Below, piece by piece: positions 1 through 36,662 of a stretch of DNA of 36,662 bases. Position 1 is the stretch's first letter, and the number at the start of each line of letters is the position of its first letter. The stretch comes from Bacteroidota bacterium. GTDB taxonomy: Bacteria > Bacteroidota > Bacteroidia > Chitinophagales > JADIYW01. Made by a program: the position numbers and the translations under genes. The stretch lies in assembly GCA_028288625.1 (NCBI GenBank), contig JAQBNI010000086.1:1-36662 (forward strand), written 5' to 3'. The notes under the pieces are model-generated. The model worked only from the letters and a program-made list of their open reading frames with translations. It did not search any database and was not told the DNA's origin.

Positions 1-2
1 GA

Positions 3-350
3 TTGAATATTTATCCTGCAAATGCAAATGGTTATTTAAACCGCGGATTGATCTATTTTCAAAAAAATGAATTTGCACTGTCGCTGAAAGATCATGAAAC
101 ATATAACAAACTCGATCCTTACAATCCCGATATGTGGTATGAAAGTGGTTTGTGTAAATTAGGATTGAACAGACCTGCGGATGCAATTCCCGATTTCGAT
201 AAAGCGATTTATCTGAGAAATACACAGCCGTTATTTTTTCTTGGTCGCGCGAAAGCATTGCGTCTGACGGGTAAAATTGACGCATCTATAAATGATGCGA
301 AACATGCAAAAGAAATGGGCGGAAATGTGGCACCTGAATTTTTACAATAA
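3..350 (+). CDS. TPR-repeat protein, C-terminal end (5' truncated by window)
   Basis: The visible 115 residues contain tandem tetratricopeptide repeats, with spaced signatures such as 'GYLNRGLIYF', 'MWYESGLCKLGLNRPADAI' and 'LFFLGRAKALRLTGK'. TPR arrays are protein-protein interaction scaffolds, so the specific role cannot be read from this fragment. The reading frame is open to the left edge, so the first codon seen (TTG) is probably internal rather than a real start. The stop codon abuts the stop of the convergent Crp-like gene with no space between, so neither gene has a separate terminator here. Confidence 0.75.
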   Translation: MNIYPANANGYLNRGLIYFQKNEFALSLKDHETYNKLDPYNPDMWYESGLCKLGLNRPADAIPDFDKAIYLRNTQPLFFLGRAKALRLTGKIDASINDAKHAKEMGGNVAPEFLQ

Positions 351-908
351 TTATTTTCTTATCCTGCTGAGTGTTTCAGGTGTGATGCCTAAATAAGAAG
401 CGATGTAGATCTGGGGCACTCTTTCGAAAATATTGGGCGAATGTTTTAGCAAATGTTCGAGGCGTTCTTTTGCAGGAAGAAAGCGCAGCAATTCATTTTC
501 CTCATGATTTTTTTTAATGAAATACTGGAAGATATTTTTTGCCATGCTCTCCAGTTTCGGAATTTCTTTATACAGCATTTCTAGATCCGTTTTCGACATC
601 TGCCAGATCACACTGTCTTCTAACAATTCCAAAGATACTACTGCGGGAAATCCTGAAATGAAACTGATGAATGAAGTCGTCAGTTCATTTTCAAATGAAA
701 AACGGATCGTAATTTCTTTGTCGTCCAGGTAAGAAAATGTGCGGACGCAACCCTTCTGAATATAATAATAGTGATGACAAACCTTTCCTGCTTTTTCCAG
801 TAAATATCCTTTTGATAATTCGCGTGTGGTGACCTTGTTGCGGAGTTGGTGCCATTCGTCTTTTGAAAGCTGGTTTATACCTGATATGTATTGGTCGAAT
901 TCAGACAT
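351..908 (-). CDS. Crp/Fnr-family transcriptional regulator
   Basis: 185 residues. Residues about 20-115 match a cyclic-nucleotide-binding beta-roll ('LLEKAGKVCHHYYYIQKGCVRTF...KEITIRFSFENELTTSFISF'). A long dimerisation helix follows, with 'FLPAKERLEHLL' before a short C-terminal helix-turn-helix ('IYIASYLGITPETLSRIRK'). This is the compact Crp-like layout common in Bacteroidota, where such proteins often lack a complete cAMP pocket. The ligand is unknown. It ends exactly at the HTH recognition helix, as usual for this subfamily, so it looks complete. It is convergent with the TPR gene. Start: ATG at 908, preceded by an AT-rich upstream region. Confidence 0.85.
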   Translation of the reverse strand: MSEFDQYISGINQLSKDEWHQLRNKVTTRELSKGYLLEKAGKVCHHYYYIQKGCVRTFSYLDDKEITIRFSFENELTTSFISFISGFPAVVSLELLEDSVIWQMSKTDLEMLYKEIPKLESMAKNIFQYFIKKNHEENELLRFLPAKERLEHLLKHSPNIFERVPQIYIASYLGITPETLSRIRK

Positions 909-1040
909 ATCGGAAATTAAGAAAAGTTCTTTTGTTACGTGCGTTTTATATAAGATTTTATAGTAATTCTGTAAATATGTTCCTTTCGTTCTGAGTAAAT
1001 TTAGAGTGAAGATTTTTGGTTTTAGAATCTTAAGGAAACG

Positions 1041-1077
1041 GAGCAGCTTACCCCAAATAGGCTGCTCTTTTTATTTC
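1041..1077 (+). terminator. Intrinsic-terminator-like hairpin, plus-strand polarity
   Basis: The 7-bp stem gagcagc (1041-1047) pairs with gctgctc (1061-1067) around a 13-base loop and is followed directly by a T-rich run (1068-1080). The polarity is for plus-strand transcripts, but both flanking genes are on the minus strand. It may end an unannotated plus-strand RNA starting between about 909 and 1030, or may be chance. Confidence 0.5.
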
Positions 1078-1310
1078 TTTAATGCATTTCGCATCAGCAT
1101 GACTACCTGGTTGTGTTTTACTTTTTTTATCTCGCGGTTGTCATTTTCAAGGTGATAACATGGTGTCTTGTAAGGCGAACTGTGATACATTTCAATAATT
1201 ACAATTTCAATTTCGACTACCTGCCATACACGTCGTGAACGATCACGTGCAAAGTAAAAACGATCACCTTCTTTAAGGTCGATCAAATTACATGGAGCGG
1301 CGAGGGACAT
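1071..1310 (-). CDS. Small conserved-looking hypothetical protein
   Basis: 79 residues, basic, without signal peptide or membrane segment. The N-terminal part ('LIDLKEGDRFYFARDRSRRVWQVVEIE') reads like a small beta-barrel, similar in feel to short proteins that begin 'l.eLkvGdrFyf.....kvw.v', but I cannot name a family. The last half is rich in His, Asn and Lys. It stands alone between a Crp-like regulator and a Nudix gene, all on the minus strand but with gaps, so no operon is implied. Coding potential is supported mainly by its protein-like composition. Confidence 0.6.
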   Translation of the reverse strand: MSLAAPCNLIDLKEGDRFYFARDRSRRVWQVVEIEIVIIEMYHSSPYKTPCYHLENDNREIKKVKHNQVVMLMRNALKK

Positions 1311-1357
1311 TTGCCGAAAATAGAATCTTTTCGAAAAAGAAGTACGGGTGTGAATAA

Positions 1358-1834
1358 TTATTTATTAGCCGGTTTTAGTTTGGATAAAAGCTCATCAATA
1401 AATGCAGCCTGAGTCGAATTAATTTTTTCTTTAGCTTCTTGTGGAGAAAACCAACCTCCTTTATCAACTTCGGGGATGGATTGAAATTTTCCTGATTTTG
1501 GCGGCCACTCGAGTTCAAATGTATTGCTTACAATTATAGCCGGATCTATATCACCTTCTGCCGTCCATGCATGAATCACTTTTCCGCTTTTCATTTTTAC
1601 CGGTGATAATTCCCATTGAATATTCCCGTTAAATTTTACGCTTGTTTCTTCTTCAAATTCTCTTTTGGCTACTTCCTGAGGATCTTCACCTTCTACATAT
1701 TCTCCTTTCGGTATCGACCATGCACCCAGATCTTTCTTCGCCCAGAATGGTCCGCCCGGATGCACGAGGAAAACTTCCAATTCATTTTTGTGAAAGCGAT
1801 AGAGCAGTATGCCGGCGGATTGTTTTGGTTTCAT
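1358..1834 (-). CDS. Nudix hydrolase (NTP pyrophosphohydrolase type)
   Basis: 158 residues from an internal ATG at 1834, beginning 'MKPKQSAGILLYR', the usual N-terminus of this family. The open frame extends to 1924, but those extra residues look non-homologous. A Nudix box (GX5EX7REUXEEXGU) is clear: G...E at 'GEYVEGE', then 'REFEEETSV'; the penultimate Gly is replaced by Ser. The Glu residues that bind Mg2+ are kept, so it should be active. It resembles the cytosolic 'PGGPFWAKKDLGAWSIPKGE' Nudix group, which cleaves X-linked nucleoside diphosphates. The substrate cannot be assigned. It is a single gene with no obvious operon partner. Confidence 0.88.
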   Translation of the reverse strand: MKPKQSAGILLYRFHKNELEVFLVHPGGPFWAKKDLGAWSIPKGEYVEGEDPQEVAKREFEEETSVKFNGNIQWELSPVKMKSGKVIHAWTAEGDIDPAIIVSNTFELEWPPKSGKFQSIPEVDKGGWFSPQEAKEKINSTQAAFIDELLSKLKPANK

Positions 1835-2072
1835 TTGATTTCTATACAAAGTTATATAAATCAAGCAATAAGGCAGAAAGATCCTGGTCTGCAAGCCGTA
1901 TCTGTATTGACATATCCCTTTCAATGATCTATCTTTAACCTTAGAAATAGCTATTTATAAACCCTATTTCCTGTTTATAGCATTCTTTTTTTTAAGTGCA
2001 CATTCCATTAATGATGGTTTTAACATCAGGTCTGCGGTTTATATATGGCATACTCAACACAAAATTCAATGT

Positions 2073-2687
2073 ATGAAAAACCCAAACCTGTTTGTAAAAG
2101 TTCTGGCACTCTGCTACCTATTCAATGGAACTGCAATATTTGCACAAAATGCATCGAGGACAATTCCACAAAACACTTCACGCGTATCGTGGATGACATT
2201 TACGGCTACGCAATCCGCGAATAAAGTATCGCTGCGCTGGAGCACTGCTTCTGAAAGTCACACAACGGCATTCGCTGTTCAACGGAGCATAGATTCTGTC
2301 TATTGGGGGAATTTAGGAACAGTTACTGCGGCAGGAAACAGCTCGTCCATTCAGAAATATTCTTATGATGACTTGGCTCCGGCAAAAGGAGTGAACTATT
2401 ACAGGCTGCTGGAGCAAAACACTACAGACCGCAATACATACAGCAGGGTTATCAGGATTGATGTCATTACAAGGACCAGGGACTTTACTGCATTTCCAAA
2501 TCCCGCAACGGATCTTTTGGAATTGAATGGTGAACCGGGCACTGCAGTAGAAGCTTATAATTTAAACGGCGATCTCGTACTTCAAAAAACCCTCGATGGT
2601 GATAATGAAGTTGACATCAGCCAATGGCGGAAGGGATGGTATATCTTAAGATCGGGAGAGCAGGTGGTGAAGTTGGTTGTAAAATAA
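2073..2687 (+). CDS. Secreted protein with T9SS type A sorting domain
   Basis: 204 residues. The N-terminus 'MKNPNLFVKVLALCYLFNGTAIFAQN' is a signal peptide with likely cleavage near residue 25. The middle ('VSLRWSTASESHTTAFAVQRSID...YSYDDLAPAKGVNYYRLLEQ') is the fibronectin-III-like repeat that often precedes Bacteroidota sorting domains. The C-terminus from about residue 138 ('FTAFPNPATDLLEL...GWYILRSGEQVVKLVVK') is a type A C-terminal domain, which directs export across the outer membrane by the type IX system. There is no catalytic domain, so it may be a small surface or matrix protein. A strong hairpin terminator follows. Confidence 0.88.
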   Translation: MKNPNLFVKVLALCYLFNGTAIFAQNASRTIPQNTSRVSWMTFTATQSANKVSLRWSTASESHTTAFAVQRSIDSVYWGNLGTVTAAGNSSSIQKYSYDDLAPAKGVNYYRLLEQNTTDRNTYSRVIRIDVITRTRDFTAFPNPATDLLELNGEPGTAVEAYNLNGDLVLQKTLDGDNEVDISQWRKGWYILRSGEQVVKLVVK

Positions 2688-2707
2688 ATAGTGATTTTTA
2701 AATATAG

Positions 2708-2740
2708 AAAAGCCAATCATATTTGATTGGCTTTTTTTGT
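2708..2740. terminator. Bidirectional intrinsic terminator
   Basis: A 12-bp perfect stem (aaaagccaatca at 2708-2719 with tgattggctttt at 2724-2735), a 4-base loop, and T-runs on both strands. It lies between two convergent T9SS genes ending at 2687 and 2763, so it can serve both. Confidence 0.9.
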
Positions 2741-2762
2741 TTGCGTTTACTCCCAGACTTTA

Positions 2763-5603
2763 CTATTGCACTACAACCGCCTTGCTTACGGTATTGATCC
2801 CATCAAAAATTTTCAACCAATACATTCCTTTTGAAAGTGTTGATGCATCAATCGTAAACTCAGAAATATCGCGATGCTGTTTCGATTCCAGTAAAATAAT
2901 TTTCCCGGTAAGATCGATCAATTGCAATTGGATATTTCCCGCATGATGATCTTCAAACTTCACCGTAAATAAACCATTGTTTGGATTCGGATAAATGGAT
3001 AAATTTTCTTTTGTCGATTTTATCTGAGCAACGGGCGTAAGTATAAGGATTCTCGTTTGTACGGTATTTGTTTTCACCGACGCGTTGTAATCAAATAATA
3101 TATCCGCCGTATTGTCGATCGTACTGCCGGCGGAAAGATTCGATTTTGCTTTTACTTTATAAGCGATATACCCGGTACTGTTCATGTTCGTGGTATCAAA
3201 ATCCAGTTTGATATTATCAAACGTAAATTTCAAAATGTGATCCTGAAAGATCTCCAGCGTATAGGGCGCAGATGAGCCGATCACCTGTAACGAGTTGATG
3301 TCGACATTGCTGCTCAGTGTATCCAGTACAATAACTCTGAATGCCGTATCATTTCCTTTATTTTGAAAATGGATGATGAAAGAAACATAATCGCCGTTGG
3401 CAACCTGCTGAGGCGTCAGTGTGCTTCCGGATAAAATTGTTTTCTCATTCGGATCAAAAGAAGCTAATACAGGTTCACTCAAAGTTGTGTAATTATCTGC
3501 CGGAACTACATCAGCAGAATCACTGGTGATCCATGCCTGCGAAAATAAAGTATCGCCTGCATTTAGTGTCGGAGGCGTCGCTCCCGTAAAATGAATCGCA
3601 GCAGATAACGTTTGTCCCGGCGGCAGATTGTTGATATTCCATATAATCGTATCTCCATTCATTAAGCTTTGTGAAGGAGTCTCCGTTGGATTTAAAAGCC
3701 TCGGATCCAGCAGCAATTTTACCTTCCCTGATCCTCCGAAAGCGCCCTTATTGGTAAGAGAGATGGTATAATTATTTTCCTGTCCCATGCGCGTTCTCCA
3801 GTTGTTAATGAGTTTAATTTCCAAGTCATTTTTTCCGGGTATCGGTTTCAATGCAAAAAATAAGGTGTCAGCATTCCCGTATGTTGAATGCGTGGAAATA
3901 TACGATGGCGGAGAAATCGTAAAATAATTATTGTAAAGAGAAATGTGTGTCGTATAATGACCTGTATCCGCGTAAAAAATAAATATGCCATTGCTGAAAA
4001 AATGCATGGCTTGTGAGTCAGCTGCACTTTGTGTATATGCAAATCCCCAAGGGTATGTCGGTTCCACTCCATCTAAAATATGATTATTGTTATAGTCGAT
4101 AAAAGCTACCCCGATAACGGTATTGTAATCGCTCGAATAATAACCGAAATAAGAATCCGTTTCTCCAAAGCCACAGATACTGCTGGGAGATGCAATAAAA
4201 ACATGTCCCCGGTTATAATGTGAAATGTATGTCATATAGCCTGTCTTAGGCTCGATGATCATTCGTTCCTTAATAGCACCCGTATTGATATCGATGATTT
4301 GAACAAGGCTGATCTCATGAACGTCCGTAGAAAAACCACCGTTGGCATCCACGTACTTTATAATGTAGGAAATATCTGCGCCATTGTAATCCAATTTTAC
4401 ATTCGTTGCCGACCAGTACCAACTCTTTCCTTTGTAAAAAATAGTATCTCTTGTTTCCAGCGGGCTGTCCCAGCGTTTTGTTCCATTGTCGATCAAAGAA
4501 TGATCCACGAAAATTTTTGTATTGCTCAACAGGAGGAAATCTGAACGGTACTGCACATTCGGATTCGCATGCTGCAGCTTGTACGACCACAATAAATGGA
4601 AGTGAATATCCTTGCAATAGATCAGGCTATCCTGCACTAAAAAAGGAAACACATATATCCTCGACGTATCGTCAAAACGATTGTTATAAGTGGTCGCCAA
4701 AAGTTCATTGAAAGCATTTTGCGGAAGCGTGTCGCCGCTGATGACCGATAAATTATTTGGATCGATAAAAATTCTTTGTATAGGAGACATAGGGTTACGA
4801 AATGCTACGATATAATGTGAAGAAGTGTAGTCGTTAATATTCTGAATCTGGTAGGGAGAAAAAGAGATTGTGTTCGTGGTATCCGTGGCAATCGTATTTC
4901 CTAAAGAATCCAGCAAGTAAATAAATGTCCTCGAAGTATCATCCGGAAAAGGGAAGAGACCGGGTTTGGAAGCCGTAGCGGCGAGCAATGCATTATTGTT
5001 TGGTAATGCAATCAGCGATATTATAAATTTATTGGCAATAGATTCCGGCAAAATATTATCCATTGAAAAATCCTTTTTCCATAAAAATTTACCCGTGGCT
5101 GAAACAGAAATAATTTGTTTTTCCTTGAATGAATTACCGGTATAAAAAAAATATCCTGTATTTGATTTTTGACTGATATTCGTTTCCCAGAAATAGGATT
5201 CCATCATATTTTGCAGGCTGTCTGCCTCCCAAAGGTAATTGCCGTCCTTGTCGTATTTAAAAGCACGTATGGGTTCTCCCTGCCCTGCCCTGAGCAAAAA
5301 CTTTCCGTCATTATCAAATAGCGGTTCCAGCGCAGCAGGTGTATAAGAGGAGTCCAATGTTTTGTTTAAAATAATGTTTTTAAACTTATCCAGTTTTATA
5401 ATGCTGTACGTGTAAAAGTAGAAGCCAAGTGTCATCTTGGTTTGCACGATCATCGTGGTCGTCGAGTCATTATTTTCATGCGTGGAATAAATAACGTCAT
5501 CATTAACCGAGCCGGTGCAAACTTCGTTGATCAGCCTTTGTCCGAAACCGCCCATCGGAAAAAAGAAGAGCGAGATTAAAATGGGTAGTAAAATCTTTTT
5601 CAT
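2763..5603 (-). CDS. Large T9SS-exported surface protein
   Basis: 946 residues. Signal peptide 'MKKILLPILISLFFFPMGGFGQ'. Residues about 30-480 read as a beta-propeller-like narrative region with many 'YLLDSLGN', 'YKYDKDGNYLWEADSL' motifs, as in Bacteroidota proteins with PQQ-like blades. From about 600 come Ig-like domains ('NDLEIKLINNWRTRMGQENNYTISLTNKG'), then a domain beginning 'SFDPNEKTI' and containing 'YVSFIIHFQNKGNDTAFRVIVLDTLS...ADILFDYNASV', typical of Bacteroidota exported adhesin-like proteins (DUF11/DUF7619-like). The last about 80 residues ('SIYPNPNNGLFTVKF...LSKGMYWLKIF') form a type A sorting domain. The function is probably cell-surface; no enzyme motif is seen. It is complete. 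Confidence 0.9.
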   Translation of the reverse strand: MKKILLPILISLFFFPMGGFGQRLINEVCTGSVNDDVIYSTHENNDSTTTMIVQTKMTLGFYFYTYSIIKLDKFKNIILNKTLDSSYTPAALEPLFDNDGKFLLRAGQGEPIRAFKYDKDGNYLWEADSLQNMMESYFWETNISQKSNTGYFFYTGNSFKEKQIISVSATGKFLWKKDFSMDNILPESIANKFIISLIALPNNNALLAATASKPGLFPFPDDTSRTFIYLLDSLGNTIATDTTNTISFSPYQIQNINDYTSSHYIVAFRNPMSPIQRIFIDPNNLSVISGDTLPQNAFNELLATTYNNRFDDTSRIYVFPFLVQDSLIYCKDIHFHLLWSYKLQHANPNVQYRSDFLLLSNTKIFVDHSLIDNGTKRWDSPLETRDTIFYKGKSWYWSATNVKLDYNGADISYIIKYVDANGGFSTDVHEISLVQIIDINTGAIKERMIIEPKTGYMTYISHYNRGHVFIASPSSICGFGETDSYFGYYSSDYNTVIGVAFIDYNNNHILDGVEPTYPWGFAYTQSAADSQAMHFFSNGIFIFYADTGHYTTHISLYNNYFTISPPSYISTHSTYGNADTLFFALKPIPGKNDLEIKLINNWRTRMGQENNYTISLTNKGAFGGSGKVKLLLDPRLLNPTETPSQSLMNGDTIIWNINNLPPGQTLSAAIHFTGATPPTLNAGDTLFSQAWITSDSADVVPADNYTTLSEPVLASFDPNEKTILSGSTLTPQQVANGDYVSFIIHFQNKGNDTAFRVIVLDTLSSNVDINSLQVIGSSAPYTLEIFQDHILKFTFDNIKLDFDTTNMNSTGYIAYKVKAKSNLSAGSTIDNTADILFDYNASVKTNTVQTRILILTPVAQIKSTKENLSIYPNPNNGLFTVKFEDHHAGNIQLQLIDLTGKIILLESKQHRDISEFTIDASTLSKGMYWLKIFDGINTVSKAVVVQ

Positions 5604-5775
5604 ATAAATCGTTTGTACAAATTTGCATCTATATTATTTAAATAGTAAATACAAAAAAGTGTCGTTGTATAAGCAAATAAGAAAAAAAACGCTTAAAGGA
5701 TTGATTAATAGAAATTAAGAGCTAATTGTGTAGTATTAAGTGCTATTGACGAATGACAAATAAGAATGATTTTTA

Positions 5776-5900
5776 GGGGCGTGCCCCTCACACCTCGCGC
5801 TCAAGCCTGCCTTCGTTCGGGTCGGGCTATCCGCTGCAAGCCTTGCATGCACTAAAGCAGCGCAAAGGCTTTCCGCTTCTATCCCTCACGCAAAAGACCT
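5776..5900. repeat. Palindrome-rich intergenic repeat-like element
   Basis: The stretch opens with a compact hairpin (ggggc-gt-gcccc, 5776-5787) and continues with GC-rich text containing 'gtcgggctatccgct' and 'gcaaaggctttccgct'. It is much more GC-rich than its surroundings. Similar elements with a GGGCG..CCC hairpin and 'TCGGGCT.TCCGCT' occur between genes in many Bacteroidota genomes (from memory). Only one copy is in this window, so repetition cannot be shown here. The rest of the 5604-6311 gap holds the tRNA scar and short repeats listed separately. Confidence 0.5.
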
Positions 5901-5950
5901 TCATCTACCATCCATGCTATCCGGATAACCTTGCGAAATACTTGCGAAAC

Positions 5951-5990
5951 AAAAAAAGCAGCTAAAGTATATACTCTAACTGCTTTTTCT
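5951..5990. terminator. Terminator of the interrupted tRNA-Asn gene
   Basis: agcag (5957-5961) pairs with ctgct (5980-5984), extended by A/T pairs, with a partly paired interior. T-runs flank both sides, so it works on either strand. On the minus strand it lies directly after the tRNA 3' end and is the expected native terminator. Confidence 0.75.
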
Positions 5991-5997
5991 TTTCTCG

Positions 5998-6040
5998 CGC
6001 TCCCTCCTGGGCTCGAACCAGGGACCTACTGATTAACAGG
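5998..6040 (-). tRNA. tRNA-Asn 3' half only (attachment-site scar)
   Basis: Read on the minus strand, this contains the anticodon GTT (6035-6037) with T33 and C32, the 3' side of the anticodon stem (tcagt), a 5-base variable loop, a perfect T-arm (cctgg-TTCGAGC-ccagg, 6006-6022) and the 3' acceptor strand agggagc (5999-6005). Upstream of the anticodon loop, the sequence (gccgc) cannot pair with tcagt, and no D-arm or 5' acceptor strand is present. The gene is therefore cut at the anticodon loop. This is a known target of tyrosine integrases, which restore one tRNA copy and displace the old 3' half. The intact copy would lie to the right, outside the window. It is not a functional tRNA. Confidence 0.85.
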
Positions 6041-6138
6041 CGGCTTAAAGCATCAAATTCCCAATAGTATGAATTAACTAAGGGAATTATTATCAATTAA
6101 TTCACTAATATGGGTTTAAATGAACTTATATGAAACCG

Positions 6139-6176
6139 ATGGTTATTTGTGCAATATTTGTGCAATAAAAAACCAT
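6139..6176. repeat. Tandem 11-bp repeat inside an inverted repeat (candidate integrase arm sites)
   Basis: Two head-to-tail copies of tatttgtgcaa (6144-6154 and 6155-6165), spaced by one helical turn, lie inside a 6-bp inverted repeat (atggtt 6139-6144, aaccat 6171-6176). They sit about 100 bases inside the tRNA scar, where arm-type integrase binding sites are expected. Confidence 0.55.
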
Positions 6177-6311
6177 TAATCAAATATTTAATTAGTTATC
6201 TCCTTGTTAGCCTCGAAACAGATGCACACCATGAGCGTGCGAGACCTATGTAAAAAATAATACATATTATATCGCTTATGTTCTTACCTTAGTTAGAAGT
6301 AAACATTCTTC

Positions 6312-9300
6312 TTGAATTTCATAAACTTATCTCATAAGGAAAAGTATAACCTTATCCTTACAATCATTTTTATTCTTGCAAGCAGTTCCTTATTTGCTAG
6401 CAAACTCACTTCTGTAAGGTATACACTGCCATCAAAAGTTGAATATTGCATCAACGATACTTTTTTCATAAAAATAAAAAATATCACCCATTCAAAACTG
6501 GCAAACGTAAACTTATATAATGTATTCAGCATTTATAAGAACAGGTATGATTCATCTATCGCACCCATCAGTTACACTGGCAACACTCTTGGACAGCCCG
6601 CAACCATCAGCAACAAAGGACATGTAACCATTTTCTTAAAAGACACTTTGTATGCGGGCGAAACGATAGAGATAGGAATTATCGGAAAATTAAATTGCGT
6701 AGGTTATCATTCTTATTACGACACTTCTGCATTGACAAACATTATACAGGTCTCTTATAAAAGCGGTAACACCTTAAAGATGGATCAAACCATCACCACG
6801 ATTTACAATCCGCAAATCCCCGTGCTGGTCATTAGTAATGTAACACCCTCTACACAAGATGTGATTTTGTTTCAGCCATATTTTATTGATGTGGATGTAG
6901 TGAATGGGGGCTTCGGCGACTTGTCTGCATTCGTACTGAAATTAAATTATAACAAACCGGAATTTCAAACCAAGATAGATTCCATTGCAGGCAGCATGGG
7001 TATTTTAATTCGAAATACCGATACCACTGCAAGTATTTATGTGGGTGAAAATGTTTTCAGGCAGCAACTGGGCAGCCCTACCATGAAAACCAGGCAGCGC
7101 ATTACCTTGCGCATTTATTTACACAATCAAACCTGTAATTATACGGGCATTATGAAAAGCAATATCTCGGGTTACCTGATTTGTCCTGATGATACTTTTT
7201 CTTTTTGTGATACCACAAGAAGCCCGAAAGATTTTTTTATAAATTATCAGGCGAAGCCTAAAAATATTACTGTGGTGCGTGATACACGCGACAGAAGCTG
7301 CATCATCAGTGGCACGAATAATTTCAAAAGAGATATTGTCATCAGGAATGATGAAGCTGTTCCGTTAGACAGTATTTATTTTACCATCAACAGTGGTTAT
7401 GCCACCGGTGGAGAAATTTTATATACTGCATTGGATACTTCTTCCTTCCTGATGCGGTATAATAATAACGCCTTCCAAAAGCCGGCTATATGGGGAATCC
7501 TTAAAACGGATACTTCTTTGTACAGGCCCTTTGATTTGAGCCGATATGATACTTTACCGCCGGTGACAAGAGATTACCTGATAGAATATTTTACCAATGT
7601 AAATAATAACCTTGTCCGCAATCTGGGCGTTTATGAAAGCTGTTATGGCGATACCAAACAAATCTATGAAGCGCGGGTACGGCTACCCAATGGTATGCAA
7701 TTACAGCCCGGCGATTCCATCGCTATTCACTATGAATCACGAATGTGTGACCAGATAGATAATTATTGTAATCTGTATAAATACGTAAACTATAACAATT
7801 ACACCATCAGTTATTACGAGCCGTGTATCAAACAATATCTTTTGCCTATTGTATCAAATGAACATGACCTGGATAATTATGAAGTGTATGAACAGCCACC
7901 TCATATTATACTGATAGGAAACCTGGCGGAGTATTGCTTATCGTCTTACTACTATATCTTTGATGCGTGGATGTATCTTCAAAAAATGCGTCAGGACGAG
8001 CCAGTCCGACATTACAGTGATTCTGTGTATTACCAAAACTCTGTGTATACGATAGAAATGAGGTTATCCAACATGCTGGATTTTTCTAATACGCTACCTG
8101 TTATTTACAGCAGGATATGGGGCACCCAATGGCCTGCTGATTATAAAACCATGACTGTACAGGGTAATGAAAAGGTGTACACGTTTTACTGGAAATATAA
8201 TGGCGCAAAAATAGATTCTATCTTTACATATAATCCAAACCTAAGTGTTAGCGCAGGCATTAATTTTCCATGTGTTCATGCAGATTGCAGTATACAGGAT
8301 GACGGACATCAGTACATGACGCGTACCGATGGTTTTTTTGTACAGCCTGTTGATGGATGTGCACCTTTGCCAATGCCGTTATCCATTTGCTCATCAAATA
8401 TTAAAGTAGATGTTTATTGTCCGCAACCTGGTTGTGCGTATCCATTTATGTCGATTACAGAAGCACATTTAGAGCGTATTAATTTAGGGTTGAAGGATAG
8501 CAATAACGACGGTATTCCGGATGATAGTGTAACGGTAGCATCTAAATTTGAGGTGTTAAATTTAAACACTTATATAGCCGGTGACACGATGCTGGCAAAA
8601 CACCTGATGGTTCCGGTGAACATTGCAGCGGGAAATACGGCCTTCAAAAATGCATATTCTTATATTCAATTTTCTGAAGCAGCACCTGCCAACTACTGGT
8701 CTTCTGCCGGTGGAAAGATTGAGTTTTATGATAAGAATACGAACACGCATTATAAATGCAACATAACCTCTGCACAGGTTAATTTAGATACGGCACAAAG
8801 AAGATGGTATATCAATTGTTCTCCGAAGGCATATGCGGCGCAGTTTCCGGTGCTCGCAAATTTTTATTTTAAAGAAGGTGACTCTGTAAATGTGTATCCA
8901 CTGTTCAGGTTTGATGTAAATTTAGAAGGTGGCTTTTTAGATAATGAGCTTTATTTGATTCATACGTATTTAAGTGATTCTGCCTTAGATTTTAAGACAC
9001 TTTCTGTTGCGGATAACAAACCCGACCTAATTGCAAATCATATTTACAGGTGCAGTTTTACGTTTAATTATCTCAACCTGATGGGATACAGCATGGCAGC
9101 AAATTTTTATGAGTTAGGTGGTAATAATAATATTGATGACGTAAAATACTGCAATGATAAAAGTACGCTTACATCAAGTTTTGAATTTGGCATGCTGCAC
9201 TACTCGACCGTCTTTTTCTTTGGTAATGAAGTGCGTCAGTTGGTCAGGCCGAAGAAAGAAACGTTCATCTTACCGAGAAAAACCGGGTATGTAGCTACAA

Positions 9301-12300
9301 GTGTGTGGATTTATATTGCCGGTGAAAATACTGCCAATGCCAATATAACGATAGATGCCACCCACGGAAAGTTTACACAGGCATCTACGCTCGGCATCAT
9401 ACATAACACCAACGATTCTACGGTAGAAGTGGATATAAATGCGTTGTGTGATTATTTCCATGTAAATACATACCAGCTTGGTGAATACAACACCATGTAT
9501 ATACGATTTACGGTACAGCCGGTTTGTAACAAGCCTATACATTTTGACATGTATTCATTTAAAGATATCGATATAGTACGCTCACAATTATTTTTAGATA
9601 ACAAGGAAGATATCTCAGGAAGCAATTACGGTGATACCTTATTTACGAACTATGCACAATACCACGCATTTACAGGTGATACGGTAGTACAATATTACAA
9701 TGCCTTTCCCGATAAGATTTATGATTACAAAACATTGCCGCGTTTTTTATTCGGCTTACTGGTATATAATGCACAGCTTGATTATTATGACAGTATCTAT
9801 GGAGGGCATAATGCATATGCGCATTTCAACCGTTTCATATCTGCGGCATTAGGTAGCATTGAAGCGACAGACAATCCAAACCCGGCGGGGCTCAACAGGG
9901 TTTCCTGGGATTTCCAGGTAAGGGCAAACACGCTTACAAATCCTATCTACTCCAACAATTATTATATCGATACCAATGCAACAGCTTACAACCCGTATTT
10001 AATTATACAGAATTCATCCGCCTTTACAAATATAAAAGTGGTGCGCCAATATGGAAATTTCGATACGATTTTAGGACCTATCTATAAACTGGATACCACA
10101 GGTATCGGCTTCCGCGACCCCGAGAAATATCCTTTCCGCATAATTGCGGATGTTAAAAGTTGTTCTGATAGCATGCAGGTTTTATTAGGGTTTAATTGTA
10201 CGGAATATCCAACTACATTGGATGATACTTTAATTTGTAATAAACAAAGTTTGATATTGTACACGAACTTCAATGCGGCTACTTTGCAAACGGCATTCGT
10301 TACACAACCCGATACAATACGCTTGTGCGATACGGCGACAGTGGAGTTTAAAGTTACTTCTTCTAATTTAGATAATGTATTAAGCATCTTGAATACATTG
10401 GTATTGCCAAGTGGTTTTTCTGTGGTACCGCATACGTCCATGGTTAAATTCCCGGATAGTTCGCAGTATGTGCCGACATTAGATCCGCAGCATATTCCGG
10501 GTACTACGAAATACATTTATTACATCGACAGTGTAATACCGGGCATCAAAAACTCCGGTTTGTTTGGGTATAATTACATCTTCAATCATCTTGATGCACT
10601 AGATTCAAATTTATATTCTATCCGTTTTACCATTGTTGCAGAGTGTAATAATAATACATTGCAGTCCGGTTATAAAATGTCTCTTACCATAAACGGGCAA
10701 AGTGCTTGCGGCAAACCGACAAAATCTGTTCGAATTTATTCAGATGCATTATATATAAGCGGCGCGCAGAAACTATACGATGCTGATATAGATATCCCGA
10801 GGGCACAAATAAAAGTATGTACCCACGATATCACTACTTCCATCGTTTCCTTTATAAACATTGGTCCTTTAGCAACCGGAAGTAATGACTCTCTTAGTAT
10901 TATTTTACCTGCGGGAGTTATATTGGTGGACTCGGCTATTGCGCTCTATAATCCTACCACACAGCATTTAGGCCAGTATCATGTGACTGTGACCAATGAT
11001 GGAGTTGCTGTAAAATATACTATCAAATTACCGACGGGAATTACAGAAGCAGATTCATTGATATTTGCCATACATCTGATGGCATCATCCACATTGAATT
11101 GCGGTGAATTGCCTTTACAAATTGAAACATTTAATAAAACACAAGTACGTTGTTATATTGATGGTTCTTTATGCGCCGCCAATCAGAATACAGGAAATGT
11201 AGAAGCGTTGATCGATATTACAAAACCCAGTTTAGTAATACAGGATTTTGATGTTATTCATATTGCAAAAGGCGTCACAAAAGACACGATCACCTTTAGG
11301 GCAATTATCTTAAATATCGGCGACAGTGTATTACCGGCTTCGTCCATTAGTTTTAGTTTGTATGGAGATGTAAATGGTACGCATATACTTGAAAATGGAA
11401 TTGATGTTTTTATAGATACTCTTTTATTTAAAAGCGGACTTAACACAGGAACTGCTATTACGCTGATGAAGAAAGTGGTGGTTGATAAGAATGTATTTTG
11501 TTCCTTTGTCTTGGCACAAGATACTACCTGTGCTTGTGGATTACCTCAAGCCAATACGATTTTGCTGTTGCCGGTGCAGAATGCAGGAAATGATGTTATC
11601 ACTTGTTCCAACAGAACAATAACGATTGGCAGCCCACAATTACCAGGGTTTACGTATTCCTGGAGTCCAGGAGCTTTTCTCTTAACTCCCAACGCACCGC
11701 AGACTCAACTCATTCCCATCAATCATAAACATAAAATTGATACACTGCAATACGTACTGACAACTCAAACCAATACGTCTATCTGTATATACATTGATAC
11801 GGTGACAGTGATAGTATATCCAAAAATTGATACCATTATCAATAAAACAATCTGCAGCGGCGACAGTATCATCATAGGTGGTATCGTTTACAAGACCGCA
11901 GGTGTGTATGTGCAAAACTTAACTTCTGTGTTTGGCTGTGACAGCATCGTGCGAACTAATTTATCATTGACGACCAACTGTGTTTGCCCAACCATTAATG
12001 CTAGCATTTCAGATACGTTCTTTTGTTCAAAAAATGTTTCTGCGAGTGCCGTTATTACAGACTACACTTCTGTCCAATGGTCGTTGACAAGCGATTTCAC
12101 TCAAATCATTTCCAATACCATTAGTTTGTCTGCCATACAAAATAATGCTGCTCAAACTTATTACTTAAGAGTAGAAAATGCCGGTTGTATAAAAATTGAT
12201 AGTATCACTCTATATAATAATACCATCACGTTTACGAATAATGATAAAATAATTTGCGACACCTCTTTAGTGAATATCAACCTGCAGGTAAATTCATCCA

Positions 12301-12986
12301 CTGGATACACCGTCCAATGGAATATTGGAGATTCTCTTTTCCAGACAAGCAATACATCACAGATAAACTATCTGGCCATGCATTCGCAAACGGCTCACTT
12401 TACTATCACAAATAATAAAGGCTGTACTGTTACAGATAGTTTTAATATAATGATGAATGAAATACCTGTTGCGGATATTACAGCATCGCAGGTATTGGTG
12501 ACGCCAAACACAACCGTCCAATTACAAACACCATTTAATAATACTTATGTGTATGCATGGACACCCATTAGTTCAGTTTCTAATCCCAACATCTACAATC
12601 CAGCGACACAGCTAACGCAAAACACCTGGTATTATGTAAACGTAACGGATAGAAATAATTGCGAAAATGCAGACTCCATATTAATACGTATTCAACAAAC
12701 TGATTGCGATGCACAGTTTTTTATCCCAAATGCTTTTTCGCCAAATGGAGATGGTGTGAATGATATTTTCAAAGTACGATATCCATGTGAACTGGAAGAT
12801 TTTTATTTGATTATTTATGACCGTTGGGGATTGAAAGTATTCGAGTCGCACGATATCAACATTGGCTGGAATGGAGAATTTAATGGTGACCGCGAACAAG
12901 TAGATGTGTATGCATTTTATGTAGCATATATGCCTGTTGGCAGTACAAAGAAAATAGTAAAAGGAAATGTAACGTTATTGGAATAG
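6312..12986 (+). CDS. Giant T9SS type B (gliding-type C-terminus) surface protein
   Basis: 2224 residues from a TTG start; the only upstream in-frame codons before a stop offer no ATG. The signal peptide is 'LILTIIFILASSSLFAS'. The body is a long series of beta-rich, Thr/Ser/Asn-rich Ig-like segments with many scattered cysteines. Towards the C-terminus is a 'TICSGDSIIIGGIVYKTAGVY' segment, a motif common in Bacteroidota adhesins. The last about 90 residues begin 'FFIPNAFSPNGDGVNDIF' and end 'KGNVTLLE', the CHU_C/type B sorting domain used by SprB-like gliding adhesins. It probably acts at the cell surface as an adhesin. Its position just inside the tRNA scar, and the lack of nearby partners, suggest it is element cargo. 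Confidence 0.9.
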   Translation: MNFINLSHKEKYNLILTIIFILASSSLFASKLTSVRYTLPSKVEYCINDTFFIKIKNITHSKLANVNLYNVFSIYKNRYDSSIAPISYTGNTLGQPATISNKGHVTIFLKDTLYAGETIEIGIIGKLNCVGYHSYYDTSALTNIIQVSYKSGNTLKMDQTITTIYNPQIPVLVISNVTPSTQDVILFQPYFIDVDVVNGGFGDLSAFVLKLNYNKPEFQTKIDSIAGSMGILIRNTDTTASIYVGENVFRQQLGSPTMKTRQRITLRIYLHNQTCNYTGIMKSNISGYLICPDDTFSFCDTTRSPKDFFINYQAKPKNITVVRDTRDRSCIISGTNNFKRDIVIRNDEAVPLDSIYFTINSGYATGGEILYTALDTSSFLMRYNNNAFQKPAIWGILKTDTSLYRPFDLSRYDTLPPVTRDYLIEYFTNVNNNLVRNLGVYESCYGDTKQIYEARVRLPNGMQLQPGDSIAIHYESRMCDQIDNYCNLYKYVNYNNYTISYYEPCIKQYLLPIVSNEHDLDNYEVYEQPPHIILIGNLAEYCLSSYYYIFDAWMYLQKMRQDEPVRHYSDSVYYQNSVYTIEMRLSNMLDFSNTLPVIYSRIWGTQWPADYKTMTVQGNEKVYTFYWKYNGAKIDSIFTYNPNLSVSAGINFPCVHADCSIQDDGHQYMTRTDGFFVQPVDGCAPLPMPLSICSSNIKVDVYCPQPGCAYPFMSITEAHLERINLGLKDSNNDGIPDDSVTVASKFEVLNLNTYIAGDTMLAKHLMVPVNIAAGNTAFKNAYSYIQFSEAAPANYWSSAGGKIEFYDKNTNTHYKCNITSAQVNLDTAQRRWYINCSPKAYAAQFPVLANFYFKEGDSVNVYPLFRFDVNLEGGFLDNELYLIHTYLSDSALDFKTLSVADNKPDLIANHIYRCSFTFNYLNLMGYSMAANFYELGGNNNIDDVKYCNDKSTLTSSFEFGMLHYSTVFFFGNEVRQLVRPKKETFILPRKTGYVATSVWIYIAGENTANANITIDATHGKFTQASTLGIIHNTNDSTVEVDINALCDYFHVNTYQLGEYNTMYIRFTVQPVCNKPIHFDMYSFKDIDIVRSQLFLDNKEDISGSNYGDTLFTNYAQYHAFTGDTVVQYYNAFPDKIYDYKTLPRFLFGLLVYNAQLDYYDSIYGGHNAYAHFNRFISAALGSIEATDNPNPAGLNRVSWDFQVRANTLTNPIYSNNYYIDTNATAYNPYLIIQNSSAFTNIKVVRQYGNFDTILGPIYKLDTTGIGFRDPEKYPFRIIADVKSCSDSMQVLLGFNCTEYPTTLDDTLICNKQSLILYTNFNAATLQTAFVTQPDTIRLCDTATVEFKVTSSNLDNVLSILNTLVLPSGFSVVPHTSMVKFPDSSQYVPTLDPQHIPGTTKYIYYIDSVIPGIKNSGLFGYNYIFNHLDALDSNLYSIRFTIVAECNNNTLQSGYKMSLTINGQSACGKPTKSVRIYSDALYISGAQKLYDADIDIPRAQIKVCTHDITTSIVSFINIGPLATGSNDSLSIILPAGVILVDSAIALYNPTTQHLGQYHVTVTNDGVAVKYTIKLPTGITEADSLIFAIHLMASSTLNCGELPLQIETFNKTQVRCYIDGSLCAANQNTGNVEALIDITKPSLVIQDFDVIHIAKGVTKDTITFRAIILNIGDSVLPASSISFSLYGDVNGTHILENGIDVFIDTLLFKSGLNTGTAITLMKKVVVDKNVFCSFVLAQDTTCACGLPQANTILLLPVQNAGNDVITCSNRTITIGSPQLPGFTYSWSPGAFLLTPNAPQTQLIPINHKHKIDTLQYVLTTQTNTSICIYIDTVTVIVYPKIDTIINKTICSGDSIIIGGIVYKTAGVYVQNLTSVFGCDSIVRTNLSLTTNCVCPTINASISDTFFCSKNVSASAVITDYTSVQWSLTSDFTQIISNTISLSAIQNNAAQTYYLRVENAGCIKIDSITLYNNTITFTNNDKIICDTSLVNINLQVNSSTGYTVQWNIGDSLFQTSNTSQINYLAMHSQTAHFTITNNKGCTVTDSFNIMMNEIPVADITASQVLVTPNTTVQLQTPFNNTYVYAWTPISSVSNPNIYNPATQLTQNTWYYVNVTDRNNCENADSILIRIQQTDCDAQFFIPNAFSPNGDGVNDIFKVRYPCELEDFYLIIYDRWGLKVFESHDINIGWNGEFNGDREQVDVYAFYVAYMPVGSTKKIVKGNVTLLE

Positions 12987-13053
12987 TTTATATAAGTTTA
13001 TATATGTGGCTCATAGCAATTCTTATTAAGATATTAATTTTCTGTTAGCACAT

Positions 13054-13081
13054 AAAAAAAGCGATTGGTTATACCAATCGC
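13054..13081 (-). terminator. Intrinsic terminator for the integrase gene
   Basis: A 9-bp perfect stem (gcgattggt 13061-13069, accaatcgc 13073-13081) with a 3-base loop is followed on the minus strand by seven T's (13054-13060). It lies 73 bases past the integrase stop codon. Confidence 0.88.
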
Positions 13082-13154
13082 TGCGAGCTCCTCAGCTTCA
13101 TTTGAAACGTGTAACAATATCAATTTATAATTCCGAAAACGATAAAGCGGCTAA

Positions 13155-14375
13155 TTATCCCTTGATAACTCTCTCATGTTCGGTATCAAGCTGTTCGCTT
13201 GGCAGGGAATCCAAGTAAATTTCAGTAGTTTTTGTACTGCTATGACCGAGCATTTCAGAAATAGATGTAATGGGAATATTGAGTTGTTTGGCAATTGTTG
13301 CAAACGTATGTCGGGCAACATAAGCAGTAAGCTTTTCAGCAATTTCACATCGCTTGGCTAAATCCTTCAATTTTTCATTATAACGCGCCCGAGCCCATTC
13401 TATATCTCTATAGATTTCTTCTTCATTTGTCCGCTTCACTATATTGAAAATATAATCATTGCCGTTTTTTCCATCAAGATAAATGTCAAGTATGTCTTTA
13501 ATCTCGGCAATGATTTTGATGCTATAGGGTTTATCCGTCTTTTGACGTTCATAGTAAATACGGCCTCCAATAATATTAGAATATTTCAAGCGTGCCATGT
13601 CTGCATATGGCATGCCTCGAGTATAGAAGCAAAACAAGAAAATCAGTCTCGTATGGTACAGTGGATCTTGCGGGGATAAATTCAATGCTTGAATTTTACG
13701 GATGGAAGTCATGGAAATAGCCCGCTTAGCCGTTTTCGTAGTTTTAATCTGATAGTTTTTAAAAGGATAGCTTGCAGCTTCAATAAGGTCTGATTTGATC
13801 GCTTGATTGTAAACCGCTTTAATGGTGCGCATATATGCAGCAAGCCCATTTAATGCATTGCCTTTTTTCATGTGTGCAATTTCCATGTTCTTTAAAAATT
13901 GATACGTTATTTCCTCAAAACTAATATCATCTTTACCTGTAATGGTTCTCAGATGAGTAAGCATGGATCGGTACGACCGGGCATTGCCAATGCGCCCAGC
14001 TTCTTTGAGTTCATCAATTAATTGTTGGGTATAGTCGGTAAACGATGGGCTTAATGTGTCACGTTCAAACAAATCTTTAATTTGCTTTGCATCATTTAAT
14101 GTTGCTAACAACTTTTTATCATCGAGGTAAGTAATAAAGTCTACAAGCTCAGTTTTTTTGTTGCTGATCCAGTTATTGAGACGCATGACTGATTCGGTTC
14201 CTTTATAGCTTGATTTGACTTTGCGGGCTTTATCGTCCCAATCCTTTGCATGGAAGAATTTGCCAAGAGTTATTTGGGATGAAGTAGTGCCATGGATAAT
14301 ACGTAACAGGAGTGCATACGTTCCATCCGGCTTTGGTCGGCGGGTGTCTAACACTACCAATACGTTTGTTTTCAT
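13155..14375 (-). CDS. Tyrosine-type site-specific integrase of the mobile element
   Basis: 406 residues, full length for Bacteroidota element integrases. An N-terminal arm-binding domain (about 1-95, with 'RRPKPDGTYALLLRI' and 'ITLGKFFHAKDWDDKARKV') is followed by a SAM-like core-binding domain (about 110-200) and the catalytic domain (about 220-395). Catalytic residues seen: Arg253 ('YTRGMPYADMARL'), Lys280, Arg355-His356 ('YVARHTFA'), His378 ('MLGHSSTKTTEIYL') and nucleophile Tyr387. The box II His is Tyr352, common in this group. It should excise and insert the element, and is the best candidate for use of the tRNA-Asn site at 6040, though the giant gene lies between them. A terminator follows and it is 84 bases downstream of the mobilization operon. 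Confidence 0.93.
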   Translation of the reverse strand: MKTNVLVVLDTRRPKPDGTYALLLRIIHGTTSSQITLGKFFHAKDWDDKARKVKSSYKGTESVMRLNNWISNKKTELVDFITYLDDKKLLATLNDAKQIKDLFERDTLSPSFTDYTQQLIDELKEAGRIGNARSYRSMLTHLRTITGKDDISFEEITYQFLKNMEIAHMKKGNALNGLAAYMRTIKAVYNQAIKSDLIEAASYPFKNYQIKTTKTAKRAISMTSIRKIQALNLSPQDPLYHTRLIFLFCFYTRGMPYADMARLKYSNIIGGRIYYERQKTDKPYSIKIIAEIKDILDIYLDGKNGNDYIFNIVKRTNEEEIYRDIEWARARYNEKLKDLAKRCEIAEKLTAYVARHTFATIAKQLNIPITSISEMLGHSSTKTTEIYLDSLPSEQLDTEHERVIKG

Positions 14376-14459
14376 AAGATATTTAGTTTTTAATGAGCAA
14401 TAATTAAGTTTATTGTAGCTCTAAAAAAGGATACGAAAAGGGTAAAGAATGTGCAGTTA

Positions 14460-14702
14460 TTACACATCTCTACCAAGATTTTGTTCGGCAGATTCTTCTC
14501 GGAGATTTTGAAAATCCTGATATAAATTCTGATTGCGCTCATATGCTAATCCCTCCTTAAAACCTGAGAGATAGTCATTCTTGATATCTATTGCTTCTTG
14601 TTGGAGTTCTTTGGCAACGGTTGGTTCAATCTGCACAAGCCAACAAGCGTCATCAAAGCCGCGCGCAAATTCTTTTTCATCAATTTGTGTTTTCATTTTC
14701 AA
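14460..14702 (-). CDS. Small hypothetical protein of the mobilization operon
   Basis: 80 residues, acidic and helical ('EFARGFDDACWLVQIEPTVAKELQQEAIDIKNDYLSG'). No family is recognised. It overlaps the preceding excisionase-like gene by 4 bases, so it is translationally linked to it, and it is the last gene before the integrase. Small acidic proteins at this position may act in excision control, but that is only a positional guess. Confidence 0.65.
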   Translation of the reverse strand: MKMKTQIDEKEFARGFDDACWLVQIEPTVAKELQQEAIDIKNDYLSGFKEGLAYERNQNLYQDFQNLREESAEQNLGRDV

Positions 14703-14989
14703 AACATTTTTTTGGCGTTAGATTCAATGTATTCCAATATGCTTTCTTTGTCATACACAGTATTCTTTTTTGATAAAATAAAAGAGAATTTAATTTTGCC
14801 AGTATCTTTTAATACTTGTAGACTCGTTCGAGAAGAAATATTCAGCAATCTCATAGCTTCTTCAGCACAAATCCATTTTTGTTCAATACCATGCTTATCC
14901 CGTACATAAACCATGAGAGTATCTACTAATGATTTGAATGCATCAGTTTTTAAGCAAATTACTTCATTGTCATTATCTATCTTTCCCAT
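14699..14989 (-). CDS. Excisionase-like helix-turn-helix protein
   Basis: 96 residues. The central part 'WICAEEAMRLLNISSRTSLQVLKDTGKIKFSFILSKKNTVYDKESILEYIES' is a winged HTH of the MerR/excisionase (HTH_17) type. It has the typical 'A.rlLniS..T...l...GkI.f....' helix, then 'y...sI.eyi'. In Bacteroidota mobile elements such proteins bend DNA at the attachment site to drive excision or regulate mobilization genes. It overlaps the relaxase gene by 13 bases and the next small gene by 4. It is two genes from the integrase, consistent with recombination directionality. Confidence 0.8.
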   Translation of the reverse strand: MGKIDNDNEVICLKTDAFKSLVDTLMVYVRDKHGIEQKWICAEEAMRLLNISSRTSLQVLKDTGKIKFSFILSKKNTVYDKESILEYIESNAKKMF

Positions 14990-15783
14990 GATTTTATATT
15001 TTGGTGAAATGATGTGTCGCGTACTTTTCCAAATTCAGATACATATAGTTCTTTATTGCGTAGGTATTGCAGATCAATTCCCAAAGTGCGAAAGCGGATC
15101 TTCCTTTTTCCAATAATCCCCGCAACATTTCCTTTTCTTTCATAAAGTTTATAGCCTTGCTTTTTCAGTTTCGCAAAAAAAGAATTTTGTGAATCAGAGT
15201 ACAAATACAATTCCTTTACGGTAGCATTAATCTGCTCTTTTTCTGTAACTACACCTCGCTTCCTTATCTGATATTCCTTTTCAGAAACACGTGTCTGTCC
15301 TTTGCCATGCATTACCTGGCTGTGTTCGAGTTCAGGAAAAGCGTTTTGCAATTCCATCTTAATTTCATGAAATCGTGATTTAGACACTCTTGTGGAAATT
15401 CCACTTTGATCTATTCCACTAATCGCAAAATGAATATGAATAGATTGTTTGTCGTAATGAGGTACTGCTACAGACAAAGCATGAGCATTCCTTAGCCTGA
15501 GATATTTTTTTGCAATGGCTTTAAGCTTTTTTTGTGTGAGATGTTTGCTATCCAATTGATGAATGGATAAAATGTCATGGTACACCAAAACAGAATTCTT
15601 TCTGGGATGGACACGATTCTTTTCATTGAGCATAATTGTCTTAGTATAATCTTGTATTTTAGTTCCCGTGATATTCTGAAGTAATAGGAAATCATTTTGC
15701 TTTTTCTCTTGGAAAAAATAACTGAGCAACTGTTGTATAGTACTTACTCGGTTGCCTTTTCTTGTAAGAGACTTAATAATCAC
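14977..15783 (-). CDS. Relaxase / mobilization nuclease
   Basis: 268 residues. The start 'MIIKSLTRKG...IQQLLSYF' matches the Bacteroidota relaxase N-terminus, with Tyr22 as likely nicking residue. The metal-binding motif is 'HYDKQSIHIHFAISG' with His109, His116 and His118. 'VLVYHDILSIH' lies before it. It would nick at oriT and stay bound to the transferred strand. It overlaps the accessory mobilization gene by 4 bases and is shorter than many family members, lacking a long C-terminal region, which is typical of mobilizable rather than self-transmissible elements. No oriT could be identified by eye. Confidence 0.9.
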   Translation of the reverse strand: MIIKSLTRKGNRVSTIQQLLSYFFQEKKQNDFLLLQNITGTKIQDYTKTIMLNEKNRVHPRKNSVLVYHDILSIHQLDSKHLTQKKLKAIAKKYLRLRNAHALSVAVPHYDKQSIHIHFAISGIDQSGISTRVSKSRFHEIKMELQNAFPELEHSQVMHGKGQTRVSEKEYQIRKRGVVTEKEQINATVKELYLYSDSQNSFFAKLKKQGYKLYERKGNVAGIIGKRKIRFRTLGIDLQYLRNKELYVSEFGKVRDTSFHQNIKSWER

Positions 15784-16232
15784 TTTATTTCAATTTTAGT
15801 TTTTATTGACTCTAAAACCATTCTTAATTCATCATAGTTATTATTACTAAACCACTTGTTTGTTTCTTTCACTTCTATGCCATCAATAGTATTCTTATAA
15901 TAGGTTAAGAGCTGTAAAATTTCTTTATAATCCATAGTGTGTTTAAGTGGCGAAGATTGAGAAAGATCGGCGCACACCAATAATTTTAAATAGCCTGGAA
16001 TAGTTACGCCATATTCTTTTGCACGTATACGTACTTGTTTTATTTGCAGATTTGAAAAAGAAAGCGAAAACTCACGTCTTTCTATTTTTCGCTTTCGATG
16101 TTTTAATTTCCTGTCATATGCCTTGTAATAATCCTTAATCTCTTGTTGTATAACCGCTTCATCACCGCCATCAAGAAAACCATTTTGATAAAGATGTAAC
16201 CATAGCCTTGTATTTCGCTTAGGATATTTCAT
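15780..16232 (-). CDS. Accessory mobilization protein (ribbon-helix-helix type, MobC/MbpA-like)
   Basis: 150 residues. A very basic stretch (residues about 40-52, 'RKLKHRKRKIERREF') precedes 'LSFSNLQIKQVRIRAKEYGVTIPGYLKLLVCADL', which reads as a beta strand followed by two helices, as in ribbon-helix-helix relaxosome proteins. These bind oriT and help the relaxase open the strands. It lies directly upstream of the relaxase with a 4-base overlap and downstream of the coupling ATPase with another 4-base overlap, so the three are translationally coupled. The family call rests on the motif and the context. Confidence 0.75.
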   Translation of the reverse strand: MKYPKRNTRLWLHLYQNGFLDGGDEAVIQQEIKDYYKAYDRKLKHRKRKIERREFSLSFSNLQIKQVRIRAKEYGVTIPGYLKLLVCADLSQSSPLKHTMDYKEILQLLTYYKNTIDGIEVKETNKWFSNNNYDELRMVLESIKTKIEIK

Positions 16233-17638
16233 TCCATATTGAGAAAGTGGAGTTCATTTTCGTAAGCATCACCAATAAAACTTTCAGTTTTATTCTGCGT
16301 CTTTGAACGCATTGAGGGATTGTCATAATAGGGTGTAAGTTTAAGCTTCATTGGCTGTGCATTTCCATAAAGCAAAATCGCTTCATCTGCGCTCATTGTG
16401 CGTACTTCATCTGCGGTCAAGAGTTCCCGCACCGAGTTTCCTGTGTCTGTTGTATATTCAAATCTTCCAAGTTCCTGGCTGAGGTCTTTAGTAACTCCAT
16501 AACTCAAACCAGTCATATAGAGTTTAGCTATACAGTTGTTGCGGATCGTTTGGGCGTCATTGGCTCCATACAATTGTTCCACCTGTGCGTAATCCTGACA
16601 TAGTAACATGACATTGGCTAAGTACTTGCGGGACGTACTCAAAATACTTGATATGGATGGCAGATGCAATACTGGAAATTCGTCTAAAACAAACTGCACA
16701 TATCTATCGCTATCGCCGCCTTCAGGTAGTTTTGACATGAGGAGCTTACACATTTGCTCAAAGAAAATTGAAATAAGAACGGAGTAGTAATTACTATCGG
16801 TTGAATTGCATTGAATAAAAATAGCTCGTTTGCCTTTGCGCAAATCCTCAATTCCAAGAGTATCAATTGCAGTTATTTTAGAAACTTCCGGGTCTGAAAA
16901 TATTTGCAAGGCAGATATAGCCGTTGCAATGATGCTGGTCCGAAGCTTAGTGTCATAGGAAATAAAATTTTTGTATTCATTTATGATTTGCTGATTGTTT
17001 GTATGAATGATCAAGGCATCCAATACTTTTGGATTGAAGCTAAATTGTTGCAATAAATGAAGCGTATTGACAAAGGTTCTATACTTTTCTTTTTGATGAA
17101 TTTGTATCTGAATGACAAGCGATATAATTGCTGTGGCAGAAATATTCCAAAATGGATCTTTCCCTTCTCCGAGCGTTGCGCGCACGAGCATTCCCGCAAT
17201 TTTATTTGCGTCGGATTTATCCTTTATCCTGTGCATTGGATTCCATGACCGGCTTATGAGAGAATTAGATAGATTAATAACTATGACATCATATCCTCTT
17301 TCTTTTAAATTATGACCTGTATGTAGTAGTAATTCGCCGGACGGATCGTTCAAAATCATGCTGTTATTTGATTTCAAAATGCTTGGTATAACGATAGACG
17401 ATGTTTTTCCAACACCAGAACCCGCAATGACAAGTGCATGTGGTTTTTGTATCTCTAAGCATCGTTTCCCATCAAGGCAAAATCCATCATTTGATTTTGA
17501 AAGGAATTTATCTACTTCAATAAATTCCGATTTGTAACTGTGATCTCTACTTTCTTTTATTAATTCATTTGTTACGCTATCAAAGCCGCGATGCATCATT
17601 AATAATAATTCTTCTGAAAGTGTTGCTATCCTTCCCAT
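16229..17638 (-). CDS. TraG/VirD4-type coupling ATPase, lacking its own membrane anchor
   Basis: 469 residues. Walker A 'GSGVGKTS' is at residues 73-80, 'NDPSGEL' near 97-103, and Walker B 'YVQFVLDEF' at about 313-321. This is the order expected of type IV coupling proteins, which deliver the relaxosome to the conjugation channel. Typical family members carry two N-terminal transmembrane helices; here the 70 residues before the ATPase core have none. The gene one base upstream encodes a separate 56-residue membrane protein, which may supply the anchor. No VirB4 or channel protein is in the window, so a helper element is needed for transfer. Confidence 0.9.
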   Translation of the reverse strand: MGRIATLSEELLLMMHRGFDSVTNELIKESRDHSYKSEFIEVDKFLSKSNDGFCLDGKRCLEIQKPHALVIAGSGVGKTSSIVIPSILKSNNSMILNDPSGELLLHTGHNLKERGYDVIVINLSNSLISRSWNPMHRIKDKSDANKIAGMLVRATLGEGKDPFWNISATAIISLVIQIQIHQKEKYRTFVNTLHLLQQFSFNPKVLDALIIHTNNQQIINEYKNFISYDTKLRTSIIATAISALQIFSDPEVSKITAIDTLGIEDLRKGKRAIFIQCNSTDSNYYSVLISIFFEQMCKLLMSKLPEGGDSDRYVQFVLDEFPVLHLPSISSILSTSRKYLANVMLLCQDYAQVEQLYGANDAQTIRNNCIAKLYMTGLSYGVTKDLSQELGRFEYTTDTGNSVRELLTADEVRTMSADEAILLYGNAQPMKLKLTPYYDNPSMRSKTQNKTESFIGDAYENELHFLNME

Positions 17639-17639
17639 G

Positions 17640-17810
17640 TTATAGATGCTTTTTAGGTACTTTTAAATAATCTTCTATTTTCGTGTTGAGAATGGAAATA
17701 ACCATAACTACAATTCGCCCTGCAATCAATAAGAGTAGCAGGAAAAGTCTCCATAGCAGAAGAAACGATTGCTTTAAAATTGTTGACACGATATTTTTTT
17801 CAGATTTCAT
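17640..17810 (-). CDS. 56-residue membrane protein, candidate detached anchor of the coupling ATPase
   Basis: A short gene, ATG at 17810, TAA at 17640-17642, one base before the coupling ATPase start codon. The product starts 'MKSEKNIVSTILKQSF' and has a strongly hydrophobic core from about residue 16 to 40 ('FLLLWRLFLLLLLIAGRIVV' then 'MVISIL'), then a charged tail 'NTKIEDYLKVPKKHL'. That gives one long or two tightly packed membrane helices with a polar C-terminus. Position, spacing and hydrophobicity suggest it replaces the N-terminal membrane part missing from the ATPase. An independent membrane protein is also possible. It sits 9 bases after the next upstream gene. Confidence 0.7.
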   Translation of the reverse strand: MKSEKNIVSTILKQSFLLLWRLFLLLLLIAGRIVVMVISILNTKIEDYLKVPKKHL

Positions 17811-17819
17811 GGTATTGAA

Positions 17820-18548
17820 TTATTGATACACTAATGTTGGTCCAATCTTTACAGTGGCTCCATGGGATTCAAAAATCTTTTTTATGATTCCTGACATTTC
17901 TATAAACCGCTCATTGTCGAAATAATCTCGTGGTAAGTAATTAATGTAAATGTGTATGCCTGTAAGATTTTCAGGTTTCAGTTTATTTTCAAATCGTGCA
18001 ATAATCTTGTCTGGATTATTTTGTATCTCTTCAATGTCTTTTCGATTATACACAGAAAATAAATCTGAATTTTCCTGTAAGTCCGAACAAATAATTATCG
18101 TTCGTGAAGTAGCTTTTACCTTACTGAGTCTATTGTTTTCTCGTACAATAGGTTCATAAACGCAAGAGTTATCAAAACCTGTATCTATTGTATAGAGCGA
18201 TTGTAATGCTGAATCCAGTTTATTACCAAATGCCATAATTTCTCTCTTTCGTTTATTCGGATTCGACAAAAACATAAACTTCTTATCAAGTTGCACCTTT
18301 TGTATAGAACTATAATTGAAGTTTGTAAGCGACTCAAAATATACTGTATGCCTACTCCATATATGGTTTTCAACTAGAGAATAGTCAAATAAATCTCGTC
18401 CACGTATCTCATTTAATTGCTTATCGGTAAGGTCAACAAAGACCACTGTTTCGCTATCACTTAATGCACCTTGATGATACATGTGCGCGCTGAGAATCGC
18501 TAAACAAAAAGAGAGAATACCAAAAAGGCTATTTATTAATATTTTCAT
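17820..18548 (-). CDS. Membrane-anchored extracytoplasmic protein with a von Willebrand A-like fold
   Basis: 242 residues. One N-terminal hydrophobic helix (about 6-26) acts as signal anchor. The strand 'ETVVFVDLTDKQ' followed later by 'RTIIICSDLQENSDLF' resembles the first and fourth strands of von Willebrand A domains (D-x-T/S and S-D), and 'LTGIHIYINYLP' a further core strand. The similarity is structural and tentative. It starts inside the end of the 367-residue membrane-protein gene (4-base overlap) and ends 9 bases before the small anchor gene, so it is part of the mobilization operon. A role as periplasmic partner of the transfer machinery is possible but not shown. Confidence 0.7.
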   Translation of the reverse strand: MKILINSLFGILSFCLAILSAHMYHQGALSDSETVVFVDLTDKQLNEIRGRDLFDYSLVENHIWSRHTVYFESLTNFNYSSIQKVQLDKKFMFLSNPNKRKREIMAFGNKLDSALQSLYTIDTGFDNSCVYEPIVRENNRLSKVKATSRTIIICSDLQENSDLFSVYNRKDIEEIQNNPDKIIARFENKLKPENLTGIHIYINYLPRDYFDNERFIEMSGIIKKIFESHGATVKIGPTLVYQ

Positions 18549-19648
18549 TGTTCATTATTTTGAGGTTCAACAATTATTTCATCTTCATTAGAAATATCTA
18601 AATCTTTAATCTCATGAAAACAATCTGGAAATATACCGTCGGTGCGAGTTCTGATATTAAGCTCGACAAATACAGCGACTGCTTGCTTATAGAGAGATTT
18701 AATTAGTAAGTTTAATTGTCGCTGGTCATGACGTTTTCTCAATTTGTCTGTACCAATCAAGTTTTTGGATGCAACAAGTAAATCTATTTCGCGTTGAATT
18801 TGAGTAATCGCAATTTGTTTTTTATTAATTCCATTTTCAATGTTTTCATACGCTTCCATTTTTTGTTGTACTTCATCTGATGGAATGTATCTGTAAATAG
18901 CATAAGCGGTAGAAGCAAACACCAATATATTGATAAGTACAAATGCAATCGTATGGTCTTCTTTTGTTTCTTGCTCGCTTTGTTTTGCTCTCATACTGCC
19001 AAGTACAATAGCCATAACAAACAACAATACGATGATGCCCCACTTTACGATAATCTTGCCTCTGGATTGAGGTTGATCTCGTAAATCTGTCACCGCAGAT
19101 TTTATGAGCATAAAAAGTGAAATACCAATGAAGATGCCTAAAATAACCGCAATGATTACAGCATCTTCAAATACATTTAAACATGCAGCGATTACACTAA
19201 TTACATCAGCAAAAATCATGACTGATATTAACAATCGATATTTACTGTGAGATTTGGGAGGGTTTACTATTCCCATTTTGATTTTATCATCTTCCAGATT
19301 GCCCTTATCTTGTTCAAGCAATTCCTTCTCTCTCTTTTTTTGGAAAATCTTTTCGGTTAATTCTGCAATCTGAAATTTTCCATATACAATTTGCATACTG
19401 CCGTGAAGGGCTAAATTAATTTTGCTTACCCATTCCATGTAAAACATTATTAGTTTCATGACATACGGATCAAGCTTGTCATTTTCCTTAGGAAGTGCCG
19501 GAATCCGTCTTCCATAGCCTGCAGCAAGCGGTGGAACTTCGGTTTTTGTGAAGACTTCGTGCGCTTTGATAAGTTCGCTTTGTAATTTTTGTGCTGTATC
19601 ATCTTTTCCATTAGACGATACCGGTTGTTTAATTATTTCCTGTTTCAT
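18545..19648 (-). CDS. Four-helix membrane protein with flanking coiled coils, unknown function
   Basis: 367 residues. Four hydrophobic segments at about 138-157, 161-182, 199-218 and 232-254 form two hairpins. They are bracketed by charged helical regions likely to form coiled coils (about 92-122, 'AELTEKIFQKKREKELLEQDK', and 258-298). The N-terminal 60 residues are polar. No family is recognised. Both ends would be on the same side of the membrane, most simply the cytoplasm. It is 29 bases downstream of the acidic 150-residue gene and overlaps the VWA-like gene by 4 bases. It could be an inner-membrane assembly partner of the coupling ATPase, by context only. Confidence 0.7.
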   Translation of the reverse strand: MKQEIIKQPVSSNGKDDTAQKLQSELIKAHEVFTKTEVPPLAAGYGRRIPALPKENDKLDPYVMKLIMFYMEWVSKINLALHGSMQIVYGKFQIAELTEKIFQKKREKELLEQDKGNLEDDKIKMGIVNPPKSHSKYRLLISVMIFADVISVIAACLNVFEDAVIIAVILGIFIGISLFMLIKSAVTDLRDQPQSRGKIIVKWGIIVLLFVMAIVLGSMRAKQSEQETKEDHTIAFVLINILVFASTAYAIYRYIPSDEVQQKMEAYENIENGINKKQIAITQIQREIDLLVASKNLIGTDKLRKRHDQRQLNLLIKSLYKQAVAVFVELNIRTRTDGIFPDCFHEIKDLDISNEDEIIVEPQNNEQ

Positions 19649-19677
19649 TGTATTGTATTTTATCGTGAAGAACTTTA

Positions 19678-20130
19678 TTATCTGGAATATTCATTTTGTT
19701 GTTCATCTTGTGTGTTATGATTGAATTCTATTTCATTATTAGGATCGTCTGTTTTTTTCATCTCATCTTTTGACGTTTCATTACGTTCATACTTTTCTTG
19801 GTCTTCCTTTGAGAGTTCATCAACAAGATTATTATAATGGTCTATATCTAAGAATGAGAATTGGATTGGAGTAAAACTGTAGTCACACCAGATGTTACTT
19901 TCAGGCTTATTATTAATTTCTTCAATGTTGAAGTAATCCCATTTGGAGGTTTGATCTCCTTTCTCTATGAAGCCATAACACAATTGTGTTTCAGGATTGT
20001 ATTCAATCGGATAGTACCGATCTTGATTTGACAAATCTGTAAAGCATGAAAGAAGCAATGGATTATTCTTTTGTTTCTGCTTTCCAGTTGATTCGAACAG
20101 GTCTAATAATCTTTCATTGATGATTTTCAT
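19678..20130 (-). CDS. Acidic hypothetical protein
   Basis: 150 residues, rich in Asp, Glu and Asn, without signal or membrane segments. 'CYGFIEKGDQTSKWDYFNIEEINNKPESNIWCDYSFTPIQFSFLDIDHY' is a folded-looking aromatic region; the last 45 residues are low-complexity and charged ('DEMKKTDDPNNEIEFNHNTQDEQQNEYSR'). No family is recognised. It is 26 bases after the gene above it and 29 before the membrane-protein gene, so it is co-transcribed. A DNA-mimic or binding-partner role is conceivable from its acidity but unsupported. Confidence 0.65.
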   Translation of the reverse strand: MKIINERLLDLFESTGKQKQKNNPLLLSCFTDLSNQDRYYPIEYNPETQLCYGFIEKGDQTSKWDYFNIEEINNKPESNIWCDYSFTPIQFSFLDIDHYNNLVDELSKEDQEKYERNETSKDEMKKTDDPNNEIEFNHNTQDEQQNEYSR

Positions 20131-20156
20131 AACTAAACGTTACTTGTTAAATGAAT

Positions 20157-20609
20157 TTAATGTGCTCTACAAACTCTAATACAACCATTTGAAACGCTAT
20201 GCCTAAAGTGCAGAGAGACGTCTGGAAACTTTGCATTTAATACTGCATATATTTTTCCATATAGGGCTTTGATAAAGGCATCCGTATCTATGAAGTAGTC
20301 TGAGTAAAAATTCGAGATTAGCTGTTTAATATTATCGGGAGTAAAAATTCCGAATATCCATATTGATTGTTTATCGAATTCCAATTGCGGTATTCTTTGT
20401 AATGTTGATTCAAATTCTGAGGACAAAATGCGTTCTGTATCTCTTATAAAGGTTCGACTATTGAGATAGCTCTTAGAAATAATTTCATTGCAAGATTTTA
20501 ATAATTGAAAATTTACAATCGCTACTTGTGTTTCTGATCCTAATAGAACCAAGTGTTCCAGATCAATCTTCTTTAAAGTGTTTGGGAAGATGTGTTGATG
20601 ATAAAGCAT
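20157..20609 (-). CDS. Hypothetical protein of the mobilization operon
   Basis: 150 residues of mixed alpha/beta composition ('LEHLVLLGSETQVAIVNFQLLKSCNEII' ... 'KQSIWIFGIFTPDNIKQLISNFYSDYFIDTDAFIKAL'). No motif is recognised and there is no signal peptide. The C-terminus holds two cysteines ('GCIRVCRAH'). A plus-strand open frame partly overlaps it, but this frame fits the operon direction and spacing. The 228-base gap to the next upstream gene (20838) contains no other convincing gene. Confidence 0.6.
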   Translation of the reverse strand: MLYHQHIFPNTLKKIDLEHLVLLGSETQVAIVNFQLLKSCNEIISKSYLNSRTFIRDTERILSSEFESTLQRIPQLEFDKQSIWIFGIFTPDNIKQLISNFYSDYFIDTDAFIKALYGKIYAVLNAKFPDVSLHFRHSVSNGCIRVCRAH

Positions 20610-20837
20610 ACATTTTAGTTTTAATTGAAAACCGCATTTATCTTATTGTAACTAATCGGCGATACAATTTCGTTAATATGTTTACTGACGTAGCCTTAGC
20701 TCAAACAGTAGCTCAAAGATTATCTCTCTTATTAACTCAATAACACAAGTCTGTTCGGAATAGTAAAATTTGCACTTTAAAGACCGCATGAAGTACCGAA
20801 TTAAGTTGTATCGATAGATCTTTGTTTTATAATTCGT

Positions 20838-21485
20838 TCAGTGCGCTTGTTGCATCATCAAAACCTTCTGATAATCTATAATGAATTGTCGCTCAAAAGG
20901 AGATAATGATGTGGTTAACCTTAGAACTATGCGAAGTTCTTTTGTGCTCAACATGTGTTTGTCCTCTGAAATAAGATAGTTACTTACTAATCTCGTAAGG
21001 TCTTCTAGCTTCATAACATCTGTTATGTGGATATGTAGTTTTGCAGAAAAATAAGTTAATTTAGATGACTTGGCTGCTTTCCCGTATCTATCCAATAAAA
21101 TATTTCTAGCATCATCTATTGTAGCGTACTTGCAAAATAGCTCATGCAGACAGACCAATCGCAGTAATAAAAAATTATTGAAATCTTTAATAGTAAATGT
21201 TCCAATGTGTCTAATACCTGGTGTGCCTTGTAGGTAAGCGAATCGTGAAAACATTATATTTCCGGTGTCCTCATTGATCTTTTGCAATAGAACATTTAAT
21301 TGTGTTTCAAACATTAATTGGTTGTTTTCATCATTAAAAAACGAATTAAACTTTGTGATAAAATCTGAGGTATAAACACCTAACCGATTTGGTAGATATT
21401 TAGTATAAAATGGGTTATCTCTTAGAGGTTGCATTGTGTTTAAGTTTTCCCCAATCGTTAGCTTAAACCATTGACAATCTTCCAC
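20838..21485 (-). CDS. Hypothetical protein, first gene of the mobilization operon
   Basis: 215 residues, helical, no signal peptide. 'YLPNRLGVYTSDFITKFNSFFNDENNQLMFETQLNVLLQKIN' and 'LSTKELRIVLRLTTSLSPFERQFIIDYQKVLMM' are the most protein-like parts, and I recognise no family. Its leader lies opposite a probable antisense RNA whose promoter overlaps the first codons, so its expression is likely controlled there. Such a layout is common for plasmid replication or transfer regulators, but no Rep motif is seen. The next gene is 228 bases downstream. Confidence 0.62.
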   Translation of the reverse strand: MEDCQWFKLTIGENLNTMQPLRDNPFYTKYLPNRLGVYTSDFITKFNSFFNDENNQLMFETQLNVLLQKINEDTGNIMFSRFAYLQGTPGIRHIGTFTIKDFNNFLLLRLVCLHELFCKYATIDDARNILLDRYGKAAKSSKLTYFSAKLHIHITDVMKLEDLTRLVSNYLISEDKHMLSTKELRIVLRLTTSLSPFERQFIIDYQKVLMMQQAH

Positions 21486-21498
21486 TTATAGTTATAAT
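21471..21498 (+). promoter_or_regulatory. Consensus -35/-10 promoter for the antisense RNA
   Basis: TTGACA (21471-21476), a 16-base spacer, then TATAAT (21493-21498). Both hexamers are exact sigma-70 consensus on the plus strand. This is unlike the usual Bacteroidota TAnnTTTG element and suggests a strong or foreign promoter. Predicted start is near 21504. Confidence 0.7.
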
Positions 21499-21503
21499 GG
21501 CAG

Positions 21504-21612
21504 AGAGCTTGTCTAGGAACCAAAGAGTACGGTTTTGAAGCCCTTTATACTTTTTGGCGTAACTCAAGCTTACGGATTGGAATTATTAATTTAATTCCGT
21601 CCGGTTTTTTGT
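21504..21612 (+). ncRNA. Candidate structured antisense small RNA, about 105 nt
   Basis: It follows a consensus promoter and ends in a clear terminator. The fold has an outer stem agcttg (21506-21511) with caagct (21565-21570), and an inner 9-bp stem ccaaagagt (21520-21528) with actttttgg (21549-21557) including one G-U pair, with a 20-base loop. Then comes the terminator: cgga (21573-21576) with tccg (21600-21603), ggaatta (21579-21585) with taattcc (21592-21598), and six T's from 21605. No open frame fits inside. It is transcribed away from, and complementary to, the leader of the minus-strand gene starting at 21485. Antisense control of that gene is the simplest reading. No known RNA family was recognised. 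Confidence 0.7.
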
Positions 21613-21621
21613 TTTAAAAAT

Positions 21622-21698
21622 AAATGGGAAGTTTCAAATGAAATGTGAAAAAGGAATAATCAGCGTACTGATCAGTTTGAAATTCCCATTTCACATTT
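21622..21698. repeat. Two competing hairpins arranged A-B-A'-B'
   Basis: Segment A (aaatgggaa, bulged g, tttcaaa; 21622-21638) pairs with A' (21676-21691) over 16 bp. Segment B (aaatgtgaaa; 21641-21650) pairs with B' (tttcacattt; 21689-21698) over 10 bp. A' and B' share three bases, so the two stems compete. On the minus strand, the A/A' stem is followed by a T-rich run and could act as an attenuator. On the plus strand, B' ends beside a strong aaggaggt sequence (21699-21707 region). Confidence 0.6.
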
Positions 21699-21732
21699 GA
21701 AGGAGGTGGAATTAAGTTGCTTAAACCCTTCA

Positions 21733-21750
21733 ACAAACTAGGCAGTTTGT
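21733..21750. repeat. Short perfect hairpin
   Basis: acaaact (21733-21739) and agtttgt (21744-21750) form a 7-bp stem with a 4-base loop. No T-run follows on either strand, so it is not a terminator. It belongs to the structured 21486-21982 intergenic region. The remaining part of that gap (21751-21982) is AT-rich, with a near-repeat 'catata' pair at 21770-21795, and I see no gene in it. Confidence 0.5.
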
Positions 21751-21982
21751 GCTATTGTGATTTAAAATGACATATATCGCTCAATATGGCATATAGTGGT
21801 CCTCTAATTTACCTTTTACCTTAGCAATGTGTTTTGTTGGCTTGTGTCCAACCACATAAAAATTTATGACATTACTTAAAAACGCCTTAGAATACAATTT
21901 CAGAATCTTTCTCAGGCGGTGCCTTATGCTATTTAAAACTTTTACTTTTAAAATGTAATTATAATTTGTTAAATTTCTTAAA

Positions 21983-23086
21983 ATGTGGAAAACGAAAGCA
22001 ATTAGTCTTAATAAAATAGCGATTGTACAATTATCTTCTTCACGTATACAAATACTTTATATCTCTGAAGCAAATGAAAAATATCTAAAAAGTACTTTTT
22101 CCTTTTTTGATTACGATATCACCCTTGATGAAAAAATAAACATATTATGCTGCTTGAATGGTGACGATAGGATTGACATTTTATCGTTTAAAAAAAATAT
22201 TCTTGGCATATTAAGAAAACTAAAATTTAAAGCTGAAAAGAATAATGTCACCACTTTCTACCCTATTGGCACAGAAATTTTCAGAAACATACATAACAGA
22301 TTAGAAGTTATCGAAGTAATTAAAAGAGAATTCGAAGGTCACTTTGAAATTCTAACCAATACTCAGGAGTCAGAAGCAATAATAAAATCGTTCTTCATTA
22401 GCAAACCTTCTTTTACCCGTATAAAACCTAATCAATCTTATCTCTATATTCATGGCTATGGGGTTTCAACCAAAATAATCTTTTTTAAAGATCGTGACAT
22501 TTTATACGATATTAATCTAACGCTAGGACCCTTATTATTACTAAAATCTTTACTGCAATCACCCAATATTAATATAAAGGAATTTCTTACTCAGGTAGAG
22601 ATTAGGATTACTAAGGTAGTAAACGAGCAAATCAAATATACGCCAACTAAACTTTCACGCTATTGCATTGGAAGTGGTACAATCATAGAAGAAATAAATT
22701 TTTATCCTGAAGAAGTTTATGAACCTGCAAGTAAAGAAGAATGGCGAGAATGGGAATATCGTATAACTAAAAAACAATCTGATAATTTTCCAAGCATTCA
22801 CATAGAATACATAGAGTTAAGCCACATAGGGAAACAAATAGCTTTGTATGATGAAAGCATTATAACAGAATTTGGATTGATAGATCGGTTTGAAACTATA
22901 AACAAAGAACTAGAGGAAAAATTATTAATGAGGTTAGGGTTAACTATTTATATGTCGGTTATGAAAAAATTTGCAATAAAAGCAATCATTGTAAATTGTG
23001 CAAGTTTGTCATATAGCATATTATGGGATAAATTAGGCTTGCAATCTAGAAATATCAAAGTGTCACATAATAATTTAAAATTATAA
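21983..23086 (+). CDS. Divergent Ppx/GppA-like (ASKHA fold) protein
   Basis: 367 residues, cytosolic. Several blocks match the exopolyphosphatase/guanosine pentaphosphatase order: 'VTTFYPIGTEIFRNIHNRLEVIEVIKREF' (normally ATSALREA.N...), 'FEILTNTQESEAIIKSFF' (normally the vISG.eEA), then 'SYLYIHGYGVSTKIIFFKDRDILYDINLTLGPLLL', matching the second phosphate loop that is usually D-I-G-G-G-S-T. The Asp and glycines of that loop are changed to H-G-Y-G-V-S-T. It may therefore have lost hydrolase activity and could act as a nucleotide sensor. It is divergent from the mobilization operon across the structured intergenic region. ATG at 21983 is the first start. Confidence 0.6.
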   Translation: MWKTKAISLNKIAIVQLSSSRIQILYISEANEKYLKSTFSFFDYDITLDEKINILCCLNGDDRIDILSFKKNILGILRKLKFKAEKNNVTTFYPIGTEIFRNIHNRLEVIEVIKREFEGHFEILTNTQESEAIIKSFFISKPSFTRIKPNQSYLYIHGYGVSTKIIFFKDRDILYDINLTLGPLLLLKSLLQSPNINIKEFLTQVEIRITKVVNEQIKYTPTKLSRYCIGSGTIIEEINFYPEEVYEPASKEEWREWEYRITKKQSDNFPSIHIEYIELSHIGKQIALYDESIITEFGLIDRFETINKELEEKLLMRLGLTIYMSVMKKFAIKAIIVNCASLSYSILWDKLGLQSRNIKVSHNNLKL

Positions 23087-23110
23087 AAAACTCTCTTATG
23101 CGCGATTATC

Positions 23111-23203
23111 AACAGCTCAACCGGCTATGTTGATATCAAACAAATAAGAGGTTTTGGTATAATTGAGCATAATAAAATTACTTTTTTGGAGATCATGGAT
23201 TAG
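23111..23203 (+). pseudogene. Possible cold-shock-domain remnant
   Basis: An open stretch of about 30 codons reads 'STGYVDIKQIRGFGIIEHNK', which follows the cold-shock pattern TG.V......KGFGFIEH, with one residue missing in the spacer. It ends in a stop without the rest of the domain and has no start codon. It could be a decayed fragment, or chance resemblance. It lies just after the Ppx/GppA-like gene. Confidence 0.3.
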
Positions 23204-23207
23204 TATA

Positions 23208-23633
23208 CTAATCTATAAATATCGCACCGAACAAGAGTAATGCAGCAAACCCTAATCCTACTTTTAAGCCTGTACTTATTTGTTCGCTTCTGATTTCTTT
23301 ATATTGAACCATGTTGCTGTAGTGCTCACAATTGAACAACAAAAGATCGTAGGGTTTTCCTTTATGTAAATATGCTCTCCTCACTGCTTCATCTCTTTCT
23401 TGCACATTACCAATAAACCTTTCTATTCCTGTAATCTCATTTACACTAGCAAAAAAATCTGTTGCTGTTGTAAATTGCACCCCCTTGCCAATCTTATTTT
23501 CAGCGAACCAATGGACGCCATAAGAATCTTTTCCTAAGTAAATTGCATGATGCTGAACCCAGTTTAAATTACTTTTAGGTACCACAATTCTATCAGCAGG
23601 GCGCAACAGGAGATTTTTAAATTTATTTGTCAT
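23208..23633 (-). CDS. LRAT-like papain-fold protein with C-terminal membrane helix
   Basis: 141 residues from ATG at 23633, chosen because the longer frame would run into the upstream gene's end. 'LLRPADRIVVPKSNLNWVQHHAIYLGKD' carries the conserved His (28-29) of the lecithin:retinol acyltransferase/NlpC-P60 superfamily. 'LLFNCEHYSN' holds the catalytic Cys102 in the NCEH motif. A hydrophobic helix (about 121-140) ends the protein, as in human HRASLS-type enzymes. The family includes acyltransferases, phospholipases and thiol hydrolases acting on membrane lipids; the substrate here is unknown. It is 7 bases after the 94-residue gene, so the two are likely co-transcribed. Confidence 0.8.
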   Translation of the reverse strand: MTNKFKNLLLRPADRIVVPKSNLNWVQHHAIYLGKDSYGVHWFAENKIGKGVQFTTATDFFASVNEITGIERFIGNVQERDEAVRRAYLHKGKPYDLLLFNCEHYSNMVQYKEIRSEQISTGLKVGLGFAALLLFGAIFID

Positions 23634-23640
23634 AATAATA

Positions 23641-23925
23641 CTATTTATAGGTTTGCCAATTTTTAATAATCCACTCACGTACATGCGCCTGGCTATGTAA
23701 CTCTTTTGGAACTCCTTTATGAATCATACGCTCAATCTTCTGACCATCTGTCTTATCCGTTAAACGAAGCTGGGTCATTAGTTTATTTATGAAATACACC
23801 ACCTCATAAATTTCGTGCCTGCTGAGTAATGTATTGTCGGGTTCTCCACTTACTCGTGGATCATCTCCTTTTATAGCTGTCGCACTATAGCCGGTAAATA
23901 ATAAATCTGATTGCAAAAAACTCAT
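23641..23925 (-). CDS. Small hypothetical protein paired with the LRAT-like gene
   Basis: 94 residues from ATG at 23925 ('MSFLQSDLLFTGYSATAIKGDDPRVSG'); a longer frame to 23967 exists but adds an unlikely Lys/Ile-rich leader. The rest is a helical segment 'RHEIYEVVYFINKLMTQLRLTDKTDGQKIERMIHKGVP' and 'HVREWIIKNWQTYK'. No family is recognised. Its stop lies 7 bases before the LRAT-like start, suggesting a two-gene unit. It may be a partner or regulator of that enzyme. Confidence 0.6.
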   Translation of the reverse strand: MSFLQSDLLFTGYSATAIKGDDPRVSGEPDNTLLSRHEIYEVVYFINKLMTQLRLTDKTDGQKIERMIHKGVPKELHSQAHVREWIIKNWQTYK

Positions 23926-23994
23926 AATTTTATATTTTTTTTGATTAATAATATCCAACAATATCACGTTGGATTCTTGCTAATAATTATTTGT

Positions 23995-24990
23995 TTATAA
24001 TGCGCTTAATTCAAAACTATATTTGTAATCAATTAAAGCTTTCTCCGCTACATTTGCAGACCAAGCTTTTTCTTTATGACTGATATCAACGATCTCTTTC
24101 GTGTTATATCCTTTAAATTTTTGTAGCACTGTCTCTAAAGTATCTAGCTCTATATGATTGAAAAGCTTCTTGTTGAAGGATATGTTTTCATGCTTATCAA
24201 ATTGTTCTCCAATATTATCATTATATCGGATAAGGTTTATTTGAATAAATCCTTTTTCTTCTGCATACTCAAAAACACCATTAAAATTTTTAGGAACTGG
24301 TCCCATTTGAATAGCTCTATAACTTGCACCACTTATGGAAAAACAAGTTCTCTTATAATTATAAAAATCTGCATAGAACAAGAGCTTATTAAGCATTGTC
24401 TTATACGGCTTTAATTGTTCTGCAAAATACAACACCATATTTGCGATCTTCTCCAAATGAGGAGCACGATAACCAGTAAATTCATTGGGGGTCCTATCAC
24501 CTAATAAATAGTCTTCATATACTTGTTCAAATGATGCCCATCCTTGAAGTGAGGCATCAATTTTGTCTCGCAACTTTTCATATTCCTTATGATCATATTG
24601 TTGACTACTTCTTAAAACACTCAGAAAGAATTCAGGATGTTTTATTTGTTGCAAGAATTTACCGTTGGAAACTGAGGGAACTTCTCCGGCTTCATAGTTC
24701 CTATATACATTTATTCCAAACCCAAGAATTTCACTCATCTTATTAGGACTCAAGCCATATTTTTCTCTAATATTTTTAATCTCATCTGGAAAAGGAATAC
24801 CATATTTAGCCCTATATGCGTTATAGGCTTGATTAATATTTATTTCGTCCAAACTAGTTGTCGTATACTGTTCGCCAGTTTCTTCATCTAAATAGAAATG
24901 ATACAACACATTAAAATCTTCCTTTCGAAAGACAATATTTTCCATACTAGTATGGATTTTCATTTCGTTACCTGTTAATGGACTTTTCAT
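23995..24990 (-). CDS. Panacea-domain antitoxin with MqsA/HigA-type HTH
   Basis: 331 residues. The N-terminal part (about 1-60) resembles the YgiT/MqsA leader but lacks the zinc-binding cysteines. An XRE-like HTH follows at about 68-115 ('FPDEIKNIREKYGLSPNKMSEILGFGINVYRNYEAGEVPS'). The C-terminal half (about 183-310) matches the Panacea (DUF4065/SocA-like) domain: 'NMVLYFAEQLKPYKTMLNKLLFYADFYNYKR', 'AIQMGPVPKNFNGVFEYAEEKGFI' and the final 'HKEKAWSAN'. Panacea domains neutralise many unrelated toxins. It would bind the toxin encoded just upstream (4-base ATGA overlap) and, through the HTH, repress the operon at the palindromes near 25385 and 25424. Confidence 0.85.
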   Translation of the reverse strand: MKSPLTGNEMKIHTSMENIVFRKEDFNVLYHFYLDEETGEQYTTTSLDEININQAYNAYRAKYGIPFPDEIKNIREKYGLSPNKMSEILGFGINVYRNYEAGEVPSVSNGKFLQQIKHPEFFLSVLRSSQQYDHKEYEKLRDKIDASLQGWASFEQVYEDYLLGDRTPNEFTGYRAPHLEKIANMVLYFAEQLKPYKTMLNKLLFYADFYNYKRTCFSISGASYRAIQMGPVPKNFNGVFEYAEEKGFIQINLIRYNDNIGEQFDKHENISFNKKLFNHIELDTLETVLQKFKGYNTKEIVDISHKEKAWSANVAEKALIDYKYSFELSAL

Positions 24991-25346
24991 ACCGAGTTGT
25001 TTTTAAATGGATAATTCATTTTATATTCAGCTGGATGAAAGGAAATACATAGTGGACGTCCCTCTATGTTTCCTATTGTTATTTTAATATACACTTCTTT
25101 TTCTTTTACGTCTTTTCCAAATACCCACATATCAGATCCTTTATATGCAACTTCGTCTAAAGGACCTTCACTGTAATCAATTACATCAATGGCTTCTAAA
25201 ATTTCCATTCTCTGTAGGGGTACAATACCTAAATCCGCTAATGCTTGTGCATTCTTTGGGCGCTTATCTAAAAATATAATTTCAAATGTTCGAAGTCTAG
25301 CTTTAAACTCATTAAGAAATTTTTTTACTTGTTCTGGTGTAGTCAT
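24987..25346 (-). CDS. MqsR/RelE-superfamily-like toxin of the Panacea pair
   Basis: 119 residues. 'FLNEFKARLRTFEIIFLDKRPKNAQALADLGIVPLQRMEILEAIDVIDYSEGPLDE' and the ending 'WVFGKDVKEKEVYIKITIGNIEGRPLCISFHPAEYKMNYPF' match the MqsR-family layout: long helix, then a beta-sheet with Lys and a terminal 'SFHpAeypm'. MqsR and relatives cleave mRNA. The toxin comes first in the operon and its stop overlaps the antitoxin start (ATGA), as in HigBA and MqsRA systems. No closer family name can be given by eye. Start ATG at 25346; a ggagg lies 15 bases upstream. Confidence 0.75.
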   Translation of the reverse strand: MTTPEQVKKFLNEFKARLRTFEIIFLDKRPKNAQALADLGIVPLQRMEILEAIDVIDYSEGPLDEVAYKGSDMWVFGKDVKEKEVYIKITIGNIEGRPLCISFHPAEYKMNYPFKNNSV

Positions 25347-25384
25347 CTCTCATAATTTTTGCCTCCGTTCTTTTGCCTATCTAT

Positions 25385-25437
25385 ACTTTATAGTGTAAAT
25401 ATACGACAAATTGCGCATTTTTTACACTTTATAGTGT
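25385..25437. promoter_or_regulatory. Twin operator sites of the toxin-antitoxin operon
   Basis: The 12-base word actttatagtgt occurs twice, at 25385-25396 and 25426-25437, 41 bases (about four helical turns) apart. The second copy forms an acact-ttat-agtgt inverted repeat (25424-25437). A related half-site (tacactat) lies at 25507-25514. The position, just upstream of the toxin start, fits autoregulation by the HTH antitoxin. Confidence 0.65.
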
Positions 25438-25748
25438 TAAAATTATATGGGAAGGCATATCAAGTTAATTCTCAATTAGTAACTTGACGTAACAAGTCTT
25501 AAATTTTACACTATGACATCATTAATTGTCGTATCAACGTAATTCACAATTGGGAGCTTGAAAATTTAATTTAATTTTTTCGTGAACGGATTAAGGTTAA
25601 GCCTTGAAGAATTGAAAAAAAATATAAAAAGGACTGTTGACATGTTACATACTTGTTATTTAGAGTAACCCACAAGAGAACTCGGGAACTAACGACATAG
25701 AAAAATAGTACACACTAAATTATGCGATATTCTAATTATCATCTATTT

Positions 25749-25756
25749 TAGGTTTG
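25749..25756 (+). promoter_or_regulatory. Bacteroidota -7 element for the SIR2 gene
   Basis: TAGGTTTG matches the Bacteroidota TAnnTTTG consensus exactly and lies 12 bases before the ATG at 25769, implying a very short leader. No clear TTG -33 element is seen. The rest of the 25438-25768 gap is AT-rich and holds no gene that I can see. Confidence 0.45.
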
Positions 25757-25768
25757 CGCTAACAAATA

Positions 25769-27529
25769 ATGATCAAACGGAATTTAAAAGATTTACCGGC
25801 TGAATACATAAAAAAAATTGTTGACTCTAAACCAATAATATTTGTAGGGTCAGCAATCTCAATGTTTGCTCCAACTAATCTCCTTAGTGGAGCTTTTTTT
25901 TGTAAAAAGATGTACGAATATATTTTCAGGCAGGGTCAGTTTAAGAACGGTAATAATGCTTGGTTAAAAAAGGAATTTGAAAATATTCCATTTGAAGCGT
26001 TAATGGAATGTTTCCCCCGAAAGGACAAATTAACAGGCATTATAAAATCTTTATTCCAAAATTCCAAATTTAACGATGCACATACACAATTAGCAAAAAA
26101 CTTATCAGATGAGATTTTATCAGCATTAATCACGCCTAATTACGACCTTACGTTGGATACTTCACTCAAGAAGGCGGGGTTCAACCAATTTGTAATAAAT
26201 GATATTGATTTTGAGCATTGGACGAATCAAAATGATAAAAGAATGTATTTTAAAATACATGGTAGTGCGGAAGATGGCTATGAAGATACTTTGATTTATA
26301 CATTAAGCCAAGAAGGAAGTCTTAAGCCTTGGAAAATTGATTTACTAACACAACTATTACAAAATAAAACAATAATATTTATTGGGTACAGTGGAAGGGA
26401 TTTTGACATTTGTCCTCTAATCGCCCATTTAAATATTCCTTGTAAAATAGTGTGGTTGCATTACAGTGGTGATGGTAAAGAATTAACGCCCTACCAAGAT
26501 TTCTTGCTTAATAAAAAGAACGATAGTGAGTTAATATATTATGAGAGTTTTACTCAATTCTTTGCTTCTTTTTTTGAGCAAAAAGTCGATGTATTTAAAG
26601 AAGATAAATTAGGATTTAATCCTTCGGCGATATTCAACTTAAACGATAATGAGTTGCACGAATGGCAATTAAATATTCTCAGCCGAATGGGATGTGCAAA
26701 AATAAGTAAACCCATATTAGATTCCCTAAAAGACCAATTAGACCATACGTATTATACAAACAAATTAATAGACGTATACGCACAAACAGGAGAGTACTTA
26801 AAAGCCGTTCGCACTATTTTTGAATTTTCAAAGAGATATCCTAAGAACTCCAAATTACATCTTCAATTTATGATAAACGGATCAGGATTTTTACTATTTT
26901 CCGGCTATTACATTTGTTCATCATACTATTTATTTACCGCTAAGAAGGGTATAAATAAAATGTTCCCGGATGATGAGGAACTAAATATTAGTTTGCAGGG
27001 TAATGAATTAACTTATTGGATGCGGATGTTTCAGCTTTCTAAATTTCAACCATTCACCTCTTTAACAAAATATTTTTCAAACAAAGCAGAGAAATTAAGA
27101 GCAAGTCTCTTAAAACTAAATACCTCTGGATTATGGGATTCAAGGCAAGCTATTCAGCAAAACTTGGAAAGACTTCAAATGGAAGAAGGCTCAGATTTAT
27201 CACTACCTTCATACAAAGGGTATAAAAATTTAGGGATTCTTGGTAGCATAACTATGGCTTACCGCGATAAAATAAGATCAAATAATTGGGATGACGGAGA
27301 AAAGGCTTTCGAAGAACTTGATGAGTGTATTGATAGGGCAGAAAATCTGGGGATGAATACAGAATTATGGAAATTATGCAGAATTAAATTTAAAAACGGT
27401 ATTAGTGATAAAACGGAGCGAAAAGAAATTTGGGATAAATGGAAGGAGAATTTGAATGTTACAGAATACCATTTTACGAGAAAGTATATTTCTCATATAG
27501 ATTTATATTGGAATTATTTTAAAATATAA
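25769..27529 (+). CDS. SIR2-like NADase-domain defence protein
   Basis: 586 residues. The N-terminal SIR2 domain (about 10-260) shows 'IIFVGSAISMFAP' (nucleotide loop, 24-34), 'ITPNYDLTLD' with Asn124 and Asp126, 'YFKIHGS' with the catalytic His164, and 'IFIGYSGRDFDI' with Asp211. This is the pattern of bacterial antiphage SIR2 proteins, which degrade NAD+ to abort infection, not of deacetylases, since the zinc-binding cysteines are missing. The C-terminal about 320 residues are helical, with TPR-like pairs ('YTNKLIDVYAQTGEYLKAVRTIFEFSKRY'), probably the sensor or assembly part. A small gene follows 61 bases downstream. It is next to a toxin-antitoxin pair and a broken nuclease gene, fitting a defence cluster. 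Confidence 0.88.
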   Translation: MIKRNLKDLPAEYIKKIVDSKPIIFVGSAISMFAPTNLLSGAFFCKKMYEYIFRQGQFKNGNNAWLKKEFENIPFEALMECFPRKDKLTGIIKSLFQNSKFNDAHTQLAKNLSDEILSALITPNYDLTLDTSLKKAGFNQFVINDIDFEHWTNQNDKRMYFKIHGSAEDGYEDTLIYTLSQEGSLKPWKIDLLTQLLQNKTIIFIGYSGRDFDICPLIAHLNIPCKIVWLHYSGDGKELTPYQDFLLNKKNDSELIYYESFTQFFASFFEQKVDVFKEDKLGFNPSAIFNLNDNELHEWQLNILSRMGCAKISKPILDSLKDQLDHTYYTNKLIDVYAQTGEYLKAVRTIFEFSKRYPKNSKLHLQFMINGSGFLLFSGYYICSSYYLFTAKKGINKMFPDDEELNISLQGNELTYWMRMFQLSKFQPFTSLTKYFSNKAEKLRASLLKLNTSGLWDSRQAIQQNLERLQMEEGSDLSLPSYKGYKNLGILGSITMAYRDKIRSNNWDDGEKAFEELDECIDRAENLGMNTELWKLCRIKFKNGISDKTERKEIWDKWKENLNVTEYHFTRKYISHIDLYWNYFKI

Positions 27530-27590
27530 GTAATTGCTTCTATTTTAGAGTTAGAAGAGGCGTTATTAGTATTTGTCTTAACTTAAAATA

Positions 27591-27899
27591 GTGATTATGA
27601 AAATTCCATTCGATATAACAATTCTTTGGTCGGTAATAACTGACATAATAAACAGCTTAAATGACAGGAACAACAACACAATAGAAGCTTTAGGAGCAAT
27701 AAGAAAAGCATTTAATTACACTTATGATTATTTAGAAAATAATAACGGAAATTATACTTCAAATTTGCAATTAGCTGATTTATGGAACGAAGCTTCTACT
27801 AAAGTTATGAAGGCAAATAAAGAATTAGGTGATATGTTAGGACATAAATCTCGGTTTTGGGCACATCCGAATATTTATATGGATTTGAACAGATGTTGA
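27591..27899 (+). CDS. Small helical protein next to the SIR2 gene
   Basis: 102 residues, helical ('FDITILWSVITDIINSLNDRNNNTIEALGAIRKAFNYTYDYLEN' and 'LADLWNEASTKVMKANKELGDMLGHKSRFWAHPNIYMDL'). There is no signal, membrane or catalytic motif, and no family is recognised. Same strand as SIR2 with a 61-base gap, so it may be a co-expressed partner, or the intact first part of the decayed nuclease locus. The last residues 'LGHKSRFWAHPNIY' look like a folded, conserved-type end, so it is probably full length. Confidence 0.65.
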   Translation: MIMKIPFDITILWSVITDIINSLNDRNNNTIEALGAIRKAFNYTYDYLENNNGNYTSNLQLADLWNEASTKVMKANKELGDMLGHKSRFWAHPNIYMDLNRC

Positions 27900-28021
27900 T
27901 ATTATTACTCTAAAACAAATAACAGATGAAATGGAGAGGGTAAGAATGAAAATAAAATAATTTTATCCTGCTGTTAACAAGGCAAAAACAACCGTTATGA
28001 TACGTCTAAGAAGGAGTAATC

Positions 28022-28353
28022 ATGAAGTATAATTTCTCAGCTAACTTTTTAAACTCCAGTCCCCGGATTCAAACTTCGGTCAAGCATGGGAAGGATTATG
28101 TTTTGATTTATTAAAAGCCGAGTTAGGGGATAATAGCTTAATTAGGCTGAAAGCACCTGATAAAGGTATAGATATTTATGGACAGAAAGATAAAACGACA
28201 TATCAATGCAAGAGTAATGAACTAGCAATGCATGCATCTATTGATGTCTCTGATTGTATTAACTCTATCCACAGTGCGCTTAAGGTTAAGGATACTATTG
28301 TTTGGGAAAAATATTTTATTGCTACAAATGCTAATTTTAGCCCTTTGGGCTGA
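28022..28353 (+). pseudogene. Frameshifted, 3'-truncated restriction-type nuclease (PD-(D/E)XK)
   Basis: From ATG 28022, after a good aaggag ribosome site, the frame gives 'MKYNFSANFLNSSP'. A one-base loss in or near the cccc run at 28061-28064 then moves the homologous reading to another frame: 'DSNFGQAWEGLCFDLLKAEL', 'APDKGIDIYGQKDKTTYQCKSNE' and 'WEKYFIATNANFS'. The GID...YQCK pattern is a PD-(D/E)XK nuclease core as in Mrr-like and defence nucleases. The fragment stops at 28353 where an unrelated minus-strand gene begins. The C-terminal part, probably an NTPase or sensor, has been lost by recombination. It cannot make an active enzyme as it stands. Confidence 0.72.
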
Positions 28354-28708
28354 TCGTCATAATCTGTACAAAAAGCCTTGACGCTTCGGGATGCTTATCT
28401 ATATCCTTATGTATTTCATCTATAATGCTTTGCAATTCTTTCATTTGCTTGGTTTGATACTGACCGTTAGCTCCTCGAAGTGAGGGATTATACGCGGGAT
28501 CATTCCTCATTTGCTCATAAATCCAAGCTTGGGTAGCTTGCTGTTGGCTTACTGGATTCTGATAATTTGAAAAAGAGTTATCATTACCAGCATAAGGATG
28601 GTTAATACCGATTTGATGAAATGTTTGTACTTGTGGGGATTGTATTTGAGCATGAAGTATGCATGATAGGAAAGCTATCATCCAGCAGCATAATATGTGT
28701 TTTTCCAT
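28337..28708 (-). CDS. Exported hypothetical protein, probably truncated at its C-terminus
   Basis: 123 residues from ATG at 28708 (an earlier ATG at 28726 would add six residues). Signal peptide 'MEKHILCCWMIAFLSCILHAQ', then 'TQAWIYEQMRNDPAYNPSLRGANGQYQTKQMKELQSIIDEIHKDIDKHPEASRLF'. No family named. It ends 'TISPKG' inside the broken nuclease, overlapping it by 17 bases tail to tail. Both genes therefore seem cut at the same junction, and the normal C-terminus is likely missing. Confidence 0.6.
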   Translation of the reverse strand: MEKHILCCWMIAFLSCILHAQIQSPQVQTFHQIGINHPYAGNDNSFSNYQNPVSQQQATQAWIYEQMRNDPAYNPSLRGANGQYQTKQMKELQSIIDEIHKDIDKHPEASRLFVQIMTISPKG

Positions 28709-28801
28709 CCTCATCAATCGTGACAAGTTACTTATGAATATACTAAAATGTTATTGAATAATAACTTCGGATGTATGAAAAAGCGTAAAATACAAGCAGG
28801 C

Positions 28802-29173
28802 TTACTTCTTTTTAGCAGCCTTAAGCACCTCGTTTTCTTTTTTCAAAAATTGAATCATTTCATCTTTTTCTTTAATAATCTTGGAGTATAGCTCCTCAAT
28901 TTTTTCAATATCGTTTACGAACACCCGTTCAACGTAAACATTTCCACCTTGTTGGTTGATCGAATTAATTGTTGCATCCGAGCTAAACTGCCGAATACCA
29001 TCGGCAGTCATGCCAAGTTTCTCTGCGATCTGATTGAGCATGTCTTCATCAATCTCTTTTTTATTCTCCAGACGACTCATAGCCTGTTGGGTCATATTCA
29101 GCAATTTTGCGAACTCTTCCTGTTTTAATCCCTTGAGATCGCGCAGCTTTGAAATGTTTCTTCCGACATGCAT
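28802..29173 (-). CDS. XRE-family HTH regulator with coiled-coil tail
   Basis: 123 residues. The HTH_3 domain fills residues 1-63 ('ISKLRDLKGLKQEEFAKLLNMTQQAMSRLENKKEIDEDMLNQIAEKLGMTADGIRQF'). A linker with 'NQQGGNVYVERVFVN' and a charged coiled coil (about 92-123, 'KIEELYSKIIKEKDEMIQFLKKENEVLKAAKKK') follow, probably for dimerisation. This arrangement is common in Bacteroidota regulators. Two palindromes just upstream (29190-29221) are the likely operator for autoregulation and may also control the divergent lipoprotein gene. Confidence 0.88.
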   Translation of the reverse strand: MHVGRNISKLRDLKGLKQEEFAKLLNMTQQAMSRLENKKEIDEDMLNQIAEKLGMTADGIRQFSSDATINSINQQGGNVYVERVFVNDIEKIEELYSKIIKEKDEMIQFLKKENEVLKAAKKK

Positions 29174-29189
29174 AACTAAAATTTTAAGT

Positions 29190-29221
29190 GGTAATTTACC
29201 TACAATACACGGTAATTTACA
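29190..29221. promoter_or_regulatory. Two-site operator between XRE gene and lipoprotein gene
   Basis: ggtaatttacc (29190-29200) is a perfect palindrome around its central base, and ggtaatttaca (29211-29221) repeats it with one change. Centres are 21 bases apart, two helical turns, so two repressor dimers could bind one face. It lies 16 bases from the XRE start codon. Confidence 0.75.
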
Positions 29222-29303
29222 CCAGATACCGTTTTTTCACATGCAAAATACTGAATAATTTTAGAGTTAATGTTCACAATTGACTTAACTAAAAAATCAA
29301 ACT

Positions 29304-29888
29304 ATGAAAAAAATGATTATTATGCTACTCGCATTAACGAGCGTTGCACTAAGTTGCAAGAAAAATGATTCTCAAAATACAACGACACCACCAACTATCT
29401 ACATTAATTACAAGAGTGTCAATCATGTAGTAACGGCTGTTGCAGACCCAACAACACCTACAGATTTTGAAGGATATTACACAGTAACAGAATATCCACA
29501 TGAATTTGGTTTCAGAATTTCAAAAAATACTGATCCAAGTAACTTAGAAAACAGATTTTGGATTTATAGTGTTGAGGACACAAAATTTTATTGTGATACA
29601 TATAATAATCTTCTCCCTCTTACTGCCGGAACGGATATAAAAAATCTTACTGGAAAATGGGTTGGAACAGGCGATGGAGAATATAATAGTTCAGGGAGTG
29701 ATGTAGGTAATATTAAAGCTGGTTCTGGGGATAAATATGTTGGTCTTCAATTTACCGCTTCTGGCGGCGGATATTTTTATGGATGGGCATTAGTTAATTA
29801 CGCTGCAAATGCTCTATCATTAACAGTTAAGGAATATGCTATAAACAATACTCTTAATGCTACAATCAAAGTAGGTCAGAAGCAATAA
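29304..29888 (+). CDS. Predicted lipoprotein of unknown function
   Basis: 194 residues. Signal sequence 'MKKMIIMLLALTSVALSCKK' with lipobox ending at Cys18, so it should be lipid-anchored and probably exposed at the outer membrane. The mature part is a compact beta-rich domain ('YTVTEYPHEFGFRISKNTD', 'GGGYFYGWALVNYAANALSLTVKEYAINNT'), with no recognised family. It is divergent from the XRE regulator and may be under its control. A strong double hairpin follows the stop. Confidence 0.82.
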   Translation: MKKMIIMLLALTSVALSCKKNDSQNTTTPPTIYINYKSVNHVVTAVADPTTPTDFEGYYTVTEYPHEFGFRISKNTDPSNLENRFWIYSVEDTKFYCDTYNNLLPLTAGTDIKNLTGKWVGTGDGEYNSSGSDVGNIKAGSGDKYVGLQFTASGGGYFYGWALVNYAANALSLTVKEYAINNTLNATIKVGQKQ

Positions 29889-29903
29889 CGCAATAGCAAA
29901 AGC

Positions 29904-29975
29904 AAGATTGCATTCTGACCGTCCGTAGATAATTGCACGTTGTCAGAATGCGATCTTGGCAAAGGAAACCTTTGC
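29904..29975. repeat. Long inverted repeat plus second hairpin after the lipoprotein gene
   Basis: aagattgcattctgac (29904-29919) pairs with gtcagaatgcgatctt (29942-29957), 16 bp with one G-U, around a 22-base loop. A second hairpin, gcaaagg-aaa-cctttgc (29959-29975), follows directly. Neither is followed by a T-run, so they are not ordinary intrinsic terminators. They may stabilise the mRNA end or be a miniature repeat. Confidence 0.6.
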
Positions 29976-30043
29976 AATCCTATTTCCAAAATATAATTTA
30001 ATGTACTAATTAAATAATATGTATTTTGTACGATAAGATACTC

Positions 30044-31150
30044 ATGTGTCCAGATCCAAAGCCATTTGAAATTGTAAAACAATTTACAGATTTAGCAGCT
30101 CCAATAATTACAATTTGCTCTGCTTTATTGGGACTATTTACTCAAACTCACATTGAAAAGTCTAAATATAAATCTGGGAAAGAAATAATTACAAAACAGT
30201 TAACCTTATGGGCTTGGGTCGCTATGACTGGCATTATTATCGGGGGAGTTATTAGTGTGTGGTCAATTTTAAATGATTACAAATTAAAAGAAATCAATAC
30301 GTGCATAGATAGAGCGAAAGATAAGGTTCAACAAGCAAAAATAGATAGCATCTTTAATAAAGGAATAGAGTTGACCGATGAACTTAGAACTTCAATTGAA
30401 ATAAGCAATAAAATAGCTGATACAGGAAGACAGTCACTGAACTTATTAATAAAAACTAATTACACACAAAATCTCGCTTTAAATAAACAGGATAGTTTAA
30501 ATGCAAAAACCGAGCAAATCTTAAATCCATTCACACCTTTTAATATTAAGTTGGATATTAACTTCAAATATGATTCATCATATTCTGGTTCAACAACTAA
30601 TGGATTTTTTGCAATACAAAAAACTTGTATGAATCTTCTCCAAAATTATGTTGGCTTAAATTCTGTAAATAAAGAAATGATTAAAGGGCTGCGAATTGAA
30701 CATGGTTCGTTACAAGTTAATAAAGATTTCAATGGCTATGTACCTTTGAAATCTAAGGATGTGAAGTTTTTATTTTCGATTAATAACTCAAGGTTCATAC
30801 CTGTGTTTGATGCAATCTCACCAGGAAGAAGGATTCGTGAGAATGAAAATATAGATTATGATTTAACTTATCTCATCGACAGTAAATCATTCTTTGTAAC
30901 CTTCTATTTTAATGATTTTGAAACCAATGATTACAGAGGTGAAATTAGAAGTTCTAGTGATTTTTTGAAATATCAAGCAGGGGTTAGTTTAACTATGACA
31001 GGCTGGCCCTCTTCAGCTTCAATAGCTTGGTGTGATATTTATTGCCCTCCGATCTTCTCTAAAGTATTTAGAGGAGAGGTAGTTAAAGAAGAAAACTATT
31101 CAATTTTAAATATTTTAGGAGCACATCTTAAATTTACAGCTTTAAATTAG
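30044..31150 (+). CDS. Membrane protein with long extracytoplasmic domain
   Basis: 368 residues from ATG at 30044 (an in-frame TTG at 30026 is less likely). Two hydrophobic helices near the N-terminus (about 15-35 'DLAAPIITICSALLGLFTQT' and about 55-80 'LWAWVAMTGIIIGGVISVW') form a hairpin. A coiled-coil-like region ('CIDRAKDKVQQAKIDSIFNKGIELTDELRTSIEISNKIADTG') comes next, then a beta-rich domain of about 200 residues. No family is recognised. The architecture of membrane hairpin, helix and folded domain recalls membrane sensors or effectors. It has no visible operon partner. Confidence 0.72.
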   Translation: MCPDPKPFEIVKQFTDLAAPIITICSALLGLFTQTHIEKSKYKSGKEIITKQLTLWAWVAMTGIIIGGVISVWSILNDYKLKEINTCIDRAKDKVQQAKIDSIFNKGIELTDELRTSIEISNKIADTGRQSLNLLIKTNYTQNLALNKQDSLNAKTEQILNPFTPFNIKLDINFKYDSSYSGSTTNGFFAIQKTCMNLLQNYVGLNSVNKEMIKGLRIEHGSLQVNKDFNGYVPLKSKDVKFLFSINNSRFIPVFDAISPGRRIRENENIDYDLTYLIDSKSFFVTFYFNDFETNDYRGEIRSSSDFLKYQAGVSLTMTGWPSSASIAWCDIYCPPIFSKVFRGEVVKEENYSILNILGAHLKFTALN

Positions 31151-31164
31151 CAAAGAGATATATT

Positions 31165-31710
31165 TTAAGATTCAATTTCTGTTGTGAGCTGAAGTTTTTT
31201 GGATAAATCTATAGTTATAGAGTAATAGGTGGCAACAAGGGAGGCGGCATCATATACTGGTTGAAAATAATCTGCTGGCATATAATTAGGTCGCTCAACA
31301 GGACATCGTTTAGCAAGTTTCGGAAACCACTTATCAAGTGCTTGTGCTATCTGCTCTTTATTAATTGCGTGAAATTGAGTGAACGCTGATTGTATTTGCT
31401 TACGTGTATAGCTGTGAACTACAATATCATTATTCTTTGCAAGTTTCTTAATGGCTGTCATGAGTTCTCGTTTCCTCTGAAGTTTAGAAGATTCAAAACC
31501 GCGTGGAATTGGCAACAGCATAACCGTAGGTTTGTACGCTTTAATCATGAGTTTGATTCGCTCCAAATATTGATCAAGAAAACGTCTTCGAATTATAGCA
31601 ATACCAGATTCCTGAACTGTTTCAAGTTCTCGAAATAATGCATATCCAAAGCCTAGTGTGGTTGGATAAATGGCAAGAATTGGGTGGTCAATATATGTGT
31701 TGTCAGTCAT
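31165..31710 (-). CDS. RuvC-like (RNase H fold) protein with altered active site
   Basis: 181 residues. 'ILAIYPTTLGFGYALF' matches the first strand and turn of RuvC-like nucleases (normally A-I-D-P-S/G-T.GfG.A), 'KPTVMLLPIPRGFESSKLQRKRELMTAIKKLAKNNDI' the second block, and 'DYFQPVYDAASLVATYY' the last helix with its Asp. The first catalytic Asp is Tyr here, and the second acidic residue, normally in an L-E/D block, is not evident. It may bind branched DNA without cutting it. It overlaps the XRE gene by 4 bases, so they are coupled, and sits beside a recombinase. Confidence 0.65.
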   Translation of the reverse strand: MTDNTYIDHPILAIYPTTLGFGYALFRELETVQESGIAIIRRRFLDQYLERIKLMIKAYKPTVMLLPIPRGFESSKLQRKRELMTAIKKLAKNNDIVVHSYTRKQIQSAFTQFHAINKEQIAQALDKWFPKLAKRCPVERPNYMPADYFQPVYDAASLVATYYSITIDLSKKLQLTTEIES

Positions 31711-32060
31711 AGAATTTGGGACGTTAGGGTTGATAATATATTTCCCAAAAAGGAAATCTTTGCTTCGGTATCGGGAAGCGGCAATTGGTACCGGTATTCG
31801 TCAATGATATTTGGAATTCGGCGGATAAGTCGTTTGCGCATTTCTTCCTTTTGGGCAGGCAGAAAAGAATCGATAGGCACATTGAAAAGCAAGTGATAGA
31901 GCAAACAAATTTCTAATTGCGGATGCATATTACTTGTTTCGTGACGCGAGTATTGAGAAACATCTTTTGTCCCTAAAAGATCTGCGATGTCTTTTTGGGT
32001 GAGACAAGTTTGTTTGCGAAACGATCTTAAATTAAGTGTGGTGGGTATCATAAAGAACAT
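31707..32060 (-). CDS. XRE-family regulator paired with the RuvC-like gene
   Basis: 117 residues (or from Met4 at 32051). HTH domain at about 8-62: 'LRSFRKQTCLTQKDIADLLGTKDVSQYSRHETSNMHPQLEICLLYHLLFNVPIDSFL'. A helical tail with many Arg follows. It ends in a 4-base overlap with the RuvC-like gene, so it is probably the regulator of this two-gene unit. The pairing with a RuvC-like protein has no function I can name. Confidence 0.85.
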   Translation of the reverse strand: MFFMIPTTLNLRSFRKQTCLTQKDIADLLGTKDVSQYSRHETSNMHPQLEICLLYHLLFNVPIDSFLPAQKEEMRKRLIRRIPNIIDEYRYQLPLPDTEAKISFLGNILSTLTSQIL

Positions 32061-32280
32061 TTGAATTAACTAATAATGCTCTCTTATTATAATTTGGGAG
32101 AATAAAAAGAAAATCAATAACAATATGTAATGTCTACAATTTTTTCGCGGCAGTGGTGACAAAACGTGTGTGGAGATTGTGGATTCATCGTTTCAGATTT
32201 TTTGATTCTTTCTTTAATACAATTTTATTTATAGGGTTTTTATTTTGTATCTCCACATGTACGTATACATATCGTCCGAC

Positions 32281-32306
32281 AAAAAAACGCGAATATAAAT
32301 TCGCGT
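32281..32306 (-). terminator. Intrinsic terminator of the complete recombinase
   Basis: acgcgaat (32287-32294) and attcgcgt (32299-32306) form an 8-bp perfect stem with a 4-base loop. On the minus strand it is followed by seven T's (32281-32287). It lies 20 bases past the recombinase stop. Nothing else is seen in 32061-32280. Confidence 0.88.
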
Positions 32307-32325
32307 ACAATGCCGACGTATATAT

Positions 32326-33219
32326 TCAATTTAAAGGATGCTTAGTAATTTGATTTCTCAAATGCTCTGCTGATGCTGAGAGGTAAATCGTGGTTGTCTT
32401 GATGTCGCTGTGTCCCATCATCTTGGAAAGGCTGTAAATATCACAGCCACCTTCGAGCATAAGGGTTGCAAAAGTGTGTCGTAACCAATGGATGGTGAAG
32501 TGCATTCCTGATGCCTTGCGTAGTTGTATTACTATTAATTTTAAACACATTTCTGTTATACCCATATTACGGTTGAGCGATGCAAAAAATTCCGGGCATG
32601 TTTTATGTTTTCGTTTACGCTCATCTAAGTATCGCTTTAGACTGTTGGCAAGAGTAAAGCTCATGGGGATTATACGATCTTTGCTCCCTTTGCCTTGTCT
32701 AACAAATATTGTCAGATTTTCAATATCAACATCAGCTAGTTTTAAATTGAAGAGTTCATTCTTTCGCAATCCAGCAAACAAAAACATTGAAAAGACTGCA
32801 TGATTTCTATATCGTAAAAAGGTATCTGTATATGGATAATGGTATGCTACTTCAAGTAATCTTAATGCAGCTTGTTTAGTTAGTTTGGTTGGAAGACGTT
32901 TTTCTAATCGAGGTAATTCAAGTCCTTCAGCAGGATTTATATTTAATAATCCTTGTTGATGTGCCCAACGGAAAAAGACCACTAGGGATTTATGAATCGT
33001 AAGGAAAGTGCTGACTTTCCATTTTCTTTCTGTTCTACCATGAAAGAATAATGCTTTCACATTCTCAACGGTTACTTCTTCAAAGTTGCATACGTTAGCA
33101 ATTTTGCAATAGAAATTGATGGCGAATTTATATCGTGTGATTGTGTAATGAGAATATCCTCGAATGTATGTTGAATATTGATAAAATTTTTGAGCTTCAA
33201 TTTGAATGTTCATATACAA
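32326..33219 (-). CDS. Complete XerC/D-like tyrosine recombinase
   Basis: 297 residues, the usual size for short recombinases without an arm-binding domain. SAM-like core-binding domain at 1-105; catalytic domain from about 115 with Arg152 ('FAGLRKNELFNLKL'), Lys177, His244 and Arg247 ('IHWLRHTF'), His270 ('MMGHSDIKTTTIYL') and Tyr279. All catalytic residues are present. It is the first of three recombinases read in the same direction up to the right edge. The lack of a nearby xer-type dif site and the presence of cargo between recombinases suggest a mobile-cassette enzyme and not chromosome-dimer resolution. Confidence 0.92.
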   Translation of the reverse strand: MYMNIQIEAQKFYQYSTYIRGYSHYTITRYKFAINFYCKIANVCNFEEVTVENVKALFFHGRTERKWKVSTFLTIHKSLVVFFRWAHQQGLLNINPAEGLELPRLEKRLPTKLTKQAALRLLEVAYHYPYTDTFLRYRNHAVFSMFLFAGLRKNELFNLKLADVDIENLTIFVRQGKGSKDRIIPMSFTLANSLKRYLDERKRKHKTCPEFFASLNRNMGITEMCLKLIVIQLRKASGMHFTIHWLRHTFATLMLEGGCDIYSLSKMMGHSDIKTTTIYLSASAEHLRNQITKHPLN

Positions 33220-33240
33220 TGGCTGAGGGAAATAGTCAAA

Positions 33241-33445
33241 TTGGTGAACCTGTTTTTTTTGAGAGTAGGGTCATGAACTGATTTTTTGGAAATCCGTCCT
33301 TAAGGAATAATGCAAATTCAAGAATTAAGATAGACCTGTTTCGTCCTAATAACCCAAGTCAATAGTATTTCCAAGAATCTCTTAATCTGTAAGGATATTT
33401 TTCCACAATCATTTCATATTTCCACTTTCTTGATGAACCTGTTTT
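33241..33445. repeat. Pair of 16-bp direct repeats between recombinases
   Basis: ttg[g/a]tgaacctgtttt occurs at 33241-33256 and 33430-33445 with one mismatch, same orientation, and a partial copy (acctgttt) lies near 33334. They occupy the 309-base gap between two recombinase genes and are candidate recombination or binding sites. No gene is seen in this gap. Confidence 0.55.
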
Positions 33446-33489
33446 CACGCCAATTTTCTGACTACAACAACAGTAAAATTTAATTATTA

Positions 33490-33504
33490 ATGGTTTCGAA
33501 CCAT
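33490..33504. repeat. Short palindrome
   Basis: atggtt-tcg-aaccat, a 6-bp stem with a 3-base loop (33490-33504), lies 25 bases past the second recombinase. The same six-base arms flank the tandem repeats at 6139-6176, possibly by chance. Confidence 0.4.
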
Positions 33505-33528
33505 AAATATTTTATCATGCAAAAAATT

Positions 33529-34035
33529 TTACAACAAGGAAAGTTGTTCGATATCATTTCGCAAATCTTCAGGAGTGAGAGACCTTAAATACGTCATAGT
33601 CATTCGTACGTCAGTGTGACCGAGCAGTTTTTGGATTTTTACTGCATTCACGTTTTGTCGTGCAAGATTACATGCAAATTTGTGACGAAATTGATGGAGA
33701 TGGAATTTTATCTTTGAAAGTCGAACAAGGCGTTTTATCCAGTATTTCAAACCATCTTGGGTTAAACCACGATCACGGATGGAGCTGATCCAAAGTGAGA
33801 GGGATAGATACCCTTTTCTTCTTCGTTCACTGAGATACTCTTTCAAGTGATAGATAAGCGTAGGGTGAAGGGGAAGAGTGCGAGGTTTCCCGAACTTTGA
33901 AGTTATTGCACGGATAGTTACGATTTGCTTTTCAAAGTCAATATCTGAAATTTGGAGACCGAGAAGTTCATTTCTGCGGACACCGCAAAATGCTAGCGTT
34001 GTACCAAGGCATAGAAGAAATATAAATAGGTAATC
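33529..34035 (-). pseudogene. Tyrosine recombinase lacking its N-terminal half
   Basis: The open frame runs from about 34059 to 33529 with no start codon until 33846. The homologous part begins 'LFIFLLCLGTTLAFCGVRRNELLGL', the box I Arg region, and continues through 'ISDIDFEKQIVTIRAITSKFGKPRTLPL' (catalytic Lys), 'LHQFRHKFACNLARQ' (HxxRH) and 'LLGHTDVRMTMTYLRS' (His, Tyr). The catalytic domain is thus complete but the core-binding domain is gone, replaced at about 34036 by AT-rich DNA and the cargo pair. It is probably inactive unless made as a fragment from ATG 33846, which would lack the Arg. Confidence 0.8.
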
Positions 34036-34095
34036 TAATTTTAATTTTATTATTTTTAATTATCTAAATGATGAATTTATTTGAACACCTATTAT

Positions 34096-34332
34096 ATGAA
34101 AAGCGGTACAAGCAATCAGACAAATAAAAGCCAAATTATAATAGCCATTATTGGCGGTGTTGTAGCGATTAGCGTAGCTATTATCGCAAACCCAAAAAGT
34201 AAAAAGGATCCTGTAATAAATCCAATTAAGATTGTCTCTCAACATGTTGAGGACAATAATAAGAGTATTGTTGTCCAATCAGTTGATGCCGATAGCAGCA
34301 AAATAGATGCACACATTGAAAATTCAAAATAG
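34096..34332 (+). CDS. Small membrane protein of the cargo pair
   Basis: 78 residues from ATG at 34096 (a TTG at 34081 would add five). One hydrophobic helix (about 14-31, 'QIIIAIIGGVVAISVAIIAN') precedes a short polar domain, 'VEDNNKSIVVQSVDADSSKIDAHIEN'. That piece resembles the region just after the signal peptide of the downstream WG-repeat protein ('ITNNKGIVIQNTGKNNSISARIFN'). The stop is 4 bases before the next start, so they form one operon. No family is recognised. Confidence 0.7.
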   Translation: MKSGTSNQTNKSQIIIAIIGGVVAISVAIIANPKSKKDPVINPIKIVSQHVEDNNKSIVVQSVDADSSKIDAHIENSK

Positions 34333-34336
34333 TAAA

Positions 34337-36406
34337 ATGAAATTTTGTTTAGTTATAGTTTTGATTTTGATTTTTTCAAATAGCTATAGTGATTCTATAT
34401 CTCAAATTATTACAAATAACAAGGGGATTGTAATTCAAAATACTGGAAAAAATAATTCTATTAGTGCAAGAATATTTAATATAAATAAAAAGTATACAGT
34501 ATACAAAAATAGTGGGCCTGTCAAAATTCTAAAATTAAAAGTTGTAGCAAACACAACAAGTAAGATATACATTGATAATATTTACAAGGGCATTGTTGGA
34601 ATTGATACTCCTAAAGTAATTAATTTAAATGTTGGTCAAACGAAAATTAGATTAGAAAGTATATTTTACAAAGATCCTAAATTGACTTTTGAATATCTCT
34701 ATAATGCAAGGAGAGAAGATTTGGGTTCAGAAATCTATTTTGTAGTAACGTATCCGATAAGTAAAGATTTTAGAAGTGTTCATCTAACTCCATATGGAAA
34801 GTATGGTTATCTTAATATCAAAACAAATGAATTACCCATAAAATGCAATTATGATCAAATTGGTGAATTTACACATGGTTTGGCGATAGTAGCTATCAAT
34901 AACACGTACGGAGTTATAAATGAATTTGGAACATTTATTATGGATTGTAAATACAACCACATTGATTTTCCACCAAGGTATACTGATGAGCAATTTATTA
35001 TATCAAGCATAAAAAACAAATATGGATTATTTGATCAAGATGGTAAAGAGTTAATTGCTCCGCGATATGATATGTTATCCAACTTAAACAGTAATAATTA
35101 TCATAATAATGGTCACGCTAAGATAGAAATTGATGGACTATACGGATTAATTGATATGCAAGGAAATGAATTATTAAAGCCTATGTATTCATATATCTCA
35201 GATTTCAATGGGGCATATGCTAAAATTGCAATAGGTGGAACTACGCATTTAGTATCCGGAAAACAAGATGTGAAGGATGAAGAAAAGCAAGTTGGCGCAA
35301 AATGGGGGTTAGTGAATTCACTAGGGCAAATTATTTTGCAGCCTAAATATGATAAAATTATTTTCGAAAATGAACCAATCTTTATGGGTTACGGACCAAG
35401 GTTCATTACAAAGCTTAATGGTAAATGGCATTTTGTTATGAACAGAAACTCCTATCTAAATACTTCTGATCCAATCTACATTTCACTACCAGCAAGTATG
35501 ATTTCTATGCTTGATACAGAATTTGATGATATTGGTGAAAGTAAAAATTTGGGAAATATTGTAAAAAAGAACGGAAAGTATGGATTGGTAGATTTCGATG
35601 GACATTATTTATTACCATGTATTTATGAAAAATTAGAAGAAGATGGGTATGAAGAAAATTATTATTCAGTGTATGAGAATAAGAAATGTGGTTTATTTAA
35701 AGTACAGCCGTGGGACATTAAAATAGATACGATTGTTCCAATACGTTATGATTACGTATTTAATATTTCAAAAAATATTTGTGGAATATGGCAAAATGAT
35801 AAACTTGCAATCTATAATTATTATGACAAGGTGCAAGCTATACTCCAATATGATGATATAAATTATGCACAAGGAGATAATTTAATAATGGTATCTAAAA
35901 ATGGAAAAGGAGGTTTTTTGAATAGTACTGGAAAAGAAGTTACAAGCTTTATATATGATTATGATGATGAAAAATCAAATTATTATACATATGGCAATTA
36001 TACCATTACACTTAAGGGGGGGAAATATGTCTTATTAACTTCAAAGGGCAAAGAATTATTTAATGAACCTTATGATGATATGGATTTCAATAATGAAAAC
36101 TATAATAATTTGATTCTTTTAAAAAAAGACGATAAATTTACATTTTACAACTTCCAAAGTGATTCTTTCTTTGATACGGGCTTTGATTATGCAGACCTTT
36201 TTAAAAAAGGAATAAGTATCACGAAAGTAAAATTGAATGGCAAGTTTGGAGTTGTTAATTCAAATGGTAGAATAATATTACCTTGTTTTTACAATACTAT
36301 TGAGATATTTTCGAATAGTATGTTATCTGCTGAAAAAAATAATGTAATAAGTTATTTTAATTCGGTTGGTGAATGCATTTTGAATTGTAGAAGTATTGGT
36401 AAATAG
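34337..36406 (+). CDS. Exported WG-repeat protein
   Basis: 689 residues from ATG at 34337 (the open frame begins 30 bases earlier, overlapping the previous gene). Signal peptide 'MKFCLVIVLILIFSNSYSDS'. A short N-terminal domain (about 20-150) is followed by roughly nine or ten WG-type beta repeats, each with the pattern K(W/Y)G(L/V)(V/I)(N/D)..G...L.P.Y(D)..., for example 'AKWGLVNSLGQIILQPKYDKI', 'GKYGLVDFDGHYLLPCIYEKL' and 'GKFGVVNSNGRIILPCFYNTI'. Such proteins are thought to form surface or periplasmic binding scaffolds. Codon use is very AT-rich, more than the host backbone, supporting recent arrival. Confidence 0.88.
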   Translation: MKFCLVIVLILIFSNSYSDSISQIITNNKGIVIQNTGKNNSISARIFNINKKYTVYKNSGPVKILKLKVVANTTSKIYIDNIYKGIVGIDTPKVINLNVGQTKIRLESIFYKDPKLTFEYLYNARREDLGSEIYFVVTYPISKDFRSVHLTPYGKYGYLNIKTNELPIKCNYDQIGEFTHGLAIVAINNTYGVINEFGTFIMDCKYNHIDFPPRYTDEQFIISSIKNKYGLFDQDGKELIAPRYDMLSNLNSNNYHNNGHAKIEIDGLYGLIDMQGNELLKPMYSYISDFNGAYAKIAIGGTTHLVSGKQDVKDEEKQVGAKWGLVNSLGQIILQPKYDKIIFENEPIFMGYGPRFITKLNGKWHFVMNRNSYLNTSDPIYISLPASMISMLDTEFDDIGESKNLGNIVKKNGKYGLVDFDGHYLLPCIYEKLEEDGYEENYYSVYENKKCGLFKVQPWDIKIDTIVPIRYDYVFNISKNICGIWQNDKLAIYNYYDKVQAILQYDDINYAQGDNLIMVSKNGKGGFLNSTGKEVTSFIYDYDDEKSNYYTYGNYTITLKGGKYVLLTSKGKELFNEPYDDMDFNNENYNNLILLKKDDKFTFYNFQSDSFFDTGFDYADLFKKGISITKVKLNGKFGVVNSNGRIILPCFYNTIEIFSNSMLSAEKNNVISYFNSVGECILNCRSIGK

Positions 36407-36437
36407 TATCTCGTTACAAGCAGTCAATAAAATTTTA

Positions 36438-36485
36438 TATCTCCGGAGATAGCTCAATACATGTGCAAGAGTCTAATTTGCACAT
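36438..36485. repeat. Two palindromes after the cargo pair
   Basis: tatctccggagata (36438-36451) is a perfect 14-base palindrome, and atgtgcaa (36461-36468) pairs with ttgcacat (36478-36485). They lie between the cargo stop and the last recombinase stop. Neither has a T-run, so they are more likely binding sites than terminators. The rest of the 36407-36583 gap holds no gene I can see. Confidence 0.5.
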
Positions 36486-36583
36486 GGATTCATTTCAATA
36501 AAATCTTTTGTTGTTAAGGTAATAGATGCGTTCATCATTCACTCAACTTACTGAACTTGACAGTGCTCATGATAATCAATAAT

Positions 36584-36662
36584 TCAAATTGAAAGTTTAT
36601 TTATGTCATCTCTCAAATCTTGTGTAGATATTGAGCGTAGATAGGTGAGGGTCATATTCAAA
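36584..36662 (-). CDS. C-terminal end of a third tyrosine recombinase (runs off window)
   Basis: The last 25 codons read 'NMTLTYLRSISTQDLRDDIN', ending 'KLSI', and align closely with the end of the truncated recombinase at 33529 ('RMTMTYLRSLTPEDLRNDIE'). The nucleophile Tyr is the one in 'TYLRS'. The gene continues beyond the right edge. It shows that the cargo pair lies between two paralogous recombinases in the same orientation. Confidence 0.82.
   Translation of the reverse strand, partial: LNMTLTYLRSISTQDLRDDINKLSI

Follow-up and report, generated by a model that had tools for sequence, protein, structure and literature searches.

A predicted structured RNA with a sigma-70-consensus promoter beside the mobilization operon of a Bacteroidota element

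Introduction

FinP of the F-like plasmids is a small folded RNA with a terminator stem-loop, encoded on the strand opposite a transfer gene, at its leader side. According to the available part of PMC9977716, it pairs with the ribosome-binding site of traJ with the help of FinO, and its loops matter in this pairing. Few transfer-controlling RNAs are known in Bacteroidota. RteR of CTnDOT reportedly inhibits transfer, as the title of its original paper says. It is an RNA of about 90 nt from a conjugative element of Bacteroidota that affects expression of the tra operon, and as of 2020 it was one of only two sRNAs known in Bacteroides (PMC7366714, as far as its accessible text goes). The DonS-type cis-antisense RNAs of 78-128 nt are divergent to Bacteroides operons and repress them (PMC7366714 and PMC10994844, accessible text). 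In the mobilizable island SGI1, sgm-sRNA lies beside mobilization genes and has a near-consensus sigma-70 promoter (PMC9299015, accessible text). A literature search at title and abstract level, with subscription papers mostly outside its coverage, showed among the entries listed no description of RNAs such as the one reported here in mobile elements of Bacteroidota.

In the accessible text of PMC7366714 and PMC6847099, Bacteroidota promoters are described as devoid of the classical boxes and as carrying TAnnTTTG, and E. coli genes as not being expressed there; the available part of PMC9723704 contains a similar statement on the promoters. The phylum is also described as having no Shine-Dalgarno sequences (PMC6847099, accessible text).

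Here we analysed a 36,662-nt stretch of DNA from a Bacteroidota bacterium (contig JAQBNI010000086.1; hereafter the window), in which an earlier note had seen an antisense RNA on a consensus promoter opposite the leader of an operon. With a probability of roughly 0.4, we read it as an sRNA gene that belongs to an integrated mobilizable element and encodes a constitutive negative regulator, which would act on the mobilization operon by antisense contact.

Results

Gene context of the predicted RNA

Judged by its predicted genes, the window carries an integrated mobilizable or conjugative element (Table 1). The minus strand from 21434 down to 13155 encodes a coupling protein, a mobC-like protein, a MobA/VirD2-type relaxase, an HTH protein and a tyrosine integrase. 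The coupling protein matched five named relatives, four from Bacteroidetes MAGs and the fifth and weakest from a Clostridia MAG; on these matches and on the Bacteroidota-type tRNA promoters of the related loci, described below, the window is assigned to Bacteroidota. Matches to p215 were found in two of 396 genomes of the order, one being its own genome and the other weak (20% over 95 aa). The product of p242 was matched in 46 of the 75 loci described below, the window included; p242 and p367 (17820-19648) are unnamed genes of the mobilization operon, with no Pfam or NCBIfam family above the cut-off. The earlier note had likened the layout to antisense control of plasmid copy number or transfer. 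The relaxase, the VirD4-like protein and the tyrosine integrase give the transfer part a fitting context; for copy number, a Pfam scan of 20 proteins of the window turned up no recognisable replication protein.

Table 1. Coordinates of the operon, the promoter and the predicted RNA in the window, and positions of similar candidates in related loci
Feature	Position	Strand	Basis or remark
p215, likely first operon gene	20838..21434	-	ORF; ATG 21434, longer GTG start 21485 possible; no Pfam or NCBIfam match
p150b, p150a, p367 (membrane), p242, operon genes	17820..20609	-	no family above cut-off
VirD4-like coupling protein (T4CP)	16229..17638	-	nearest CD1115 family, below its cut-off
Relaxase and small mobC-like gene	14977..16232	-	PF03432, weak TraI/MobP; mobC-like gene named by position only
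Tyrosine integrase	13155..14375	-	Pfam
Sigma-70-type promoter, TTGACA-16-TATAAT	21471..21498	+	12/12 sequence match; also in related elements
-35 TTGACA; 16-bp spacer; -10 TATAAT	21471-21476; 21493-21498	+	
Predicted structured RNA, ~107 nt, rod domain and terminator	21505..21610	+	ends approximate, start ~21504-21506; fold z -3.94 to -4.24
Rod domain: closing stem GAGCUUG/CAAGCUU, internal loops, inner stem, apical loop	21505..21571	+	folding; closing stem 21505-21511 / 21565-21571, inner stems 21520-21557
Intrinsic terminator	21573..21610	+	hairpin 21573-21603, -12.8 to -15 kcal/mol; T run 21605-21610
Two overlapping inverted repeats	21622-21698		
Ppx/GppA-like gene	21983..23086	+	same direction as RNA, ~370 nt downstream of it
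Flavo-1 RNA	5816-5896	-	50.9 bits
Clear members, first base of -35	window +21471; L038 +8263; L046 +9082; L049 +6560; L047 -7752; L122 -8649; L116 +7481; L118 -9899; L129 -3965; L132 +7845		
Weaker members	L121; L127; L108; L120; L040 (-6997)		all antisense

Promoter and predicted RNA

The exact TTGACA-16-TATAAT promoter claimed earlier is present with all 12 bases, and it is the sole 12/12 match within 17000-26000. By arithmetic, about 0.0007 exact matches are expected in the intergenic region of about 550 nt. Promoter-like matches overall were not commoner than in shuffles (52 vs 45.2, sd 5.5). The exact consensus was not enriched genome-wide in the 3.71-Mb draft genome that holds the window, with five matches to TTGACA-N16-18-TATAAT against seven to a reversed-pattern control, and inspection found no comparable hairpin and T run downstream of the other four.

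The predicted RNA has an MFE of -34.2 kcal/mol (z -3.94), and none of 200 shuffles was equally stable. The earlier note had placed a strong terminator about 105 bases after the promoter, with stems between and no open frame. All of this held: folding revealed a hairpin with a T run, which a simple terminator scan had missed, and no ORF of at least 20 aa was found on the plus strand of the RNA. A protein-coding gene was rejected; one frame is open over 39 codons and contains no ATG, GTG or TTG. That a separate gene for a structured RNA, with its own consensus promoter, stands beside the DNA-transfer genes is supported by its recurrence in some related elements, described below.

Between the terminator and the divergent Ppx-like gene, two overlapping inverted repeats have one arm in common and could form two mutually exclusive hairpins. 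On the operon strand, the stretch 21605-21705 has a fold z of -3.54.

Comparison with described systems

In layout or role, the window RNA is reminiscent of FinP and RteR. A stem-loop and a terminator stem-loop are both predicted. The RNA lies on the opposite strand and adjacent to the operon; leader complementarity of the FinP type would in addition need an operon mRNA that starts upstream of the RNA. Unlike FinP, it stops about 70 nt short of the likely first gene (ATG 21434), covering neither a ribosome-binding site nor the start codon. The first gene is no known activator, and neither FinO nor ProQ domains were found among the 20 proteins scanned with Pfam. RteR and the DonS-type RNAs were compared by description only: in the available text the former is trans-encoded (PMC7366714), and the latter lie opposite susC homologs of polysaccharide loci, not transfer genes (PMC7366714, PMC10994844). 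No susC homolog was recognised opposite the window RNA, the first gene p215 having no Pfam or NCBIfam match. As the accessible text of PMC9299015 has it, sgm-sRNA differs in being processed from the 3' end of a transcript of about 650-700 nt and in being required for transfer, not repressing it.

Recurrence in related elements

Related loci were gathered via the coupling protein and not via the RNA. Coupling-protein matches were obtained in 70 of 298 order genomes at E 1e-3 and, at E 1e-40, in 26 of the 395 genomes at class level and 3 of the 395 at phylum level, the own genome being included. The first set comprised 56 loci, i.e., 55 fetched loci and the window; one of them, L131, came from a first-gene match. 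A hold-out set of 19 further loci, mostly distant (25-33% coupling-protein identity), brought the total to 75.

When the 56 loci were scanned promoter-first, a 12/12 promoter followed by rod and terminator occurred four times (the window, L038, L046 and L123) and never in reversed sequences. The corresponding counts were 3 vs 1 at 11/12, 25 vs 14 at 10/12 and 84 vs 58 at 9/12; one of the 11/12 candidates is a tRNA-Gly gene in L049. For promoters of at least 10 with a firm terminator, antisense-upstream candidates numbered 9 (2 in reversed sequences) and sense-upstream candidates 6 (1 in reversed sequences); hence the antisense preference taken alone is modest. Seven of the nine antisense-upstream candidates were accepted, with L034 +10911 and L130 -11852 left out. 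The former (TTGACA-16-GAAAAT, 10/12) is the sole candidate in L034 and ends beside a tRNA gene, and L034, which belongs to the same genome as the window and has a 49%-identical coupling protein, shows no accepted RNA.

Promoter score and antisense-upstream position had played a part in choosing the members, so these traits are not independent evidence for them; the structure-first scans, original and widened, are the tests that were blind to the promoter. The original scan of the 56 loci gave 34 candidates, of which 33 were classifiable after the L131 structure, from a locus with no coupling-protein match, had been dropped. Twelve rod-plus-terminator structures lay antisense-upstream within 7 kb of the coupling-protein gene. 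Promoters of 11-12/12 were found at four of these twelve (the window, L038, L046 and L047), at none of 21 structures elsewhere and at none of 102 displaced controls. Without the window, which seeded the search, the count is 3 of 11, in which L038 and L046 are related to each other. After L116 and L118 had been seen, both with TTGACA-18-TATACT and an extra small hairpin ahead of the rod, the promoter search range was widened post hoc from 4-12 to 4-45 nt. Promoters of at least 11 then stood at 6 of 12 antisense-upstream structures (5 of 11 without the window), at 0 of 21 elsewhere and at 0 of 170 displaced controls. A distance band of 2-4.5 kb was not preset and was not used as evidence. Among the 19 hold-out loci, promoters of at least 11 were found at none of four antisense-upstream and none of nine other candidates. 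As these loci are mostly distant, the RNA would seem to be confined to one section of the family; otherwise the first set overstates the signal.

Clear members were recognised in 10 of the 75 loci, from eight genomes that span three genera and three families (g1/f1, g53/f8 and g173/f31); most of the loci show no such RNA. In the clear members, the distance from the -35 to the nearest ORF start on the operon strand is 37-356 nt. The L049 promoter is weaker (TTGTTG-17-TATAAT, 9/12), and this member was included for the similarity of its RNA. In L123, a similar RNA follows an exact promoter but is in sense orientation before p367. The ten are mostly unalike in sequence: L038, L046 and L049 form one recognisable subfamily, L047 and L122 are alike by eye only, and the searches gave no close relative of the RNA in the window. 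By comparison of these loci, the joint recurrence of promoter, fold, terminator and position in some related elements is supported.

Chance resemblance in AT-rich DNA is the least probable explanation. The unremarkable total of promoter-like matches and the empty hold-out set would agree with it; the promoter-first, promoter-blind and widened scans, together with the spacer and consensus counts over 75 loci given below, argue against it.

The RNA could also be a terminating leader, such as a riboswitch or attenuator, of the gene on its own strand, which in the window would be the Ppx/GppA-like gene. In 7 of the 10 clear members (the window, L038, L046, L049, L132, L118 and L122) the RNA is followed by a long ORF in the same direction, and the L123 RNA precedes p367. 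However, in L047, L116 and L129 the long downstream ORF is on the other strand. When the seven downstream proteins were compared, only those of L038 and L046 were alike (E 4e-41), all other pairs giving E values of at least 0.09; thus there is no common regulated gene, and we regard a leader as decidedly improbable. These two related genes (L038 8518-11079 and L046 9376-12768) are 25% identical over about 600 aa.

Small early-operon ORFs in L047 (7818-8189), L122 (8718-8960) and L129 (4034-4246) have, by eye, a short RH-containing motif in common.

Conservation of the fold

Nine members fold at z -3.3 to -4.9 and their complements at -2.4 to -4.7. As the complementary strand folds about equally well, energy does not fix the strand of the RNA. 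An alignment of five members by MAFFT was unusable and was dropped. For the three sequences of the subfamily (L038, L046 and L049), 87.2% of consensus-structure cells are paired against 79.5% in shuffles, a value reached by 2 of 500 shuffles. Five pairs are changed on both sides (28 of 500 shuffles), and each slid register gives a drop. In L049 the terminator differs throughout in sequence and is still a hairpin.

L038 and L046 agree at 22 of 24 and 17 of 18 positions in the lower rod strands, at 12 of 41 in the apex and at 8 of 16 in the promoter spacer. The -35 is identical at 6 of 6 and the -10 at 4 of 6, the latter as aligned by MAFFT across spacers of 16 and 18, both -10 elements being TATAAT. 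According to the earlier note, homologous elements that do not keep the stems or the promoter would refute its reading. Both are kept within the subfamily, apart from the weaker -35 of L049; for the window RNA, no close relative turned up. In some antisense systems the loops carry the specificity. The divergent apex on a kept lower rod in L038 and L046 follows this pattern.

An alternative is that promoter and terminator work mainly by transcriptional interference or, as a boundary, separate the operon from the divergent gene, with the RNA itself functionless. The strong promoter faces away from the operon, the terminator is close and inverted repeats stand just beyond, all of which would suit such a boundary, but a rod that recurs under sequence change, and a lower rod that is near-invariant between L038 and L046, make it improbable in our view.

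At the apex of the window RNA (21531-21545) stands GGTTTTGAAGCCCTT, of which near-identical copies occur in L038 (8216-8231) and L046 (9037-9051). There they lie between the RNA promoter and the start of the first gene, and not at the apex. Matches to GGTTTTGAAGCCCTT at 3 mismatches are not rare within the window itself.

Promoter type and host

The earlier note called the exact consensus unusual in Bacteroidota, which agrees with the published description of promoters in this phylum (PMC7366714 and PMC6847099, accessible text) and with a control on tRNA genes. Among the 11 tRNA genes of the first 56 loci with enough upstream sequence, a full TAnnTTTG within 120 bp upstream was found for 9 (2% of shuffles), and a sigma-70-like promoter of at least 10 for 1 (3% of shuffles). 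By this comparison of sequences, the sigma-70 promoter looks foreign to the hosts.

Over the 75 loci, the exact consensus occurred 8 times against 0 in reversed sequences, and 11/12 matches 46 times against 31. For TTGACA-N-TATA[ACT]T, spacers of 16, 17 and 18 were found 4, 6 and 4 times (1, 1 and 2 reversed), and every other spacer from 10 to 26 occurred 0-3 times. Four of the eight exact promoters stand at RNAs (the window, L038, L046 and L123) and two before short ORFs. Thus the sigma-70 geometry looks real in the related loci, despite no genome-wide excess in the host. The two directly before short ORFs are L125 -8957 and L040 -5418, the latter read by eye.

Inverted repeats that differ by element occur in the promoter spacer or around the -10 of L129, L046, L038, L122, L121 and L120. 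Their z values were -2.3 to -5.9 in 5 of 12 promoters, and that of L120 was seen by eye. They look like operators of element-specific repressors.

The promoter Frpo of the F plasmid acts on single-stranded DNA. Such a promoter was rejected here, the -35 and -10 not being consistently paired in folded single-stranded DNA (e.g., 0.23 and 0.09 in L116).

A broader and rather doubtful proposal is that mobilizable elements of Bacteroidota carry an undescribed class of fast-evolving rod RNAs on sigma-70 promoters, which a different form of the polymerase would switch and which would time the movement of the element. If so, the main sigma factor of the host would not be expected to read these promoters, which would depend on a different sigma factor or on the polymerase of a recipient outside Bacteroidota. 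In a phylum said to be without such promoters, exact sigma-70 promoters pose a testable question.

Known RNA families and a trans-acting alternative

At the gathering threshold, Rfam 15 gave no match for the window RNA, nor did Rfam for six other clear members or L123, and permissive thresholds returned nothing credible for the window, L038, L046 and L049. A covariance model, R1, was built from L038, L046 and L049. In the 298 order genomes, a 30-genome family and the local loci searched, it found only its own three members, with a few weak matches in the local loci at E 0.7-6.5; the window RNA was absent from its matches up to E 10. A plasmid search was negative for p215, the intergenic region of the window, the L046 RNA and p242. 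With the coupling protein it returned 158 records, all below 60% identity and mostly Gram-positive among the counts shown. Viral contigs contained three coupling-protein loci, at most 28% identical, and nine matches to an RNA motif, none of them a credible R1 match.

The RNA might instead act in trans, its internal loop and rod binding a protein, RNA polymerase in the manner of 6S, or a distant mRNA, with the intergenic space as no more than its site. 6S RNA has the shape of a rod with an internal loop, which the rod here recalls. Besides, a 13-nt stretch with the 5' internal-loop strand, GUUCUUUACCAUU, is identical in L038, L046 and L049 in spite of the wholly different L049 terminator, and L123 has its similar RNA in the other orientation. 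On the other hand, the clear members are divergent, and each of the ten stands upstream of an ORF start on the operon strand, at the distances given above, although position was partly a selection criterion. The 6S covariance models of Rfam matched neither the window nor the other nine clear members. A search of the own genome with 6S-Flavo gave no match, and its controls gave none either. We consider a trans-acting RNA unlikely, albeit a serious candidate.

Proposed repression of the mobilization operon

Under the antisense reading that we prefer, the strong promoter would yield an RNA of about 107 nt, folded into a closed rod and a terminator hairpin. Its transcription would head away from the operon, beginning in the gap directly before the first gene. 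The operon mRNA would start upstream of the RNA, so that its leader is complementary to the RNA. The two folded transcripts would then pair loop to loop, which would lower operon expression, and with it transfer, in the way FinP acts on traJ. Transcription, antisense contact and repression are steps that we infer.

This reading is favoured by the position of the RNA, by the divergence of loops in a fixed frame and by an exploratory pairing analysis, in which the complement of the RNA was set against the downstream leader, with leader lengths set by hand and p taken from 300 shuffles. Pairing exceeded shuffles in L129 (p 0), L121 (0.007) and L038 (0.033); L122 gave 0.063 and the others 0.147-0.423, the window standing at 0.423. 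Pairing of the RNA itself with the downstream leader was rejected, as it was no better than shuffles in all nine members tested.

Several points weigh against antisense repression. In the stretch scanned around the window RNA, no TAnnTTTG box on the operon strand places the operon start upstream of the RNA, and the leader pairing of the window is not significant. The L123 RNA is sense-oriented, the conserved internal loop would suit a trans-acting RNA, and sense-upstream candidates exceed their reversed control as well. Moreover, the RNA does not cover the start codon, the hold-out set gave 0 of 4, most loci lack the RNA, and the clear members come from few genomes and genera, with promoter and position having had a share in their selection. 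The earlier claim of an RNA antisense to the operon leader thus stands as regards the opposite strand and the adjoining first gene; coverage of the RNA by the operon mRNA drew no support from the scan for TAnnTTTG, and antisense control drew none from the RNA-to-leader pairing or from the orientation of L123.

A layout that recurs with different sequences hints at a new group of sRNAs that possibly control DNA transfer. A recurrent RNA gene heading mobilization operons would offer a handle on how such elements restrain or trigger transfer.

Other features of the window

A MqsA/Panacea-like gene beside a weakly MqsR-like gene (23995-25346) is likely a toxin-antitoxin pair. A SIR2-domain protein (25769-27529) has weak similarity to ThsA and SIR2-Argonaute defence models, and a Flavo-1 RNA was matched elsewhere in the window (Table 1).
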